Of a stretch of 64,000 bases of DNA, positions 1 through 64,000 are shown one piece after another. The translations under genes were made by a program, and so were the position numbers. Origin of the DNA: Fidelibacterota bacterium (GTDB lineage Bacteria > Marinisomatota > Marinisomatia > Marinisomatales > UBA1611); the NCBI GenBank assembly GCA_002718285.1, contig PBAR01000007.1, positions 13,808 through 77,807 of the forward strand, given 5' to 3'. Position 1 is the stretch's first letter. Every line of letters starts with the position of its first letter. Below the pieces are notes generated by a model. It was not told where the DNA came from, did no database searches, and saw only the letters and a program-made list of their open reading frames with translations.

Positions 1-211
1 TATAATTCCCATTTTCATTTAGCAAAACCCAGCCAATTATTATAATAACCAAGGAAAAGGCAATACCACCAAAACGTGGAGTAGGATGAATATGAATTTT
101 CCGATCCGATGGATGGTCCATAAAAAAGGTAGGATCCATATATCGTAACAAAAAGCGAGAAAGCCATAGGGTAAGGGCAAACGAAAGCGTGAAATATGAT
201 ATAGTTAGCAT
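1..211 (-). CDS. WecA/TagO/MraY-family glycosyl-1-phosphate transferase, N-terminal part
   Basis: This is the first 70 codons of a gene that runs off the left edge. The translated piece starts with a hydrophobic helix and then shows DRKIHIHPTPRFGGIA, the hallmark of the polyprenyl-phosphate N-acetylhexosamine-1-phosphate transferase family (WecA, TagO, WbpL, MraY relatives), followed by a second membrane helix. Such enzymes load the first sugar phosphate onto undecaprenyl phosphate at the inner membrane. The ATG at 211 is supported by GAGGGAA about 5 bases upstream. It lies downstream of the terminator that ends the neighbouring outer-membrane protein gene, so it may be a separate unit. Which family member it is cannot be decided from the N-terminus. 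It is a second potential initiating transferase besides the one at 2536-3201. Confidence 0.75.
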   Translation of the reverse strand, partial: MLTISYFTLSFALTLWLSRFLLRYMDPTFFMDHPSDRKIHIHPTPRFGGIAFSLVIIIIGWVLLNENGNY

Positions 212-264
212 AAATTCCCTCGAAATATAAACACCCTTATGATATAGTAAAAATTATTCAAAAA

Positions 265-294
265 AAAAAGCGACAAAACAATTTATCGCTTTTT
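265..294 (-). terminator. Rho-independent terminator after the acidic-repeat membrane protein gene
   Basis: On the minus strand AAAAAGCGA pairs with TCGCTTTTT around a 12-base loop, and the right arm runs on into an uninterrupted T tract. It starts about 20 bases after the stop codon at 316. The arms are also A/T flanked on the other side, so weak bidirectional action is possible. Confidence 0.75.
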
Positions 295-315
295 AAAAAA
301 TGAATATTTTATTTT

Positions 316-1002
316 TTAGAAGCCATAATCTAATCGGACACCAACTCCGCCCCAACCAGAAGCATTACCAGGGTCAGCTATTTTTGAGGAATAAAATCCC
401 TCACCTCCAACCAAAATATTAAATGGCAGTCCAAGTGACTTTTTCATGAGCCGTTCAAGGGAAACACCTGCAAAACCTCTAAGTCCCATACCAGCACCAA
501 TATTCCCAGCATGACCTTCTACAAACACAAATTTAGCAAGAGTCAGATTTCCACCAAATCCTATAATACTTGGATCAAAACTATTACTAACACCATCTTC
601 ACCTTCGTATGACCCTGAGTATGATCCAAATGCCATACCTACAGTAAATCGGAGCCCCTCTCCAATTTTAAATCCAAAAGGTGTGGTAATTACAATACTT
701 CCTCCAAATGGAACCGTAGAAAAAGATTCACCAGCAACGAAGCCTGGTGTGGAAGCGATACCCACACTAAAACCTTCTAAAGGGCTTGCAGGGGCTTCTT
801 CAACATATTCGAGGAGTTCTTCTTCACCCACTGAATCATCATCTACTGCCTCTTCTTCTACAACAGCCTCTTCTACATTTGCTTCTTCTACGCTTGCTTC
901 TTCTACATTAGCTTCTTCTACCGCACCTTCATCCTGCGCCAGCACAAACCCAACACCAAATAAAAGGGTAATGAAAATAAAATAAATAGACTTTGTTTTC
1001 AT
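316..1002 (-). CDS. Secreted acidic-repeat protein with outer-membrane beta-barrel-like C-terminus
   Basis: The protein has 228 residues. Residues 1-22 form a clear signal peptide ending in VLA before QDE. Residues about 24-70 are a very acidic low-complexity tract built on a VEEAN/VEEAS/VEEAV five-residue repeat. From about 75 to the end there are alternating hydrophobic and glycine-rich strands, and the chain ends in LDYGF; a terminal aromatic residue is typical of Gram-negative outer-membrane barrels. I read it as a small outer-membrane or periplasm-exposed protein of unknown role; I do not recognise a named family. It has its own promoter-like element upstream and a terminator downstream, so it is not part of the polysaccharide operon. 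AAAGGA lies about 8 bases before the ATG at 1002. Confidence 0.7.
   Translation of the reverse strand: MKTKSIYFIFITLLFGVGFVLAQDEGAVEEANVEEASVEEANVEEAVVEEEAVDDDSVGEEELLEYVEEAPASPLEGFSVGIASTPGFVAGESFSTVPFGGSIVITTPFGFKIGEGLRFTVGMAFGSYSGSYEGEDGVSNSFDPSIIGFGGNLTLAKFVFVEGHAGNIGAGMGLRGFAGVSLERLMKKSLGLPFNILVGGEGFYSSKIADPGNASGWGGVGVRLDYGF
866..925 (-). repeat. 15-bp in-frame tandem repeat coding VEEA pentapeptides
   Basis: Four consecutive 15-base units of the form gcttcttctacattt (plus strand), differing at a few bases, encode the VEEAN/VEEAS repeats of the protein at 316-1002. Flanking sequence is also Glu/Val/Ala/Asp biased. Unit number could vary by slippage without frameshift because 15 is a multiple of 3. 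Confidence 0.8.
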
Positions 1003-1040
1003 ATTTTAATCCTTTCTTGTAAAATGAATCAAATTCGACC

Positions 1041-1070
1041 CAAACTTATGAATATTTTTCCCAGTAACAA
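1041..1070 (-). promoter_or_regulatory. Bacteroidota-like promoter element (TTG-N19-TAnnTTTG)
   Basis: On the minus strand TTG (1070-1068) is followed after exactly 19 bases by TAAGTTTG (1048-1041). This matches the TTG/TAnnTTTG consensus known for Bacteroidota housekeeping sigma factors. It would start transcription about 33 bases before the ATG at 1002. The match was found by eye, and AT-rich DNA gives chance matches, so this is moderate evidence only. Confidence 0.4.
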
Positions 1071-1225
1071 AAAGATTTAATGAATTGATTTTTGTGAAAA
1101 GATTTTATTGATTTTCGCTTTTTTACTACGATTTATTATCAGGTTTAGAAAAAAAGTATATTTTTATAAAAAATCAAATTCAGTTGGCTCTTAAATATTT
1201 ATGGTACGTAATCTATTTGAACAGA

Positions 1226-2524
1226 TTAAATCGCGATATCAAACTCGTGTTTGATATCCAAATTAAAAAAGAATCCTAGTTTAAGTTTTTCTATCAAACC
1301 ATTCGCAATTTCATAAGGAAAAGGTATATTTGTATAACCTGTTTTTAGTGATGCAAATTTTATATTGTATGTTAAAGATGATTCGAACATATGAAAGACT
1401 TTTACTGGTGGTGTGGGATAAAGGTCAAATAATGTATTAAAATTTGCAGATTTTGTCTGGATGCTGTTACTACCTTTCTCCATCCAAATATATTCTATAC
1501 TAATTTTTAAAATATCTTGTTTTATCCAAGAATTAGCTTGAAATCTGAGAGATTGCAAATCACCACCAAATGGATACCCAATCGAATGCCCTCGATTTTG
1601 CCAGGTAGTAAATTGACCTCGATCAGAATGAATATAAGTCCATGAATCAATTTTTGTATAATCAATTAACCATTTTAAAATGCTATCTATAAATAATAAT
1701 TCACCCTTTAATCCCAATTTCCATCCTAACATATTTTGTACTGGATCTTCACGATATTGGAAATCATCAATTATAATTTCACCATAAAAGCTTATGTTTT
1801 TATTATGTTTATAAATAGAAACAATATAAATCATAAAATTATCATTATTAAAATTATTTATACTTAAATCATCACCATCTGGATGTATGGATATATATGG
1901 TATTAGAGGATTTAAATACATTAAATCCACAGATCTATTTTCTCCAGTAAAAATAACCTGTTCACCAATTATTAGAGTTAATCTATCATTCAACCTTGAA
2001 AAAGATAAATCATGCCCTGCAATAAATCTCTTTATTCGTTTTTGTTCCCATTTTTCGGATCCTAATTGACCGACAAAGAATTGACCTGAAACTTTTTTAA
2101 AGTTTAAATTAAATCTAAATTGATCATATGCTGGAAACTGAAAATTATGTATAATTGAATTTTTAATTCCATTGTCTATAGAAATTTTTTTCCTTCCTAG
2201 CATAAATGACCAATTCATAGAAGTAAATTTTATATAAGCTTGTGTAAATCTCCCATTAACCCCCAATCTTGAAAAATCAGTACCTAGGAGTTGTTTGCCA
2301 ACAGTTTTTTCAATGACTGAAGGTTCTGAAATAATTGACCAGTTATCACTGTTAAATGACATAAATCCACGAACATATTTATAATTATAATATGGAGAAT
2401 TGGAAATAAGAAAATCAACAGATGAAAATAAATTCCGTGATTTACTATCACCAAATAATATTGAAGAACTAACAATAAATGATAGTGATAAAATTAGCAA
2501 AAAATAAAAACTGGATTTTTTCAA
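1226..2524 (-). CDS. Putative outer-membrane capsule-assembly (Wzi-like) beta-barrel protein
   Basis: The protein has 432 residues with an N-terminal signal peptide (hydrophobic residues about 5-25 ending SSSILFG). The rest is rich in amphipathic strands with many aromatic residues, for example AYIKFTSMNWSFMLGRKK near residue 100. The overall look, length and strand pattern fit the Wzi-type capsule assembly family, which helps anchor or organise surface polysaccharide at the outer membrane. The assignment rests on general pattern, not on a decisive motif. It is the last gene of the long minus-strand run, 11 bases after the phosphoglycosyl transferase gene, which supports a role in surface display of the product. 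The alternative is a generic porin-like barrel. Confidence 0.5.
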   Translation of the reverse strand: MKKSSFYFLLILSLSFIVSSSILFGDSKSRNLFSSVDFLISNSPYYNYKYVRGFMSFNSDNWSIISEPSVIEKTVGKQLLGTDFSRLGVNGRFTQAYIKFTSMNWSFMLGRKKISIDNGIKNSIIHNFQFPAYDQFRFNLNFKKVSGQFFVGQLGSEKWEQKRIKRFIAGHDLSFSRLNDRLTLIIGEQVIFTGENRSVDLMYLNPLIPYISIHPDGDDLSINNFNNDNFMIYIVSIYKHNKNISFYGEIIIDDFQYREDPVQNMLGWKLGLKGELLFIDSILKWLIDYTKIDSWTYIHSDRGQFTTWQNRGHSIGYPFGGDLQSLRFQANSWIKQDILKISIEYIWMEKGSNSIQTKSANFNTLFDLYPTPPVKVFHMFESSLTYNIKFASLKTGYTNIPFPYEIANGLIEKLKLGFFFNLDIKHEFDIAI

Positions 2525-2535
2525 ATAATTAACAA

Positions 2536-3201
2536 CTATTTAGGGTTAAATATGGGATGTTTAGGTAAACCTCTGAAAAAATAATTATATATTTTAAAAT
2601 TAGGCATGAATACAGAAAAAATAGTTGCTATTATTAACAAGAAATCAGTGATAACAGACTGGTTTTTACAATACCATAATTCTAGTTCTCCCTTATAGGG
2701 AGCAATTTCTTTTTGGTAATACTCTAAATTTTTTTGGTGATCATTATTAAAGTATTTTTCTTCAGATCTGAAAATAATAGATGAAATACCACTTAAACCA
2801 GGTTTGTTTTTAGAAATAATATTTTTTATATCATCATCATAAAAGTTAAAATGTTCGCTTACAGTAGGTCTTCGACCAATAATACTCATATCTCCTAATA
2901 AAACATTAATTAACTGAGGTAGTTCATTAATCTTATATTTTCGTAATATTCTCCCAAAGGGTAAAACACGTGGATCATTTTTTAAAGTGATATTACCACC
3001 AACCATATCGGGGCTATTTTTTAGCATAGTGGCAAATTTTAACAGATTAAATGGAATATTATTTTGGCCAATTCGTTTTTGCTCATAAAAAATAAATCCC
3101 TCTCCTGTCAATTTTAAAATCATGATTACAGGTATAAGTAAAGGCGTTAGAACAATTATAGCAATTGAGCATAGAATAATATCAATAACTCGTTTCAGCA
3201 T
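2536..3201 (-). CDS. Polyprenyl phosphate phosphoglycosyl transferase (bacterial sugar transferase, PglC/WcaJ type)
   Basis: The 221-residue protein matches the monotopic phosphoglycosyl transferase family, which transfers a sugar-1-phosphate from an NDP-sugar to undecaprenyl phosphate and so starts the repeat unit. Visible landmarks are the N-terminal KRVIDI plus re-entrant helix (about 1-35), FYEQKRIGQN, NDPRVLPFGRILRK, GDMSIIGRRP and KPGLSG. The catalytic Asp-Glu dyad region reads INELPQL, with Asn where Asp is usual, and the GPRP motif is GRRP. The Asn form occurs in some family members as far as I recall, so activity is not excluded. Its start overlaps the preceding dehydratase gene by one base (TAATG), which suggests translational coupling and that the dehydratase product feeds it. 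Confidence 0.88.
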   Translation of the reverse strand: MLKRVIDIILCSIAIIVLTPLLIPVIMILKLTGEGFIFYEQKRIGQNNIPFNLLKFATMLKNSPDMVGGNITLKNDPRVLPFGRILRKYKINELPQLINVLLGDMSIIGRRPTVSEHFNFYDDDIKNIISKNKPGLSGISSIIFRSEEKYFNNDHQKNLEYYQKEIAPYKGELELWYCKNQSVITDFLLIIATIFSVFMPNFKIYNYFFRGLPKHPIFNPK

Positions 3202-4391
3202 TACATTTTATCATCAAGATATTTATTGGTTTCTATATGTTTAAAATTTGGGACAAATTCATCGAATAGTTGTATAATGTCCTTTTTAAACCAATTCTTC
3301 TTTGACTTAATCATTTCTACTTTTTTTAAAAAATAGTCCAATTTTTGTTTATTAAACTTTAATTCATTTTTAATTATACCTATGTTATTGAATCGGCTAA
3401 AATCAATCCTTTCATCTTCTGTAAAAAATTCTTCAAAATCTTTCTCACCAGTTGTATCACTCTTAAAAAAATAGCACGGCCATCTTTTGTTTTTTAAAAC
3501 AGAATGAACATTTCTCCTAGCTTCATCTTCTGATTTACAGATTAATGGTTTATAACCAAGTTGATTTAAATATTTAATTGCAATTTGGCGGAATGAAATA
3601 AGATTTAGTTCCGCATTTAATTTCGGGAAAAAAATTTCTTTATTTTTTCCAAGTAAGCCTGATAGCAGACATAATTCACCAGCCTCACTAGGAACCAAAA
3701 AATAGCGCCTTATATCAGATGGAGCCGAGAGAGGTTGTTTTTTTTGTATTCGTTGATTAAAACCGTAAAGTAAACTTCCATCAGAAAATGCCACATTAGC
3801 AAATCGAGCAGTGGATATATCAATATAATTACTTTTCTGCATTAAGTAATATTCCATAATTCTTTTAGATGCCCCCATCATACTTACTGGATTTGCAGCT
3901 TTATCTGTCGAAACACAAAAATATTTTTTCACACCATTATTTATTGATTGATCAATAGTATTAATTGTATTTACAATATTTACATTAATCATCCTCATAA
4001 GTGTATATGGGTCGCTTTCACTTCTAACATGTTTTAAAGCTGAAAGATTAAATATATAATTGAATCTACCGTTTTCTTTTATGTATTGTTCATATTCTTT
4101 AGAACCTATATCCAATGCAAATGTTTTGAATTCTCCTTTTATATAGCCAGAAGAACTTCGCAGGTCTCTAACTACTTCAACCAAATTATTTTCACTTATA
4201 TCTACTAGGTGGAGTTTTTTGGGGTTTCTTTGAAAAATTTCTTTTGTAAGTGCTTGCCCGATTGATCCAGCTGCACCTAGTACCAAGAATGAACTTTTTT
4301 CAATTATTTTCGAAAGTTCTTTATTATACTTAAAGATATCATCAGAGAATAATCCTTTTTTTCTTCCAATTAACTCAAAAATATTCATCAT
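3201..4391 (-). CDS. NDP-sugar 4,6-dehydratase, CapD/FlaA1-like short form
   Basis: This 396-residue extended SDR shows the nucleotide loop GAAGSIGQ (about 39-46), then NLSALKHVRSESDPY, then STDKAANPVSMMGASKR. The last stretch has the Ser-Met-Lys arrangement seen in WbpM/CapD in place of Ser-Tyr-Lys. These enzymes act on UDP-GlcNAc to give 4-keto-6-deoxy sugars on the way to QuiNAc, FucNAc or bacillosamine-like residues. The C-terminal part carries SDTTGEKDFEEFF, a tail seen in the short cytosolic form, and the membrane domains of the long form are missing. It overlaps the phosphoglycosyl transferase by one base. The next SDR upstream (4475-5377) could be the partner ketoreductase, as in WbpM/WbpV pairs. 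The exact substrate is inferred. Confidence 0.82.
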   Translation of the reverse strand: MMNIFELIGRKKGLFSDDIFKYNKELSKIIEKSSFLVLGAAGSIGQALTKEIFQRNPKKLHLVDISENNLVEVVRDLRSSSGYIKGEFKTFALDIGSKEYEQYIKENGRFNYIFNLSALKHVRSESDPYTLMRMINVNIVNTINTIDQSINNGVKKYFCVSTDKAANPVSMMGASKRIMEYYLMQKSNYIDISTARFANVAFSDGSLLYGFNQRIQKKQPLSAPSDIRRYFLVPSEAGELCLLSGLLGKNKEIFFPKLNAELNLISFRQIAIKYLNQLGYKPLICKSEDEARRNVHSVLKNKRWPCYFFKSDTTGEKDFEEFFTEDERIDFSRFNNIGIIKNELKFNKQKLDYFLKKVEMIKSKKNWFKKDIIQLFDEFVPNFKHIETNKYLDDKM

Positions 4392-4474
4392 ATGCTATTC
4401 AAATAAATTAATCTCGCTTTTTAAGCCAATTTTGAAATTATAGAAAATTTAATAGTGTTTATATAACATTATTC

Positions 4475-5377
4475 TTAACAATGATCAAATTGAACATCAT
4501 CTATAGTAAAAGGGATATCTATATAGGATCGTATTTTTGTTGATGGGAAAATATTATCAGTTATAAGCTTTATAGAATTTTCTTTTAAAAAAATATTATT
4601 AAACATTTTACCTAACTTATAAATTATTTCTATGAAAAAAACTGGGATATATAATGCCCATTTTGCTTGTTGTGACTGCAATAATTGATTATATGTATAT
4701 TCTTTTGCATCCGATAGATTATAAACCCCTGCTGGCAATTTATCATACATAATATTTTCAACTACTATACCTATATTTTCCAAATTGCATAAGGATAATT
4801 TTTTAGAACCATCACCAATTCTATAAAATAGATGGCCAATCTTTGTGCGGCGAATTATATTTAATTTAATATCTGAACTATAAACTGGTGATAAACGTAA
4901 AATCCATGATTCACTCTTATAGTTATCCCTCAGATATTTTTCTGCTTCTAGTTTAGATATTGCATACGGACTTGATGGCTCTTGAACTGATTCTTCACTA
5001 TAAATTTTTTGCTGATATTTTTCACCATAAACTGCTATAGTGCTAGCAAAAATAATTTTCTTAACTCTTTTATTATTTTCTTCTAATGCTGAAAGCAGAT
5101 TTATCAATGTTCCACTATTTACTTTCTTAAATTTTTTTAAATCCTTCCCTTTGCCTTTTGAATGAGCTAGTCCCACTAAAAAAACCAAGACATCAAAGAT
5201 ATTGCAATTTTTAGCAAATTCCTCTACTTTGCTCACATCGGTAAGATCTATTTTGGTAAAATCTTTTTTTATTGGACTTTCATGATAACTAATTGATTCC
5301 GTTGGTACTTGCATTTCTAATCGAGAAAATAGCTCTGAACCAATATTACCATTAACACCAGCAATTAATATCCTCAT
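4475..5377 (-). CDS. NAD-dependent epimerase/dehydratase (extended SDR), possible 4-ketoreductase
   Basis: The 300-residue protein begins with a Rossmann motif GVNGNIG (residues 7-13) and has the catalytic YAISK, with Ser/Thr in FASTIAVYG. The length and the position beside a CapD-like dehydratase and an initiating transferase recall the WbpV/WbjF reductases that finish UDP-QuiNAc or UDP-FucNAc. Sequence alone cannot separate an epimerase from a reductase. An 83-base gap separates it from the dehydratase. It lies 38 bases downstream of the hddC-like gene, in the same direction. Confidence 0.75.
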   Translation of the reverse strand: MRILIAGVNGNIGSELFSRLEMQVPTESISYHESPIKKDFTKIDLTDVSKVEEFAKNCNIFDVLVFLVGLAHSKGKGKDLKKFKKVNSGTLINLLSALEENNKRVKKIIFASTIAVYGEKYQQKIYSEESVQEPSSPYAISKLEAEKYLRDNYKSESWILRLSPVYSSDIKLNIIRRTKIGHLFYRIGDGSKKLSLCNLENIGIVVENIMYDKLPAGVYNLSDAKEYTYNQLLQSQQAKWALYIPVFFIEIIYKLGKMFNNIFLKENSIKLITDNIFPSTKIRSYIDIPFTIDDVQFDHC

Positions 5378-5415
5378 TACTTATTTCAAATTATATTTTT
5401 GGTATTATTTTTCAA

Positions 5416-6114
5416 TTACTTAAAGTTTATTGATTTTAATAAGCCAGGTGCTAATAATAGATCTTCAGGGGTGCCGATATCAATAAATAATTCATCGAAA
5501 ATAACAGAACCTATTTTTAAACGAGTTAGATTATCGGCTATAAAATCACTAAACAAAAAAAAATCAACACCATTATATTCATTAAAAATTGTATTCTTGA
5601 TAATACAGATTCCACCATTAATATTTCCATTTTCTTTAAATTCTTTTTCTTTAAACTCGATAACACTTCCATTATCTTTCGTTCTCACAAAACCATATCT
5701 AGAAAAGTTAGACATTGGTTTAAGTGCAATGGTAATATGATTATTATTTGTTATATGACTTTCAAGTAATTGATCAACTGCAATTTCAAAGTAAGTATCA
5801 CCATTTATTACAATTATATTTTCATAAATTGTTTTTCTAAGCGCAGCTTTTATTGCTCCACCTGTGCCTAGAGGCATTTTATCATTTGAATAAGTTATTT
5901 TTATGGAATCATAATTATTATTATAATATTGTTTAATTATTTCACTTTTATGGTATACTGATAAAATTGCGTGCGATATACTATGCTTCTTCAAATAATC
6001 AAATATATAATCCAAAAATGGTCTATTGTTGATTGGAGCCATAGGTTTCGGAATACTTTTTATTTTGCTTTTTAATCGAGTTCCAAATCCACCTGCTAGT
6101 ATAATTGCTTCCAT
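5416..6114 (-). CDS. hddC: D-glycero-alpha-D-manno-heptose 1-phosphate guanylyltransferase-like nucleotidyltransferase
   Basis: The 232-residue nucleotidyltransferase starts MEAIILAGGFGTRL and continues KSIPKPMAPINNRPFLDY, the pattern of HddC and related sugar-1-phosphate guanylyl- or uridylyltransferases. LGTGGAIK and a VINGDTYF metal-binding Asp follow. It would activate heptose-1-phosphate to the NDP-heptose in the cytoplasm. It sits 4 bases after the HddA-like kinase gene, the classic hddA-hddC pair, and a GmhA-like isomerase lies at 24894-25508. The specific nucleotide (GDP) is inferred from the family pairing. Confidence 0.82.
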   Translation of the reverse strand: MEAIILAGGFGTRLKSKIKSIPKPMAPINNRPFLDYIFDYLKKHSISHAILSVYHKSEIIKQYYNNNYDSIKITYSNDKMPLGTGGAIKAALRKTIYENIIVINGDTYFEIAVDQLLESHITNNNHITIALKPMSNFSRYGFVRTKDNGSVIEFKEKEFKENGNINGGICIIKNTIFNEYNGVDFFLFSDFIADNLTRLKIGSVIFDELFIDIGTPEDLLLAPGLLKSINFK

Positions 6115-6118
6115 AATT

Positions 6119-7099
6119 TTAAATAAAACCTTTTAATGAATTTATCACACTAGTACCTAACCCTTCAGTTTTTAAATTAATTGATCGACATTTTAAGGAA
6201 TTTTTGATTGGAGTATGATCAAATGCCATTACAAGCAAGAAACCACCTCCCCCAGCACCAAGTATTTTTCCTCCCAATGCTCCTTTTTTTATTGCTTCTT
6301 CATACATTAACTCAATACTACTATTTGAAATTTTGTTAGACATTTGTTTTTTTAATTGCCAATTATAATTTAATAATTTTCCAACAAGTTCTAAATCTTG
6401 ATTTATAAGAGCAATTTTAAATTCTTCTGTCAGAGAAACCATCTCTTTCATAATATTAACTTTATTTTGTTTTGACATATTCTGTTTTTGTTCCTTCAAA
6501 ACAAAGCTTGCACTCCTATTTGTTCCTGTATAGTATAAACGCATAGTCGATTCAAATTTATTAAGAAAACTTTTATTGATGTTTACTGGTGATATTTCTA
6601 CTTCTTCATTATGATGGAACTTAATATGATTTAAACCGCCGATAGCTGCAGCATATTGGTCTTGCTTGCCAATCGGTTCATTTAATGTGTTAATTTCAAT
6701 CTCACAAGCTTCCTGCGCCAACAGCAATTTTGGTTTGACTATTCCTTTATAAGCATAGAGAGCATGAAGTAAACCTACCGTAAAAGAACTTGACGAACCT
6801 AGACCAGTACCTGATGGTATATCAGCGAAACTTGCTATTTCAATACCGCGATCTATTCCGACCCTTTTAATACACTCTTTGATAATTGGATGATTTATAT
6901 CATCAATAGATTCCACATCTTCAGTCTTCGAATATTTTAAACGAATTTTTTCATGGAAATAAGGATGTATAATAATATACATATATCTATCTATAGAAGT
7001 ACTTATAACTGCACCATAGTTATTAAAATTATAATATTCTTTTAAATCTGACCCACCCCCAATAAAGCTTACTCTGAATGGAGTTCTTGAAATAATCAT
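6119..7099 (-). CDS. hddA: D-glycero-alpha-D-manno-heptose 7-phosphate kinase-like GHMP kinase
   Basis: This 326-residue GHMP-superfamily kinase has the N-terminal RTPFRVSFIGGGSDL, the ATP-binding PSGTGLGSSSSF motif (about 93-104) and the C-terminal GALGGKILGAGGGGF motif. This signature set is typical of HddA, which phosphorylates D,D-heptose-7-phosphate at C1 for GDP-heptose synthesis. Its length is normal for the family. It is 4 bases ahead of the HddC-like gene and follows a glycosyltransferase gene by 27 bases. A related L-fucose kinase-like GHMP enzyme is the main alternative, but the hddC and gmhA partners favour heptose. Confidence 0.83.
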   Translation of the reverse strand: MIISRTPFRVSFIGGGSDLKEYYNFNNYGAVISTSIDRYMYIIIHPYFHEKIRLKYSKTEDVESIDDINHPIIKECIKRVGIDRGIEIASFADIPSGTGLGSSSSFTVGLLHALYAYKGIVKPKLLLAQEACEIEINTLNEPIGKQDQYAAAIGGLNHIKFHHNEEVEISPVNINKSFLNKFESTMRLYYTGTNRSASFVLKEQKQNMSKQNKVNIMKEMVSLTEEFKIALINQDLELVGKLLNYNWQLKKQMSNKISNSSIELMYEEAIKKGALGGKILGAGGGGFLLVMAFDHTPIKNSLKCRSINLKTEGLGTSVINSLKGFI

Positions 7100-7126
7100 T
7101 ACTTAGTTAATATTATATTTCATTAA

Positions 7127-7963
7127 TTAGGAAATATTTTTTGATTTAATTTTTTTTATATAATGAACAATTCTGGTTTTTAACAGAATAGATAGATAGC
7201 GATCTGGTATTAAATGAATTATATAGAAAAATACTAATGCAACGATTCTAAGCCTAAATGGCCAAATACTTTTACTATGCTTTTTCATTACAAAAAAATA
7301 GTTTCTATAATGTTCCCTACCTCGCTTAAAGTTTTCATCATCTGGGGTCCTATAGTAAACTAATTTTTCTTGAATATTATGCATTTCTTTATGATGGGAT
7401 AAAAATCGTAACCATAATTCTAAATCTTCAGCTTTATTTAAATTCTCATCAAATAGGCCCACATCATTCAAATCATTCCTTTTGAACATTACAGAACTAT
7501 TTGCAATAGGCATTTTGAATAAAAAATTTTTCCTAATTTCCGAATTAAGCTCAGGATATGTTCTTTCACCAATTATTTTATCTTTTAAACTAACTAAATA
7601 AAGATTTGTACCAATAACACTGGTGCGAATATTATCTTCTAGAAACATAATCTGTTTTTTAAACTTATCGGGGTGATAGAAATCATCACTATCAACTATT
7701 GCAATATATTTACTTTGACTATTTACTATTCCATAATTTCTTGATGATGAAACACCTGGCTTGTTATCATTAATCAGTAAATTAATTTTATCATTTTGAT
7801 TATTTAGTGAATCTAGATAAAGAAAGTTTTTATCTTTGTTAGAATCAATTATTACAAATACTTGAAAATCTTGAAATGTTTGATTGATTAAACTATTGAT
7901 GCATTTTTTTAAAAATAAAATATTCTCATCTTTAGTTGCCATTATAATCGAGAGCAATGGCAT
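7127..7963 (-). CDS. GT2-family glycosyltransferase
   Basis: The 278-residue protein has the GT-A opening PLLSIIMATKDENILFLKKC, with INSLINQTFQDFQVFVI, then the DxD-type IVDSDDFYHPDKF near residue 97. It also has the acceptor-side NKAEDLELWLRFL typical of family 2 transferases. It would add one sugar of the repeat unit at the cytoplasmic face. A hydrophobic segment near residues 235-255 may attach it to the membrane. It lies between a radical SAM gene and hddA. Donor and linkage cannot be told from sequence. Confidence 0.88.
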   Translation of the reverse strand: MPLLSIIMATKDENILFLKKCINSLINQTFQDFQVFVIIDSNKDKNFLYLDSLNNQNDKINLLINDNKPGVSSSRNYGIVNSQSKYIAIVDSDDFYHPDKFKKQIMFLEDNIRTSVIGTNLYLVSLKDKIIGERTYPELNSEIRKNFLFKMPIANSSVMFKRNDLNDVGLFDENLNKAEDLELWLRFLSHHKEMHNIQEKLVYYRTPDDENFKRGREHYRNYFFVMKKHSKSIWPFRLRIVALVFFYIIHLIPDRYLSILLKTRIVHYIKKIKSKNIS

Positions 7964-8004
7964 ATCAAATACTAATTGAATAAAAAAATTAAATATCCAA
8001 GAAA

Positions 8005-9639
8005 CTAAGTTGCTTCTTCTATCTCAAAATCTCTTGGAACTTGTACAGGTTTTGGCACATTATTCGGATACTGGTATTCAGATTTATTTTTTGTTTTTTC
8101 AATTTTAGTTATTTGGTTTTCAAACCTAGTCTTAAATCGATTTGCACCATAAGTTCCCTTCCTTAAAAAAGATTGAAATCTCAAACCAGCTTTCAAATTC
8201 CTAACTAATTCTGATGGCCTGAAAATCGTCTGAGATAATTTATATAATAAATATCTCGGTCTCGTATAATATTTTTTCCTTGCATAATCACACCAATCAA
8301 CAATTTCTTCTTCGGACATATCTGGCATTCTTACTACACTATTATGATATCCTTCTTGCGTAACCCAATCTCCATAGGAGTTTACAGTTAATAAATCATT
8401 TTCCTTTGCCCATATATAATCTGGAGTGCCAGGATAAACAATTAACGGAAAGAATTGCATTGTATCATCATTCAATTGCAATGCAAGATCAAGAGATTGT
8501 TGAAGCGTATCTCTTGTATCACCTGGATTCCCAACCATAAAGCAACTATGTACCATAATATCTGCTTTTTTACAATTATTAGAAAACTCAATTATTTGCT
8601 CGGACTTTGCTCTTTTTCTCATTTTATCTAAAACTTCTTGATTAGCACTTTCATAACCGACAGTAAGCAATACACAATTTGCCTTTCTCATTAGTTTTAG
8701 AGTTTCAATTTTTAAACCTACTCTTACATTTGTATACCATTTTAGCTCAATACCACGCTTTATTTTTTCTTCACAAAATTCATGGACTCTTTTTACGCTG
8801 CCAGCAAATGTATCATCCTCTATCCCTACTTCTTTTACCTGAGGAAGATTCTTTTCTATCCATTCAAATTCATCTACAATATTTTTTGCAGACCTCATTC
8901 TATATTTTAGATCATGAATTGCATAAGGATAAACACAAAATGTGCATCTATCAGTACAACCTCGAGCTGACATAATCATTACTTCGGGATAGTCACAGGC
9001 CCCGAAAAAATAGTCTTCTATAATTAAGTGATCATTGTAAACTTTACTTACAAATGGTAGTGAATCTAAGTCCTGTATTTGAGGTGCTTTTTCATTGTGA
9101 AATATTTTTCCACTTACTTGAAACGAAATACCCTTTATATTTTTAAATATATTTTCTTTTTCTTTATTTGAAAGACTATTTGGCTGAATATTTTCTAATG
9201 AATTAGCAACTTCAACTACAGTTTGATCTGCTTCGCCACGAATAATCAAATCAAGACTTTTTTCCATACCTAGAGTTTCATCCGGAAGAGCTGATGGATG
9301 TGTCCCCATCAGGCATGTAATAACATTTTGGCCTAATACCTCTTTAATTAATCTAGCTACATTTAAATCATCAATAATACTGGGCGTTGAAGTATCTAAT
9401 ACAACTAATGTTGGTTCAAAATCTTTCACGACTTTAAGTGTGTCATCTAAAGCGACTCTTCCCGAACAAGAATCAAACAATTTTACTTTATGCCCTTCTT
9501 TTTCGCAATTCCCTGCTGCATATGCTAACCATATCGGGTAATAAACGGTTCCACTTTTTGTGACCGCGGGGCTTCTTGATGTTCTTGAAAATTTCCCATG
9601 TTCAACTTTGAATGGTGGATTTAAAAAAAATGCTTTCAT
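8005..9639 (-). CDS. B12-binding-domain radical SAM protein
   Basis: The 544-residue protein opens MKAFFLNPPFKVEHG, and its first about 190 residues form a cobalamin-binding-like Rossmann region (AAGNCEKEGHKVKLFD, VVLDTSTPS). The radical SAM core follows, with SARGCTDRCTFCVYPYA giving the CxxxCxxC [4Fe-4S] motif near residues 228-235. The C-terminal third is a helical tail. Class B enzymes of this build carry out methyl transfers, ring contractions and other radical steps (HpnJ, BchE, GenK relatives). It lies 2 bases downstream of another protein of the same class (9642-11072), so the two probably act in sequence or together. The substrate is unknown; the glycan setting suggests a sugar or lipid-linked sugar. 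Confidence 0.82.
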   Translation of the reverse strand: MKAFFLNPPFKVEHGKFSRTSRSPAVTKSGTVYYPIWLAYAAGNCEKEGHKVKLFDSCSGRVALDDTLKVVKDFEPTLVVLDTSTPSIIDDLNVARLIKEVLGQNVITCLMGTHPSALPDETLGMEKSLDLIIRGEADQTVVEVANSLENIQPNSLSNKEKENIFKNIKGISFQVSGKIFHNEKAPQIQDLDSLPFVSKVYNDHLIIEDYFFGACDYPEVMIMSARGCTDRCTFCVYPYAIHDLKYRMRSAKNIVDEFEWIEKNLPQVKEVGIEDDTFAGSVKRVHEFCEEKIKRGIELKWYTNVRVGLKIETLKLMRKANCVLLTVGYESANQEVLDKMRKRAKSEQIIEFSNNCKKADIMVHSCFMVGNPGDTRDTLQQSLDLALQLNDDTMQFFPLIVYPGTPDYIWAKENDLLTVNSYGDWVTQEGYHNSVVRMPDMSEEEIVDWCDYARKKYYTRPRYLLYKLSQTIFRPSELVRNLKAGLRFQSFLRKGTYGANRFKTRFENQITKIEKTKNKSEYQYPNNVPKPVQVPRDFEIEEAT

Positions 9640-9641
9640 AA

Positions 9642-11072
9642 TTATGCCGCTACTTTTGGTCTTACATATCTTTTGAGAAACCCGCCAAAGTTTTTTACAT
9701 ATCTAAAAAATTGCTTTGGATTTTCAACTGATTTCAATCTATCGAAAATATATGATGGCCTCAGATAAAATTGTCTTAGACCATATGCGGCAGCATCATA
9801 GATCTCTTCAGCAGTCAGATCTGGATAATTATATACAGGAATTTTTAAAGGGTCATAAAGATCCCATTTTTTATGCTTTAAATATCCTGCTTCTTCCATT
9901 TGTCGATAGAAACCAGTTCCTGGAGCTGGAACAGCAATCCCAAGCGTAATAAAAGAAGCTTTTAATGTCTTTAAAAAACTTATTGTTTCATACATAGATT
10001 GTTTTGTCTCACCCAAAAATCCAACTACACAGAATAATAATATATCTATATTAGCATCTCTAGACATTTTTACTGCATTTTTTATATAATCCAGTCTGAC
10101 ACCTTTCTTAATATTTTTTAAAACTTCATCATCAGCACTTTCAAAACCAACGCCAATAGTGTGACATCCTGCTCGCTTCATTAGAACTAATAATTCTTCA
10201 TCCAAACAATGAGATCTTGTTGTACACCACCATGAAAGATCAATTTTTTCATCAATCATTCTTTGAAATATTTCTTTATTCCAGTCGTGATCGAATGTAA
10301 AAGTTGCATCATTAATAAAAACTTCTTTAAAACCAATCTCTCTAACCCATTTCATTTCCGATATTATACTATCGACACTACGTTTCATAACATTGCCAAA
10401 AAAAGAAGGTTGGCAACAAAAACTGCACTTAGCTATACATGATCTACTAAACTGGACCATTGTCTTTGGCGAACGTCTCATTGTAGGATCTGCATACAAA
10501 CTTTGGTCTAATTTATCATGTGCAGGAAATCCTAAATCATCATAATGCTCTAATTGCGGATGCGGTACAGTTTTATTTAATTTCCCAAATTCATCACGAT
10601 ATACTATACCCTTTGCTTTAGATAAATCATCACGATTATTAACGATATCTAATGCGACAAGCTCCCATTCATTAGAATAAATACCGATATCCAAATCAGG
10701 CGATTCATTAAGTGTTTCATTAGTCAGCTCCATAATATGAGTTCCGAAAGCAACTGTAATACATTCAGAATTAATTTTTTTTGCAATTTTTGCTAATTGA
10801 ACATCACTATAAATTGTACATGTTGATGTTGAAAAAAATATTATATCTGGTTTATTTAGATTAAATAATTTCTTTATATCTTCAAAACTTTCCCTTGAAT
10901 TATTAGAATCATGGAAAATATTATCAAATCCATTCTTTCTAAGATATCCAGACATCCAAAGAACATCAATGGGTGCTTTACGGAAATCACTTTTATTTGA
11001 TCCATTGCCTCCATAAATACGCTGCACACCATTTTTCGATGTAGCAGGAGGTTCAATTGTATAAATATTCAT
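9642..11072 (-). CDS. B12-binding-domain radical SAM protein
   Basis: The 476-residue protein has an N-terminal cobalamin-binding-like domain (about 1-180, with LRKNGFDNIFHDSN and ITVAFGTHIMEL) and a radical SAM barrel with SRSCIAKCSFCCQPSFFG. This holds the CxxxCxxC cluster motif plus an extra adjacent Cys. VGFLGETKQSM and VPAPGTGFYRQM are typical of the class. The N-terminus IEPPATSKNGVQRIYGGNGS resembles the family start NPP. Gene order and 2-base spacing link it to 8005-9639. The reaction is unknown; a radical methylation or rearrangement of a sugar is inferred from context. Confidence 0.82.
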   Translation of the reverse strand: MNIYTIEPPATSKNGVQRIYGGNGSNKSDFRKAPIDVLWMSGYLRKNGFDNIFHDSNNSRESFEDIKKLFNLNKPDIIFFSTSTCTIYSDVQLAKIAKKINSECITVAFGTHIMELTNETLNESPDLDIGIYSNEWELVALDIVNNRDDLSKAKGIVYRDEFGKLNKTVPHPQLEHYDDLGFPAHDKLDQSLYADPTMRRSPKTMVQFSRSCIAKCSFCCQPSFFGNVMKRSVDSIISEMKWVREIGFKEVFINDATFTFDHDWNKEIFQRMIDEKIDLSWWCTTRSHCLDEELLVLMKRAGCHTIGVGFESADDEVLKNIKKGVRLDYIKNAVKMSRDANIDILLFCVVGFLGETKQSMYETISFLKTLKASFITLGIAVPAPGTGFYRQMEEAGYLKHKKWDLYDPLKIPVYNYPDLTAEEIYDAAAYGLRQFYLRPSYIFDRLKSVENPKQFFRYVKNFGGFLKRYVRPKVAA

Positions 11073-11118
11073 ATTTGTTTTATTTATTTTACTTTTTATA
11101 ATGGAAAACTGATAATTC

Positions 11119-12438
11119 CTATTTGCAAATATAGTTTATAATACGGCTGTTTATATAATCAATATTACTATTTTCTTTATAATCATAATATATTCTAATT
11201 ACAGGATCCCACATGGATTTTCGGATAATTAATTTTTCAGTATTATTATCAATAATAGGGATTAAACTATCGTATAAATCTTTAACAAACAATCTTGATG
11301 AATAATTATTCCTTATAGGTATGTCCTTGGTCAATCTATTAAAATGGATTAATTTATATAACTGATCAGGCAATTGGTCTTTATAATGTGACAAAATTTC
11401 TAAAAAATAGAACACTGTTAAAAGACCATCCATTGTCAATGATTTTTTTGGGAAAAAATAATGGCCTGATGGCTCTGCTCCAATCAGACACTGATGGTTT
11501 AATACTTTATTTACAACATTTCTATCCCCAACTGCTACTTGTTCTAGTTTAAATCCCAGATTTTGGCAATTAAGTTCAAGACCTTTATTGCAAATTTCCG
11601 TAGAAACAATAGATTTAGAAGAGCTTTTGGATGAAAGATAATTAGCAAATAAAATTAAAAGTTTTTCAGTCTCTATAATCCCATAGTCACGACTTACAAA
11701 AATCACTCTGTCTCCATCCCCATCAAATGCAATACCATAATCAAAATCATTTGTTTTAACTAAGTCTAGCAAAATTTGAGGTTCTAAAGCACCGCATTTA
11801 AAATTTATTTTTTTACCTTCTGGTTTGTCATTTATATAATTGATAGATTTAAAATTTATCAATGATTTTCTAGCGATTGAATGAAACGCCCCAAAACTAC
11901 AATCTACAAGAATCTTTTTTTCCAGCGTTAAATCTGGGAATCTTTCTATTAAACTATACTCATATCTTTTAGCTAAACTTGCTTTAAAACGGGTAGAGCC
12001 AATTTTTTCATTTTCTTTTTTTTCTAGGACCCCTAGTTGAGATAAAATATCAGATTCAATAATTTTTTCAGATTTTTCATCCAGCTTTACCCCACTGCTA
12101 CTAAATAATTTTATTCCATTATTCTGTGCTTTATCATGTGAAGCTGTAATCATTATTCCAAGCGAATATTTATCTTCTTTAAGCGAAAATGATAAACCAG
12201 GTGTAGGCATAATACCTGCTGAGACAACATCTATACCATTATAATTTAGAATACCACTGATAAGATTCTCAATTATGTTACCCGATATTCTGGTATCTCT
12301 CCCAATCAAAACTGGGACATTATTTAAGTTTTTAATATGGAAATATGATATACTTCGAGCAAAAGCTATAATAAACTCAATGGTCATATATTTTTCGCCA
12401 AATTTTGAGCGAAATCCATCACTGCCAAATACTTTCAC
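11119..12438 (-). CDS. glmM: Phosphoglucosamine mutase-like phosphohexomutase
   Basis: The 439-residue protein begins FGSDGFRSKFG as in GlmM. It has the phosphoserine loop TASHDKAQNNG (Ser100), the metal loop DGDGDR and the sugar-binding GAEPSGHYFFP. The active-site loop is unusual: GlmM normally reads TASHNPxxDNG, so Asn-Pro is replaced by Asp-Lys. The serine itself is kept. It would convert glucosamine-6-phosphate to glucosamine-1-phosphate. Its ATG overlaps the stop of the GlmS-like gene by 4 bases (ATGA), making a coupled glmS-glmM pair dedicated to this locus. A phosphomannomutase role is the alternative, since the GEPSGH-type loop is shared with that branch. Confidence 0.82.
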   Translation of the reverse strand: MKVFGSDGFRSKFGEKYMTIEFIIAFARSISYFHIKNLNNVPVLIGRDTRISGNIIENLISGILNYNGIDVVSAGIMPTPGLSFSLKEDKYSLGIMITASHDKAQNNGIKLFSSSGVKLDEKSEKIIESDILSQLGVLEKKENEKIGSTRFKASLAKRYEYSLIERFPDLTLEKKILVDCSFGAFHSIARKSLINFKSINYINDKPEGKKINFKCGALEPQILLDLVKTNDFDYGIAFDGDGDRVIFVSRDYGIIETEKLLILFANYLSSKSSSKSIVSTEICNKGLELNCQNLGFKLEQVAVGDRNVVNKVLNHQCLIGAEPSGHYFFPKKSLTMDGLLTVFYFLEILSHYKDQLPDQLYKLIHFNRLTKDIPIRNNYSSRLFVKDLYDSLIPIIDNNTEKLIIRKSMWDPVIRIYYDYKENSNIDYINSRIINYICK

Positions 12439-15400
12439 AATAAAAAATTCAAGTCTGATGGTTCACTTAGAGCGATATTGTTAAATAAGCTAACATCCTT
12501 TTTAGAAGATATTACCTTTAGCTCATCAATAAACTTATTAATAAATAGAATATTTAAGGGGAATGTATACATTTCTTCTAACTTAGGTATTCTGATAATT
12601 GGAATAATACGTTCTATTTTATGTTTCACACTGTAATTAATTTTCATTCGCATATTATCAAATCTTTGATCTCCAATATTTGTTATAATTATTGGAACAT
12701 TATTGTGCGAAACAAGCTTATCTATTTCAGGTTTGATATCACTTTGGTATCCTTGCCTCCAAATATTTGCAATAAATGCAATGATAGCAGCCTCTGCTGA
12801 AATATCAATATGTTTATGGTTTTCCAAAACATCAAATGCAGAAGCACGATTAAATGTTGATATTAACCTGCTTGAAGCATATTTTGCAGTATTATAGTTT
12901 ATACCGCTACCAATACATTTCCAGTTTTTTTTGGATAAAAACACATTTGCAGCATCATTTAGCTCACTTTTGAAATGATTGGAATATTGTAAATAATCAA
13001 AAGCTGATTCTAATTGATTGAAATTTTTTTCTATAAAATTGTTCCAATGATCAATACTGTGAGTCCTAAATCCTTTAAGCAAAATATTAACTATAAAAAA
13101 GCATTTTAATAAGTCATCTGGCAAGCCCGAGTAAGAATTGTTACCTACCGGTATTGTATTATTTAAATCATTGTAATCATTAGATAAAATAAAATGCAAT
13201 CTTCTTTTTGTATCAATTTCATCTAATAACTGATCAGTTCTACTAGATTTTTTATTTGTAATCAATATCCAATATTCATCATTGCTATTTTTAGCCAAAG
13301 AATATTCATAATACTTTGCTAATCTAAAGTTTATACCTAAATCAAACTTATAATTTATATTATTTAAAAAATCTATAATAAAATTCCCATATAGATCAAA
13401 AATACCATCGATATAAATAAATACTTCTTTATAGTTATTTAATCTATTAAGCAAACTAGTTTCACTATAATTAATTACTGACTTTAAAAATGGTTTAAAT
13501 TCAGAATGTTCTGATTGTCTATTCAATTCTAACTGAAGATTTTCATTATTTTCTCCAATATTAAAATTTTCAATGGCTACATTTTCCCCTCTAACCGCAC
13601 CTACTGTAATTGTCTTAGCCTGGTGTTTAATTGTATCTATCGGCCTCAGAGTAAATAAGTATAAATCTTTTATAATGGATTTTAAAAATTTCATTTCAGC
13701 AGAATTGGTATTCATTTTTTTTTGTTTATACATTAGAATTGCTTGATTTAACTCTGATAACTGTAAAACTGAAAATCCTTCATTAAAACGTCCTTTTTTT
13801 ATTTGACTTAAAAAAGAATTCCAACTTTTCTCAAATACTGCAAAGTTCTTGTTTAAACTATATTGTAAATCATTAAAATATTTTTTTCTTTCATCAAGCG
13901 CAAGTGCAGCATAATAACTTAATACTTGAGTAATAATTATAGTTGGAATAAATGAAAAATATTTGTTTGTTTGAGGAATTTCAATCAAGACAAGATTCTT
14001 TTGATTTTTATAATTTTTAAAAGATTTTGATAATGATTTATCATCATTTATAAGAACTATAGAATTATTTAGGTGAAGTAATTTTTTTATTTTTCCTTCA
14101 AAAGTACTTACTCGCTGATTGGTCATATATGTCAAAAAAGAATTCGTTATCTTATATTTTATAAATTGGTCAATATGCATATAAGGTAAAGTATGATAGC
14201 AACCTTCAGAATATTTTATCCTAGCTTCCATTGCACAAACTGAATTCGGTGAATCATCATGTATTATATACCAAGAACTATAATTACGCCCTATCCTCAT
14301 TAATTTATTTAGACTTTGATAATTATCAACTATTTGGAAAGTCTGATCGATTTTTTCAGGCACATCCCTAAGCAGATCTATATGTTTTCTTATACGATTT
14401 GAATATTTAGGATTTTGTTTATCCAATTGAGAAGAAATGTATAAAGTTAATATATATCCTACAATAACTTGGGCAGTGTAGGTTTTGGTAGAAGGAACAG
14501 CAATTTCAATATCTCTACCACTACCAATGTATAATGTGCCATCTACTAAAAATGTTACATCACCTTCTCTTTTATTTGCAATGGCTAAAGCATTTGCTCC
14601 TCTTTCTTTAGCCATTTGAACATAAACATTTGTATCAATTGTAGTACCAGACTGTGCAATCACAATAACTAAAGTATCCTCCATATTAGGGCTTAGATAA
14701 AAAGCGCTAGCTTCAGTTGCTATATGAGGCTCAATTTGAATATGCGAGAAATAATTTCTTAATATATGTCTCATATACATCGCTATTGCTGCAGCAGCCG
14801 TATAGCATGTGCCCATACCTGTAATAATCACTTTTTTAAATTGATGTTTTTTCAATTTTTCAATAATCTTATTTGGGACTTGTTTATCATCTATAACAAC
14901 ACAATTTCTTATATTTTTTTCTTCAGGATTTTGCAAATATCCTAAAATTGTTCTTAGTACGATATCTTTAGTTTCCCTTATTTCCTTTTCAAGAAAATGG
15001 TTATAATCTGCTTTATCAATATCACGTGTTGTAATATTTGTGGTTTTTAATTCATTTTTCCCAACAATATATTCTGGCCCACTTCCTAATTGATTTACCT
15101 TTAGATTAAAATTATTGCCATAAGTAGGAAAATTTTCAGAAAGCAAAAAAATAGAACCCGATTTTACAGGATAAAAATATTTACAGGATTCAATTAATCC
15201 ATAAACATCCGATGCAAACATTATGCTATCATTGGATATACCAATATAAAGGCCCTGTTTACCATTGCAACATAAAATAACCGATCCAGGAATTAAGGAT
15301 CCTTGGATTGCAGCCGTGAAGGATCCAGAAAAATCTTTTATGGTTTTACCTACTAAATCTAAATCGAGTGATTCAAGTTCTGTTAGTGCAATAGGGAATG

Positions 15401-16355
15401 CAAGGCAATCTGTAGTACATTCATTATCATAGTTTTCATAATCATGTTTCGAATATTTGGAGATAATATTCTTATAATTGTATATATCTCCATTCATAGA
15501 AGTTAGGATGAGTGGAATATTAATATTCTTTTGGTCCTTTGTATTAGTTATTGGATGGCAATTACTAATATTGACATCACCAACTGAAGCCCATCTAGTA
15601 TGGATTACAATAGAACCAGATGTGAAATTCGAATTATTAATAGCATCTTTAATAATAGCATTATTTTTTATCTTTTCTTTTAGTTCATTAGCATTATCCC
15701 CTAAAGAGCCAATAGTATTTGAAGTTTTAAAAATAAAGGTCAGTACACCGTTGTTTCTAACAACCTCATAATAGAACTGTTCTTTCAAATCATTAGATAT
15801 ATAATTTTCATAAGAATTCTTATTCATATTATTTATACACAATTGAATTGAGATGCCGAGTGAATCTCTGCCTCTAAATTCAAGGCGATTATCAATAGCA
15901 TTGATTACATTGGATAAACTTTTATAAAAAATAATACTTGAATCTTCTTGTAATAATTTTTTTTTAGCTTCAAAGTAATTTATCATATCTACTAGATTTG
16001 GAATTTCTCTTGCCAAAAACCAGTGACAATCAAGTATGGATTCATACTCTTTGTATTTCATGTTAAAATAATCAGGTGTTTTTCTTTTATCAATTTTAGA
16101 TATAATCTTCAACCAAGAATCTGCAATTGATAAAATTTCTTTCGATAGCTGCTTGATTTTATTCCTTTCATCTTGATTTTTAAAATATCTTAAAAAATTT
16201 ATATTTGATTTATAATCCCAACATAATCCAAGCAAATCTGAAACTTTATTTTCTTCTTTTTTGATAGCATTAAGCGCAATCTCCAATTCATCTATTTTGA
16301 CTTCTATCCCTTTATAAAATTTTTTTCTAAATATTGTTCCTGCAATTCCGCACAT
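12435..16355 (-). CDS. Giant GlmS-like glutamine-hexose-6-phosphate amidotransferase with extra C-terminal SIS-like domain
   Basis: The protein has 1306 residues against about 610 for GlmS. Residues 1-440 are a class II glutaminase with the Cys2 nucleophile (MCGIAG), an insertion at about 10-165, HTRWASVGDV near 252, MNGDIYNY near 287 and a late TTD. Residues 500-640 are SIS domain 1, with GMGTCYTAAAA, AQSGTTIDTN and EIAVPSTKTYTAQ matching the GlmS phosphosugar site. Residues 685-830 are SIS domain 2; MEARIKYSEG keeps Lys and Glu where GlmS has the isomerase residues. Residues 830-1130 are unassigned. Residues about 1130-1260 (GSGINYNTAKYASSRL) look like a third, degenerate SIS domain. It probably makes glucosamine-6-phosphate or another amino-hexose phosphate, and it is coupled by ATGA to GlmM. 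Confidence 0.8.
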   Translation of the reverse strand: MCGIAGTIFRKKFYKGIEVKIDELEIALNAIKKEENKVSDLLGLCWDYKSNINFLRYFKNQDERNKIKQLSKEILSIADSWLKIISKIDKRKTPDYFNMKYKEYESILDCHWFLAREIPNLVDMINYFEAKKKLLQEDSSIIFYKSLSNVINAIDNRLEFRGRDSLGISIQLCINNMNKNSYENYISNDLKEQFYYEVVRNNGVLTFIFKTSNTIGSLGDNANELKEKIKNNAIIKDAINNSNFTSGSIVIHTRWASVGDVNISNCHPITNTKDQKNINIPLILTSMNGDIYNYKNIISKYSKHDYENYDNECTTDCLAFPIALTELESLDLDLVGKTIKDFSGSFTAAIQGSLIPGSVILCCNGKQGLYIGISNDSIMFASDVYGLIESCKYFYPVKSGSIFLLSENFPTYGNNFNLKVNQLGSGPEYIVGKNELKTTNITTRDIDKADYNHFLEKEIRETKDIVLRTILGYLQNPEEKNIRNCVVIDDKQVPNKIIEKLKKHQFKKVIITGMGTCYTAAAAIAMYMRHILRNYFSHIQIEPHIATEASAFYLSPNMEDTLVIVIAQSGTTIDTNVYVQMAKERGANALAIANKREGDVTFLVDGTLYIGSGRDIEIAVPSTKTYTAQVIVGYILTLYISSQLDKQNPKYSNRIRKHIDLLRDVPEKIDQTFQIVDNYQSLNKLMRIGRNYSSWYIIHDDSPNSVCAMEARIKYSEGCYHTLPYMHIDQFIKYKITNSFLTYMTNQRVSTFEGKIKKLLHLNNSIVLINDDKSLSKSFKNYKNQKNLVLIEIPQTNKYFSFIPTIIITQVLSYYAALALDERKKYFNDLQYSLNKNFAVFEKSWNSFLSQIKKGRFNEGFSVLQLSELNQAILMYKQKKMNTNSAEMKFLKSIIKDLYLFTLRPIDTIKHQAKTITVGAVRGENVAIENFNIGENNENLQLELNRQSEHSEFKPFLKSVINYSETSLLNRLNNYKEVFIYIDGIFDLYGNFIIDFLNNINYKFDLGINFRLAKYYEYSLAKNSNDEYWILITNKKSSRTDQLLDEIDTKRRLHFILSNDYNDLNNTIPVGNNSYSGLPDDLLKCFFIVNILLKGFRTHSIDHWNNFIEKNFNQLESAFDYLQYSNHFKSELNDAANVFLSKKNWKCIGSGINYNTAKYASSRLISTFNRASAFDVLENHKHIDISAEAAIIAFIANIWRQGYQSDIKPEIDKLVSHNNVPIIITNIGDQRFDNMRMKINYSVKHKIERIIPIIRIPKLEEMYTFPLNILFINKFIDELKVISSKKDVSLFNNIALSEPSDLNFLL

Positions 16356-16396
16356 AATTAATTATTCTCTGTAAATTTTATATTCATTATCTCAAT

Positions 16397-17578
16397 TTAA
16401 TTTCGAGGGTAATCATTACTATTTACCATATTCCAGATAATTTTTTCAGTGATTCTAATATTTTTATTTATATCAAACATCTTACGAACACGCTTTTTTC
16501 CATTTATTCCCATTTTTATTCTTATCTTTGGATTATTTAACAGGTATTTTATTGCAGCTGCAAGGGCATTGGGGTTCATCGAAGGAACTAATATGCCAGT
16601 ATTCCCATCATCTACAACCTCGGTTAGTCCTCCAACATCCGATGCAATAACAGGTATTTCCATTGCCATTGCTTCTACAGCAGACATCCCAAATGACTCT
16701 TGTAGGGATGGAACTATTAATACATCAATATTTTCAAGTTCTTCTTTAAGATTAGGAACAAACCCCTTAAAATTAATATATTGTTCAATTCCATTACTTA
16801 ATACCCATTTATGAAGACTGCTCCTTTCTCTACCATCTCCAATTATTTCACAAAAAAAATTAGTTATACTTTCTCCTAAAAGTAATTTAATCGCTTTAAA
16901 AAGATAAATATGGCCTTTTACTCCATCAAAAACAGCCACCATACCAATATTTACAAAATCACCAGGTCTTTGTTTTTGCTTATTTTTTTTTATTTTTTTC
17001 CATTTATTTATTTCAATACCACTATAGATGACTGAAAAACGATCTGGTATTTTACCATTTATGGCAAAAGAATTCCCTACAATATTGGAAACACAGAAAA
17101 CTTTATCTATAAAATATTTTTGAAAAAATAATAATATCCTATCTATAACTGATTTTCCAAGCTGATCATTGCAGTGAGTAATAATTTTTATTCCAGCCAA
17201 TTTTGCCGCAGGTATACCAATTATTTTTGAAAGATTATCATGCACATGCAATATTTTTACTTTATGAATTCTAAGTTTCTTGAATAATCTAATAGATGCT
17301 ATTAATAAATAATAAAAATATTTTATAAAAGAAACTGGATTAAAACGAACTTGATCTCTATAAATGGAAGTTATTCGTTTATCAATCGGAACATAAATTA
17401 CTGGAATATTATTATCCTTAATTTGATCAATAATTCTATTTCTTGTCGAATTAAATACAATAGGATTGAAAAAATTACGATTGATTTTTGTTATTAAAAA
17501 ATACCATGAATTTTCTCCTCCTCCAATATTTCTATCGCCATGGGTTAAAAAAGCAATTTTAGTTTTGTTTCTCATCAT
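16397..17578 (-). CDS. GT4-family glycosyltransferase
   Basis: This 393-residue GT-B enzyme has the N-terminal acceptor domain motif FLTHGDRNIGGGENSW and the C-terminal donor motif VPSLQESFGMSAVEAMAMEI followed by VIASDVGGLTEVV, with the E-x7-E pair of family 4. It likely adds a sugar from an NDP donor to the lipid-linked repeat unit in the cytoplasm. The ATG is 6 bases after the stop of the GT2 gene at 17585-18490, so the two transferases are co-expressed. Confidence 0.9.
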   Translation of the reverse strand: MMRNKTKIAFLTHGDRNIGGGENSWYFLITKINRNFFNPIVFNSTRNRIIDQIKDNNIPVIYVPIDKRITSIYRDQVRFNPVSFIKYFYYLLIASIRLFKKLRIHKVKILHVHDNLSKIIGIPAAKLAGIKIITHCNDQLGKSVIDRILLFFQKYFIDKVFCVSNIVGNSFAINGKIPDRFSVIYSGIEINKWKKIKKNKQKQRPGDFVNIGMVAVFDGVKGHIYLFKAIKLLLGESITNFFCEIIGDGRERSSLHKWVLSNGIEQYINFKGFVPNLKEELENIDVLIVPSLQESFGMSAVEAMAMEIPVIASDVGGLTEVVDDGNTGILVPSMNPNALAAAIKYLLNNPKIRIKMGINGKKRVRKMFDINKNIRITEKIIWNMVNSNDYPRN

Positions 17579-17584
17579 GCTAAA

Positions 17585-18490
17585 CTAATGTTTTAGATTT
17601 TTAATAAAATTAATTAATCCTTTAAAAATATTGACTATAAATGAGGTTGGTGAAATTAATAAAGCATTAAAAATATCTATCAAAATTTTTTTATTCAGGG
17701 TGAATTTTCTGAGATGATATCTTGAACGTAATAGGTGAAATAGTACTAATTTCGATCGAATAATTCTTTTATCTTTCTTTGAATAATGATTATTTTTTAG
17801 TCGTCTATTAAATATCTCAATCCCTTCATCTATTGCTATTAAGGTTTTTGTTTCTTGTCGAGCATGTATTCTAAAGCCTAATAATGGCTCTTGGATATTC
17901 ATAACAAGCCTAGATGGGGTTAATAATCGCTCATACAAATCAATATCAGCTGAGACACGGAATTTTTCATTATATCCTCCAGCTGCTAATAAATCTTTTA
18001 GTTTAATTAAAATAGAACCATGAACAATAGAAGGATTTCGCAACATAGATTTCTTTATATCGATATCATTTTCAGGATTTTTTATTATATTTTCGATAAT
18101 ATTGGGATCATCTTTAAATACCCAACAATTGGTTCCTATGCAACATACTAATGGATTAATCTCTGATGCCTTAATTTGTTTCTCTAAACGAGTAGGATCA
18201 GAATAATCATCAGCATCCATTCGGGCAATCCATGTAGTAGATATTTGATCTATCCCAACATTGAGTGCTGCAGTTTGACCAACATTTTTAGACAGATGGA
18301 TTAATTTTATTCTAGGATCACCATACGACTTAATAATTTCACATGTATTATCTGTTGACGCATCATCAACAATTAAAAAATCAAAATTTTCATATGTTTG
18401 GTTTAATATACTCTCAACAGAGGCTTCTATATAGGGCCAACCATTTCTCACTGCCATTAGAACTGTAACCAATGGTTTAATACTTACCAT
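17585..18490 (-). CDS. GT2-family glycosyltransferase
   Basis: The 301-residue GT-A transferase has VTVLMAVRNGWPYIEASVES, DFLIVDDASTDNT and the DxD motif ARMDADDYSDPTRLEKQ. The C-terminal region is basic with a hydrophobic stretch that may associate with the membrane. It would build the repeat unit; the donor is unknown. It lies between a decayed methyltransferase-like gene upstream and a GT4 gene 6 bases downstream. Confidence 0.9.
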   Translation of the reverse strand: MVSIKPLVTVLMAVRNGWPYIEASVESILNQTYENFDFLIVDDASTDNTCEIIKSYGDPRIKLIHLSKNVGQTAALNVGIDQISTTWIARMDADDYSDPTRLEKQIKASEINPLVCCIGTNCWVFKDDPNIIENIIKNPENDIDIKKSMLRNPSIVHGSILIKLKDLLAAGGYNEKFRVSADIDLYERLLTPSRLVMNIQEPLLGFRIHARQETKTLIAIDEGIEIFNRRLKNNHYSKKDKRIIRSKLVLFHLLRSRYHLRKFTLNKKILIDIFNALLISPTSFIVNIFKGLINFIKNLKH

Positions 18491-18494
18491 CTAT

Positions 18495-18894
18495 CTAACC
18501 CATATAATTTTTTTCAAGTATATTTCCCCCGTGATAACTGATTTGTTCACCGTCAATACCTAAAATTAATTTTCCGATATACCATAAATATTATCTAGCG
18601 ATTTTGAAAGAAACCAACTAGTTGGACAAGAATATCCACAATTTTATTTTCCCCATCTATATTTACAGATACAATAAAAGAATCAGGAAATATTTAATTA
18701 AATACATAAGAAGAAAATCGTGTTCTTCCTCCATCTAGTATTTTTATCGGATTTGCTTATAATCCAATATTTTTTGAATATTTACTCAGAAATATGAATC
18801 TATCTTTGACACCAATAGAGTCATTGATTAAATATTCAAAATCATACAAGTCTTGCCAACTAATAGTAGAAGATATACCAATATTATTAGCCAT
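18495..18894 (-). pseudogene. Decayed SAM-methyltransferase-like gene
   Basis: Reading from the ATG at 18894, the frame gives protein-like sequence (WQDLYDFEYLINDSIGVKDR), then an in-frame TAA. It continues in the same frame as ILDGGRTRFSSYVFN, close to the glycine-rich SAM motif of class I methyltransferases. After another TAA comes SFIVSVNIDGENKIVDIL. After a further stop and a frameshift, the end reads ILGIDGEQISYHGGNILEKN and stops at 18495. Three in-frame stops plus a frame change show decay. This accounts for most of the 470-base stretch between the GT2 gene and the GlmU-like gene. The family call is from the motif remnant and is tentative. Confidence 0.6.
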
Positions 18895-18961
18895 TTATTT
18901 TATCTTTACTTATTAATTTATTAAAATATAAAAATTATATAACAACAACAAAAAACTTGAA

Positions 18962-20173
18962 TCATCTATTATCAAAATTTTTCTTTAAAATAAATAATTG
19001 TACTTCAGAAATAGATGATCCTTTCCCTTTATAATATTCTTTAAGTGTTTTAACAAATTTTTCCCAATCATACTTTGTTTTTTCATCATTAACAAACCAG
19101 GTAAAAGGAGAGATATATTTGGGTAAAGAAGTATTCTTTGGAGAAATATTACAGCCTACTTCAATAACTGTACCAGTGCTTAAAGATGTACCGATAGCAA
19201 TTTTAGTATAATCCCCTATAAAGCATCCAATTTTATTCTTTTTTGTATTTAATAATTCACCTTTAATCATTACCGTAATATTACTATAATTATTTTTAAT
19301 ATTGCTGCAAGTTGCTCCAGCTCCAATATTAACCCACTCACCTATATATGAATTTCCAATATATCCATAATGTATTTTATTTGTATTTCCTTGAATAATA
19401 GATTGTGATATCTCTCCTCCAATTTTTGAAAATGGTCCAATGGAAGTTCCACTTTTTAATTGTGTATTTGGTCTTATAATTGAACCCTTACCTATAAATA
19501 GAGGGCCTTCTAATTGACAAAATGAATTTATTTTTACATTCTCTTCAATAATAATTTCACCATTACTTGCATCAAGCACAGTATAAGGATTAATTATTGA
19601 ATTTTCACCAATAAAAACTTTATCTTGATCAATAAGTGTTACCATATTTGTGTGTTGGAGATTATTACCTTTATTATATTGCTTACTATCAATCATAATT
19701 TGTCTTGGATTATACTCAACAGCATCCCATAAATAGTTAATTACAGGACTAGATAATCCATTATTAAGTTCAGAGATTAACCCAAATTTATTTTTCAAAG
19801 GGCCTCCACTATCAACCCATTTTTGACCTTTTTCCCTGCCTAGATTCATTCCAATTATTTTATCAGCATTTACATAAACCTGATACCCATTATTGATTAT
19901 ATAATTCAAATCATCTTTTTCCCAAAGGACATTACCTAAAAGCCACACTCCATCATTAACCGATATGGGATTAACATTATTTTCAGGATAATTTTGTTTC
20001 ACCATATCAACGAATTCATTTCTAACAAAAAATGAGAATTCTGCATCAGGAAAAAAAAGTTTTATGCGTTCTAAGCCAGTAAATATACCGCAATAAACCT
20101 CAAAAGCAGGCCGTGTGGCTGAAATTGGTGATAAGTTTATTGCGTCCTGATCTTCAAAGATATAGATATTCAT
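18962..20173 (-). CDS. Bifunctional UDP-GlcNAc pyrophosphorylase / glucosamine-1-phosphate acetyltransferase, alternative GlmU
   Basis: The 403-residue protein starts with IYIFEDQDAINLSPISATRPAFEV and a GIFTGLERI segment. This is the PLT-TRP-elR-GI pattern of the alternative GlmU family, best known from Bacteroidota. From about residue 185 to 370 it has a left-handed beta-helix with hexapeptide turns (IGENSIINPYTVLDAS, IGKGSIIRPNTQLKSG, GEWVNIGAGATCSNIKNN). It would acetylate GlcN-1-phosphate and uridylylate it to UDP-GlcNAc. With the GlmS-like and GlmM-like genes at 11119-16355 it completes the pathway inside the locus. The lysine-rich GXGTRM loop of classical GlmU is absent, as expected for this family. 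Confidence 0.78.
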   Translation of the reverse strand: MNIYIFEDQDAINLSPISATRPAFEVYCGIFTGLERIKLFFPDAEFSFFVRNEFVDMVKQNYPENNVNPISVNDGVWLLGNVLWEKDDLNYIINNGYQVYVNADKIIGMNLGREKGQKWVDSGGPLKNKFGLISELNNGLSSPVINYLWDAVEYNPRQIMIDSKQYNKGNNLQHTNMVTLIDQDKVFIGENSIINPYTVLDASNGEIIIEENVKINSFCQLEGPLFIGKGSIIRPNTQLKSGTSIGPFSKIGGEISQSIIQGNTNKIHYGYIGNSYIGEWVNIGAGATCSNIKNNYSNITVMIKGELLNTKKNKIGCFIGDYTKIAIGTSLSTGTVIEVGCNISPKNTSLPKYISPFTWFVNDEKTKYDWEKFVKTLKEYYKGKGSSISEVQLFILKKNFDNR

Positions 20174-20245
20174 TATTCGAAAGAAATTCTATTGCTAGTT
20201 TTATATTTTGGATATAGAGTCATTAATTGAACCAATTATAAAAAG

Positions 20246-20485
20246 TTATACTCTAAAAAAGTTATCCAAGAACTGAACTGGATCAATTTTACTATGGCGC
20301 TGTTCAAGATATATGTGTTCCGAATTGTTAATAATATATCCAATGATTCCCTTGCACGGTGATATTGACTTTCTAATCTCAATTGAAGCAGGCTTCCCAC
20401 CTAAAAAGTTTCCTGGGAAACAAAAGGATGTTATTAATATCCACATTGCAAGAAACAAAAACTTTTTTTCTGAAAAAAGCTTCAT
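20246..20485 (-). CDS. Small exported or membrane-anchored protein of unknown function
   Basis: The 79-residue protein has a hydrophobic N-terminus (KKFLFLAMWILITSFCF, residues 7-23) that could be a signal peptide or single membrane anchor. A short polar domain follows with two Cys in all. Its start lies 3 bases after the stop of the Wzy-like gene, which supports real translation, and the opposite strand only carries an overlapping shadow frame. I do not recognise a family. It may assist the polymerase or be the remnant of a longer membrane protein. Confidence 0.5.
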   Translation of the reverse strand: MKLFSEKKFLFLAMWILITSFCFPGNFLGGKPASIEIRKSISPCKGIIGYIINNSEHIYLEQRHSKIDPVQFLDNFFRV

Positions 20486-20488
20486 TGT

Positions 20489-21844
20489 TCATCCTAGATC
20501 GTTAGGAAAATTTACATTTTTAGCTGTACTTATTAAATATTTTTGACGCTGTAACTGGGCTCTACTACAATTTTTTGCCCATGCTAATACTAAAGCAAAC
20601 CATATCCAATAAAAATAAAATTCATCTGGAGCGGCATTCATATATATAACAAAAGCAATAAGACCGGCAAATAGTAAAGCGCCAATTTCTTTATCTTTAC
20701 CGTTAAATTTTATTTCGTTTAATAGCATTTTTCGAGAAATAATGATAATTGTAATAATCAATCCCACATAAGGAATAAATACTGCCAAACCGTTAGAAGC
20801 AAGTACTTCAATATAACGGTTGTGCTCATTAACAATCATCATTTCGTTAAAACCTACACCAAAAAGGGGACTTTCAGAGAAGGCCGAAATACTCTTTCTT
20901 ATTACTTCTATGTGAGGGTCATTGGTATAGGGTGAATTGTAAATATTATATTTAAATGCAGTATTTGTTATAAATTTTGATGCAGAAAATATTTTCGCAG
21001 AAGCCATAGGCCCCAATATTCGAAGCAACACACTAATATTTAACCAAATTGTACCAATAAATACCATAATTATTGTTATATAAGTAAAATACTTCTTTTG
21101 ACTAAAGTACCACAGAAATATAAAAAGTCCAATTATTAAAGAAATAAATGCTGCCCTAGACATCGTTGCAAAAGCAGCATATGAAATAAATATAGTTGAC
21201 GCATAGTAAAAATATTTTATAAAGCCTGTGTTTTTCAAAGCCATATAAAGCCCAGTCAAAATCAAAGGGGGTAGCATGCCAGCATATGTACTTACTCCTA
21301 ACCCTGGCATACCATGTCTAAAAATACTACCAAGAGTGCTTTCAAAAACCATTGTATCAACAAAGCCCCCTCCGACAAAGTACAAATATTCTACATAGAA
21401 TGTTATTATTAATCCACCCACAAAAAGTAGTTGTAAAACTTTTTTTATATATTCGTTATCATAAAATGTTGTGACTATAATTCCAAATAATATCACTGGT
21501 ATAAAAATGACTAGTGAATATTTTCCCAAATAATGCATACCTTCACCATGAGAAACCAAAGATATGAAACCAAAAATAAAATAGAATAGACAAAATATCT
21601 TTACGCTATAAATACTATCTTTTCTAATAAAAATAGATCGATTCTTAATGACTGTTCGCATTGCAAGAAGCGATAACAAAAAAACTGTTGGGAACCAAAT
21701 TTTTATTATGTTACCACCAAGCAATTTCACAAACCAATGATGGTGAAAGATATTAAAATAATTAATTATAATTACTACAGCAACTGAAGTATTTATAAGA
21801 TTCCATGAAGAACGGTTAGTGGTGACTGTTAGATGATTAATCAT
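20489..21844 (-). CDS. O-antigen polymerase / ligase family membrane protein (Wzy-like)
   Basis: The 451-residue protein has about 11-12 hydrophobic segments. A large periplasmic loop in the C-terminal half contains FGVGFNEMMIVNEHNRYIEV then LASNGLAVFIPYVGLI; the H-N-x-Y-(L/I) and small-residue-G pattern is typical of the Wzy_C (O-antigen ligase/polymerase) domain. Together with the Wzx flippase at 37761-39236 this indicates Wzx/Wzy-dependent assembly. Polymerase and WaaL ligase cannot be separated by sequence; polymerase is more likely inside such a locus. Confidence 0.82.
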   Translation of the reverse strand: MINHLTVTTNRSSWNLINTSVAVVIIINYFNIFHHHWFVKLLGGNIIKIWFPTVFLLSLLAMRTVIKNRSIFIRKDSIYSVKIFCLFYFIFGFISLVSHGEGMHYLGKYSLVIFIPVILFGIIVTTFYDNEYIKKVLQLLFVGGLIITFYVEYLYFVGGGFVDTMVFESTLGSIFRHGMPGLGVSTYAGMLPPLILTGLYMALKNTGFIKYFYYASTIFISYAAFATMSRAAFISLIIGLFIFLWYFSQKKYFTYITIIMVFIGTIWLNISVLLRILGPMASAKIFSASKFITNTAFKYNIYNSPYTNDPHIEVIRKSISAFSESPLFGVGFNEMMIVNEHNRYIEVLASNGLAVFIPYVGLIITIIIISRKMLLNEIKFNGKDKEIGALLFAGLIAFVIYMNAAPDEFYFYWIWFALVLAWAKNCSRAQLQRQKYLISTAKNVNFPNDLG

Positions 21845-21919
21845 AATATTTTAATATTTACTGATTTTTCAAAAGATTTTGATTAGAATTTTCTCTTTAC
21901 GGTATTAAACAAATTTTAA

Positions 21920-22301
21920 CTAAATCAATTGAGTCAAGAAATGCATTACTTTTTCCAAATCTTTTGGTGTATCAATAGAAATAGAAGAACCTGATACCTC
22001 GACCATTTTTACATCATATCCAAGTTCAAGAATACGCAAAATTTCTATATCTTCTATTAATTCTAAAGGTGTTTTCTATTCCTGTGATCCAAAGACAATT
22101 AAAACATCATGTGGATACGCATAGATGATTACTGATTCGTTCATCATCAGTAGCCACAAGTATTTTTTCATGATCTACCACCTGGGCGCATTTTCCCCAT
22201 ACTCTTTGCGGCATAGATTTCCCATGAATATTAGCAAGCGGTTTCCCAAGGAAACGGCTGGAATTATACCTGGCTGGTATTACAATTAAATAATTATTCA
22301 A
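21920..22301 (-). pseudogene. kdsB-like cytidylyltransferase remnant with internal deletion
   Basis: The first 57 codons from a TTG at 22301 read [19 protein letters not shown]...[10 protein letters not shown], the N-terminus of CMP-Kdo synthetase. In a different frame downstream comes KTPLELIEDIEILRILELG, then VSGSSISIDTPKDLEKV, the KdsB C-terminus, ending at 21920. The middle of about 130 residues, including the QGDEP region, is missing. The remnant starts directly after the stop of the aldolase gene (22302), so an intact kdsB was once the next gene of this operon. The intact homologue is at 25586-26368. Confidence 0.85.
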
Positions 22302-23921
22302 CTAGACTATGTGTGGTGAAAAAATTGAATTTTGATTAATGTGGTATGTTGTAGGTGTTAGAGCAGTTATAATCATACTTTTATAAAGTGTTGTATATTT
22401 TAAAAAAACATCATTCATTTCATCCTGTCGAGGATCATCAGCAGTGTAACCATCAAAACCAACCAAACTAATTTTCAATGCACCAGCTTGGGTAACTATT
22501 GAAAGGGCATAAGCAGCTGCTAAGGTCCACTGTAGCTGACAACCTTTTGGACCAATGATAAACTTACCTTCTTTAAGAGTAAGTCCATAATCCAAGATTT
22601 CCAATCCCTTAATTCGATCCTTAATGATGTTACCAAGCCTAGCTTCAGGTAAAATGATCGGATGCTTAAGACTATGATATTGTTGGGAATCAAAAAAAGC
22701 CCGGGTCTCATTGGAAACAATAGTGGCTTTTGCCATGGAATTTGGTAAATATCGATTAATATTCAGGAAAAGTACGACTGGATCGTTTTCCCCAATATAC
22801 TGTAAAATTCCTTCTCTGTATTTATTTACCGATGGTCCTGCACCTACTATAATTACTTCTTTACCATCCAGCCATCCAGTGGCATCCCATTTACCTAAAA
22901 TATTTGTTTGGTTTCCATAAATCGCGTTCCGCATCGCCTCTGTGCTGTAGGAAATTGATTTTTGATCAGCAAGAAATTCAAGCGCACTCATTACCTGTTG
23001 ATTATCATATCTTTTGTCCGTAAGTAGAGACTGAACAAAGTTAGGATGAATTCCATGATTGGCAGCAAAATGGTAATAGAGATTTGAACCACAGTTATTT
23101 TCGTTTTTCAAGACTGTAAAATCATCAACGGCAGGTTGCATCATATTTGCATTACCTTCGTGACATCCCAGTTCTGATAACTCTAGAATCAAACTTTCCG
23201 TTGAAACATTACCTGCACCACGACCTATACCAGAGACAGTACTATCGCACCAGGTCACACCATTTTCCACTGCAGTAATTGAATTAATCAGTGCTAGGTT
23301 TTTATTATTATGAGTATGGATACCCATATTGCCTTCCCATCCTCCACTTAAAGCCCGACAAATATTTTGTACATCAAGAGGTATCATACTACCAAATGAA
23401 TCTGCAAAATAGAGTACATCAATAGTTTTCCATGAAGCGATATTTTTTGCTGTATCAGTGAAATCTTTCTCACTCTTTCCACTGACTTGCATCATATTCA
23501 AACCAACCAAATAACCCATATCTTTGAGTTTTTTAACAACCGATTCCACTTTCAAAACATCATTGAAATTAATGGCAACTCGAACTAAAGTTATCGCGGA
23601 ATTTCCCTTAGCTTGAAATAATTTTTTTACAAGTGTCTGTGGATTCTCTGAATTACCAATAAATTCCTTACCATTTATCATAACACCATAAATAGGTCCT
23701 TTTGGTAAATCCAATTGATTAATGAATTCATCAGTCGTATAGAAGTAGGGTCCCAAAAACCTATCTTTTGGAAACGAACGAAACCCAAGTTCCACCACAT
23801 CCACAGATGCCGCATCCACAGCAGTTAAATAATATTGAACAATATTTTGGTTGAAATCCCAACTATTGTAATAACCTCCATCTCGGAGGGTACAGTCAAG
23901 TATCTTTATATTTTTTTTCAT
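22302..23921 (-). CDS. HMGL-like (DmpG/HOA-type) aldolase fused to a C-terminal Rossmann-like domain
   Basis: The protein has 539 residues. Residues 1-320 form an HMGL-family TIM barrel: ILDCTLRDGGYYNSW with the metal-binding Asp, MGIHTHNNKNLAL with the HxH metal ligands, and SGIGRGAGNVSTE. Residues about 345-539 (KEVIIVGAGPSVNKYREGI, FDGYTADDPRQDEM) look like a separate nucleotide-binding domain that recalls MAF/DUF115-type proteins. An aldolase of this class would join or split a pyruvate-like unit, which fits ulosonic-acid chemistry. The gene is immediately followed by a decayed kdsB, and an intact KdsB-like and a GmhA-like gene are upstream. The exact reaction is unknown. Confidence 0.75.
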   Translation of the reverse strand: MKKNIKILDCTLRDGGYYNSWDFNQNIVQYYLTAVDAASVDVVELGFRSFPKDRFLGPYFYTTDEFINQLDLPKGPIYGVMINGKEFIGNSENPQTLVKKLFQAKGNSAITLVRVAINFNDVLKVESVVKKLKDMGYLVGLNMMQVSGKSEKDFTDTAKNIASWKTIDVLYFADSFGSMIPLDVQNICRALSGGWEGNMGIHTHNNKNLALINSITAVENGVTWCDSTVSGIGRGAGNVSTESLILELSELGCHEGNANMMQPAVDDFTVLKNENNCGSNLYYHFAANHGIHPNFVQSLLTDKRYDNQQVMSALEFLADQKSISYSTEAMRNAIYGNQTNILGKWDATGWLDGKEVIIVGAGPSVNKYREGILQYIGENDPVVLFLNINRYLPNSMAKATIVSNETRAFFDSQQYHSLKHPIILPEARLGNIIKDRIKGLEILDYGLTLKEGKFIIGPKGCQLQWTLAAAYALSIVTQAGALKISLVGFDGYTADDPRQDEMNDVFLKYTTLYKSMIITALTPTTYHINQNSIFSPHIV

Positions 23922-24135
23922 TTTTTACTTTAGTAATAAAATAAACCATAAAAATTTATAAATACTTTAAAGAAATACTTCCATATCATTTTCACAATGA
24001 TTAGTAAAATATTGGTTTAATATAATATGACTTAATGCATTAAAAACGTTCCTTTCATTTCTTATTTATTTTAATAATGTTATCCGACTGGGCTTTTCTT
24101 ATTTAATCTAACTTGTTAATAATTTGCAATTTTAT

Positions 24136-24883
24136 ATGAATAATAAAAAATTGAAAGTTTTGATTACTCGTTATAGCAGAAGAAAAGGGAGAGGGATTGC
24201 CAAGAGTAAAACGGCAAAGTTGCTAAACCTGAACATTAGATACATACAAGCTGATTTAGCTACTCTTTTTGGGATATCCAAAATAAAAAAGTTAATTGAA
24301 TCCAATAATCCTCCCATATCAATATATTGTTTAGGAATTGAAAAAAAATAGCGCTTTTACTGATATAACAAGAAAAAATTATGATCTTGTGATGAATGCC
24401 AATATCACCTGCCATGTAGAACTTTCGAAGGATGCCTTCCTTGCATGGTAAAAAATATATGGGTGTTGTATTATTTTTATCACAAGTATATGGGATAATA
24501 TGGGAGCTTCACAACATGCAGTTTATACAATGAGCAAATTTGCTCTACATGGTATTACATCGAGTCTAACTGACGAATATGGAAAAGATAGTATTAAAAT
24601 AAATTATGTAGCTCCTGGTTTTGTATATATAGATGAGACATCTAATCCAGGATGAGGTTTAGATAGAAATGAATTTTTATCAAGCAAAGTGCCAACTCAA
24701 AGATTATGCAATCCAGAAGAAATAGGTAAAACTGTTAAATGGTTAATCTAGCAAGAAAGTGACTATATATCAGGAAAATTAATATTTATAGATGGCGGTT
24801 TTCAAAATAGCGGATCAAGAGGAAAAAAAATTTCTCAATTGTCCCATTCTGCAATGAATATAATCAATTTCCAAATTGGCTGA
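24136..24883 (+). pseudogene. Decayed SDR (FabG-like) gene on the plus strand
   Basis: The plus strand reads LKVLITRYSRRKGRGIAKSK near 24142, resembling the SDR nucleotide loop. After a frameshift in an A run near 24340 comes FTDITRKNYDLVMNANITCHVEL. After further stops it reads HAVYTMSKFALHGITSSLTD, INYVAPGFVYIDE, PTQRLCNPEEIGKTV and YISGKLIFIDGGF. These match the YxxxK helix, the N-x-V-x-PG region and the C-terminal DGGF of classical SDRs in the right order. At least three stops and a frameshift rule out function. It is the only coding remnant on the plus strand and fills the otherwise empty 970 bases between 23922 and 24893. Confidence 0.8.
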
Positions 24884-24893
24884 CCAGATAATA

Positions 24894-25508
24894 TCACTTT
24901 TTTAACTTACCTTGAAACCAATGTGCTAAAAGATGGTTGATCATAAGATGTAAATCTTCGACTGGACCATATTCCCCAGCTAAGGTAGGCACTAGTATAG
25001 AAATATCACAAATTTTTCTTAATTCACCTCCATCAAATCCAAGCATGCCCATAACTTTTCCTCCTTGAGATTTTACCCACTCTGCCGCTAAAATAACATT
25101 TTTCGAATTACCGCTCGCTGAAATAACAACGAGTTTATCTCCTTGCGTGTAATGAATTTTTAATTGATTAACAAATATATTTTCATAACCAACATCATTA
25201 GCTATGGCAGTAATAACTGAGTTATTATCTGTTAGAGAAAATATTTTAAACGGTTTATCAGTACCGGTTTTTTTAATGATATCAAAACCAATATCGTTGG
25301 CCATAGTTGTAGCTGTGGCGGCTGAGCCTCCATTGCCTGTAATAAAGATAGTATTATTTTTTGATCTAGCATGGATAAATTCTTCTGCAAATTTATCCAA
25401 TTCATCTTTATCTATTTTTTTTTGAATTTTAGTTAGATAATTAAAATATTTAACTGCAAAGTCAGAGAAATTTTTTGATTTATTGAAAGAAGTATTTATG
25501 TTATTCAT
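24894..25508 (-). CDS. gmhA: SIS-domain phosphoheptose isomerase (GmhA-like)
   Basis: The 204-residue single SIS-domain protein has TIFITGNGGSAATATTMAND (about 53-72), ISASGNSKNVILAAEW and a C-terminal GPVEDLHLMINHLLAHW. These fit sedoheptulose-7-phosphate isomerase, the first step of ADP- or GDP-heptose synthesis. It lacks CBS domains, so it is not KdsD. With hddA and hddC at 5416-7099 it would supply D-glycero-D-manno-heptose; a GmhB-type phosphatase is not obvious but HAD proteins are present at 57587 and 63413. The 77-base gap upstream is plain AT-rich sequence. Confidence 0.82.
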   Translation of the reverse strand: MNNINTSFNKSKNFSDFAVKYFNYLTKIQKKIDKDELDKFAEEFIHARSKNNTIFITGNGGSAATATTMANDIGFDIIKKTGTDKPFKIFSLTDNNSVITAIANDVGYENIFVNQLKIHYTQGDKLVVISASGNSKNVILAAEWVKSQGGKVMGMLGFDGGELRKICDISILVPTLAGEYGPVEDLHLMINHLLAHWFQGKLKK

Positions 25509-25585
25509 AATTTTTTCACTTTTAATTTGATTATTTTATAATATTAAAATACTATTGTTTTTACAAAAGATTATTATAACTATTT

Positions 25586-26368
25586 CTAGTTTATAATTTT
25601 TTTTAGTAAAGCTGCTTGCTGGTTATCCTTCTTGAGAGTTTCAATTATAACTCTAATATCATCTGGCTCATTTACTGATGGTGTACTTTGATCAAAAGGA
25701 ATTGATCGAAAGTTGTATCTATTTTCAATAATTCTCATTTGTTCAATAAACTCAACTTTTTCAATAGTTGTTGGCTTAAGATTTGCAAGTTTTATTAGTA
25801 CTGATTTGCGAAAAGCTATAATTCCGAGAATTTTTCTTATATATGACTTTTGCTGATTGATATCACCATAACTAGGAGACTTTCTAAAACAATAAAGGAT
25901 ATCATGATGCTCTGTTACTGCACATTTAACATATGAATGCTTATTAAGTTCATGAGATTTGTTAATAGGCCCAGTAGCATTCCAAGCATCTATATCTGGG
26001 TGTCCTATTAAATGGTTTACAATCAAATCCAACTGCTTTGGCAATAATAAAGGCTCATCTCCTTGTATAATTATTGCATGTGTACAATCAATTTTTTCAA
26101 TAGCTTCAGCTACACGTGTTGTTCCAGTCAGATGTTTATCTGAAGTCATAATAACATTACCCCCATATTTGTTAACCTCATCAGCAATTTTTTTATCACA
26201 TGTGGCAACAAGAACCTTCGAAATTTTTTTGCAGAGTAATGCTCGTCTTCGCACATGTTCGATCATTGAAAGATTAAAAAAAGGATAAAGTATTTTTCTA
26301 GGGAAACGTATCGAATTAAGATGTGCTGGAATAACCGAAACTATTCGGATTTGTTTATCATCATTCAT
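25586..26368 (-). CDS. KdsB-like CMP-ulosonate cytidylyltransferase
   Basis: I place the start at the ATG at 26368 because it gives a 4-base ATGA overlap with the preceding SDR; an upstream start at 26401 lies deep inside that gene. The 260-residue product has VSVIPAHLNSIRFPRKIL (IPAR-type loop with His for Arg), KVLVATCDKKIADE, THAIIIQGDEPLL and a KdsB-like C-terminal EQMRIIEN. It would activate Kdo or a related 8-carbon 3-deoxy-ulosonic acid as the CMP-sugar. Its His-for-Arg change and divergence suggest it may use a modified Kdo. KdsA and a second aldolase are in the same operon. Confidence 0.78.
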   Translation of the reverse strand: MNDDKQIRIVSVIPAHLNSIRFPRKILYPFFNLSMIEHVRRRALLCKKISKVLVATCDKKIADEVNKYGGNVIMTSDKHLTGTTRVAEAIEKIDCTHAIIIQGDEPLLLPKQLDLIVNHLIGHPDIDAWNATGPINKSHELNKHSYVKCAVTEHHDILYCFRKSPSYGDINQQKSYIRKILGIIAFRKSVLIKLANLKPTTIEKVEFIEQMRIIENRYNFRSIPFDQSTPSVNEPDDIRVIIETLKKDNQQAALLKKIIN

Positions 26369-27108
26369 TGAGGTAAAACTCCACAATCTATATTGATACA
26401 TTGGCCAGTAATTGCAGAAGCTTCATCGGAAGCTAAAAATACACAAACGGAACCAACCTCTTCTTTATTAGGCAATCGACCAAGCGCTGATTGATTTTCT
26501 GCAAAGGTCTCTAAAAAGTTTTTTATATTATCCTTAGCTGGCGAGAAGGGACTATCCAAAGCATCAATTAAACCTTTTGTACTTATCAAAACAGGACAAA
26601 CTGCATTAACACGAATTTGTTTAGGTCCAAGTTCTTTAGATAAAGCTTGAGTGAGACCATTCACGCCAAATTTTGAGGCGCAATACATAGAATTATTTAC
26701 AGTACCTCTTTTCCCCGCAATACTTGATATATTTATAATTGTACCATTTGGCTCTAAATAATTTGCGGCAACCTTACACCCCCAAAAAGTGCCCTTAAGA
26801 TTTACATTAATCATTTCATTAAAAAACGCCTCATCAATATTCTGAATTGGCCTCCACTCAGAAAAACCAGCATTATTTATATATACATGTACATTACCAG
26901 TCCAATCCATAGCAGTTTTAATCAGTTTCTGGTGCCCCATTTCATCCTTAACATCCATAAAGACGAATTTAATATTGCTATCGAACTGATCCTGAATACC
27001 AGTATCGCTACGAGCACCAACAACAACTTTATAGCCACTTTTTAGGAACGAACTAGTTATACCTAATCCAATTCCTCTATTCCCGCCAGTTATAATAGCA
27101 GTTTTCAT
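26365..27108 (-). CDS. Short-chain dehydrogenase/reductase (FabG-like)
   Basis: The 247-residue classical SDR has the TGGNRGIG cofactor loop (residues 7-14), NNAGFSEW, ISSIAGKRG, catalytic YCASK and an INIDCGV tail. It probably oxidises or reduces a sugar or ulosonic acid intermediate with NAD(P). It forms a tandem pair with the next SDR gene (6-base gap) and overlaps the KdsB-like gene by 4 bases, so it likely modifies the sugar that KdsB activates. The decayed plus-strand SDR at 24136-24883 may be a former relative. Confidence 0.82.
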   Translation of the reverse strand: MKTAIITGGNRGIGLGITSSFLKSGYKVVVGARSDTGIQDQFDSNIKFVFMDVKDEMGHQKLIKTAMDWTGNVHVYINNAGFSEWRPIQNIDEAFFNEMINVNLKGTFWGCKVAANYLEPNGTIINISSIAGKRGTVNNSMYCASKFGVNGLTQALSKELGPKQIRVNAVCPVLISTKGLIDALDSPFSPAKDNIKNFLETFAENQSALGRLPNKEEVGSVCVFLASDEASAITGQCINIDCGVLPQ

Positions 27109-27114
27109 TATTAA

Positions 27115-27894
27115 TCAAATGGTCATAGCAGAATATCCACCATCAATAGAAATTTCGGCTCCAGTTACAAATGAAGCTGCATCAGAAGCCAGCCATATAA
27201 CTGCACCAATAAGTTCATTCGGTCTTCCATAACGGTTCATAGGAGTATGCCCAAGAATGGCCTTCTTTCTTTTGTGATCAATGAAGTGCTTTTTATTCCA
27301 TTCATTAGGGAAAAATCCAGGTCGCAAAGCATTTACACGAACACCCTTCGTAGCCCATTCACGAGCAAGATTCTGCGTAAGGTTTTTGATACCAGCTTTG
27401 GCAACTGAATATGTAAATGCTTTCGAAAGAGGAGGACCAGAAGAGGCAGAACTAATGTTAATTATAGACCCACTTCCTTGATTCAACATTTGCTGACCAA
27501 ATACTTGACAAGCAAAAACTGTCCCTTTTAGTTGAACTGCCATAATATTATCCCACTCATCTTCAGTAATTTCCAGGAAAGGTGTCGGTGCGTTAATACC
27601 TGCACCATTAACCAAGATATCAACTTGGCCAAACTCAACCAATACTGTTTCCAAAGAATCTTTAAAATTCTCCTTATGGGTTACATCTATCTCAAACGCC
27701 ATAGCCTTTCCACCATTTTGACAAATATCATTTGCAACAGCTTTAGCAGCTACTATATCAGCATCTAGAAGAACAACTGCAGATCCTGCTTTGGCAAAAC
27801 CTTGAGCCATTTCACTACAAAGGTGGCCACCAGCTCCAACAACAACAACAATTTTGTTACTAAGACCAAATAATTGATTGAGGTAATTGCTCAT
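27115..27894 (-). CDS. Short-chain dehydrogenase/reductase
   Basis: This 259-residue classical SDR has an atypical cofactor loop (VVGAGGHLCSEMA; the Gly-x3-Gly-Ile-Gly pattern is altered). It keeps NGAGINAP, SSASSGPP, catalytic YSVAK and ISIDGGY. It resembles gluconate-5-dehydrogenase or polyol-type SDRs. It is separated by 6 bases from the next SDR (26365-27108), which suggests two sequential redox steps, for example oxidation and re-reduction to invert a centre on a Kdo-like sugar. The substrate is inferred from context only. Confidence 0.8.
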   Translation of the reverse strand: MSNYLNQLFGLSNKIVVVVGAGGHLCSEMAQGFAKAGSAVVLLDADIVAAKAVANDICQNGGKAMAFEIDVTHKENFKDSLETVLVEFGQVDILVNGAGINAPTPFLEITEDEWDNIMAVQLKGTVFACQVFGQQMLNQGSGSIINISSASSGPPLSKAFTYSVAKAGIKNLTQNLAREWATKGVRVNALRPGFFPNEWNKKHFIDHKRKKAILGHTPMNRYGRPNELIGAVIWLASDAASFVTGAEISIDGGYSAMTI

Positions 27895-27946
27895 CTATCT
27901 CAATATAACATTAATTCAATGGATTTTTTCCCTTAACATTTAATAT

Positions 27947-28084
27947 CTACCATAATGGATAAATATCTTTAGAATCATCATCTTTACCATTCTTTTTGAA
28001 TTGTTTCTTCGCAATGAAGTTTCCTATAAATAAAATAAGGAAAAATATTCCTATAGCAAAAAATATTATGACTTTATTATTCAT
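27947..28084 (-). CDS. Tiny single-pass membrane protein
   Basis: The 45-residue product MNNKVIIFFAIGIFFLIL... has one hydrophobic helix (about residues 4-24) and a highly charged tail (KKQFKKNGKDDDSKD). Its ATG overlaps the stop of the SGNH hydrolase gene by four bases (ATGA), strong evidence that it is translated. No family is recognised. It and the 66-residue protein at 29353-29553 flank the SGNH gene next to a carbamoyltransferase, so it may scaffold a membrane modification complex. Confidence 0.6.
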   Translation of the reverse strand: MNNKVIIFFAIGIFFLILFIGNFIAKKQFKKNGKDDDSKDIYPLW

Positions 28085-29238
28085 AATTCATTATCTATTA
28101 ATTGATAGATTGCATTTGCTAATAGCTTGTTCCCTAGCTCCGAAAAATGCATACGATCTGTAAATAAAGAAAAACGTTTTTTGTAATAATCTTCACCATG
28201 ATAATCTGAAAGATATTCTTCAAAAAATGGATTCACATCTAAAAATGATACATTATTATTTTTACAAATGCTCTGGTAATTTTCCTCAATAAGATCTAAA
28301 AATTCAACCCATTTATCAAATCGACCATCCATTTGGAGATCGATATCAGAAAATAATTTTGCATCATTACCGGCTTTTTTATAAACTGGACTTATTGTAT
28401 TTAAAATAAAAAACTTTATTTGATTTTTTTTACAAATCTGAATCATATCATTAACATTATTTTTCCATTCATTTAGCCAAGTTAGATCATCAAGATCCCA
28501 CATAGAAGATTTTTCTTTCTTAACTTCAGACCTTCTATTCTTTTTTTTGTAAAAAGTCTTTCTTACTAGATTAAATCTAAATTGGTATAACTTTTTTTTT
28601 ATTTCGTGAAATATAACACTATAATCCAATAAATCTACAATTTGATTATTATTAATTACATTACTCAAATAATGTACATAAGGGTTATACGGCTGATGTA
28701 TTTTGTATCCAAAAGATTCATAATCATTATAACCACTAAATAATATTATGGCATGTGGTTTATGAGGTAATAATTTATATTTTAATAATAATAATTCATG
28801 GATGGATCTAGCTCCACCTAAACCCGCATTAACACAACGATAGCCTCTAGGTTTAATCAAGGTATCTAATTGAGCGGGATAATGTCTATCGTGGGCACAC
28901 TCAAACCCCGCTGTTGTACTACCTCCAAGACAAAAAATTATTTTATTATTCTTTTTTTCAGTTTCAAGATTATCAGTAAAGAGAAAACCATTTTGATCTG
29001 TCCTCAGATCAACAAAAATAATTTTTCTAGGAGCGTTCAAAGGTGGTTTGTTGGGATTACTATATTTAAGGTTTGGAGACATAGTATATCCAATATTTTT
29101 ATCAAATTTATAACAGGAGAACTTTTTTTTTATTAAATAATAATTCATACCTTTTTTTAATGGATAAACTATAAAAGAAATGATTAGATCGAGGCAGATG
29201 TAGGATAAAAATAAAATACATACGGAATAAATAATCAT
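28081..29238 (-). CDS. Membrane-anchored SGNH/GDSL-type hydrolase or acyltransferase
   Basis: The 385-residue protein has an N-terminal membrane helix (about 1-25) and an SGNH fold. Block I is FCLGGSTTAG with the nucleophile Ser. NAGLGGARS supplies the Gly, LFSGYNDYES the Asn, and FTDRMHFSELG the Asp-His pair. It probably acts outside the inner membrane on the polysaccharide or its lipid carrier as an esterase or acyl-transfer enzyme. The pairing with a carbamoyltransferase and small membrane proteins recurs in surface-glycan loci. It overlaps the 45-residue protein gene by 4 bases. Confidence 0.78.
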   Translation of the reverse strand: MIIYSVCILFLSYICLDLIISFIVYPLKKGMNYYLIKKKFSCYKFDKNIGYTMSPNLKYSNPNKPPLNAPRKIIFVDLRTDQNGFLFTDNLETEKKNNKIIFCLGGSTTAGFECAHDRHYPAQLDTLIKPRGYRCVNAGLGGARSIHELLLLKYKLLPHKPHAIILFSGYNDYESFGYKIHQPYNPYVHYLSNVINNNQIVDLLDYSVIFHEIKKKLYQFRFNLVRKTFYKKKNRRSEVKKEKSSMWDLDDLTWLNEWKNNVNDMIQICKKNQIKFFILNTISPVYKKAGNDAKLFSDIDLQMDGRFDKWVEFLDLIEENYQSICKNNNVSFLDVNPFFEEYLSDYHGEDYYKKRFSLFTDRMHFSELGNKLLANAIYQLIDNEL

Positions 29239-29352
29239 TACCTTAATTTAAATATACTAATCAACAATTTATTTTTATAAACTTTGATTATACTTATCTT
29301 AAATGGTATAAGTAGAGAAATAAAAATCTTTATTTAAAAGTTTTCACAGAAA

Positions 29353-29553
29353 CTATTGTTTATAATTCTCTTTGGTAATTACTTTAGTTGACCTGACATT
29401 CCAATAACTCTTTTTTGAAAGATCCCATTTCATTTCTAGAAATCTTTTCCCAAATAAACTAAATATCAATCTTATTAGTGGAAATATTAATAAAAATAAT
29501 AGGTTAAAAATAACTTGCACGATATATGATACTACTATTAATGCAAATCTCAT
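29353..29553 (-). CDS. Small single-pass membrane protein
   Basis: The 66-residue protein has a long hydrophobic segment (residues about 3-34, probably one or two helices) and then a basic, aromatic tail (KRFLEMKWDLSKKSYWNVR). It lies 52 bases after the carbamoyltransferase gene and 114 bases before the SGNH gene, in the same direction. I do not recognise the family. Position suggests a membrane partner of the carbamoylation module. Confidence 0.55.
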   Translation of the reverse strand: MRFALIVVSYIVQVIFNLLFLLIFPLIRLIFSLFGKRFLEMKWDLSKKSYWNVRSTKVITKENYKQ

Positions 29554-29605
29554 AATTCTTAATATATTATTTTCGGGTTGTAATATTTATAAATATTCTG
29601 AATAA

Positions 29606-31423
29606 TCAATCCAATTCAAATTGACTACGCCAGTCATAGTCTCCAGACAGTGGTTTTTGATCTGATTTATCCAGCAAATAATTGCCCATTATTAGATAAT
29701 CCATCTCTGTACGCATAAAGCAAAGGTAGGCATCCTTTGGAGTACAAACAATCGGTTCACCCCGCACATTAAAAGATGTATTTACAATGACAGGACAACC
29801 ATATTTATTATTGAATTTTGTAAGCATGTTATGATAACGTGGATTTGTGTTTTTATTCACCGATTGAATCCTTGCAGAATAATCCACATGGGTAATTGCT
29901 GGTACTTCTGAACGAACCAAGTTGAGTTTTTCAAGGCCAAAAAAGGAATTTTGTTCTCTTGATATTTCAATCTGTTTATTTTTATTCACATCAGCAACTA
30001 AAAGCATATAAGGACTTTCCCTATCTATTTCAAAGTAATCAGTAATATTTTCTGCTCTCACCGATGGAGCGAATGGACGAAAACTTTCACGAAATTTAAT
30101 TTTTAAATTTATTTTCCTCTGCATTTTTGGAGATCTTGCATCACCAATTATAGTTCGAGATCCTAAAGCTCTGGGGCCAAATTCCATTCGCCCTTGAAAC
30201 CAACCGACCACTTTTTCTTCAGCAATTAAATCTGAAATTTTTTCAGGCAACTCATCATCCTTAAGAGTGTCATAAACATAATCGTTCTTTTTTAGAAATA
30301 ATTCAATGCTATCGTTTTCAAATTCAGGACCAAGGTAGGCACCTTGCATTTTATCAGATTTGTTATTAGCTTTTCTTTGATTATTAAAATATTGATGCCA
30401 TGTAAACATAGCACTACCAATAGCACTACCAGCATCTCCTGCAGCAGGTTGAATCCATATATCATCAAATAAACCAGACCTTAATAATTTTCCATTAGAT
30501 ACACAATTTAAAGCGACACCACCAGCTAGACACAGATATTTCATTCCAGTCTCTTTTTTTACATGCTTTGCTATCTTCAATACGATCTCTTCTGTCACTT
30601 CCTGAATTGAACGGGCTAGATCCATTTCTTTTTGAGTAAGTTCACTTTCTGGCTTACGGGGCGGGCCTCCAAATAGGATGTCAAATCTTGAATTTGTCAT
30701 TGTACTACCAGTACAATAATTAAAATAATCCATATCCATTCTGAAAGATCCATCCTTTTTTACATCAATCAGATTCTCATAAATCAGTTCTTTGTATTTG
30801 GGTTCACCATAAGGAGCTAAGCCCATTACTTTATATTCCCCTGAATTAACCCGAAATCCTGTATAATAAGTAAATGCAGAATATAAAAATCCTAATGAAT
30901 GAGGAAATTGAATATCAGCTAATAGTTCAATTTTGTTGTTTTTACCAATGCCAAAACTCGTTGTAGACCATTCACCTACACCATCCATTGTAATGAAAGC
31001 TGCTTCCGAAAATGGTGATGGGAAAAAAGCAGATGCAGCATGAGATTCATGATGTTTTGAAAAAATGATTTTGGAGTCATAATTGAGTTTATTCCTAATA
31101 ATTTTTTTAATGTGTAATCTGCTCCCCAATTGGTTTCTTAATGCTTTATTAAAAGAAACAACCCCAATAGGAGCAAATGCAATATAAGTACTAATAATCC
31201 GATTAAATTTTAAAATTGGTTTTTCATAATATGAAACATAGTCGATATCACTAATTTTAATTTTGCCTTGTTTTAAACAAAATTTAATAGCATTACTAGG
31301 GAAAGAATTATCATGTTTTTTTCTAGTAAATCTCTCTTCTTGTGCTGCTGCGATAATTTCTCCATCTTTAATTAGGCATGCTGCACTATCATGATAGAAT
31401 GCTGATATTCCGATTATATACAT
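29606..31423 (-). CDS. Carbamoyltransferase, NodU/CmcH family
   Basis: The 605-residue protein matches the O-carbamoyltransferase family throughout. The N-terminal kinase-like domain starts IIGISAFYHDSAACLI (His11, Asp12), with AAQEERFTRKKHD, KHHESHAASAFFPSPF and CLAGGVALNCVSNGK. The C-terminal YrdC-like domain has FGPRALGSRTIIGDAR and PVIVNTSFNVRGEPIV. Such enzymes use carbamoyl phosphate and ATP to form carbamoyl-AMP and carbamoylate a sugar hydroxyl. Length is normal. It follows the HpcH-type aldolase gene by 36 bases and would decorate a sugar of the repeat unit. Confidence 0.93.
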   Translation of the reverse strand: MYIIGISAFYHDSAACLIKDGEIIAAAQEERFTRKKHDNSFPSNAIKFCLKQGKIKISDIDYVSYYEKPILKFNRIISTYIAFAPIGVVSFNKALRNQLGSRLHIKKIIRNKLNYDSKIIFSKHHESHAASAFFPSPFSEAAFITMDGVGEWSTTSFGIGKNNKIELLADIQFPHSLGFLYSAFTYYTGFRVNSGEYKVMGLAPYGEPKYKELIYENLIDVKKDGSFRMDMDYFNYCTGSTMTNSRFDILFGGPPRKPESELTQKEMDLARSIQEVTEEIVLKIAKHVKKETGMKYLCLAGGVALNCVSNGKLLRSGLFDDIWIQPAAGDAGSAIGSAMFTWHQYFNNQRKANNKSDKMQGAYLGPEFENDSIELFLKKNDYVYDTLKDDELPEKISDLIAEEKVVGWFQGRMEFGPRALGSRTIIGDARSPKMQRKINLKIKFRESFRPFAPSVRAENITDYFEIDRESPYMLLVADVNKNKQIEISREQNSFFGLEKLNLVRSEVPAITHVDYSARIQSVNKNTNPRYHNMLTKFNNKYGCPVIVNTSFNVRGEPIVCTPKDAYLCFMRTEMDYLIMGNYLLDKSDQKPLSGDYDWRSQFELD

Positions 31424-31459
31424 TTGGAAAGGTCTTAAATAGCTAGTTCTATTAAATCA

Positions 31460-32254
31460 TTAGCATTGATGATCAAGTAACTCTTTTACTTTTTTTACCC
31501 ATGATGAAAGGACAAAAAGGTCGGATGCTAAAATTACAAATGTGTATCCTAAATCAAAACTATCTTGAATATTTTCCTCAGTTGGTTTTTCAATTTGAGT
31601 TCCACAGCTTCTTCCAAATTTTTCACACGCCTTTATTACTTTATGTGAAGCTTCTATTACTAATTGGTTTGATGTTTCTCCTGGTACGCCTAGGGATCCA
31701 GAAATATCATATGGACCAATCATCACACCATCAATCTCATCAAACTCTAATAATTTTTCGATGTTATTGACTGCTTCAATTGATTCAACCTGAATTATCA
31801 AAGTTGATGATTCATTCCATTTTTTAATGTAACCATCAAAATTTAATCCATAGTTATGGGCTCGATTAACACCATAGCTTCGAGAACCGATTGGAGGAAA
31901 TTTTAAATGTTGAATTATATTTTCAACTTCTTTAGGCGTATTCACCATTTGTACAATTAATCCATCTGCACCTGATTCCAGCAGGGGTTTAATCCAATCA
32001 TTTGAATGAGAAACAGGTCGCGGAAAGCACAGTGTATTATCACCCTGACAAGCAGCAATAATTCGCTGAGCCTGTTCAACAGAAATAGTAGTATGCTCCA
32101 TATCAATACCAATAAAATCAAATCCAGCCTTAGCAAGAATTTCTGTTATTGATGGGTGGGATAGAGATACCCATCCTCCAAAAATTTTTTCTCGATTTTG
32201 AAAACTTTTTTTTAATTCAATCCGTTTTTCGTATAACCGATTCATTCCATCCAA
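31460..32254 (-). CDS. HpcH/HpaI-family aldolase
   Basis: This 264-residue class II aldolase has FGGWVSLSHPSITEILAKAG, GIDMEHTTISVEQA, VQMVNTPKEVENII and GPYDISGSLGVPG. The Glu of VESIEAV and the Asp/Glu of the metal site are visible. Family members split or form 2-keto-3-deoxy acids from pyruvate or oxaloacetate and an aldehyde. Placed between kdsA/CBS and the carbamoyltransferase, it may form an ulosonic acid or recycle one. The product could start at residue 4 (MNRLYEK) instead of 1. A fragment like the C-terminus of such an enzyme lies at 62882-63034. Confidence 0.85.
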   Translation of the reverse strand: MDGMNRLYEKRIELKKSFQNREKIFGGWVSLSHPSITEILAKAGFDFIGIDMEHTTISVEQAQRIIAACQGDNTLCFPRPVSHSNDWIKPLLESGADGLIVQMVNTPKEVENIIQHLKFPPIGSRSYGVNRAHNYGLNFDGYIKKWNESSTLIIQVESIEAVNNIEKLLEFDEIDGVMIGPYDISGSLGVPGETSNQLVIEASHKVIKACEKFGRSCGTQIEKPTEENIQDSFDLGYTFVILASDLFVLSSWVKKVKELLDHQC

Positions 32255-32312
32255 AATAAGTTGTTTCTATTAATTTATGATAGTGTCAAATATATTATTG
32301 ATGAATGAAATT

Positions 32313-32732
32313 TTATCTTTCTAATAATATTTTAATAGCAGGGTGAAGGTGTAGTAAACCCAATAATTTCTGATCTTTATTAACTACTGGTAAATCCCAC
32401 ACATTTTTTTCGCCCATAATTGTTACAGCATTATAAAGTAAATCACTTGCTTTACAACAAATAGGCTCAGTTATAGAATGCAAAGATGCATCATCGACAA
32501 AAAAAGCAGAAAAAGGCTTTTGAACTTTTAGTAATTTCCGTCTGATGTCACCATCAGTAAGAATACCACAAAGTTTATTATTATTATCTACAATGCATAC
32601 GGTGCCTAAACCATAATTTCCCATTTCTTCCAATGCTTCTTTAAATAAAATAGTTTTTTTAATTATAGGGAATTGATCAGGTGTCATCATAACATCTCTA
32701 ACCAATATTCTATTATTTTTCGGGGTGGACAT
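32313..32732 (-). CDS. Stand-alone CBS-domain pair resembling the KdsD C-terminus
   Basis: The 139 residues form two CBS domains: VRDVMMTPDQFPIIKK with LCGILTDGDIRRKLL, then ITEPICCKASDLL with VVNKDQKLLGLLHLHPAI. GILTDGDIRR is the signature of the CBS part of arabinose-5-phosphate isomerase (KdsD), but the SIS domain is absent. It overlaps kdsA by 20 bases, so it belongs to the Kdo pathway by position. It may be a free regulatory module that binds nucleotides and controls an enzyme in trans, or the surviving half of a split kdsD. A downstream in-frame Met at residue 15 is an alternative start. Confidence 0.75.
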   Translation of the reverse strand: MSTPKNNRILVRDVMMTPDQFPIIKKTILFKEALEEMGNYGLGTVCIVDNNNKLCGILTDGDIRRKLLKVQKPFSAFFVDDASLHSITEPICCKASDLLYNAVTIMGEKNVWDLPVVNKDQKLLGLLHLHPAIKILLER

Positions 32733-33603
32733 TATCCTCTCCTAATTTCTCTAATATTTCCAGTCGCTTTTCATGTATGGCTTTCGCTTGGTATAAAATG
32801 TTCTCTAGGTATTGAATATCAAGTACCGTATTAGCATCTGAAAGGGCTTCGGAAGGATTATCATGAACTTCCATAAATAGGGCCTGTATACCAGATGCAG
32901 TTGCAGAGCGAACTAAATATGGGATAAAATTTCTCTCACCACCAGAGATATTACCCATTGATGTAGGCAATTGTACAGAATGGGTAGCATCATAGCATAC
33001 TGGGTAACCAGTTTCAGCCATTATTGGAAGACAACGAGGATCATTAACTAGCATATTATACCCAAAAAAGGTCCCTCGATCAGTCAATATAACTTTATCA
33101 CAGCCAAAAGCTTCAAGCTTTCTAACAGAGTTTTTCATATTCCAAGGACTCATAAATTGACCTTTCTTCAGATGAATTGGTCTTTTGGTTTCTGCGGCAG
33201 CTCTTAGGATAGATGTTTGCCTACAAAGGTAGGCTGGTACTTGAACCAGATCACACACTTCACCAGTAGCAGGGGCCCATGAAGGATCAGAAAAATCTGA
33301 CACCACTGGAGCACCAAATTCATTTCTTATATCAGACAAAATTTTTAATCCATGGTCAACACCAAGTCCATGAAAACTGGTTGGTGATGACCTACAATCT
33401 TTATCATAACATGATTTAAATACCCATGGAATATCTACCCGTTTACAAATTGAACCGATCTCATATGCCATTTTAAATGCATGCTCCCGACTCTCAATTG
33501 CACATGGACCTCCAAAGAACACTAATGGCAATTTATAGCCAATCTTTACTTGATTTACATTTCCATAACCAATCATAAATGATTTATTTATTTGATTTTC
33601 CAC
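32713..33603 (-). CDS. kdsA: 3-deoxy-8-phosphooctulonate (Kdo-8-P) synthase, metal-dependent type
   Basis: The 296-residue synthase has the KdsA features GGPCAIES (Cys34, the metal ligand of class II KdsA), KSCYDKDCRSSP, DATHSVQLP with the metal His, FMEVHDNP with the Glu and SDANTVL with the Asp. It condenses phosphoenolpyruvate with arabinose-5-phosphate. KASFDKANRSS is usual at the substrate site; KSCYDKDCRSS is a variant and may reflect a modified substrate. The start is GTG at 33603, supported by AAAGGT about 8 bases upstream; ATG at residue 10 is possible. The 235 bases upstream (33604-33838) hold no gene and may contain the promoter, but I cannot point to a clear one. Confidence 0.87.
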   Translation of the reverse strand: MENQINKSFMIGYGNVNQVKIGYKLPLVFFGGPCAIESREHAFKMAYEIGSICKRVDIPWVFKSCYDKDCRSSPTSFHGLGVDHGLKILSDIRNEFGAPVVSDFSDPSWAPATGEVCDLVQVPAYLCRQTSILRAAAETKRPIHLKKGQFMSPWNMKNSVRKLEAFGCDKVILTDRGTFFGYNMLVNDPRCLPIMAETGYPVCYDATHSVQLPTSMGNISGGERNFIPYLVRSATASGIQALFMEVHDNPSEALSDANTVLDIQYLENILYQAKAIHEKRLEILEKLGEDNVHPEK

Positions 33604-33838
33604 TACTTACCTTTCAACCTGTTTTAATAAACATATTTATATTAATAATAACTATATAGACCACATTGGTGATAATACTGTTCAAAACACAAATTATTTT
33701 CAAAAAATTTTGCAAGTCATAAATATAGTATAAAGTTTAAATTGTTGTCTAATCATTTAATATAGAAACATATTATTTATAGCCATAATTAATGTTTACA
33801 CAACTTCATTGAACCTTTCATTTTTTCTGCGCTCAAAA

Positions 33839-35680
33839 TTAGTTATAAAATACATTAATGTTGTTATTATCAATTTCTGAAAAATAATTTAATGATACAT
33901 TATTACTAATTGCTTGAAATTTATTTTTTTCTCCCTTTTTCATACTCAATACTGAGTTTACAATATCTATTAATTCGTTAGTATTATAAACGGGTTTTAA
34001 AGGATAATCATACCAAGCAAGCGGATCCAAAAAGATATTATTTTCTGGTACAATTCTAATCAAAGGAACACCTTCAATAATAGTTTCAATAATAGTTACA
34101 GAGCCTCCAGTTGACAACACCATATCTGTATTTGACAACCAGTCTTGTATAATTCCATTCTCCGCATATTCAACATTACGCATGCCAATTAATTCTAAAA
34201 AATATTCTAACGCTTTATAGTCTAGTAAAGGATGTCTCCTTATATAAAAATAATAATTCGGAAAATATTTTGAAATTATTTTCGCTTTATGAATTAGATC
34301 AAATGCTAGATCAATATCAAATGCCAAAGGTAGAAAAAAATTAGGTTTTTTAATATTTAGTCTTTGTCTAGAATGTTTTGCTTTTTTTGGTATAAAGCGC
34401 AAACTAGGACCAGAGACTAATTTATGGTTTGGAAAACCAGCATTTTTTAAAACTTCAGTATATATAGGACCACTGCAAATAATCTTATCTGGGACCGGGT
34501 GAAAAACAGCTTCATTATTTCCTAAAAACATACCTAACTGATTTTCATACCACATACTATGCTGGTATGCTATAACATCCGAATTAGGAAAATAATTTTT
34601 ACAGCCTAGAATAAATAGTTTTTCAATCTTATTATTCTCAAACGGGTAATAAAATCTATCTATATTATAACCTATATCTTTTAATCGCTTTAATAATGGA
34701 TAACATAAGTCTGAGAAAACATCTATTCTAAAACCTTGTTGTAATTGGATTTCGCGAAATATTAGTGTTAAATCTAACTCGCCCAATTTAACATTTTCTA
34801 AAGGATTGATAATCTGTTTTAAACCCAAATATATAGGTTTAAAGTAATCGATTAATTTCAAATAATGATATTGACATAAAAAAGAAATATCCTGTTGCTT
34901 CATCATTAAATATGTTTCGCTAATAGATCCGATATTAAAAAATATTGGCAGTATAATAACTTTAGTCCCTTTTGTTTTAAGTACATCTGGTAAAACTCCA
35001 AAATTTCGATCTTTGTAAATACCATCATTTTTTAAAACACCTTTAGTAATCCAAGACCTAATTATCACATACTTGTGTTTTTTAATATCATTTAAGGGTA
35101 ACTTGTTGAAAATTAAAAATGCTAATATTCGATTATTAAAACTTTGATATAAAAACCTACCCACTCTATAGACATATAATAAAATCAATGAAAATAGATA
35201 TACTGTTCTAGCTATTCTTTTTCCAGGTTTAATAATATAAATATTTTTCTTGGAACATATATTTGAAATACTATCTATTAACGCGCGACTATCCGCAATA
35301 AAAATTAGCCTTATTTCATTGTCACTATTGAAATGGTCATCGATTATCTTTTTTGCGCAAAACAAATATGCAATGTTTAGTTGCAATGGTATTGAAGCTG
35401 AATTTCTTGACGCAATTTCAGATTGCCACCAATGTAAATAATTATTCTCCTCACTCAATTTAGAGAATAAATCTAAGTAGGGTATCTGCATCTTTTTTAT
35501 TTCCTCATTAAACCTACTATATAGATTTAAAACTTTGCACCCATCAGGCATAATTTTATTTAATCGCAGATATGATCTATAATCTTTTGAAAGCAGATAA
35601 CATAAATCATTATTTTTTATAATTAATGGCAATTTTGAAAATGCTTCTTTTTTTTCTAGAAGAATTAGTTCTTTAATCAA
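33839..35680 (-). CDS. Putative surface-carbohydrate glycosyltransferase (large, GT-B-like C-terminus)
   Basis: The protein has 613 residues. The first 150 residues are charged and include LHWWQSEIASRNSASIPL. A membrane helix lies near 160-180 (VYLFSLILLYVYRV). The C-terminal 200 residues include AYQHSMWYENQLG, FYIRRHPLLDY and MVLSTGGSVTIIETIIEGVP, a donor-site-like pattern seen in CDP-glycerol/Kdo-transferase-type GT-B proteins. It resembles the large surface carbohydrate biosynthesis proteins found in Leptospira O-antigen loci. I infer a glycosyltransferase, possibly for an ulosonic acid because kdsA follows it. Specificity is unknown. Confidence 0.55.
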   Translation of the reverse strand: MIKELILLEKKEAFSKLPLIIKNNDLCYLLSKDYRSYLRLNKIMPDGCKVLNLYSRFNEEIKKMQIPYLDLFSKLSEENNYLHWWQSEIASRNSASIPLQLNIAYLFCAKKIIDDHFNSDNEIRLIFIADSRALIDSISNICSKKNIYIIKPGKRIARTVYLFSLILLYVYRVGRFLYQSFNNRILAFLIFNKLPLNDIKKHKYVIIRSWITKGVLKNDGIYKDRNFGVLPDVLKTKGTKVIILPIFFNIGSISETYLMMKQQDISFLCQYHYLKLIDYFKPIYLGLKQIINPLENVKLGELDLTLIFREIQLQQGFRIDVFSDLCYPLLKRLKDIGYNIDRFYYPFENNKIEKLFILGCKNYFPNSDVIAYQHSMWYENQLGMFLGNNEAVFHPVPDKIICSGPIYTEVLKNAGFPNHKLVSGPSLRFIPKKAKHSRQRLNIKKPNFFLPLAFDIDLAFDLIHKAKIISKYFPNYYFYIRRHPLLDYKALEYFLELIGMRNVEYAENGIIQDWLSNTDMVLSTGGSVTIIETIIEGVPLIRIVPENNIFLDPLAWYDYPLKPVYNTNELIDIVNSVLSMKKGEKNKFQAISNNVSLNYFSEIDNNNINVFYN

Positions 35681-35692
35681 ACTTCACCATAG

Positions 35693-36625
35693 TTAGAATT
35701 GAAAACTTTTTCTTAAAATATTAAACCAGATTCTTGAATTAGAATTATTAAAACTATTCAATGGAATTCTATGCAAATATTGTGAATTAACATTATTATT
35801 GATCATAGGAAAGGAACTGAATACTTTCTTCGATCCAATTTTTAGTATTAATTCTATCTGTTTATTTGAAAAACAAGTTCCAGGTTGACCAAACGGAAAA
35901 GCAAACATATTCCTGGAATTAGGGTATTTCTTTAATTCTTCATCATTCTTAAAATAAGATTTTAAAAATTCTTTATCAGACATTAATAACGAAACATCAT
36001 GATTATAGAGGTGGTTACCAAAAAATACTAAATTATTTGATGATACTGATTTTAGGTCATTTTCTGTTGCGAAGTTTCCAACATAACCATTGACTTCATC
36101 TTTATAAGTCTTGTTCTTCGTTCTTAAGAAGGAATTAACTATATTCCTGGAACAATGTAGAAATAGCGGTTTTTCCTTTAGATTTACTTTAATTTTTGCA
36201 GCAACATGCCGATTAAAATCAGGAGAGTTTTCAGAAAGATATGTAATTAATCCTGACCAGAATATTCCCCCTTTTATAGGTTCCATATTAAGAAAAACAA
36301 TAGAAGGTAAGTTATGCTTTTCCAATATAGGAATCGCATTTGTGAAATAACTCTTAAAACCATCATCAAATGTTATCAAGGCTGCATGTGCAGGGATTTC
36401 CCCTAACAATAAAGCATCTGGGCTAATTACATTGAATTTTTTATTAATATAATCGATCTGATATTCAAAAATGCTTGGGGGTACATTCAGATCATGGTTA
36501 TGACTAAACTCACTGGGGTTATTTGATATATCATGATAGCAAAAGATAGTTAATCTTTTTTTAGTAAAATATTTACCTAAAGGACTAAATACGCCACCAA
36601 CCAATGATCTAACTATAGATTTCAA
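35693..36625 (-). CDS. Polysaccharide deacetylase (NodB-type, carbohydrate esterase 4)
   Basis: The 310-residue protein has FCYHDISNNP, the catalytic and metal motif LITFDDGFKSY (Asp87-Asp88), the zinc His pair in GNHLYNHDVSL, and FAFPFGQPGTC. No signal peptide is clear at the N-terminus. It would remove N- or O-acetyl groups from a sugar residue of the polysaccharide. It lies 12 bases before the 33839-35680 gene and 19 bases after the GNAT gene, in a tight run. Confidence 0.87.
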   Translation of the reverse strand: MKSIVRSLVGGVFSPLGKYFTKKRLTIFCYHDISNNPSEFSHNHDLNVPPSIFEYQIDYINKKFNVISPDALLLGEIPAHAALITFDDGFKSYFTNAIPILEKHNLPSIVFLNMEPIKGGIFWSGLITYLSENSPDFNRHVAAKIKVNLKEKPLFLHCSRNIVNSFLRTKNKTYKDEVNGYVGNFATENDLKSVSSNNLVFFGNHLYNHDVSLLMSDKEFLKSYFKNDEELKKYPNSRNMFAFPFGQPGTCFSNKQIELILKIGSKKVFSSFPMINNNVNSQYLHRIPLNSFNNSNSRIWFNILRKSFQF

Positions 36626-36644
36626 GTGTTCAAATGAAAATCAA

Positions 36645-37745
36645 TCAAATATTATCAGAATCACCTATGGTAAAATGCCAGGAAGTACAATTATTTATTT
36701 CTTTTGCAAACTCATTTTGATAACAGATAACGGGAACATTTCCTCTTGCAAAGAACCCTTTTTTCTTCAAAAGTTTAAAATATGAACCATCATCAACGCA
36801 CCACAAACCCACCTGGTTTACACCAATTTTAAAAGCATAATTTATTATATAATTTATCCCAACATAAATAGCATTTTCCTCACCAGGCAAGGTAAGATAA
36901 TCAGCAACCATAATATTTTTGTAGATATCATCACTTATTAATCTAAAAACCATATAACCAATTAAAGTTTTGTTCTTTCGCAAAAGAATTAATTTATATT
37001 TATTGGGATTATCTAAATAACGCCAAACCATAGCCTTTGCATCTCTATTTATAATAAATTCAAATTCTTGTTTGGCTTGATTCCAAAAATCGTCCCAATC
37101 CCGAGGAACCTGGTTTATTTCTTCGACTACTAATGTTTTATCCAAGAAAAAGAAGATGTTTTTTATCTTAAAATACAAAAAGGAAAATATTGAAACTATT
37201 GAACTGATTATGCTACCTGGGATCCAATGACTTCTTTTTTGAATATTAGGCTTGATATTAACAGGAAAAATCAATGACCTTACATGAAGATTTTTAATAA
37301 TATCAAAATTGGCTTTTTTCTGGTACCCTGGTAGAGACAATTCATTAGGAGTGCCATAGACAAAATTGATATCTTTACTTTCTGCGTCTTCTCTAGTTTG
37401 GTTAATAAGCAGAGAAAACATTCCTTGCCTCAAGTATTCAGGATGTGTATATGTATCACCAATTTCTGCAGCATTGATAACTTTGCCTTTATATATTAAT
37501 AATTTTGGTGTGACACTAGTAATTGATGCTATTCTATTTCCATCTTTAATTAAATTGATAATACCGGGCTGGATATAGTTATCAACAATTTTCCAATTGA
37601 AAAAACCCATATTCCCATAATCACCTATCCCCGAGAAGAGTTCCTTGAAAAATAAACCAATTTTTGATAAATCTCCATGTTCATATAGGATATGGTTCCA
37701 TTTCTTTTTCTGTATATTTTTTTCATTTGATTTTTCTTCATTCAA
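36645..37745 (-). CDS. GNAT-family N-acetyltransferase
   Basis: The 366-residue protein has a GNAT core in its first half: AAEIGDTYTHPEYLRQGMFS, with the R-Q-G-M acetyl-CoA loop near residue 100, then FVYGTPNELSLPGYQKKANF. A hydrophobic segment near 185-200 and a second GNAT-like half (IGYMVFRLIS and VGLWCVDDGSYFKLLKKKGF) follow. The double arrangement resembles GNAT proteins in polysaccharide loci. It probably acetylates an amino sugar or a glycan. It is 15 bases after the Wzx gene. Confidence 0.75.
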   Translation of the reverse strand: MNEEKSNEKNIQKKKWNHILYEHGDLSKIGLFFKELFSGIGDYGNMGFFNWKIVDNYIQPGIINLIKDGNRIASITSVTPKLLIYKGKVINAAEIGDTYTHPEYLRQGMFSLLINQTREDAESKDINFVYGTPNELSLPGYQKKANFDIIKNLHVRSLIFPVNIKPNIQKRSHWIPGSIISSIVSIFSFLYFKIKNIFFFLDKTLVVEEINQVPRDWDDFWNQAKQEFEFIINRDAKAMVWRYLDNPNKYKLILLRKNKTLIGYMVFRLISDDIYKNIMVADYLTLPGEENAIYVGINYIINYAFKIGVNQVGLWCVDDGSYFKLLKKKGFFARGNVPVICYQNEFAKEINNCTSWHFTIGDSDNI

Positions 37746-37760
37746 AATTATTACCTTGTC

Positions 37761-39236
37761 TTATATTAGTGAAAGTTTCTTTAAAAAGATGGCATCCTTA
37801 ACTACTGAATAATTTTCTTTTGTAATTATCCTGTATCTTACTCCAAGATACAAAAAAACCGCCATAAAAATAAATTTTAGGGCTAAGGAAAAAAGGTATG
37901 GCGTACCTAGTAAATACAAGAAAATGGTAGAAAAAGACCCAATAAAAAATATTGTCAAAATCTGACTAATTTTTTTCCATTCCCAATTAATTTTATAATA
38001 GTGTTGAGCAACAATTATACTTATAGGTGTTAATATTGATGCAGATAATAATGTAGCCCATGCTGCACCAATTGCACCATATTTCATAATAAAAGGTATA
38101 TTTAATCCAATATTTAGACCAATACCACATATGTTAAGAAAAGATATAAAATGTGTTTTCTTCATATAAGTAATCTGCATCCCAAGTATTTTTTCAAAGA
38201 AAAAAGATATGTAGTATATACATAATATTGTAATAATAGGTATTGCCCCATGATAACTAATTGGCGTCATTATTGTTATAACTTCTTCTGACAATAATGC
38301 CAAAATAAATGCCATTAGAATGGTTATATAAAAAAATGGAGTCAGGTACTTTCCAATTGATTCACTCCCCTGCTCATGTTGCTCAAACATGCGTTGGTAG
38401 ATTTGTGGGCCAAATACATTTGACAATGCTGTCATTAAAGAAAATAAAATATCTGTGACCCTTCTGCCTATATGATATATCCCCACACCTCCCATTGTAG
38501 CTAATAAACTAATTAAATATTTGTCAAATTGAGAACCCAATAACCTTAAAAATATACTTGGGGTTAAAGGGTAGCTTATCTTTAATGATTCCAACAGGAT
38601 ATTTTTATTGATTGAAAAATTAAATTTCATTAAAAATAAATAGCTTAATAATATGAATAATATGATACCAGTAATCATCTGAGCTATAACTAACCCAATA
38701 ATACCGATTCTTATATATGCTACCAAAAAAAGAGATATAATAAAATATATAATAGAGCTTAAAATTCTGTATAAAACATAAGGTTTTGCTTTTTCCTCAT
38801 TCTTTAAAAAGATGAAAAAGAAATTATTAATGGTAGAGAAAAATAACTGAGCCACACATGATGTCAATATCAAAGTACCATACTGTGCAGATCCAGATAG
38901 AATAATAGATATATAGCTTTTGAATAAATAAGTTATAAGGGCTAATACAACAAAATTTGTAATCACAAAAACAAGACTTGAATAAAGAAGTTGTGCTAGT
39001 TTCTCAGAATTATCACTATATTTAAAATAATTTCTTTCGAAGGCAAGTGAAATACCAAAATTTGCCAATCCACAAATGAAGGATGAATAAAGGAAGGCTA
39101 TGGCCAAAACACCATAATCCTCAGGACTCAGAATACGGGTGAATATTGGAATTGTTATAACTGGCAACAGACTACTTATACCTAATGGTAACATATAAAT
39201 GAAGGAGTTTCGTATCTGTTTTGACTTCTCAAGCAT
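37761..39236 (-). CDS. wzx: Wzx-type lipid-linked oligosaccharide flippase
   Basis: The 491-residue polytopic protein has about 12-14 membrane segments and the MATE/MOP-like opening LEKSKQIRNSFIYMLPLGIS then IFTRILSPEDYGVLAIAFL, which is typical of polysaccharide biosynthesis flippases. It would move the undecaprenyl-linked repeat unit across the inner membrane for Wzy polymerisation. Its start overlaps the end of the PFTS-motif gene by 8 bases. Confidence 0.92.
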   Translation of the reverse strand: MLEKSKQIRNSFIYMLPLGISSLLPVITIPIFTRILSPEDYGVLAIAFLYSSFICGLANFGISLAFERNYFKYSDNSEKLAQLLYSSLVFVITNFVVLALITYLFKSYISIILSGSAQYGTLILTSCVAQLFFSTINNFFFIFLKNEEKAKPYVLYRILSSIIYFIISLFLVAYIRIGIIGLVIAQMITGIILFILLSYLFLMKFNFSINKNILLESLKISYPLTPSIFLRLLGSQFDKYLISLLATMGGVGIYHIGRRVTDILFSLMTALSNVFGPQIYQRMFEQHEQGSESIGKYLTPFFYITILMAFILALLSEEVITIMTPISYHGAIPIITILCIYYISFFFEKILGMQITYMKKTHFISFLNICGIGLNIGLNIPFIMKYGAIGAAWATLLSASILTPISIIVAQHYYKINWEWKKISQILTIFFIGSFSTIFLYLLGTPYLFSLALKFIFMAVFLYLGVRYRIITKENYSVVKDAIFLKKLSLI

Positions 39237-40473
39237 TATTAGATATCGCTTTTTCGATATTTAATGAATAATACCAACCTCTTAGTTCAGTTTTACTTTT
39301 TATAACAGGAATGCCATGGCTTGTATTTATTTCAATTGAACCAAGAGCATCATAATAAATACTTGGTTTACCCATTTCCTTAGCAATTATAGCTGTAGAT
39401 GTAAATGGCATAGAGATTACAAGATCGCACATTTTAATTATTCTATGTGCTGAAATTCCTGGATCGATAGAAATAACATCTATTTCATCGATAAATTGAT
39501 ATAGTTTTTTTATGTAACCCCTATCGGTAAAATTAGTTTCATGTAATCTTTTTTTCTTCCAAAATATAGTTATATCGTTTTTATTCTTTAGAGATCCTAT
39601 ATCTGAAAAAAATTTCATAGAAAGATTAGTTGACCAATAGGGGCTCTTAGCGTATCCTAGTTGTGTATAAAATGTTGGTCTTGTAGGAGTAACATCAAAC
39701 ACAGCTATTATTATTCTTGAATTATGTTTTATAATATTGAGTCCATTATCAGAAAAAGGAATCGCACCAACTATCTGAAATTTTGCATTACTCCGATATT
39801 GTTCCACATATTCTTTTTGCTGTTTATCCCAAACAATTATATTATTCCACTTAAATATCTTAAATCCATAATGATCATTTTTTTTATATCCTTTATAATT
39901 GAATGTCTCCATATTAACAGAATAATAATAATAATTTACTTGAGAACCTTTAGACTCTGCTTCATATGTCCATAAAGGTTTATAACAGTGGTACTCTCCA
40001 TGAAAAAAATAATCTTTGGCTAAATCTTCCCTATTACAAAGACTAACATAGTTAAAATAGACTGATTCATCATACAAAAGTCCATACCACCAACGGCCGC
40101 GTAATAGTCCTAAAAAAGAAACACTAAGAGAAAAAATAGATTTACATATAAATATAATATAGATCAACCAACTATTATAATTAGGAAATATATTTTTAGA
40201 GACTTTAATAACATCTGACACAATCTGATCAATTTTATCACCCCTTACCTGCGCCCAAATTTCTTTTATATTCGAACGCTTAAGATTTGAATTATTAAAC
40301 CAAGATATAAGCGTATTATGCTCCTGAGAACCAGATAATGGAAGATTATTTCTTGATAATCCTATAAACACAGCATAGGGTTTCTCAATGCGATGAGATA
40401 TTTTACTTTCATATGTTAGTAAAATAGTTTTGGCAATACCTTTTATAACACAATATAATGAATATCTATACAA
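39229..40473 (-). CDS. Polysaccharide biosynthesis PFTS-motif protein (start unclear)
   Basis: The 414 residues from a TTG at 40473 include MCDLVISMPFTSTAIIAKEM followed by GKPSIYYDALG. The PFTS motif defines a family of polysaccharide proteins, probably glycosyltransferases, of roughly 500 residues or more. The same frame stays open for another 128 codons upstream, to a TGA at 40858-40860, and encodes convincing protein (KKHFRRLRITLKGAKKLREE, LPIPWIRLLESKGF). That stretch contains no in-frame ATG, GTG or TTG. The real gene therefore probably begins near 40825, right after the rmlD-like stop, with its start codon lost or unusual. It overlaps wzx by 8 bases. Confidence 0.75.
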   Translation of the reverse strand: MYRYSLYCVIKGIAKTILLTYESKISHRIEKPYAVFIGLSRNNLPLSGSQEHNTLISWFNNSNLKRSNIKEIWAQVRGDKIDQIVSDVIKVSKNIFPNYNSWLIYIIFICKSIFSLSVSFLGLLRGRWWYGLLYDESVYFNYVSLCNREDLAKDYFFHGEYHCYKPLWTYEAESKGSQVNYYYYSVNMETFNYKGYKKNDHYGFKIFKWNNIIVWDKQQKEYVEQYRSNAKFQIVGAIPFSDNGLNIIKHNSRIIIAVFDVTPTRPTFYTQLGYAKSPYWSTNLSMKFFSDIGSLKNKNDITIFWKKKRLHETNFTDRGYIKKLYQFIDEIDVISIDPGISAHRIIKMCDLVISMPFTSTAIIAKEMGKPSIYYDALGSIEINTSHGIPVIKSKTELRGWYYSLNIEKAISNNA

Positions 40474-40825
40474 TGCAACTTTGCTGGAAAAACGATTTAT
40501 ATTAAACCCCTTGGATTCTAATAGTCTAATCCAAGGGATTGGAAGGGGTACAACCGCTGGTTTTTGAGAACCAATACTTTGAATTAGTTGGTGAGCAATT
40601 AGCTTAGCATTGTTAAATAAAATTTGTCGAAGTAATATCTCTCCAATATTCCGATGAGAGCCTACTAAAGTTTTAGATATTTCCTTTTCTTGTATGTTTA
40701 ATGGAATAACAGTTAAATCGCTTATTACTTGTTCTATAATATGGGGCCGACCTTCTTCCCTTAGTTTTTTGGCACCTTTTAACGTAATTCTAAGACGTCT
40801 AAAATGTTTTTTTCTTAAAATATTT

Positions 40826-41710
40826 TTATAAACTGACTTGATCCCGCTTAAACCTAATCAATGAATCTTTATAGCATTCTAAACTAATTTTAGCGTTATA
40901 TGCTTTTTTTGTATTTAGCGATAGATTTTTTTCCCGCTTTGCTACAAACTTGTGGTCTTCTATTACACCTTTATTAATAAGGGATTTATCAAATCCAAAA
41001 CAATGTGCGAGCATTATTCCAAAATCATATTTAGAGCAGGGAACTGGTGACCCTAGATTAATAATATTAATAAAATTTTTTTTAATTAACTCTAAAATCT
41101 TTTCTCCTAATAGTTCTGTGTATATCGGAGAGAATATATAATCAGTAAATAAAATAATTTTTTTTCTATTTTTTAATGAAAAATATATCCACTCAGCAAA
41201 ACTGATTCTATTAGGTTTTACATTCCAACCAAATATATTTGTACGAACAATAATCGCTTCAGGACAATATTTTAATACTTTTTTCTCACCTAATAATTTG
41301 GTTTTACCATAATTATTTTTAGGCAATAAAATATTATTATCTTCTGAGTAATCATTTGTTCCTCCATAGATTTGATCACTAGATATATAAATTAATTTTA
41401 TATTATTATTGCCACAGACTCGAGCAATATTTTCAGTAATCTGAACGTTAGAAGCATATGCCAAATCTTGATATTTTTCACATTGATCCACATCAGTTAA
41501 GCTTGCACAATGGATAAATATATCTGGTTTGATTTTTTTGATAACTGATTGTAGAAAATCCATATTTAACAAATCAAAACTGAATTCATCTGTACATTCT
41601 GAATAAAATTCCTTGTCTCGATGAAAAGCATAAACATCGTATTTTTTATTATACAATTGACAAAGGGTACTCCCAAGCATACCATTCGCACCAGTAATAA
41701 CGAACTTCAA
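40826..41710 (-). CDS. RmlD-like NDP-4-keto-sugar reductase
   Basis: The 294-residue extended SDR begins MKFVITGANGMLGSTLC and has the catalytic NYGKTKLLGE, ISSDQIYGG and RTNIFGW, all typical of the dTDP-4-dehydrorhamnose reductase (RmlD) family. It would reduce a 4-keto-sugar nucleotide with NAD(P)H. No rmlABC genes are seen in the window, so the substrate may be another 4-keto-6-deoxy sugar made here. It is followed by the PFTS-motif gene, whose reading frame begins inside its 3' end. Confidence 0.78.
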   Translation of the reverse strand: MKFVITGANGMLGSTLCQLYNKKYDVYAFHRDKEFYSECTDEFSFDLLNMDFLQSVIKKIKPDIFIHCASLTDVDQCEKYQDLAYASNVQITENIARVCGNNNIKLIYISSDQIYGGTNDYSEDNNILLPKNNYGKTKLLGEKKVLKYCPEAIIVRTNIFGWNVKPNRISFAEWIYFSLKNRKKIILFTDYIFSPIYTELLGEKILELIKKNFINIINLGSPVPCSKYDFGIMLAHCFGFDKSLINKGVIEDHKFVAKREKNLSLNTKKAYNAKISLECYKDSLIRFKRDQVSL

Positions 41711-41790
41711 TTTTCGTATTATTTATATATAGTTAATCAAAATAATTAATTTATAAAATAGAAACATTGGTTAATCACAATTGATGGTGA

Positions 41791-42489
41791 TTATAATATA
41801 TTCCGACCTAAGATAAAGGCTTCACAAGAATCAACACCAACATTTGCACCACGCCATTTAGATAAATATTTAATTCCATCAATTGACCTTGGATGAGGGA
41901 AGGTTCTCATCTCTTCAACATATGCTTCTAATGCCTGTAATTTAATTTCTAAAGTATCTGAAATATCTATAAACCAATTTGGATGAAATGATATTATGGA
42001 TTGTGGAGGCGTCCATTCTGTACTGGAAGCAATTTCAAAAAAAAGTAATGTCTTTACACAATTACCTGGTTGAGGCCTTGTAGCAGCAAGAACAGCATCG
42101 TGTACAATTTTATGATCTATGTTAACATCCCCACGATGATGAGTATAAACTATCGAAGGTTGATACTTATTAATATAGAATTCTATTGTGATAATTAAAT
42201 CCAGTAAATCTATCGAATCCAATCGATTATCAGGGAAATCGTGTAAATGAATGGAATTCGCCCCAATAATATCATTTGCAATCTTTGCAGCTTTTGTTAA
42301 TTCAGATAGTTCATTTTCACGTTTTTCTCTATCTCGTTCAGAATCTCTGCTAGTAACTCCTTCAGCCATTATTAAGACATTTACTTCATCTCCTTTTGTA
42401 ACATGTTTCGCCATAGTTCCTCCACATCCAAGTATTTCATCATCAGGGTGTGCTGCAACTACTAATATTGATAACGGAGAATTTTTCAT
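41791..42489 (-). CDS. PIG-L/LmbE-family deacetylase
   Basis: From the ATG at 42489 the product has 232 residues and starts MKNSPLSILVVAAHPDDEIL, with the zinc motif AHPDDE immediately after the first strand as usual. HHRGDVNIDHKIVHDA gives the HxxH-type site. A GTG at 42561 gives a 24-residue extension but lies inside the WbqC gene (ends 42500), so I prefer 42489. These enzymes N-deacetylate GlcNAc-type sugars, free or nucleotide-linked. It probably frees an amine that a neighbouring acyltransferase or other enzyme modifies. Confidence 0.82.
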   Translation of the reverse strand: MKNSPLSILVVAAHPDDEILGCGGTMAKHVTKGDEVNVLIMAEGVTSRDSERDREKRENELSELTKAAKIANDIIGANSIHLHDFPDNRLDSIDLLDLIITIEFYINKYQPSIVYTHHRGDVNIDHKIVHDAVLAATRPQPGNCVKTLLFFEIASSTEWTPPQSIISFHPNWFIDISDTLEIKLQALEAYVEEMRTFPHPRSIDGIKYLSKWRGANVGVDSCEAFILGRNIL

Positions 42490-42499
42490 AGCTATTTTT

Positions 42500-43210
42500 T
42501 TAATTGATGATCTCACTTTTTGATAAGTTACCTGACATAATAATGTCCAAACTTTTTTCACCGTAATTCATTAACAAATCTAAAATACTCAAATTTGGAA
42601 TAAAATCTCCAAAAATCTGATTATATTGAGGATGTATATAATCTTGGAAAATATATCTCACACCTGCTTTATTAAATAAGTCTAAATCCACATAATCTTT
42701 TCCATATTTACCGAAAATAATAGTGTCTGCCTTTAGTATATTACACATTTCTAAAATTCCATCTGTTTTTTCTCCATTAATTTTCATATCTGAAGAGAAG
42801 ATTATTTTTGTATTTAATCCAATCATGGATAAAAAATATTTTAATAAAGTATAGTTTAGATCTGCAATGTACTCCCAGTCTCTTTGATAAAGATTATACA
42901 AAAAATCTTTATATTTATGGAAATACTTAGTCCTTGCATAATTCATTTTTATAGTATTCCAATGATTTCTACGCCATGAAGCAGTTTGATCAATTTTTAA
43001 ATCTTTTAATTTGATACTTAATGATCTAGCTCTTCGAACTGGAACAATTAACTGATGCTTTCCCTGGCTAGTCTTTATAAAATTTCTTGCAGTATAATCA
43101 TGTGCTGAATGTTGAACATGATCATAATAAACGAACTCGTCAGCCAATGCAATTTTATGGAATAACCCAAGCCATGGTAAATAAACTGGTTGATGGGCAG
43201 TAATAATCAT
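42500..43210 (-). CDS. WbqC-family protein
   Basis: The 236-residue protein begins MIITAHQPVYLPWLGLFHKI and has FVYYDHVQHSAHDYTARNFIK and LIVPVRRA, the hallmark of the WbqC-like family found in O-antigen clusters. The family is thought to act in amino-sugar modification, possibly acyl transfer; the biochemical role is not firmly known to me. Its 3' end lies just before the PIG-L deacetylase start, which would be consistent with deacetylation followed by a new N-modification. Confidence 0.82.
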   Translation of the reverse strand: MIITAHQPVYLPWLGLFHKIALADEFVYYDHVQHSAHDYTARNFIKTSQGKHQLIVPVRRARSLSIKLKDLKIDQTASWRRNHWNTIKMNYARTKYFHKYKDFLYNLYQRDWEYIADLNYTLLKYFLSMIGLNTKIIFSSDMKINGEKTDGILEMCNILKADTIIFGKYGKDYVDLDLFNKAGVRYIFQDYIHPQYNQIFGDFIPNLSILDLLMNYGEKSLDIIMSGNLSKSEIIN

Positions 43211-43244
43211 AAATATAAAAACACTTTATTAATAATATCAAAAT

Positions 43245-43922
43245 TTATTTTTTAATCTCTGCTACAAAATCCCAAGAACAAGATTGATAACCATCAGGCT
43301 TAGTAATATAATGAGTATTTGTTTTATGATTTAAATGAATTATTTCAAAATCACTTAAAATATCAAGTAGATGCTCTTTTGTAAAAAAATGAGCTTTACC
43401 TACATTTTTAAATTCACACCTATCTTCAGTGAATAAGCGAGTATATCCATCATCTATTGGCTGACCCCATTCATATTCAGTGTGCTTTGTGGAATACCAA
43501 TCCACACCCACTAATCTACCACCGTCACGCATTATCTGCTTAACTTTCTTAATTGTATTTATAATATCATCTGTATTATTACAAGTTAACCCAGCTCTAT
43601 CAATCACAAGATCAAATTTTTCTTGAAAAGGAATATGTTGCGTAAAATCACACTCAATTAAATGCTCACGAAGTTCAGGATATTTTTCATGAAGCATCTG
43701 AATTATAGTTCTACTTCCATCTACGCCAAAATAATCAACTTCTAAATTCAGGAAAAAAGGTATATTCGCTCCAGCTCCACATCCAAGCTCTAATACTTTT
43801 CCTTCTTCACCAATATGAGACTTGCAATACCTCATAATCAAAGCAACAAGATCTGTCCATGGCCAAATACTCAAATGTTTGTTTGATTTATATTGCTTGT
43901 CCCATTCTTTTGAAAAAACCAT
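43245..43922 (-). CDS. Class I SAM-dependent methyltransferase
   Basis: The 225-residue protein has the SAM motif VLELGCGAGANIPFF (about 42-56), YFGVDGSRTII and FDLVIDRAGLTCN. It would methylate a sugar hydroxyl or amine of the repeat unit. It lies 34 bases before the WbqC gene. The 94-base gap upstream contains a 21-base tandem repeat. Confidence 0.85.
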   Translation of the reverse strand: MVFSKEWDKQYKSNKHLSIWPWTDLVALIMRYCKSHIGEEGKVLELGCGAGANIPFFLNLEVDYFGVDGSRTIIQMLHEKYPELREHLIECDFTQHIPFQEKFDLVIDRAGLTCNNTDDIINTIKKVKQIMRDGGRLVGVDWYSTKHTEYEWGQPIDDGYTRLFTEDRCEFKNVGKAHFFTKEHLLDILSDFEIIHLNHKTNTHYITKPDGYQSCSWDFVAEIKK

Positions 43923-43976
43923 AAAATTAAAATAATTTTAATTTGAACCAGTTATATTCACTACAATCTAATATAT

Positions 43977-44028
43977 AATTAAAAAATAAATCATATTAAT
44001 TAAAAAATAAATCATATTAATTAAAAAA
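43977..44028. repeat. 21-bp tandem repeat, about 2.5 copies
   Basis: The unit aattaaaaaataaatcatatt occurs twice exactly (43977-43997, 43998-44018), followed by the first ten bases of a third copy. It spans the stop codon of the PseG-like gene and the intergenic gap to the methyltransferase gene. It looks like a slippage-generated repeat; I see no promoter or terminator in it. Confidence 0.8.
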
Positions 44029-45036
44029 CTCATAAAAACGATTTTTGGTAATGCCTACATTGGTAAAGAATTTTTTTTGGTTTTTTACCATTTCCTTTCT
44101 AGCTACATGATTTTCAAAGATAAAATTGAAAGTTTCACTAAAACTATCAAAACTATTAATATTTAAAGGTAAGCTCATTTGAAGATTAAACGCTTCATTT
44201 GCAGACGGAATTTGGTTATCAATAAGGGCACATATTAATAAAGGCCTACGTAAATATAAAACTTCATATAAAGTTGTTCCTGCTCCAGTAATAACTAAAT
44301 CAGACCATTGAATTAATTTAGATACATCGTTACTATGTGGGATTAATTCTATTTTGAAAGGAAATTCAGTAATCAATCGTGATAAAATATTTTGATCAGA
44401 ATAGCCAATTAATATTTTAAAATGTATATGAATTGGGAGATCTAGATCACCTAAATAATTTATAACAGTTCTAAGTTGCGATGTAATGTCACCACCACCT
44501 AAAGTCAAAAATATTTTATTTATTTTTGGCGATACTTGAAATAAAGCATCTTCATTGTTTATCTGTCTAAACTCGCGTCTCCATAACCAATACTTTGGAC
44601 CCAATAATAATTTAGTGGAATGTCCTATTGAATAGTTTAGATTTAAAGATCCTAAATTCTGGTTAAGTACATAATCGCATTCAAAATGCATTTGTGCTAA
44701 ATCATCAATACAAAGAACTTTTAATCCTATTTTTCTTAATGCTTTATGATAGTTTGTATCAAAATGATATCCATCAAGAATGATCAAACCTATATCATCT
44801 GAAGATATTAAATAGTTTATAGTCAATTTTATATCATCTTGCATATTTTCTACTTTAAATCTTTCAATATTAATATACTCGGCTTTTAGCATATCTAATA
44901 AATATTCCACATTTGTTGTCGTTAAAAAATCAACTTGGATATTTTCATCTTTTAATAATTGGGCAAAAGCAAAACACCTCATAAAATGCCCAATTCCCAT
45001 AGTCTCATTACCATCTACTCTAAAAACTACACGCAA
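44017..45036 (-). CDS. PseG-like nucleotide-sugar hydrolase
   Basis: The 339-residue GT-B-type protein starts MRVVFRVDGNETMGIGHFMR, with His17 at the position of the catalytic His of PseG. It continues with LDGYHFDTNY, LTLGGGDITSQ and ITGAGTTLYEVLYLRRP. PseG removes UDP from a 2,4-diacetamido sugar to give the substrate of the nonulosonate synthase. With the NeuB-type synthase and the cytidylyltransferase nearby it forms a pseudaminic- or legionaminic-type pathway. The PseB, PseC and PseH steps are not clearly present in the window, so it may act on a different nucleotide sugar. Confidence 0.8.
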   Translation of the reverse strand: MRVVFRVDGNETMGIGHFMRCFAFAQLLKDENIQVDFLTTTNVEYLLDMLKAEYINIERFKVENMQDDIKLTINYLISSDDIGLIILDGYHFDTNYHKALRKIGLKVLCIDDLAQMHFECDYVLNQNLGSLNLNYSIGHSTKLLLGPKYWLWRREFRQINNEDALFQVSPKINKIFLTLGGGDITSQLRTVINYLGDLDLPIHIHFKILIGYSDQNILSRLITEFPFKIELIPHSNDVSKLIQWSDLVITGAGTTLYEVLYLRRPLLICALIDNQIPSANEAFNLQMSLPLNINSFDSFSETFNFIFENHVARKEMVKNQKKFFTNVGITKNRFYEFFN

Positions 45037-45067
45037 ACTTTTCTATTATAATTAAACTATATTATTT

Positions 45068-46399
45068 TTAAAGTAATTGCTCATATACATCTACTAATAC
45101 CTGATTCATAAGAAAATGTGATCCAGCCCCTTTACCAAAGAAAGTTGCATTTTGGAGTTTTTCTTGAATATAAGATAATTGAGTTTGAGCATCTGTTATA
45201 AATTGATGGGTCATTAATGGAAAACCAGCCTTAACTATATCAATTTTATGGTATATTAAATTTGACTCTGGCTCTACAATACCAATTTCTAATAATTCTC
45301 TTTGGATTGTCTTAAGCATAAATTTCAAATCTGGAATATCTTTTGATATTACTTCAACAGTTAAATTATAATTTGAGTTATTTGGCGACTTCTGCAAATT
45401 GGGATAAAGCGTAATTCTAAATGTGCAAAAATCAGCTTCATGACATTGAACATAGTAAACATCTGTCTTAAAAGGTCTATCAAATACCATATGTAATAAA
45501 ATAGTATTTAATCTAATTGGAGGATCAGTCTGAATCGGCAAAGAAAGATTACATGCTTTAATACATGGTAATACAGGGATAGTCCAAACTAAATATTCAC
45601 AATCCAATAGTGTTCCATTATTAAGTATTATTTTATTTATTACACTATTTTTATGAATGATCTTTTTTACATAATTCCCAGTTAATACAAAGATTCCCAT
45701 ATCTAGCATTTTTTTATTCAGCTCTTTAATCCATTGACCAATACCGCCTGAAATGGGATAATAATTAGATAGATTTGATACTCCTTCATTATAGGAATGA
45801 AAAGCAAATTTTTTATCAAAAATATTGGATTTTTTTACTTCACGAGTAGCTTGAGCTGTTAAACCTATTAATCTTCCTAATTGAAAATAATTGTGCGAAC
45901 CTGCAACAAGCTCTTTTAGGTCACAACCAAAATATTTTCTTTCTAAAATTGGTTGAAAAATATATTTAGTAAAAGTATCACCAAAAGTTCCTCGAAGCTC
46001 CTCATCTAGATTTAAATATTCTTTTGAAGGGTCAGAAGAGTTCAATAATTCTACTATACCTTTGTTATATATATTTTCTGGTAACAAACGAGCATCTAAA
46101 AAAGCTGTTTTACCATTATACTTTGAACCAAAATACCCACCTCCTTTAAGATTTCCAATTTTTTGCCATTTTTTAGGATCAAATTCGCCATAAAGCAACT
46201 GGTCTAATTTTTCCACCCCTGTATCTCTCAATAAATGAGTACCATAATCGAATGAAATTCCATTTTCATTTTCAAAAGATCTTAGCAGCCCTCCTAACTC
46301 AGATTCTTTTTCAATCAAATAAACTGTTTCAAATTTTTGTTTTAATATTAGAGCACTTAATATACCAGCTATACCTCCACCAACAATAACTACAGTCAT
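45068..46399 (-). CDS. FAD-dependent oxidoreductase, amine-oxidase/protoporphyrinogen-oxidase-like
   Basis: The 443-residue flavoprotein has the dinucleotide motif VVIVGGGIAGILSALIL, then LIEKESELGGLLRSF and ISGGIGQWIKELNKKM. The C-terminal FGKGAGSHFLMNQV closes the FAD site. It resembles protoporphyrinogen-oxidase and UDP-galactopyranose mutase relatives often seen in nonulosonic-acid and O-antigen loci. Substrate is unknown; the neighbours suggest sugar or lipid-linked sugar oxidation or rearrangement. AAGGA lies a little far upstream of its ATG. Confidence 0.75.
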   Translation of the reverse strand: MTVVIVGGGIAGILSALILKQKFETVYLIEKESELGGLLRSFENENGISFDYGTHLLRDTGVEKLDQLLYGEFDPKKWQKIGNLKGGGYFGSKYNGKTAFLDARLLPENIYNKGIVELLNSSDPSKEYLNLDEELRGTFGDTFTKYIFQPILERKYFGCDLKELVAGSHNYFQLGRLIGLTAQATREVKKSNIFDKKFAFHSYNEGVSNLSNYYPISGGIGQWIKELNKKMLDMGIFVLTGNYVKKIIHKNSVINKIILNNGTLLDCEYLVWTIPVLPCIKACNLSLPIQTDPPIRLNTILLHMVFDRPFKTDVYYVQCHEADFCTFRITLYPNLQKSPNNSNYNLTVEVISKDIPDLKFMLKTIQRELLEIGIVEPESNLIYHKIDIVKAGFPLMTHQFITDAQTQLSYIQEKLQNATFFGKGAGSHFLMNQVLVDVYEQLL

Positions 46400-46424
46400 A
46401 ATTATATATTTTCCTTGAATAGTA

Positions 46425-46464
46425 ATATAGTTATTTAATAATACTAATAATTGTATAACTATAT
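46425..46464. repeat. 10-bp perfect inverted repeat between two genes
   Basis: ATATAGTTAT at 46425-46434 is the exact reverse complement of ATAACTATAT at 46455-46464, with a 20-base AT-only-rich spacer. It sits between the acyltransferase stop (46465) and the FAD oxidoreductase start (46399). No T tract follows in the direction of transcription, so it is not a typical terminator. It may be an RNA hairpin that tunes the downstream gene, or chance in AT-rich sequence. Confidence 0.45.
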
Positions 46465-46905
46465 CTAAAAATATTTTTCATAATATTTTTCTTTTAAAAC
46501 CATTGGATTCCCATAGATCAAAGAATGTGGAGGTATAGTAATACCATCAACTATAGTTCCTGCGGCAACTACTGAATGGTGTCCAATATGAACACCACCT
46601 TTAATGACACTATGTGACCCTATAAAAACATTATTTTCTATAGTAATATCCTTTCGTTCTGTTTTATCAATAATACCAAGACAGCGCTTATGCGAGTCAG
46701 CACAATTTATTGACACAAAGGAAGCTATATCGCACGATTCTCCTATATAAACATTTGCTCCCTTCGCATTTATTATAGATAATCCACCAATATAAACACC
46801 TTTTTCAATTACGGGATTCCCATTAATCCAAACTAACGGATGAAATCGGTTTATAGGAAACTGAATTAAATTAGAGAAATGCTTTTTAAATTTTCGGATT
46901 CCCAT
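46465..46905 (-). CDS. Hexapeptide-repeat acyltransferase (CatB/NeuD-like O- or N-acetyltransferase)
   Basis: The 146-residue protein shows left-handed beta-helix repeats: VIEKGVYIGGLSIINAKGAN, VYIGESCDIASFVSINCAD, ITIENNVFIGSHSVIKGGVH and GHHSVVAAGTIVDGITIPPH. CADSHKR places a His in the expected catalytic loop. It is a short acetyltransferase for a sugar, likely the nonulosonic acid or its precursor. Its start overlaps the stop of the synthase gene by 1 base. Confidence 0.85.
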   Translation of the reverse strand: MGIRKFKKHFSNLIQFPINRFHPLVWINGNPVIEKGVYIGGLSIINAKGANVYIGESCDIASFVSINCADSHKRCLGIIDKTERKDITIENNVFIGSHSVIKGGVHIGHHSVVAAGTIVDGITIPPHSLIYGNPMVLKEKYYEKYF

Positions 46906-47957
46906 TATACAAAATCTCCAAACTGGATTAAATCTCCTTTTTTTATTTTTCTCGTTGCTTTCTTTTTTAAAATAGTTTCGTAAATAGATGAGTTTAGACC
47001 AGTACCAGGCCTGCGCAGACCAATATTAGCTGTAGTAAAATTATCTTTTTTTTGGATATCTTCAATTGCTACAACACTACGACGCGCTAAATCTTTCATT
47101 TCTTTTTCTAATTTAGTAGGCCGCACAATGGGGCTACCCAAAAGTTTATATGCATCATGAATAGAAATTACCCATTCATTTAATCCATCTGGATTTTCTG
47201 AAAACCAGTGATCTGGCCCAGGTAATTTTTTATCAAGTGTAAAATGTTTCTCTAATATACATGCTCCTAAACCTGTTGCCAATGCAGATGCCAAAGGTCC
47301 AATTGTATGATCAGAAAAACCAATTGGAATCATAGGGAATGATTCTTGAAGAGTGTGTAATCTTTTCAAATTTACATCTTCGATTGGCGTTGGGTACTGT
47401 GAAATACAAAGTAATAATATAACAGGATAATTTTCAAAAGCACCCACTGTTTCTAAAGATGTATGAATTTCAGCTAGATCAGCCATACCACAAGATAAGA
47501 TCAAAGGAATATTGGTTTTAGCATATCGTTTTAATAGATAAAGATTAGTAAAATCATCCGAACCAACTTTAATAGCTTGCATATTAAGTTCCATTAATAT
47601 TTCCAAATCTGAAAAATTCTGAGGTGTAGATAGAAAGGTTATCCCTACTTCAACACATTTATTATAAATAATATTCCAGTCATTATTTTTGAACTCATAA
47701 CGAGAGAATAAATCTATCATTGATTCTGTTACTTTTTTCCCTTGAGATTTATAGGTAAATGTTAAACTAGGATCAGTAATAACTTCCTTAGCCTTAAAAG
47801 TTTGAAACTTAATTGCATCTGCACCAGAAGTTTTTGCAACTTCAATCATCTTTAGAGCTTTTTCTAATTCTCCATTGTGATTAATTCCTGCTTCTGCAAT
47901 AATGTATGGCTTCAATCCTCGACCAATGGTGTTATTTCCAATTTTTATAAAGCTCAT
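46905..47957 (-). CDS. NeuB/PseI/LegI-family nonulosonic acid synthase
   Basis: The 350-residue protein has the family start KPYIIAEAGINHNGELEKAL, then ADAIKFQTFKAKEV, IKVGSDDFTNL, FSDHTIG and EKHFTLDKKLPGPDHWFS (metal-binding His). The C-terminal SAF antifreeze-like domain (about 290-350: SVVAIEDIQKKD, KIKKGDLIQ) is intact. It condenses phosphoenolpyruvate with an N-acyl hexosamine to make a nine-carbon ulosonic acid. The DFTN and PGPDHWFS features fit the legionaminic/pseudaminic side more than sialic acid, but this is a weak guide. Confidence 0.9.
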   Translation of the reverse strand: MSFIKIGNNTIGRGLKPYIIAEAGINHNGELEKALKMIEVAKTSGADAIKFQTFKAKEVITDPSLTFTYKSQGKKVTESMIDLFSRYEFKNNDWNIIYNKCVEVGITFLSTPQNFSDLEILMELNMQAIKVGSDDFTNLYLLKRYAKTNIPLILSCGMADLAEIHTSLETVGAFENYPVILLLCISQYPTPIEDVNLKRLHTLQESFPMIPIGFSDHTIGPLASALATGLGACILEKHFTLDKKLPGPDHWFSENPDGLNEWVISIHDAYKLLGSPIVRPTKLEKEMKDLARRSVVAIEDIQKKDNFTTANIGLRRPGTGLNSSIYETILKKKATRKIKKGDLIQFGDFV

Positions 47958-47963
47958 CTAATA

Positions 47964-48818
47964 TTACAATGGATACGGTTTCTTACGAAACTCAATTTCA
48001 TCTATCTGTTCTTCCCAAGGTCTTAAAGTATAAAATCTCTTAGTCTCATCATGCGGAACAATACTGGTAAATCCAAAAATTTGTTTTTGTTTTTCTGTTA
48101 ATTGGTCAAATTGTTGTTTTGTAAATACTTTCGTATAATCTATAGAAGGTTTAATAAACCAAGGGTTGTAGGTAGGTATAAATAACCAGCGAGATTTACC
48201 ATCCTCATTCCTGCTTGCTTTATGCAATAAATTAGAATTCATTATAACAATATCGCCAGAATTTCCCGTTAATTTTACCTGAGGCTTCTCTTCTTGACGG
48301 TCTCCTTGATCGTGTCTATGCGTTTTAGGTATAATAATTGTTGGACCATTGTTTTCCGTAACTTCATCCATTAACCAAAAAACGATCATCCAAAAATCAG
48401 CATCAACTATTACTCTTCCATCTCGATGAAATGTATGAGCACCATCATCATCTTTTTTATGTGTTGGCCTACGAAGTTCTGTTTGAGATAAAATACATGG
48501 ACACCCCATTATATTTTCTAATAAATCTATAACAAAAGGGTGGCTGATGATAGGATCAAAAATTCTATACCGTCTGGGTGAATTATAATAATGTGTACCA
48601 GAAAAATTATAATAATTATAATCATAATCTTTATCTCTATGCCCCTGTTTTTCCCTCTTAGTTTCAATTGTGTGAATTTTATCTATACTTTTACGGTATT
48701 TTTTTACTTCACCTTGTCCTAATACGGAAGCAATTTTACAGTATCCTTCTTGCATTACTTGCTTAGTAAGCAAGTCATTAGCTAATGGATCATCTAATAA
48801 ATTTTTATAGGTAAACAT
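47964..48818 (-). CDS. Phytanoyl-CoA dioxygenase (PhyH)-family 2OG-Fe(II) oxygenase
   Basis: The 284-residue protein has the iron ligands HRDG (HxD) near residue 132 and a distal LLHKASRNEDGKSRWLF with His and the 2-oxoglutarate-binding Arg. MDEVTENNGPTIIIPKTHRHD is the typical PhyH turn. It would hydroxylate or otherwise oxidise a small substrate. It sits 6 bases before the NeuB-type gene and 62 bases after the SpsF-aminotransferase fusion, so the nonulosonic acid or its precursor is a plausible substrate. It is not closely like the two oxygenase-like proteins at 56673 and 59243. Confidence 0.82.
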   Translation of the reverse strand: MFTYKNLLDDPLANDLLTKQVMQEGYCKIASVLGQGEVKKYRKSIDKIHTIETKREKQGHRDKDYDYNYYNFSGTHYYNSPRRYRIFDPIISHPFVIDLLENIMGCPCILSQTELRRPTHKKDDDGAHTFHRDGRVIVDADFWMIVFWLMDEVTENNGPTIIIPKTHRHDQGDRQEEKPQVKLTGNSGDIVIMNSNLLHKASRNEDGKSRWLFIPTYNPWFIKPSIDYTKVFTKQQFDQLTEKQKQIFGFTSIVPHDETKRFYTLRPWEEQIDEIEFRKKPYPL

Positions 48819-48880
48819 AAACTACAATTTATTATAAAGTTATTATTTCTAAAGATTTAAATCTACCTAAGTCACTTTAT

Positions 48881-50914
48881 CTAGTTTAGTCGATTAAATC
48901 CACTATGACAAATAGGACCTTCAAGGAAATCATCAATATTATTTTCTAATTCGCATTTAGAAATCAATGAAAAAATAGGTTCTAGATTTTGAAAATATTT
49001 ATCAATCACATTATTAGTATGGTCTATGCAAACATATATAGAATTAGTCGCCAGGATACCTTTTTTAAGCATTTCTTGGGTAATAAATGTCTTATATTTC
49101 AACCAATCTTTGGTCCGTATAGAAAATCCTGTCAAAGCTGGAAGACCATGCACATTGACATCGAGATTATATTTTTTTCCTAGTTCAAGCCAACGTTTAT
49201 TAATTTCTTTTCCTATTTTTGTAATTCTTTCCCATGATTTTTCACGTTCCATAATTTCAAGCGTTTTTATCCCAGCCGCAGAGCCAATTCGTTCGGTCCA
49301 AAAGGTACTGCTTATAAATGTATCTTGTGCAGCTTCCATAACATCCCGCCTCCCAATAACTGCAGTTATTGCGTAACCATTACCCATTGCTTTACCAAAC
49401 ACTGCCATATCCGGTTCAATTCCATATTTTTTATGTAATCCTCCAAAAGTTTCACGAAAACCTGATGTACATTCATCAAATATTAGAACAATGTTATTTT
49501 TATTTGCTATTTCTCGGACACCCTTTAAAAAACCAGATTTAGGAGGCATGGATCTAGATACTTCCATTTTTATAACACCAATATCATGATTGCGTATAAT
49601 ATTTTTTAATTCATCAATATTATTATAATTAAATGTTAGTATAGATCCTTTTAGTCCTTTTGGTACACCTTTAGGCTTGAGTCCAGAAATTAGATGATTA
49701 TCTAATCCTTTCTTACTATTTAGATTTGTAGCTAAATACCAGTCATGCCAACCGTGATATCCACAAATTACCACTTTATCTTTTCCACTACATGCTCTAG
49801 CTATCCGTATAGCAATAGCATTAGCTTCACCTCCACTTCGCGCAAAGCGTACCATATTTGCCCATGGATGCAGTTCAATCAGTTTTTCAGCCAGATAAAC
49901 TTCCTCAGGACAATTAAGAGTGGACATATTTCCTTGGTTAACTACCCTGCGAACTGTTTCATCTACTTCTGGATGACAATAACCCAGGATATTGGTACCA
50001 ATTCCCATGGCAGACATATCTATATATTTATTGCCATCTAGATCCCAAACATTACATCCTTTTGCCTTATCATAGTAGGCTGGCCACTTATCTGGAAGAA
50101 ACATTTCAGCCCGCTTAGAAAGTAACATATTACCACCAGGTATAATTTTTTTGGCACGTTTCCAAAGTTTCTGCCCATAACCTATCTCTATACCTTCGTT
50201 CCTTTTCAAACCTTCATTAGCATTAAAATATTCTGGTTTTGATTTTTTTAAATCAATTATTTTGCGCCATGAAAAATTTAAATTTGGAGTAAAATGATTA
50301 ATAATATTACTTATAACCTGAAAATCATCTGGTTCATCTATAGTCCATCGCAAATCAGAATAATTAACATCATTTGAAAGATTCTCTTTTTTAATACCAG
50401 GGTTGGTACGAATAAATGGAGTTACATGTTCTCGTTCAACTTTATTTTTTGCTTTTTCATACGCTTCTTCTAAAGAAATAAAAGAAAAAACCTCAGTATC
50501 AAGACCATCAGGAAAAGTAGGGGGTTCAATGTTACAGGCATAGTCTGCATGTTTTTTATTATAAAGATTAATTACATCATCTACGATTTGAGGGTCAATC
50601 ATGGGACAATCACCTGTGATTCGAACAATCGTCTCTGAGCAATACTTTTTTGCTGCATTATAATATCTGCCTAATACATCACTTTCATGGCCTCGAAAGA
50701 CATCAAACCCTAAATCTTCTATAGATTTTGCTAGCACATCATTTTCATGAGATTTAGAAGTTGCCAAAATAATTTTATCAATTCTTTTTGAAAATGATAA
50801 TCTATAGAATAATATCTGGATAAGCGGCTTACCATCGATTTCTTTTAATACTTTTCCTGGAAATCGAGTTGATCCCATACGGGCTTGTACAATGGCTAAA
50901 GTATTATATTTCAT
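48881..50914 (-). CDS. Fusion: SpsF-like cytidylyltransferase + class III PLP aminotransferase
   Basis: The protein has 677 residues. Residues 1-235 are a SpsF/CMP-acylneuraminate-type nucleotidyltransferase: LAIVQARMGSTRFPGKVL, KIILATSKSHEND, VRITGDCPMIDP and LRWTIDEPDDF. Residues 245-677 are a class III aminotransferase of the glutamate-1-semialdehyde type: KKIIPGGNMLLSKR, ARSGGEANAIAIRIARA, GYHGWHDWY, IFDEC with pyridine-binding Asp480, and FGKAMGNGYA with PLP Lys508. The fusion joins CMP activation and amino transfer in one chain, which suggests an aminated ulosonic acid or a substrate handed between domains. Both halves keep catalytic motifs. Confidence 0.88.
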   Translation of the reverse strand: MKYNTLAIVQARMGSTRFPGKVLKEIDGKPLIQILFYRLSFSKRIDKIILATSKSHENDVLAKSIEDLGFDVFRGHESDVLGRYYNAAKKYCSETIVRITGDCPMIDPQIVDDVINLYNKKHADYACNIEPPTFPDGLDTEVFSFISLEEAYEKAKNKVEREHVTPFIRTNPGIKKENLSNDVNYSDLRWTIDEPDDFQVISNIINHFTPNLNFSWRKIIDLKKSKPEYFNANEGLKRNEGIEIGYGQKLWKRAKKIIPGGNMLLSKRAEMFLPDKWPAYYDKAKGCNVWDLDGNKYIDMSAMGIGTNILGYCHPEVDETVRRVVNQGNMSTLNCPEEVYLAEKLIELHPWANMVRFARSGGEANAIAIRIARACSGKDKVVICGYHGWHDWYLATNLNSKKGLDNHLISGLKPKGVPKGLKGSILTFNYNNIDELKNIIRNHDIGVIKMEVSRSMPPKSGFLKGVREIANKNNIVLIFDECTSGFRETFGGLHKKYGIEPDMAVFGKAMGNGYAITAVIGRRDVMEAAQDTFISSTFWTERIGSAAGIKTLEIMEREKSWERITKIGKEINKRWLELGKKYNLDVNVHGLPALTGFSIRTKDWLKYKTFITQEMLKKGILATNSIYVCIDHTNNVIDKYFQNLEPIFSLISKCELENNIDDFLEGPICHSGFNRLN

Positions 50915-50949
50915 ATAAAGATCACTGATCTGATAAAATATAACTTTGA

Positions 50950-52179
50950 CTATCTATCATCAATGTGATCTTTGTAATCGGGAGGCCGAACCGTGATTGC
51001 CTTATAAATAGGCATAAAATCATCGTAATATAGAGAATTCTGGCTCAATAATTTTTTCAATGACATGCTCCCACCTGAATAATTGTACCAAAGTTTTTTT
51101 ACTATAGAAAATTGTTTCACCCACTTTTTCAATTTTTCTCTATATAGTTTATAACCGCTATGGATCGTTTGAGGTAAAAATTCAGCTCCTCCGTGTTCAA
51201 AAAACTTAGACATCATATTTTTTGCCATAAAATACCATAACCAATACTTTATTATCTTTTGAGCTTTATCAATGCTTATATTATCCTGACGAACTAATTC
51301 ATCTACTAAACAATATCTCATACGCTCATATTTTTCACTAAAGTGAGCATCGGTTAACAGATCAAAAAAATCTGGAGCAAGAACCATTTTTTGTTCACTT
51401 GTCTCATCTAGTATCGGTTTATAAGGCATTTTATTATCCATAATGATTGGCACATATCTACCATGTGCTCTAGTTGCATCATTCGTACTATCGATCTGCC
51501 GGACAATGTATAACTTATCAAATAATTTAATATTTCCTGTTAATAGAAAAAGAAGATTTAAAAGCATTTCATTATTAGAATGGTCTAATCCCAAGGAAAG
51601 CATTTTTTCGTGAATTCTCAAAGATATTGAAGTTTTCATTACAGCGTAAACCAATTTAGGAGCTGAAAATTCTGTTTTCTGAGACATTCTTGTTTTTATT
51701 CGGTCTGCTGCAGTTGAACCAAATATAGAATGATCTACCATATTTAAATGATAAGTTTTAATTCTAGATGAATATGGTCCATTTGATCCTGTAGTAAAAG
51801 CTAATTGTTTACCTATAGCAGCAATATAGGAAGGATTTGATTCTAAAAAATCAATACATATTTTAAGATTCCCAGGAACAATGAAATCATCTTCAGCCGT
51901 ACACAATGAATATTTAGTTGAGATATCCTTTAAACAATGATATTCAACTTCAGAATTATCAATTTTATCCCCAAAAATTAGATGCTCTATATGTAAAAAA
52001 TCAGTATATGATTCAATTATCTTTTTATTTTTCTTAATATTTTTTTTATTACTTGCATCACCTATGATGATGGCACAATCCAATTTTTGATTATAATAAT
52101 ATCTTAATAATCGATCAATATAATCAGGACGATTATAAGTGTTAAAGAATATGGTCAATAGATTATTAATTTTTCTCAA
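50950..52179 (-). CDS. Glycosyltransferase (GT2-like, TIGR00180-type domain)
   Basis: The 409-residue protein opens LLTIFFNTYNRPDYIDRLLR and has CTAEDDFIVPGNLKICIDFL as its DxD-like site near residue 95. This is the TIGR00180-type glycosyltransferase domain seen in marine O-antigen clusters. The C-terminal half is helical and basic. It lies 35 bases before the SpsF-aminotransferase fusion and could transfer the CMP-activated sugar, though GT2-type folds normally use UDP or GDP donors. Specificity is unknown. Confidence 0.75.
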   Translation of the reverse strand: MRKINNLLTIFFNTYNRPDYIDRLLRYYYNQKLDCAIIIGDASNKKNIKKNKKIIESYTDFLHIEHLIFGDKIDNSEVEYHCLKDISTKYSLCTAEDDFIVPGNLKICIDFLESNPSYIAAIGKQLAFTTGSNGPYSSRIKTYHLNMVDHSIFGSTAADRIKTRMSQKTEFSAPKLVYAVMKTSISLRIHEKMLSLGLDHSNNEMLLNLLFLLTGNIKLFDKLYIVRQIDSTNDATRAHGRYVPIIMDNKMPYKPILDETSEQKMVLAPDFFDLLTDAHFSEKYERMRYCLVDELVRQDNISIDKAQKIIKYWLWYFMAKNMMSKFFEHGGAEFLPQTIHSGYKLYREKLKKWVKQFSIVKKLWYNYSGGSMSLKKLLSQNSLYYDDFMPIYKAITVRPPDYKDHIDDR

Positions 52180-52226
52180 TTAATTAATTTTTCAGAAAAT
52201 GAAAGTATAAAAAACTATAATAGTAA

Positions 52227-53396
52227 TTAAGTATTATTTAACTGATCACATATTGCGACAATATTTTCCTCAGACAAATCTGGGAAATTACCAATATACC
52301 ATCCAAAATGATGAATGTGTTCTACTTCAGGATAATTTTCCCATTTCTTTTCTTGGATAATGCCCTTAAGGTACGGTTGCCTCATTTGGTTCCCACCTCC
52401 AGCATTGCCTCGGCGAAATTCTATACCATTATTTCGCATATGGTTTTCTAGCCTATCGCGAAACTGAAAATCGGGCACTTTTAAAATAATAGGAAATGCA
52501 TAATTAGAACTACCATCAAGTATAAAATCAGTACGAAAGATCCTTTTATCTAAACAGTCCAAAAATATAGATAGATTTCTGCCCCTTTTTTTATTGTTCT
52601 TATCAAGACGTTTTAGTTGGTTTCTGCCAATCACTGCACCAATCTCTGTATTCCGTACATTATATGCAGGAAATGCAAATATAAATTCAGGATTTAATTC
52701 AGGGTATTCTAATGCATATTCTTGTTTTTTCTTTTCACTATTCGATTCACGAACCATCCCATGGGAACGAAGCATACGCAATATTTGATATACATTATCA
52801 TCATTAGTACAGACCATGCCTCCTTCTACGGTACTCATATGATGTGCGTAGTAAAATGAAAAATTTGAAATAAAACCATATGCACCCAGCTTTTTCCCTT
52901 TAAACGTTGCACCATGGGATTCACATACATCTTCTATAATAGGGATATTCCTTTCTATAAGTGCATCTAACAAATAATCAGTTAAGCCATTGAACCCTTG
53001 CACATGTGTAATAAATACAGCACGAGTCTTGCTTGTAATTTTTGAAATAATTTGTTTATCATCCATACAAAGCGTACGTGGATTAATATCAACAAAAACT
53101 GGGTCAAATCCATTCTGCAAAACAGAAGCAATATCCGATACCCAGGTCAAAGGCGGTACAATAATTTCTCCACTACTATAAAATTGTTTTAAAGTAGTCA
53201 TTGTTAACAGATTTGCAGATGCACCTGAGTTTACAAAAACACTATATTTTACTCCGAGCCATTGTGACCATTCATCTTCAAAAGCTTTCACATTAGATGA
53301 TTGAGTCAGAATAGGGTCTTCTTGCTGCAAAAATCTAATTAATACATCAAGATCATCTCTTGTTATATTATTTTTCATTAATGGATGGTTAACCAT
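52227..53396 (-). CDS. DegT/DnrJ-fold sugar 3-dehydratase (ColD/RfbH-like, His replaces PLP Lys)
   Basis: The 389-residue protein has the DegT fold: FVNSGASANLLTM, VPPLTWVSDIASVLQNG and IIEDVCESHGA (Asp156). Where aminotransferases have SFHxxK, it has SFYYAHHMSTVEGG, placing His185 at the Lys position. This His change marks the PMP-dependent dehydratases RfbH (E1) and ColD, which remove the C3 hydroxyl of a 4-keto-6-deoxy sugar. No [2Fe-2S] cysteine cluster typical of E1 is visible, so it is closer to ColD in type. It would yield a 3-deoxy sugar intermediate. It ends the module that contains the split TPP enzyme. Confidence 0.83.
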   Translation of the reverse strand: MVNHPLMKNNITRDDLDVLIRFLQQEDPILTQSSNVKAFEDEWSQWLGVKYSVFVNSGASANLLTMTTLKQFYSSGEIIVPPLTWVSDIASVLQNGFDPVFVDINPRTLCMDDKQIISKITSKTRAVFITHVQGFNGLTDYLLDALIERNIPIIEDVCESHGATFKGKKLGAYGFISNFSFYYAHHMSTVEGGMVCTNDDNVYQILRMLRSHGMVRESNSEKKKQEYALEYPELNPEFIFAFPAYNVRNTEIGAVIGRNQLKRLDKNNKKRGRNLSIFLDCLDKRIFRTDFILDGSSNYAFPIILKVPDFQFRDRLENHMRNNGIEFRRGNAGGGNQMRQPYLKGIIQEKKWENYPEVEHIHHFGWYIGNFPDLSEENIVAICDQLNNT

Positions 53397-53444
53397 AATA
53401 TATTATTATCTTTAATTTTACAGGATAATAAGAAAAAGTATATT

Positions 53445-54962
53445 TCAATCCCCTAATAATTTCCGCTTTAGTTTTATTTTTGTCATATTTTTTATATTTG
53501 TAATGGCTGTGTAACCGAATTTGTTGTAAATCATATTTAAAAACCTGGGATTTTCAAAATAAGTATGGAAAGCATAATCTCTAAATCTTAAAACTTCTTC
53601 AGATGTCAATGAATAGGTTCTAGTTGGTAAATGCTCATATGACAAAAAGCCATATTCTTCATATGATTGCGGGAGATCCCACCCATCCCGCTTCGCTTTC
53701 AAATATAACGGGCTACCTGGCAAAGCAGTAGCACAATACATATTTGCATTTTCTGTATTTAAATCAAGAGCTAGGCTAAGAGTTTCTTGCATAGTATCCC
53801 AGGTGTCATGACCAAGTCCAAATATGTAGTTTGCGCCAACATTAATACCAGCATTTTTTATCATACTTACAACTTCTCTAATATTTATCTCTTTAAACTT
53901 CCCTTTTGTGATCTCACTCCTTATTTCTTGATTACCAGCTTCTATTCCAGGGGCTAACCAGTTGACACCAGCAGTTTTTAGTTTTTCTAAATATTTAGGT
54001 TTTATGGTATCAATTCGAGTATAAGCCCAAATATTAAAATTATACTTTCTTTCTATAATTAAATCACAAAGAGCAAGAAAATGTTTTGGATTTAATACCC
54101 ACATTTCATCTGCAATTTTAAGTTGTTTTACACCATGATCTGCTAGATAATCTAATTGTTTTATAGTAAAACTTGGATCCCAATATCTAAAATGATTGAA
54201 ATCGGAAGATGCCATATTCGGGTTATTATCTGTTCTATTAATGATATTTATCATACAAAATTCACATTTATAAATGCATCCAAGTGATGTATAAATGCTA
54301 GCAAAAGGGCTTTTTTCTAAATCATTATAGTTTGAATGCCAACTACTTGTTCTGTATTTATCTAAACTAGGCATTAAATCATAAGCTACTCCTGGTAAAT
54401 CTATTTCTAACCTATCTTGTGGAACAATTATCGAAGGACTGGTAATAGATAGATTGCCATCTGAATCTCTATAACAAATACCTTTTATATTTTTTAGAGA
54501 TTCTGGTAAAAAATCCGTACTCAAAATATCCAATAGAGAATAAACACCTTCATTAGTGAAACCAATATCAATAAATGGATGATTAGTCAATGTTTCTTTA
54601 GGTAACGCATTAATATGTGGGCCTATAAATGCAATGGGATATTCTGATTCATTATCCTTAATCCATTTTGCGGCTTCAACTGCTCCCGACATTGCTGATG
54701 TTGATGCGTTAGGGTTTTGCCCTGTAACAACAAATAGAATTAAGCGCGGATCAAAGTCTTTGATTGCTTTATTAAATTCATCCTGATCAGGACGCTCGAT
54801 TTCCATATCATATATAAAAACACCATAACCACTATTTCTAACAGCATTCGCAAGAAGACCAGCCCATATATTTGGCTCTCTCGCAGAAAAATCGTCAGCT
54901 AATTTTTGGTATAGTTTTCTTGAAGAAGGTGCTATTATTAATAGATCAAGTTTCCTATTCAT
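53445..54962 (-). CDS. B12-binding-domain radical SAM protein
   Basis: The 505-residue protein has an N-terminal cobalamin-binding-like domain (about 1-200; LLANAVRNSGYGVFIYDMEI, IAFIGPHINALPKE) and a radical SAM domain with TSLGCIYKCEFCMINI (CxxxCxxC near residue 225). It then has IKIADEMWVLNP and APGIEAGNQEIRSEI, typical of the class. It overlaps the E1-beta-like gene by 4 bases (ATGA), so it is translationally tied to the thiamine-dependent pair. It may methylate or rearrange the same sugar. It is the third of this class in the locus. Confidence 0.82.
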   Translation of the reverse strand: MNRKLDLLIIAPSSRKLYQKLADDFSAREPNIWAGLLANAVRNSGYGVFIYDMEIERPDQDEFNKAIKDFDPRLILFVVTGQNPNASTSAMSGAVEAAKWIKDNESEYPIAFIGPHINALPKETLTNHPFIDIGFTNEGVYSLLDILSTDFLPESLKNIKGICYRDSDGNLSITSPSIIVPQDRLEIDLPGVAYDLMPSLDKYRTSSWHSNYNDLEKSPFASIYTSLGCIYKCEFCMINIINRTDNNPNMASSDFNHFRYWDPSFTIKQLDYLADHGVKQLKIADEMWVLNPKHFLALCDLIIERKYNFNIWAYTRIDTIKPKYLEKLKTAGVNWLAPGIEAGNQEIRSEITKGKFKEINIREVVSMIKNAGINVGANYIFGLGHDTWDTMQETLSLALDLNTENANMYCATALPGSPLYLKAKRDGWDLPQSYEEYGFLSYEHLPTRTYSLTSEEVLRFRDYAFHTYFENPRFLNMIYNKFGYTAITNIKNMTKIKLKRKLLGD

Positions 54963-55873
54963 CCATTATCTTCTAATAGTTTTTCTATAAATCCAATTAT
55001 ATCTTCAGAATCTGGCGGGAGATTATCAACTTTATTATGGAAACCGGCAGTTCTGTGTTGCAATCCAAGTGTATAAACTTTTTTATTAGATTGGATCATT
55101 ATTCTCTGGGCTATGCTGCTAGCCACTCCCTGCTCATAATCATCATCTAGAACCAACCCTCCATACTTCGAATTCTCCAAACAATGAAGCCATTCTTTCT
55201 TAAAAGTAAAAGGTTTAATCCAAAGTTGATGTATTATACTAACACTTAATCCACGCTCTTGTAATATTAACCTAGCTTTTTCGGCCTCAAACCTCGTTAC
55301 TGATATTGGAAACAATACAAAATCAGAATTTTTGTGGATTATATCATTGAATTCTATATCACTATCATAACTTAATCTATGTTCAGATATATAATATACA
55401 TCATCATTCATGATGAAATCATCATATGCGAATTGATATTCATTAGGAGTCATAGGAGACAATATTTTTGTTCCAGGCATTCTCTGATATATAGAATGAT
55501 GGGATGACCCTGCAACTGGGCCTATGCCACCTTCCATGGCTATACTCCTTATAAATATTGGACAAGAAATACCCCATATCTCTTTTGATTTTGAAGCATA
55601 ATTAATAATCATTGGAGCATTGTACCATTGAAATCCTTGGTATCTCACAACATAAATTGGTTTTATTCCTGATAAAGCAGCACCTACAACAAATCCTCCA
55701 TTTGCAACATCTGCAGTTGTTAATTCAATCATACCATTTTCTTCATACAGCTCAGGAAGAGTACCCCCTACCCAACCAACAGCAGTTAGACATTGACCAA
55801 AACATTTACTATTCAGGTTGACCAGATGATTATAAGTGATTTTCTTTATTCTTTCTCTAACTGTTGTCGCCAT
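54959..55873 (-). CDS. Thiamine-diphosphate enzyme, E1 beta / transketolase C-terminal-like subunit
   Basis: The 304-residue protein has the pyrimidine-binding-domain pattern IELTTADVANGGFVVGAALS then GIKPIYVVRYQGFQWYNAPM. It continues GGIGPVAGSSHHSIYQRMPG, matching GP-x-GG-xHSQ of pyruvate dehydrogenase E1 beta, and a C-terminal domain with GLVLDDDYEQGVASSIAQRI. Together with the next gene it forms a split two-subunit TPP enzyme. No lipoyl E2 or E3 gene is near, so a stand-alone two-carbon transfer, as in AviB1/B2-type sugar branching enzymes, is more likely than an oxidative complex. The start overlaps the alpha gene by 28 bases. Confidence 0.82.
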   Translation of the reverse strand: MATTVRERIKKITYNHLVNLNSKCFGQCLTAVGWVGGTLPELYEENGMIELTTADVANGGFVVGAALSGIKPIYVVRYQGFQWYNAPMIINYASKSKEIWGISCPIFIRSIAMEGGIGPVAGSSHHSIYQRMPGTKILSPMTPNEYQFAYDDFIMNDDVYYISEHRLSYDSDIEFNDIIHKNSDFVLFPISVTRFEAEKARLILQERGLSVSIIHQLWIKPFTFKKEWLHCLENSKYGGLVLDDDYEQGVASSIAQRIMIQSNKKVYTLGLQHRTAGFHNKVDNLPPDSEDIIGFIEKLLEDNG

Positions 55874-56676
55874 AGATTTTTTATATATATTTTTGTTTTT
55901 TCATGAATTTCTTCAGCAATAGGTCCAAGTTTGTTCATTTCATCTAAATATCTATCAAAAACATCTTCATTATCAATCCCTGCCCCTGCATGCCAATATT
56001 TTCTAATAGTATTAATATTTAACAATATTGGTCTAGTAAAAACAGAATCTAAACAAACTTTAATTTCTTTAGGATCATCTGAGATATTATGCGATAGCAT
56101 TCCAAAACCATTCGATACTTCATGCATATCCCAACTTCTACGAACTATTTTTTCTGTTAAAATGGATAGATTATTATCTTCTACGATAAATAGGATGGGC
56201 AGATTTTTTGTTACTGCCCAACCTATTGAACTCAAGACATAATCTTCTTCTGCTGCTGAATCCCCAACAAATACTATCGTAGGATTTTTGGTTGAATAGC
56301 AATATCCAACTGCGATAGGGACTTGGCTACCCATCATACCATCATGCCCAAATATATTATTTTCTTTCGATTGTATAGATGCTGACCCACCCATCCCCTT
56401 TGCACAACCCGATCCTCTTCCTAAAAGTTCATCTATCAGTTTTATTGGGTCCCCATTAAATGACAAATAAGTAGAATGCCCTCTGTGTTGGATAAAAATA
56501 TATGGCATAACTTTTTTTTCAATTACAGTAGCTATTGTAGCAGGTATATATTCTTGGCCTGCAGAAAGATACACTGGAAACTGAATAACTTTTTGCGTTA
56601 TTTTTTTGAAAGTTTGTTCTTCAAAGTTTCTGCAAATTGAAGCTTTATTAAAGACATTTAACCTAAACTTGCTCAT
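55846..56676 (-). CDS. Thiamine-diphosphate enzyme, E1 alpha / transketolase N-terminal-like subunit
   Basis: The 276-residue protein matches dehydrogenase E1 alpha: QHRGHSTYLSFNGDP, ELLGRGSGCAKGMGGSASIQ, GMMGSQVPIAVGYC, and the TPP motif region FVGDSAAEEDYVLSS ending IVEDNNLSI. The usual GDG of the motif is GDS, while the distal Asn-Asn is present. It is shorter than E1 alpha (about 330-370), lacking the N-terminal extension and the phosphorylation-loop region. It overlaps the upstream 2OG-oxygenase-like gene by 4 bases and the beta gene by 28. Confidence 0.83.
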   Translation of the reverse strand: MSKFRLNVFNKASICRNFEEQTFKKITQKVIQFPVYLSAGQEYIPATIATVIEKKVMPYIFIQHRGHSTYLSFNGDPIKLIDELLGRGSGCAKGMGGSASIQSKENNIFGHDGMMGSQVPIAVGYCYSTKNPTIVFVGDSAAEEDYVLSSIGWAVTKNLPILFIVEDNNLSILTEKIVRRSWDMHEVSNGFGMLSHNISDDPKEIKVCLDSVFTRPILLNINTIRKYWHAGAGIDNEDVFDRYLDEMNKLGPIAEEIHEKTKIYIKNLWRQQLEKE

Positions 56677-57590
56677 TTACATTTATGCACTTTAAGTGAA
56701 CCAGTTGTATAATGAGAATAAAGAGATTTTTTATCTAGAATATTATCATCAATTGATCTATTACTACTAATTAAATAATCCTCCCCAATAATACTTACTT
56801 CTTTAAGGTACTCTTTTTCACGATCAGCGTGAACATCATGATCACCAACGCATACAGTCGTATCGATGGAAACCCTCGTACCACAACCTTCTTCTCTATG
56901 CGTAGCATGAATTAAAGCATAATCACTTAGGTGTACTTTATTTTTTATAGGTTTTAATTTTTTATTTATTTGATAATAATCCAGGACCCACTGCATTTCT
57001 TCATATGTTGACGCATTATCAAGGAATCTCTTAGAAAATTCATTATTATCTTTTAATGTCCAAAATCTTAAATTATTATTTTCAATATCTCCAAATGCTG
57101 GAAAGTAACAATTCATCGACCAAGGCCCCTCAACCCATGCATCTGAATGAGGCCAAGCTGTATTTAATGTTCGATTAATATTTTCTTCAATTTCTTGGGC
57201 AAATTTCACCCGAATATTTGGTGTTATACGGTACTTCGTAATTAAACTAGGATTATTTTCTACCATATTTTTTACTATCTTAGACCAACTTCTTAAAACA
57301 AGATTATATTCAAGTTGGTATTCTTTTTTTGGCACAATACCGCCATTAGGTGTTACATTATCTAATCGTTTATAATTACCATCTAGCCTATGAATAAACT
57401 CTTCCTCATTTGAAGTAAAGTCAAAGTATAATGCTTTGGAGATATAAAGCATTAGTGCAAATCTTAATTCATTTAAATCATTTTTTTGAGGAGAATAAAA
57501 AACTAGTAATTCATGTAAACTATTGAGCCGCCAGGCATTTTTAATGGTTTTAAATCGTTCTACGCGATAATCATAAGAATTACTACTCAT
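56673..57590 (-). CDS. 2OG-Fe(II)-oxygenase-like protein of sporadic carbohydrate clusters (paralog A)
   Basis: The 305-residue protein is a paralog of 59243-60190. Shared anchors are DNVTPNGGIVPKKEYQLEYN, a HSDAW (HxD iron-ligand pattern), FGDIENNNLRFWTL and YALIHATHREEGCGTRVSID, which gives the distal His and an Arg placed as in 2-oxoglutarate oxygenases. The N-terminal 100 residues are helical. It resembles the oxygenases noted in sporadically distributed carbohydrate clusters; no reaction is known. Overlaps of 4 bases on both sides (E1 alpha and HAD genes) tie it into the module. Hydroxylation or oxidative modification of a sugar is inferred. Confidence 0.62.
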   Translation of the reverse strand: MSSNSYDYRVERFKTIKNAWRLNSLHELLVFYSPQKNDLNELRFALMLYISKALYFDFTSNEEEFIHRLDGNYKRLDNVTPNGGIVPKKEYQLEYNLVLRSWSKIVKNMVENNPSLITKYRITPNIRVKFAQEIEENINRTLNTAWPHSDAWVEGPWSMNCYFPAFGDIENNNLRFWTLKDNNEFSKRFLDNASTYEEMQWVLDYYQINKKLKPIKNKVHLSDYALIHATHREEGCGTRVSIDTTVCVGDHDVHADREKEYLKEVSIIGEDYLISSNRSIDDNILDKKSLYSHYTTGSLKVHKCK

Positions 57591-57973
57591 AAGTTTCCTT
57601 TTACATATTTAATTGTATTATTCCAGGACTTAAAACGAAATCCTTTATCATCAATATAGATGATTGCTCGAGGTTTCTCATGGGTAACATCTGAAATACA
57701 ATCTAATAAATCATAGTTCTTTAACCATTCTATAACTAACTGCTTTCCTGTTTTACCATTCACAAGGGGTCTATCTGGTTTACATTTAGCAGTGAAGATA
57801 ATAATATTGTACTTTTTTGATAACAATTTTATTGCCCCTATGGCTCCTTCAATAGGTTTACCATAACAGGTTCCATCATGCCATCCTTTATCCCAATTAT
57901 GTATTACTCCATCAAAATCAATTGCTATATTTTTCTCATCTTTTTCAAAACCTGGAGGTACTTCTTTAATCAC
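57587..57973 (-). CDS. Small HAD-superfamily phosphatase
   Basis: The 128-residue protein has HAD motif I IAIDFDGVIHNW (Asp19, Asp21), motif II IIFTAKCK, a Lys in THEKPRAI and motif IV YIDDKGF. It has no cap domain, so its substrate may be large or presented by another protein. Probable role is dephosphorylating a sugar phosphate or hydrolysing a nucleotide intermediate. It overlaps the cupin gene by 8 bases and the 2OG-oxygenase-like gene by 4, tightly coupled. Confidence 0.78.
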   Translation of the reverse strand: MIKEVPPGFEKDEKNIAIDFDGVIHNWDKGWHDGTCYGKPIEGAIGAIKLLSKKYNIIIFTAKCKPDRPLVNGKTGKQLVIEWLKNYDLLDCISDVTHEKPRAIIYIDDKGFRFKSWNNTIKYVKGNL

Positions 57974-58643
57974 TTTTTGCCTTACTGATCATCATTATTG
58001 TTGTATTATTATAAACTTTGGGGAATAAAGCAATTAATTGTTTAATGATTTTGCAAGACACAACATCCCCTGCCTGTGCAACCAGATTACCCTCATCTGT
58101 AACTATTCCACCATTTAAGAATACTATATTATCTTCGTCATCCTGATTTTCAAAATATTCAATATCTCCGATAGTCTTTAATTCAATATCACAATTTGAA
58201 AAATTATAATTAAGAGTATAATCTAATTCAGGTTCTACTATCCATAAGCAGTCATTTTTCTTTGGAACCTCAAAGGTACTATCTTCGTATGGTGCTCCTT
58301 CCCGTCCATATTTATCTTCTAATCTCACTAAATCATGTTTATCGACAGGAGTCTCAATTTCAAAAATATGAGCACCATTTACTGAAATAGCTTTGGTAGA
58401 ATGGAAAAGGCCTTTCCTAATCATCGTTTTAGAAACTGGCTTTGATAAAAAACTATTACCTAAAAATGATATTTCAACTTCTCCATCTAAAACTATTAGG
58501 CCTGTTGTTTTATTTGGATGACAATGCATTGAAGTTTGATGGCCAGATCCAATATGCAAATACCATAGAGCAATATTATTATTTTGATAAACTAAGTACT
58601 CATAACCCCAAGGTTTACTTACTATTGTTTTTTCATACTGCAT
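57966..58643 (-). CDS. Cupin-domain protein, mannose-6-phosphate isomerase-like
   Basis: The 225-residue protein has the opening VSKPWGYEYLVYQNNNIALW and the metal motif TSMHCHPNKTTGLIVLDGEV (HxH-x-K...), then IRKGLFHSTKAIS and FEIETPVDKHDLVRLEDKYG. This matches the cupin of type II mannose-6-phosphate isomerase / nucleotidyltransferase C-termini and sialic-acid-cluster cupins. It lacks a nucleotidyltransferase domain. It may isomerise or epimerise a sugar phosphate or act as a sugar-phosphate-binding protein. It overlaps the HAD gene. Confidence 0.8.
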   Translation of the reverse strand: MQYEKTIVSKPWGYEYLVYQNNNIALWYLHIGSGHQTSMHCHPNKTTGLIVLDGEVEISFLGNSFLSKPVSKTMIRKGLFHSTKAISVNGAHIFEIETPVDKHDLVRLEDKYGREGAPYEDSTFEVPKKNDCLWIVEPELDYTLNYNFSNCDIELKTIGDIEYFENQDDEDNIVFLNGGIVTDEGNLVAQAGDVVSCKIIKQLIALFPKVYNNTTIMMISKAKSD

Positions 58644-58667
58644 TTTTTATATGTTAAATATTATTAT

Positions 58668-59174
58668 TTAGAACAAACCCTTTGATAAACATAAATAATA
58701 TGCTGCTATTCCACTAATGGAAAAAAAATCTCCTTTATTAATCATTGAAATAAAGTCTGTTCTACTCAACAGCAAAACTTCGTGGTCAGAATTAGAATTA
58801 GTTAGCGACAATTTGCAATTATAACCGAAAAATAAATTTAATGTATTATCAGATCTACTTGGAAAATTCTTAAATGATCCTAAATATTTTATTTTATCAC
58901 AAACATACCCTGTTTCTTCAATTAATTCTCTTTTAGCTGCAATAGTAGATTCTTCGCCTTGTTCAATATAACCAGCTGGAAGCTCTAACATTGAAATTCC
59001 AATTGCTGGTCTGAATTGCCGAACTAAAATTATTTCTTCCTTTTCTGTGATCGCTAATATTTCAACAGAATCTGGAGTTGAAAAATAATAATAGGGTTCT
59101 CCATTAGATGATTGAAAAGAAACTGTATTTAATGAAAACCATTTAGTTTCAAGAATTTTATTCGGATTTGACAT
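58668..59174 (-). CDS. Nudix hydrolase
   Basis: The 168-residue protein contains the Nudix box GYIEQGEESTIAAKRELIEE followed by TGYV, fitting G-x5-E-x7-REUxEExGU. The surrounding VRQFRPAIGISMLELPAG matches ADP-ribose / GDP-mannose pyrophosphatase-like Nudix enzymes. It would cleave a nucleotide sugar, perhaps to NMP and sugar phosphate, feeding the HAD and cupin proteins that follow. It is 24 bases before the cupin start. Confidence 0.85.
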   Translation of the reverse strand: MSNPNKILETKWFSLNTVSFQSSNGEPYYYFSTPDSVEILAITEKEEIILVRQFRPAIGISMLELPAGYIEQGEESTIAAKRELIEETGYVCDKIKYLGSFKNFPSRSDNTLNLFFGYNCKLSLTNSNSDHEVLLLSRTDFISMINKGDFFSISGIAAYYLCLSKGLF

Positions 59175-59242
59175 TTGTGTTTCTTACCCTCTGCCTAAAA
59201 AGTACTAATGTGAATAAATAATTAACGCTTTTTAAAATAATC

Positions 59243-60190
59243 CTAATTAGAAAAATTATTCAAATTAATTATTTGGACATTCGAAGGGTGTTTAAAACCG
59301 CCTTTACTTTGCACTTTTTTACTCATTTTATCTGGAAAATGGAAATATGTTTTACGACCAACATTTAAAAATTCTGAATTTGTAATAGTCTCCTGGTATC
59401 TCAGTTTTTTGACATCAATATTATCAATATCAGTTTTTGCAAAAGATTCTAAATCTGGCATTTTCATATCAAACCCAGTATCAAGAGAAACTCTTATACC
59501 TGCATTATTTTTTCTGTAGGATTGATGTATTATTGAGGCATCAGCAATAATTAAGTTGCCTTTTTTAGGTGTATAATCAATTATTTTATATTGTTTTACT
59601 ATTTCTGAGCCATCTCTAGCACTTTTTAAAGGTTTTAGCCAATCTTCACTAAAACTATCTGGTGTTTGTGCATATCTTATATGATTATTATTAATGTCAC
59701 CTAAAATAAAACAATGAACAGCAATCCAATTTGGGTTTGCACCTGTCCATGTATCAGAGTGCATATTTTCTGTTGGATGTTTTCTATTTAAATTTAGTTT
59801 ATTTACATTTCCATATTTAAGTCTTAGGTTGGGAGGAAAATGAAAATTATGTATCAGGTCTTCAATATCAAGAAAATTAATAATATTAACATAAGCTCTA
59901 ACTAGGATGTTAAACTCTAAACTAACCCTATTTTTTGGCACCACTATACCATTTGGTGTAATATTTTTCAATAGATTTTTTCTTACTAACAATTCCTTTA
60001 TCAACTCTTTTTCATCAAGAAATACACTATTTGAATCCATACACTTTGAAATATATGTTTTTGTAGCAATAGATATATTTTCAAATAATTCATCTGGAAG
60101 TTTTACTTCAAGCATTAAGTCAGTTATTTTTTCACAAGCAAATCTTTTTGCTAATTGATTAATATAGTTTTTTCTCTTCTCAATGCTCAT
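59243..60190 (-). CDS. 2OG-Fe(II)-oxygenase-like protein of sporadic carbohydrate clusters (paralog B)
   Basis: This 315-residue paralog of 56673-57590 has NITPNGIVVPKNRVSLEFNI, ENMHSDTWTG with HxD, CFILGDINNNHIRYAQTP and GNLIIADASIIHQSYRKNNA then GIRVSLD, giving the distal His and Arg. It has a different C-terminal tail (KTYFHFPDKMSKKVQSKGG). The pair lies on either side of the Nudix-cupin-HAD genes. I infer two related oxidation steps or a heterodimer. The 125-base gap upstream holds no gene; AAAGG precedes the ATG. Confidence 0.62.
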   Translation of the reverse strand: MSIEKRKNYINQLAKRFACEKITDLMLEVKLPDELFENISIATKTYISKCMDSNSVFLDEKELIKELLVRKNLLKNITPNGIVVPKNRVSLEFNILVRAYVNIINFLDIEDLIHNFHFPPNLRLKYGNVNKLNLNRKHPTENMHSDTWTGANPNWIAVHCFILGDINNNHIRYAQTPDSFSEDWLKPLKSARDGSEIVKQYKIIDYTPKKGNLIIADASIIHQSYRKNNAGIRVSLDTGFDMKMPDLESFAKTDIDNIDVKKLRYQETITNSEFLNVGRKTYFHFPDKMSKKVQSKGGFKHPSNVQIINLNNFSN

Positions 60191-60315
60191 GAATAAACCT
60201 TTATTGTTATATAAATCAATCTGTTATTAGATATGAATTCTTAATAAATAGGATAAGAACATCCTGAATTATTATGTTAAAAATAAATACAAGAAAAATA
60301 TTGTATGCTCTACAA

Positions 60316-61782
60316 TTAAACTTCGGGAATTAATAAGGGGTCTTCTTCGATACCATGTTCCGCTTTTGGATTATATTTATTACTAGTAATTATATTTGAA
60401 TTATATAAAGGTCTATTATGAAAAGCATCAAATACACTTGCAACTTGCGGTGACATATGCTTTCCTAATTCTGTGAGAACAAAATCAGATTCATTAATTC
60501 TTACCAATCCATCCTGTTCAAATTCTTTTAAACTATTCATTTCTTTACTAAAGTAATCTTTAAAATCAATACTATAGTTATTGTTAATTGTATCATAATC
60601 AACTAAAAAATAAGTTCGAATTCGTTTAATAATATCGCGTCGTATTTTATCATCTGTTGTTAGTTTATATCCTCTATAAACAGGGAATTCCCCTTTATCT
60701 AAGGATTTTTTATATAAATTTTGTTCATAATAGTTTTGAAAGTAATAATCATCACCCAGAGACCCATGGGCTGAGCTCCCCACAGCAATGAAATTGATTG
60801 CTTCTCCAGTTTGAGTACCTAATGAATTATAATAGGCATTCCCATCATCCATCGCTTTAGATAGCGGATCACTGGGCTTAGCAAAACTTTCAAAACCAGC
60901 ACGTTTATAGCCAGCTTGCATCAACGACTCTGTTGCTTCAACAAATATTGCTTTTCGTTCATAGAAATCTGGCATTGGGTTATTCCTCACCATACGGGTC
61001 ATATATTTACGGACATCGGGTTTATAGTGAACATACATAGTCTGAATCTCATCTGGGCCAATATCCACAGTATGGCGTATAGTTTCAGCAATTTTCTCAG
61101 GAGTTTGCCTAGGTAATCCTATTAATAAATCAAAATTGATTACGGGAAATAGTTCCCGAATTTCTGGGGTTAACAACTTTGCAACCATTTCTGGCGGCTG
61201 TATCCTATTAATTTCTTCCTGCACATCATGATCAAAATCCTGCACACCAAATGAAAGTCTATTAACACCACATTCATGATAAAATCGTAAACGATCCAAA
61301 TCAACTCTTCTAGGATCAATTTCAACAGTAAATGTTTTAACCTTATTAAAATCAATAAATGATCGCATTTTATTTAAAAGCACTTCAAATTCTTTTTCAT
61401 GGTAGTATGTTGGAGACCCTCCACCCATATAAATTTCTTCAACTGATGGATTTAGCTTATTTTTTTCCATCAACTCAATCAATAGGTCAAGTTCCTTTAA
61501 TAAATAATTATCCAAATAATCTTTCACTTTATTATAATCATTAGTGATTTCTTTACTACATAAACAAAAGTAACATAATTCTTCGCAAAAAGGTGTATGG
61601 ACATAAAAAAGGCAAGATTTATCTTTATTATTTGGGATCCAATCTTTTAAGGCATCTCTATATTCTTTATCACCCGCTGAATAATCCCAATTTGCCTTTG
61701 TAGGGTATTCAGTATAATCATAAACTAGATTGTGATGGTATTTCTTTAAAAGATTAATATCGGTGAGTATTTCTTTATTCAT
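60316..61782 (-). CDS. HemN-like radical SAM protein
   Basis: The 488-residue protein has FYVHTPFCEELCYFCLCSKE with the CxxxCxxC-x-C arrangement of the HemN family, then IYMGGGSPTYYHEKEFEVLL, EIDPRRVDLDRLRFYHECG and NRLSFGVQDFDHDVQEEINR, typical of coproporphyrinogen III dehydrogenases and relatives. A C-terminal helical HemN domain is present. In this locus it is unlikely to serve heme; HemN-like proteins also do methylations and other radical steps. AGAGG lies about 10 bases before the ATG. It begins the run of module genes after the PfpI gene. Confidence 0.85.
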   Translation of the reverse strand: MNKEILTDINLLKKYHHNLVYDYTEYPTKANWDYSAGDKEYRDALKDWIPNNKDKSCLFYVHTPFCEELCYFCLCSKEITNDYNKVKDYLDNYLLKELDLLIELMEKNKLNPSVEEIYMGGGSPTYYHEKEFEVLLNKMRSFIDFNKVKTFTVEIDPRRVDLDRLRFYHECGVNRLSFGVQDFDHDVQEEINRIQPPEMVAKLLTPEIRELFPVINFDLLIGLPRQTPEKIAETIRHTVDIGPDEIQTMYVHYKPDVRKYMTRMVRNNPMPDFYERKAIFVEATESLMQAGYKRAGFESFAKPSDPLSKAMDDGNAYYNSLGTQTGEAINFIAVGSSAHGSLGDDYYFQNYYEQNLYKKSLDKGEFPVYRGYKLTTDDKIRRDIIKRIRTYFLVDYDTINNNYSIDFKDYFSKEMNSLKEFEQDGLVRINESDFVLTELGKHMSPQVASVFDAFHNRPLYNSNIITSNKYNPKAEHGIEEDPLLIPEV

Positions 61783-61860
61783 AGTTCGATTGCCTCTATG
61801 GAGTTTGTTGATTAATTGTTAAAAAATATCTCTCTTGTTATAAAAAAAATTCTTACAAGT

Positions 61861-62382
61861 CTACAAAGAATGTATTTCCCCAACAAGATTTAAAGTCGCC
61901 TTCATCCAAGGCCCTAGATCTTTATAATGAGCGGTTGTAACAATATTGCTATCAACAACGGCTGGCTCATCAGTATATGTTGCGCCAGCATTATTAATAT
62001 CATCTTTTATACTATAATATCCAGAAATATTTTTCCCATTTACAATATTTGCTGAAATTAGCAACTGCGCTGCATGACAAATACTTGCGATAACATTACC
62101 AGTAGAATGAAAATCAGATATAAATTTTAGTATTTCTTCGTCTTGTCTCATGTATTCCATAGATTTTGCACCCCCAGGTAAAATTAATAAAATGTAATCA
62201 TTTACATTTAGATCGGGTATATCTTTTGTAGGGACGATTTTTGACCCTATTATACCATTTACCTGTTTACCTCCTCTAACAGCAACATCTACATCATATC
62301 CATCTTCTTGAACCCTATAAAACGGATAAATAAACTCGTGATCTTGTACAAGATTACCTGTTAAAATAAGTGCTTTCTTCAT
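61861..62382 (-). CDS. DJ-1/PfpI-family protein
   Basis: The 173-residue protein starts KKALILTGNLVQDHEFIYPF, with Glu16 in the usual place, and has the nucleophile elbow ASICHAAQLLI (Cys102) followed by His103. The size and motif fit the DJ-1/PfpI superfamily of glyoxalase/deglycase, chaperone or amidase-like proteins. A protective role against reactive carbonyl intermediates, or a hydrolytic step, is possible. It is separated from the remnants upstream by about 110 AT-rich bases. Confidence 0.82.
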   Translation of the reverse strand: MKKALILTGNLVQDHEFIYPFYRVQEDGYDVDVAVRGGKQVNGIIGSKIVPTKDIPDLNVNDYILLILPGGAKSMEYMRQDEEILKFISDFHSTGNVIASICHAAQLLISANIVNGKNISGYYSIKDDINNAGATYTDEPAVVDSNIVTTAHYKDLGPWMKATLNLVGEIHSL

Positions 62383-62493
62383 TATTTAAATCCCAATTTT
62401 ACCTAAATTTAATTTGAAAATTTCAATTTTGTAAATAAATAAGATTCCTATCTCTATTTGTGACAATTCCCCTGTCCCCACCAATTCTAAAGT

Positions 62494-62877
62494 TTATACC
62501 ATAGTATTTTCAAATAAATGCTTAGGTTTCCAGCCTAACTTAAAAAGTTTTTTTGCACCAAATGGAATTAGAGGAATTCTAATTCCTTTATCATCAAAAC
62601 AAGGATCTACTACAAATGCGGCTTCTGCAATTCTTTCTGTGCCATTCTTGTGGTGCGAAGAAGTCATTAAAACTTTACCACCATGCCGCTCTACTATTTG
62701 GCAAATTTCATCACTGTCAGTGGCTACAAATACTTCATTCAAAGATTTAGCGAATTCACATCGTTTGAAAACATGAACAATCATAGGAAGCCCACAAATA
62801 TCAGTCAATGCTTTCCTTGGGAGTCTGGAAGACTCTAAACGAGATGGTATAATAGCAACTATTCTAGTTTGATTCAT
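62494..62877 (-). pseudogene. Chimera of kdsB-like N-terminus and GDP-mannose-dehydratase-like C-terminus
   Basis: From the ATG at 62877 the product starts MNQTRIVAIIPSRLESSRLP then RKALTDI, FVATDSDEICQIVERHGGKV and KNGTERIAEAA, the N-terminal third of KdsB. It then jumps to VVDPCF...AKKLFKLGWKPKHLFENTMV, matching the last residues of GDP-mannose 4,6-dehydratase (Gmd: KAKKKLGWKPK-x-F-x-mV). The IQGDEP and later KdsB regions are absent, and nearly all of Gmd is absent. The frame is open across the junction, so a 127-residue peptide could be made, but neither enzyme would be active. I read this as the scar of a deletion that removed DNA between a kdsB and a gmd gene. Confidence 0.7.
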
Positions 62878-62881
62878 TGAT

Positions 62882-63034
62882 CTATTTGGTTCTGTCAAGA
62901 AGCAATTTTAAAAAATTATCAATTGAATTATATAATATTGCTGAATCGACATTATATGTAACAAATTTTATACCCAGATCCATAACAAATTTAGTTTTTT
63001 CGATAGATTGAGGCACAAATCCACCAGCACATTT
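62882..63034 (-). pseudogene. Aldolase-like C-terminal fragment
   Basis: In the frame ending at TAG 62882-62884 the sequence reads CAGGFVPQSIEKTKFVMDLG then IKFVTYNVDSAILYNSIDNF, without an upstream start. It resembles the last strands and helices of HpcH/HpaI-type aldolases (G-x-F-x-x-GSD-x-x-LL). It joins, out of frame, the ferredoxin-reductase fragment just upstream. The call is tentative because only about 48 residues remain. Confidence 0.5.
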
Positions 63035-63036
63035 TC

Positions 63037-63438
63037 TAGAAGAAGTACATTCATATCAGTCTTCAAATTATCAGTAGTATAATACCCAACTATCTTTTCC
63101 CCACAGAATAATCGGTCTCCATTCCTTAAAGCGAATAATTTTGGTGTCAATTGCTCTTTACCCGTATTTAGCACCTTATTGAAATAGAATTCATAATAAT
63201 CGATGTTATCATGGTTTATTATTTTTTTATTAGAGCTATCTATCATTGAACTTGAGATACAAAATGCCCTCTTTAATATTTTATTTGGATTATTTTGAGA
63301 TTCTAATCCCAGACTGCCATATTGACCAGGCTTATATTTCATTTTGTAGGCATCCGGGTAAACCCTTATTACCCGCGCTTCATTGCTACTATATATAATG
63401 TTAACGGAAGCGTTATAAATATTTTTGGATTTCCGCAT
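63037..63438 (-). pseudogene. Ferredoxin-NADP reductase N-terminal fragment
   Basis: The frame encodes NASVNIIYSSNEARVIRVYP, YKPGQYGSLGLE, KRAFCISSSMIDS (the R-x-Y/F-S FAD motif), EQLTPKLFALRNGDRL and GYYTTDNLKTDMNVLLL. This matches the FAD domain and the beginning of the NADP domain of bacterial Fpr up to NVLLL. It then runs into unrelated out-of-frame sequence. The NADP-binding half is lost. An upstream start at 63447 overlaps the HAD gene; I prefer the in-frame Met at 63438. Confidence 0.68.
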
Positions 63439-64000
63439 TAAACTCAATCATAGTAGGGTATGTATACTCAGTCTCTTTTTGTAACTCGGTTTGTGAGCAT
63501 AAGCCCGTTTCCAAACCGATAGTCTTGGCAGCACCACCCATCTTCCCCATTTCCATATCGGACACTGTATCACCTACGTATACTGATTGATCAGGCTTTA
63601 CTTTCAAAGCGTAGCATGCTTTTAAAAAACCTTCTGGATTCGGTTTCCCCTTATTAACATCATCGCCTCCAATAATAATATCAATGAATTTGTTCAAACC
63701 CATTTTTTCTATAATCATGTTCGTATTTGAGTGGCGATCGGAAGTATAAATAGATATCAATAGTCCTTTCACCTTCAGTGATTTAAAACAACGCCTAACA
63801 CCATTTAATAGTTGAATTTTAAAGTCACCTTTTTTCTGTTGCATAGTATCAATTTCTCCATATATCCGAGATACTTCAGAAATTGAAATCTCTCTGTTTA
63901 CTTTAGTGAGAAACTCAATAGTATGATTAATGACGATATTTCTAGGATGATAACCAACAGGCCCATCGTTTTTTATTTTTCTGGAATTTGAATCTATTCC
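63413..64000 (-). CDS. HAD-superfamily hydrolase (phosphoglycolate phosphatase-like), 5' end outside window
   Basis: The frame is open from the right edge. GIDSNSRKI at the edge fits the residues just after the DxDG motif I of HAD proteins. Motif II is ISIYTSDRHSN, motif III includes GDDVNKGKPNPEGFLKACYA and motif IV YVGDTVSDMEMGKMGGA. The C1-type cap lies between (about residues 20-65). It is a phosphatase of the phosphoglycolate/beta-phosphoglucomutase subgroup. In the heptose or ulosonic-acid context it could serve as the missing sugar-phosphate phosphatase. Only about the first dozen residues lie outside the window. Confidence 0.78.
   Translation of the reverse strand, partial: GIDSNSRKIKNDGPVGYHPRNIVINHTIEFLTKVNREISISEVSRIYGEIDTMQQKKGDFKIQLLNGVRRCFKSLKVKGLLISIYTSDRHSNTNMIIEKMGLNKFIDIIIGGDDVNKGKPNPEGFLKACYALKVKPDQSVYVGDTVSDMEMGKMGGAAKTIGLETGLCSQTELQKETEYTYPTMIEFNAEIQKYL

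Follow-up and report, generated by a model that had tools for sequence, protein, structure and literature searches.

A split TPP enzyme beside a ColD-like DegT protein: a candidate sugar-branching pathway in aquatic bacteria and phages

What does a split, E1-type TPP enzyme do next to a DegT-fold sugar enzyme? The window analyzed here, 64,000 nucleotides of a Fidelibacterota contig (PBAR01000007.1), carries adjoining genes for E1-alpha-like and E1-beta-like subunits, a B12-binding radical SAM enzyme and a DegT enzyme. All four ORFs of the first-pass annotation were recovered at the same positions on the minus strand by ORF listing and Pfam, and the coordinates give the overlaps it had reported for E1-beta/radical SAM (4 bp) and E1-alpha/E1-beta (28 bp). 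E1-alpha also overlaps the dioxygenase-fold gene at 56673-57590 by 4 bp. Four kinds of conserved gene in the same unit had been overlooked: DJ-1/PfpI, cupin, HAD-like and 2OG-dioxygenase-fold. The features are as follows.

52227..53396, minus strand: DegT, a ColD-like PMP enzyme (PF01041, 5.4e-65), the catalytic Lys replaced by His (H185)
53445..54962, minus strand: B12-binding radical SAM enzyme (PF02310, 2.4e-9; PF04055, 3.9e-13)
54959..55873, minus strand: E1-beta-like subunit of a split TPP enzyme (PF02779 Transket_pyr, 4.2e-9; clade; residues)
55846..56676, minus strand: E1-alpha-like subunit (PF00676 E1_dh, 5.5e-17; intact TPP motif GDS...EDNN by alignment)
56673..57590, minus strand: 2-oxoglutarate/Fe(II) dioxygenase-fold protein (conserved HxD...H...R; model; alignment)
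57587..57973, minus strand: small HAD-like protein, accessory module (DFDGV motif; cluster c10)
57966..58643, minus strand: cupin related to the phosphomannose isomerase C-terminal domain, accessory module (PF01050, 1.5e-4, just under the cut-off; alignment)
58668..59174, minus strand: NUDIX hydrolase inside the unit (PF00293, 5.7e-14)
59243..60190, minus strand: paralogue of the dioxygenase-fold gene at 56673-57590 (25% identity, same invariant residues)
61861..62382, minus strand: DJ-1/PfpI protein, accessory module (PF01965, 6e-43; TIGR01382, 143.4 bits against a cut-off of 139.05; conserved Cys and Glu by alignment)
6119..7099, minus strand: GHMP kinase (39-41% to GHMP kinases of related operons)
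5416..6114, minus strand: nucleotidyltransferase adjoining the GHMP kinase

The reading we favor, with a probability of roughly 0.7, is that E1-alpha and E1-beta form a split TPP carboligase that acts on a DegT-made NDP-sugar to give a branched surface sugar. The ColD-like DegT would make a 4-keto-3-deoxy NDP-sugar. TPP on the E1 pair would decarboxylate a 2-oxo acid, leaving an acyl anion that would add to the ketone of the NDP-sugar, giving a branched-chain sugar for a surface polysaccharide. The 2-oxo-acid donor may be produced or modified by the DJ-1, cupin and HAD proteins, which could alternatively act on the branch; tailoring of the sugar may fall to the B12 radical SAM enzyme and the 2OG-dioxygenase, and the GHMP kinase at 6119-7099 is a possible distant part of the pathway. 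We infer this reaction from gene content, residue changes, a dedicated clade, repeated co-occurrence and the exchange of carboligase class while DegT and the B12 enzyme are kept.

The genes of the locus

The annotation had seen no E2, E3 or lipoyl gene near the locus, and a Pfam scan of all 56 listed minus-strand window ORFs, beside which three longer ones are listed on the plus strand, likewise found none (limits 1e-3, and 1e-5 in the last two scans). The same 56 ORFs contain no AHAS-type YerE enzyme, which is present in other loci. Scanning the window for Rfam families and tRNAs gave no hit, and a plasmid search found no closely similar DNA.

The Lys-to-His change claimed for DegT is visible in its alignment to ColD, its best PDB match (2gms, 2.4e-49); the deposited chains 3b8x and 2r0t have N and K at that His. 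The two proteins share the DegT fold, the His for Lys and a length of about 390 aa; the window enzyme is of the ColD type, a proposed NDP-4-keto-sugar 3-dehydratase. GDP-4-keto-6-deoxymannose as its substrate can at most be inferred, from GMD-like neighbors in other loci. The ColD-type His is present in 56/57 members of the DegT cluster in loci with a window-type E1 pair (cassette loci), and the window DegT is 61-65% identical to DegTs of seven bacterial loci with a B12 radical SAM gene. What differs from ColD is the constant partner, here a TPP carboligase; we know of no TPP step after ColD in colitose synthesis.

The other proteins were assigned by domain, motif or fold. The radical SAM protein has B12-binding and radical SAM domains with a CX3CX2C motif that is invariant in 12 such sequences, and it matches no NCBIfam model at cut-off. 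For the protein at 56673-57590, which has no Pfam match, H148, D150, H228 and R239 are invariant in an alignment of 14 sequences. Its predicted model (pLDDT 87.6) gave 50 listed PDB matches, all non-heme 2OG-type enzymes including SnoN, KanJ and AviO1, at a query TM of only 0.28-0.43. The HxD...H triad, the Arg and the fold, at this low TM, are those expected of a putative 2OG/Fe(II) dioxygenase. The protein at 57587-57973 also lacks a Pfam match and is presumably HAD-like, given its DFDGV motif.

Co-occurrence and exchange of carboligases

The E1 pair is real and beyond chance, since there are 2,596 E1-beta homologues and E1-alpha adjoins E1-beta in 66 of the 67 cassette loci; the exception (L029) begins at E1-beta in the available sequence. 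DJ-1 and the cupin, each in 64/67 loci, are the closest dedicated partners of the pair. HAD-like cluster c10 occurs in 30/67, and in 9 loci its place is taken by another HAD-like cluster, c29.

Does the dehydratase accompany a TPP enzyme elsewhere, as the annotation implied? When phage contigs were scanned with the window-type DegT, without selection for TPP genes, a TPP carboligase lay within 5 kb of 27 of 29 distinct genes (among the best 80 loci listed). For GDP-mannose dehydratase (GMD), the control, the figure was 2/16 within 6 kb. This control was run with a single query, whose contig itself bears a YerE-like gene, and counts every GMD-like gene in 23 loci; by locus, with duplicates kept, the central 12 kb includes a TPP gene in 1/23. 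Scans with DJ-1 and the cupin placed a TPP carboligase within 6 kb of 70/71 cupins: 50 with cassette E1 and no YerE-like gene, 19 with a YerE-like gene and no cassette E1, and 1 with both (among the best 80 loci listed per scan). In a scan with the B12 enzyme, 39/40 phage loci had a TPP carboligase within 5 kb, and only 8/40 had a ColD-class DegT within that distance (among the best 80 loci listed); in Pseudomonadota a TPP carboligase stands beside the B12 enzyme at 11 of 14 places in 13 genomes. The B12 radical SAM family is thus a constant partner of TPP carboligases. After removal of duplicates by an identical 180-bp segment, the rows kept were 71 of 95 distinct cupins (3 kb flanks), 29 of 67 DegTs (5 kb), 40 of 65 B12 enzymes (4 kb) and 16 of 21 GMD genes (5 kb); the loci are related to each other, and the counts are not of independent events.

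The kind of carboligase changes from locus to locus. Four classes are exchanged: cassette E1, minimal E1, split transketolase and a JanthE/YerE-like single chain. On a tree of 122 DegTs, which includes loci from the E1 scan and has 75 rows after thinning, the TPP class changed at least 22 times. A JanthE/YerE-like enzyme can replace the E1 pair next to the DJ-1/cupin/HAD module; this swap partner is nearest to JanthE and is accompanied by an RfbH-type DegT, of which the one scanned passes the NCBIfam cut-off. ColD-type and RfbH-type DegTs divide accordingly, 41 vs 2 with E1 and 1 vs 19 with a YerE-like enzyme. Related aquatic bacteria and viruses keep the pathway and repeatedly swap the kind of TPP enzyme.

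There are at least two other ways to read such loci. Like DXP synthase and transketolase, the TPP pair could build a free or phosphorylated ketose or an acyloin, which the HAD, cupin, kinase and nucleotidyltransferase would convert to a nucleotide sugar, and no NDP-sugar ketone would be branched. HAD-like, PMI-like cupin and GHMP kinase/NTase genes do recur, split transketolase is among the exchangeable classes, and SAR11 loci have genes matching the HddA and HddC-GmhB models, below those models' cut-offs. However, next to one and the same DegT, transketolase is exchanged for YerE-like and E1-type enzymes, and to our knowledge neither of these would be expected to make sedoheptulose phosphate. 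The nearest relative of the swap partner, JanthE, is also listed among ketone-branching YerE-like enzymes in passages of PMC12247030. We regard a ketose or acyloin product as unlikely.

The second alternative, which we consider improbable, is that DegT is a mere neighbor, producing a 3,6-dideoxy sugar of the colitose type, while the TPP pair serves another sugar. A His-type DegT at 39% identity is encoded in cyanophage S-CAM7 together with two epimerases, and no gene within 8 kb is annotated as a TPP enzyme. GMD- and Fcl-like genes are frequent neighbors, and one locus can hold two E1 pairs. Against this stand the DegT scan and its control, which rule out chance neighborhood as the sole account of DegT, and Azospirillum and other bacterial loci, which repeat the pairing with other carboligase types. 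The annotation's proposal of a two-carbon-branched 3-deoxy sugar is supported in part: TPP carboligases are strongly linked both to the window-type DegT and to the B12 enzyme, whereas a branch of two carbons, pyruvate as donor and a 4-keto-3-deoxy acceptor are suppositions. The E1 pair and DegT are not strictly one pair, because two different E1 pairs occur in Thiothrix-like genomes, and in one of their loci (L110) the other type adjoins DegT and GMD-like genes.

The E1 pair compared with dehydrogenase E1

The window pair has E1_dh and Transket_pyr domains with a TPP motif, and GD...EDN is kept in 16/16 aligned E1-alpha sequences (EDNN 14, EDNG 2). In the tree, cassette E1-beta subunits form one deep clade (support 100/100). 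At the position of the E1-beta Glu, which we take to be the TPP-activating residue, 67/67 cassette sequences have Asp and 8/8 references Glu. The position equivalent to H128beta is Ala in 66 and Ser in 1 of the 67, and His in 8/8 references. According to passages in PMC2663715, every known E1 has this His, which lipoyl transfer and complex activity require, and Ala in its place strongly harms PDH, in the DCPIP assay included. As the damage extends to that assay, catalysis by cassette E1 must differ.

Outside the cassette clade lie the pairs from Azospirillum and from a Streptomyces plasmid. These pairs keep Glu and His with no E2 in their visible stretch, so the two substitutions cannot serve as a general hallmark of sugar-branching enzymes. 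A lipoyl E2 was found in the same genome in 0/20 phage contigs, 0/3 Thiothrix-like genomes (records that may be incomplete) and 7/7 SAR11 genomes. In sequence the pair stands apart from true dehydrogenase E1, as the annotation had it. That it is an ordinary 2-oxoacid dehydrogenase E1 with its E2 elsewhere is very improbable and was rejected: PDH E1 models and structures are its best general matches and the SAR11 hosts (G004-G010) carry E2 genes, but its clade is separate, the PDH-type His is lost in 67/67 and no E2 was found in the phage and Thiothrix-like records. Cassette E1 may instead be a new type of TPP enzyme, with Asp replacing the activating Glu, a suggestion that we make tentatively.

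Known carboligases and distribution

Passages of a 2025 review (PMC12247030) place branching by split E1 (alphaKADH2) and split transketolase in secondary metabolites, and by YerE-like enzymes in LPS. Like AviB1/AviB2, Pau11/Pau12 and KbDH-alpha/beta (alphaKADH2), the window has two E1-like subunits in a sugar cluster; its pair is a split E1 in an NDP-sugar cluster where no E2 was found (56 minus-strand ORFs scanned). KbDH uses pyruvate and several ketones in vitro (passages of PMC12247030), and AviB is named together with the non-heme iron enzyme AviO2 (passages of PMC4425429). Whereas alphaKADH2 enzymes are described in secondary metabolites, those here belong to surface-glycan loci and phages and differ in their deep clade, Glu-to-Asp and His-to-Ala changes and DJ-1/cupin/HAD module (AviB1/AviB2 being compared by description).

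For YerE/JanthE the proposed step is the same, and a JanthE-like enzyme fills the E1 slot beside DJ-1/cupin/HAD; these enzymes are single-chain and AHAS-type with an RfbH-type DegT alongside, whereas cassette E1 goes with a ColD-type DegT. The split transketolases of miharamycin and amipurimycin share with the window pair a split TPP enzyme and proposed keto-sugar branching, in their case hydroxyacetyl addition to a keto sugar, and the 13 putative split transketolases in the passages of PMC12247030 are all from Streptomycetes. The phage and Pseudomonadota split transketolases found here differ from that set in their association with DegT and B12 radical SAM genes. Pelagimyophages are T4-like marine phages with O-chain LPS genes (passages of PMC7029224), and thus surface-sugar genes, as here; the word "transketolase" is absent from the main text of that paper, and the passages cited describe no carboligase cassette. 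Literature searches, mostly of titles and abstract openings, returned no earlier report of a split-TPP/DegT/B12 surface-sugar system.

This variant of TPP-driven sugar branching is new, and the E1 pair in all likelihood attaches a carbon side chain to a sugar of an unusual kind. Split carboligase types now appear in surface-glycan clusters and phages, and one pathway slot is filled by several carboligase classes. At somewhat short of even odds, the loci could represent a general C-branched surface-glycan pathway, shared by T4-like phages and aquatic bacteria. Its recurring core (His-type DegT, B12 radical SAM enzyme, GHMP kinase, NTase and SDRs) would accept a plug-in TPP carboligase belonging to one of at least four classes, and the class would set the branch; DJ-1/cupin/HAD would supply a special 2-oxo-acid donor for cassette E1 or one of two YerE-like lineages, and phages would alter host surface sugars. 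Branched sugars new to aquatic bacteria are predicted, with candidate catalysts for tertiary alcohols and a testable partner role in sugar chemistry for the B12 radical SAM family and DJ-1 proteins.

Among 50,697 INPHARED phages, E1-beta and the B12 enzyme had no match (limits 1e-5 and 1e-30), DJ-1 had one (a 2.7-kb Salmonella phage record, 33.5%), and DegT matched 49 Synechococcus phage records, all below 60%. Cassette-like E1-beta scores were found in only 3 of 398 Pseudomonadota genomes (2 already known; G301 is broken in frame), and the family is therefore rare there. One scan of genome contigs returned 15 cellular loci, several on short contigs, and a His-type DegT lies inside the available stretch in only 7. 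Azospirillum has E1a-E1b-DegT(His) on two plasmids; the DegTs beside E1 in A. oryzae have no His motif. Plasmid pDMC1 of Solidesulfovibrio magneticus carries an operon in the order rSAM-NUDIX-kinase-E1a-E1b-Fcl-DegT-epimerase-NTase, whose NUDIX gene has no BLAST match to that of the window and whose DegT has His at the Lys position.

The four genes and their surface-glycan locus

The first-pass annotation had proposed that a split TPP enzyme, a ColD/RfbH-type DegT protein and a B12 radical SAM protein together make a two-carbon-branched 3-deoxy sugar for a surface glycan. The positions and overlaps it described for the four ORFs were borne out exactly by the ORF coordinates, listed here with the neighboring genes:

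52227-53396, minus strand: DegT protein
53445-54962, minus strand: B12 radical SAM protein
54959-55873, minus strand: E1-beta
55846-56676, minus strand: E1-alpha
56673-57590: 2OG-dioxygenase-fold protein
57587-57973: HAD-like protein
57966-58643: cupin
61861-62382: DJ-1 protein

An E1 pair of this type with the DJ-1, cupin and HAD-like genes is called the cassette. By Pfam and NCBIfam, the four ORFs belong to E1_dh, Transket_pyr, B12-binding plus Radical_SAM, and DegT; NCBIfam PDH E1 models match the E1 pair far below the model cut-offs. Among solved structures, ColD is nearest to the DegT (2.4e-49; RfbH-type 3bcx, 6.7e-31), and the proposed Lys-to-His change is real, with ColD's His present where aminotransferases carry Lys.

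The AT-rich window (30% GC) is a locus for capsule or O-antigen, carrying genes for an initial sugar transferase, Wzy, a flippase and nonulosonic-acid synthesis; a Wzi match is weak and below cut-off. A cytidylyltransferase (CTP_transf_3)-class III aminotransferase fusion (48881-50914), near NeuB (46905-47957) and PseG (44017-45036), shows that the locus of the four genes also holds a nonulosonic-acid pathway. At 12435-16355, a 1306-aa protein with GATase_6 followed by SIS domains and long stretches without an assigned domain forms an unusual GFAT-like fusion. Two further B12-binding radical SAM genes (8005-9639 and 9642-11072), ~25% identical to the 53445-54962 gene, lie near a GHMP kinase, a nucleotidyltransferase and an epimerase (4475-7099). 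The 134-aa product of 62494-62898 covers only the first 81 of 217 cytidylyltransferase positions and is apparently truncated. A HemN-like radical SAM gene (60316-61782) lies within the cassette unit, and a 40% relative is found near the cassette in another fetched locus, L027.

The conserved unit and its E1 clade

A search with an alignment of 20 E1-beta relatives gave 51 viral contigs and 15 loci from cells (Pelagibacteraceae, and single-cell genomes or MAGs of Thiothrix-like and other Gammaproteobacteria); all ORFs of these 66 loci and of the window, 67 in all, were clustered. E1-beta was present in 67/67, DJ-1/PfpI and cupin in 64/67 each, and a HAD-like protein in 39/67 (cluster c10 in 30; in another 9, the different cluster c29 fills that slot). 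E1-alpha was present in 66/67, a DegT of the window's cluster in 55/67, the B12 radical SAM gene in 19/67 and the 56673-57590 family in 16/67. His occupied the DegT Lys position in 56 of 57 members (Lys in locus L010 only). Many phage loci have the DegT ORF overlapping the stop codon of E1-beta; in cellular loci it is less close, with a His-type DegT within the fetched stretch in 7/15 (L001, L003, L009, L012-L015).

The first-pass reading of the subunits as non-dehydrogenase enzymes agrees with a 35-row tree. There the 17 cassette E1-beta proteins group as a single long-branched clade (100/100), separate both from four E1-beta with nearby E2 genes and from Azospirillum-type pairs. Where eight references carry Glu, cassette E1-beta has Asp in 67/67, and where they carry His it has Ala in 66/67 and Ser in 1/67. 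The Geobacillus PDH study PMC2663715 describes this His as shared by every known E1; there, Gln and Asn variants retained <5% complex activity, the Ala variant was inactive, and Ala and Asn also strongly impaired the DCPIP reaction. Loss of the His therefore argues against an E2-coupled enzyme, and the harm to the DCPIP reaction implies that catalysis in cassette E1 must be arranged differently. Close to the lost His in sequence, His125 is invariant and His126 nearly so. Since Azospirillum and Streptomyces pairs retain both Glu and His, the changes mark the cassette clade and not sugar branching generally.

An ordinary dehydrogenase E1 is very unlikely, given the deep clade of its own, the His loss, and the absence of E2 (PF00198) from 20 viral contigs and three Thiothrix-like genomes, records that may be incomplete; PF00198 is present in seven SAR11 genomes searched.

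Exchange of the carboligase

A scan of viral contigs with the window DegT family yielded 67 distinct genes among the matches listed, of which the 29 with 5 kb flanks were counted. As anticipated from the proposed dehydratase-TPP pairing, 27 of these 29 listed matches had a TPP carboligase within 5 kb: split transketolase in 11, minimal E1 in 8, cassette E1 in 7 and a YerE-like enzyme in 1. At 7 kb the count was 23/25; the exceptions were L185 and L189, the latter on the same contig as L016, whose E1 pair sits 6.5 kb away. The B12 family had a carboligase within 5 kb in 39/40 of the matches listed (21 cassette E1, one also with a YerE-like enzyme; 7 minimal E1; 11 YerE-like) and a ColD-class DegT at that distance in only 8/40 of them. 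For phage GDP-mannose dehydratase, a control of one query from a contig itself carrying a YerE-like gene, the count within 6 kb was 2/16.

Among 398 Pseudomonadota genomes, 13 carried the B12 family at 14 places (one a 29% relative). In the stretch fetched around each place, 11 of the 14 had a carboligase (split transketolase at 9, fused E1 at 1, minimal E1 at 1) and L434, L440 and L443 did not; 7 of the 14 had a DegT sharing 61-65% identity with that of the window. On a DegT tree of 75 rows, thinned from 122 distinct DegTs and with 72 rows assigned a carboligase class, that class needs at least 22 changes; within 6 kb a carboligase was lacking for 14 of the 122, of which 3 had a 6 kb flank. 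A constant DegT partner with a changing carboligase is the pattern expected of a carboligase that catalyzes one step of the pathway to which the DegT belongs.

Scans of viral contigs with DJ-1 and cupin (best ≤80 loci listed per scan) found modules without the E1 pair, with a 590-aa AHAS-type enzyme in the E1 slot or just before DJ-1. Among solved structures its best match is 8rph by sequence (8.9e-108, versus 8e-71 for AHAS) and JanthE by fold (8rpj; TM 0.93), the latter named a YerE-like enzyme in PMC12247030. NCBIfam assigns the DegT beside the one YerE-like gene scanned to RfbH (461 bits against a cut-off of 423). Among the matches listed, 71 distinct cupins with 3 kb flanks comprised 50 with cassette E1 and no YerE-like gene, 19 with the reverse, 1 with both and 1 with neither. 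DegT class tracks carboligase class (with E1, 41 ColD-type and 2 RfbH-type; with YerE-like, 1 and 19; Fisher 6.6e-13, which ignores kinship, includes E1-scan loci and leaves aside 39 further loci with neither DegT class within 6 kb). The sole exception among the 71 listed cupins, L320:7478-10104, has DJ-1/cupin/HAD followed by an Ldh_2-family dehydrogenase and no TPP carboligase within 6 kb.

In Thiothrix-like genomes two E1 pairs share a cluster. One is of the Azospirillum type and precedes a GMD-like gene, with a His-type DegT intervening in L110; the other belongs to the DJ-1/cupin/HAD/E1 cassette ~6-9 kb beyond. There are thus two possibilities: the cluster makes two branched sugars, or each pair has a ketone substrate of its own. 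Because of these two pairs, our confidence in the exact DegT-to-E1 order of action is moderate.

Proposed donor supply, precedents and carriers

YerE-like enzymes divide by partner: 21 accompany DJ-1/cupin, and 15 accompany the B12 enzyme and lack DJ-1, with two label changes on the tree. DJ-1/cupin therefore goes with particular carboligases, which fits a role in donor supply. In the route we infer, an isomerase and a phosphatase would precede DJ-1 acting on a 2-oxo-aldehyde, with oxidation to a 2-oxo acid and then TPP transfer. An Ldh_2-family 2-hydroxyacid dehydrogenase directly follows HAD in four loci. The 56673-57590 family shows an HxD...H...R pattern; its predicted structure is confident, and the 50 PDB matches listed are non-heme 2OG-type enzymes with low TM scores, several of them from sugar or aminoglycoside pathways (SnoN, KanJ, AviO1, EvdO2).

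TPP-driven keto-sugar branching is known: PMC12247030, PMC4425429 and PMC4753412 describe YerE-like enzymes in LPS and alphaKADH2 pairs in secondary metabolites, and offer such branching as a proposal for split transketolases in secondary metabolites. In the literature library searched, no paper was found that describes such split pairs in phages or in gene clusters for surface glycans. The kind of chemistry is known; what appears new, to our knowledge, is its setting here, together with the E1 clade, the accessory module, the partnership with the B12 enzyme and the carboligase exchange.

Among named relatives, plasmid pDMC1 of Solidesulfovibrio magneticus RS-1 has a row of radical SAM, NUDIX, kinase, E1-alpha, E1-beta, GDP-fucose-synthase-like, DegT, epimerase and nucleotidyltransferase genes; its E1 pair belongs with those of the Azospirillum type, and its DegT, only ~30% identical to the window's, carries the Lys-to-His change. 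E1-alpha, E1-beta and DegT(His) occur in order in Azospirillum lipoferum and A. thermophilum, and in A. argentinense a split transketolase adjoins the B12 enzyme. Counting against the association, the two DegTs beside E1 in A. oryzae showed no His motif, and neither the A. lipoferum B12 gene nor the 39%-identical His-type DegT of cyanophage S-CAM7 has an annotated TPP gene within 8 kb.

Neither E1-beta nor the B12 enzyme had a match among the cultured phages in INPHARED. A T4-type major capsid gene lies on 5/20 viral contigs tested, which shows that phages do carry the cassette in at least some cases. Phage contigs also have split transketolase genes near those for B12 radical SAM and DegT proteins, or between them (L139:7354-9031, L111:7272-9001, L182:5529-7237). 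On another, a minimal split E1-like TPP pair of 199 and 176 aa (L119:7877-9003), in which a Transketolase_C domain was looked for and not found, is flanked by a B12 radical SAM gene on one side and a GHMP kinase on the other; a pair 66-70% identical to it occurs in bacterial genome G256 (L432).
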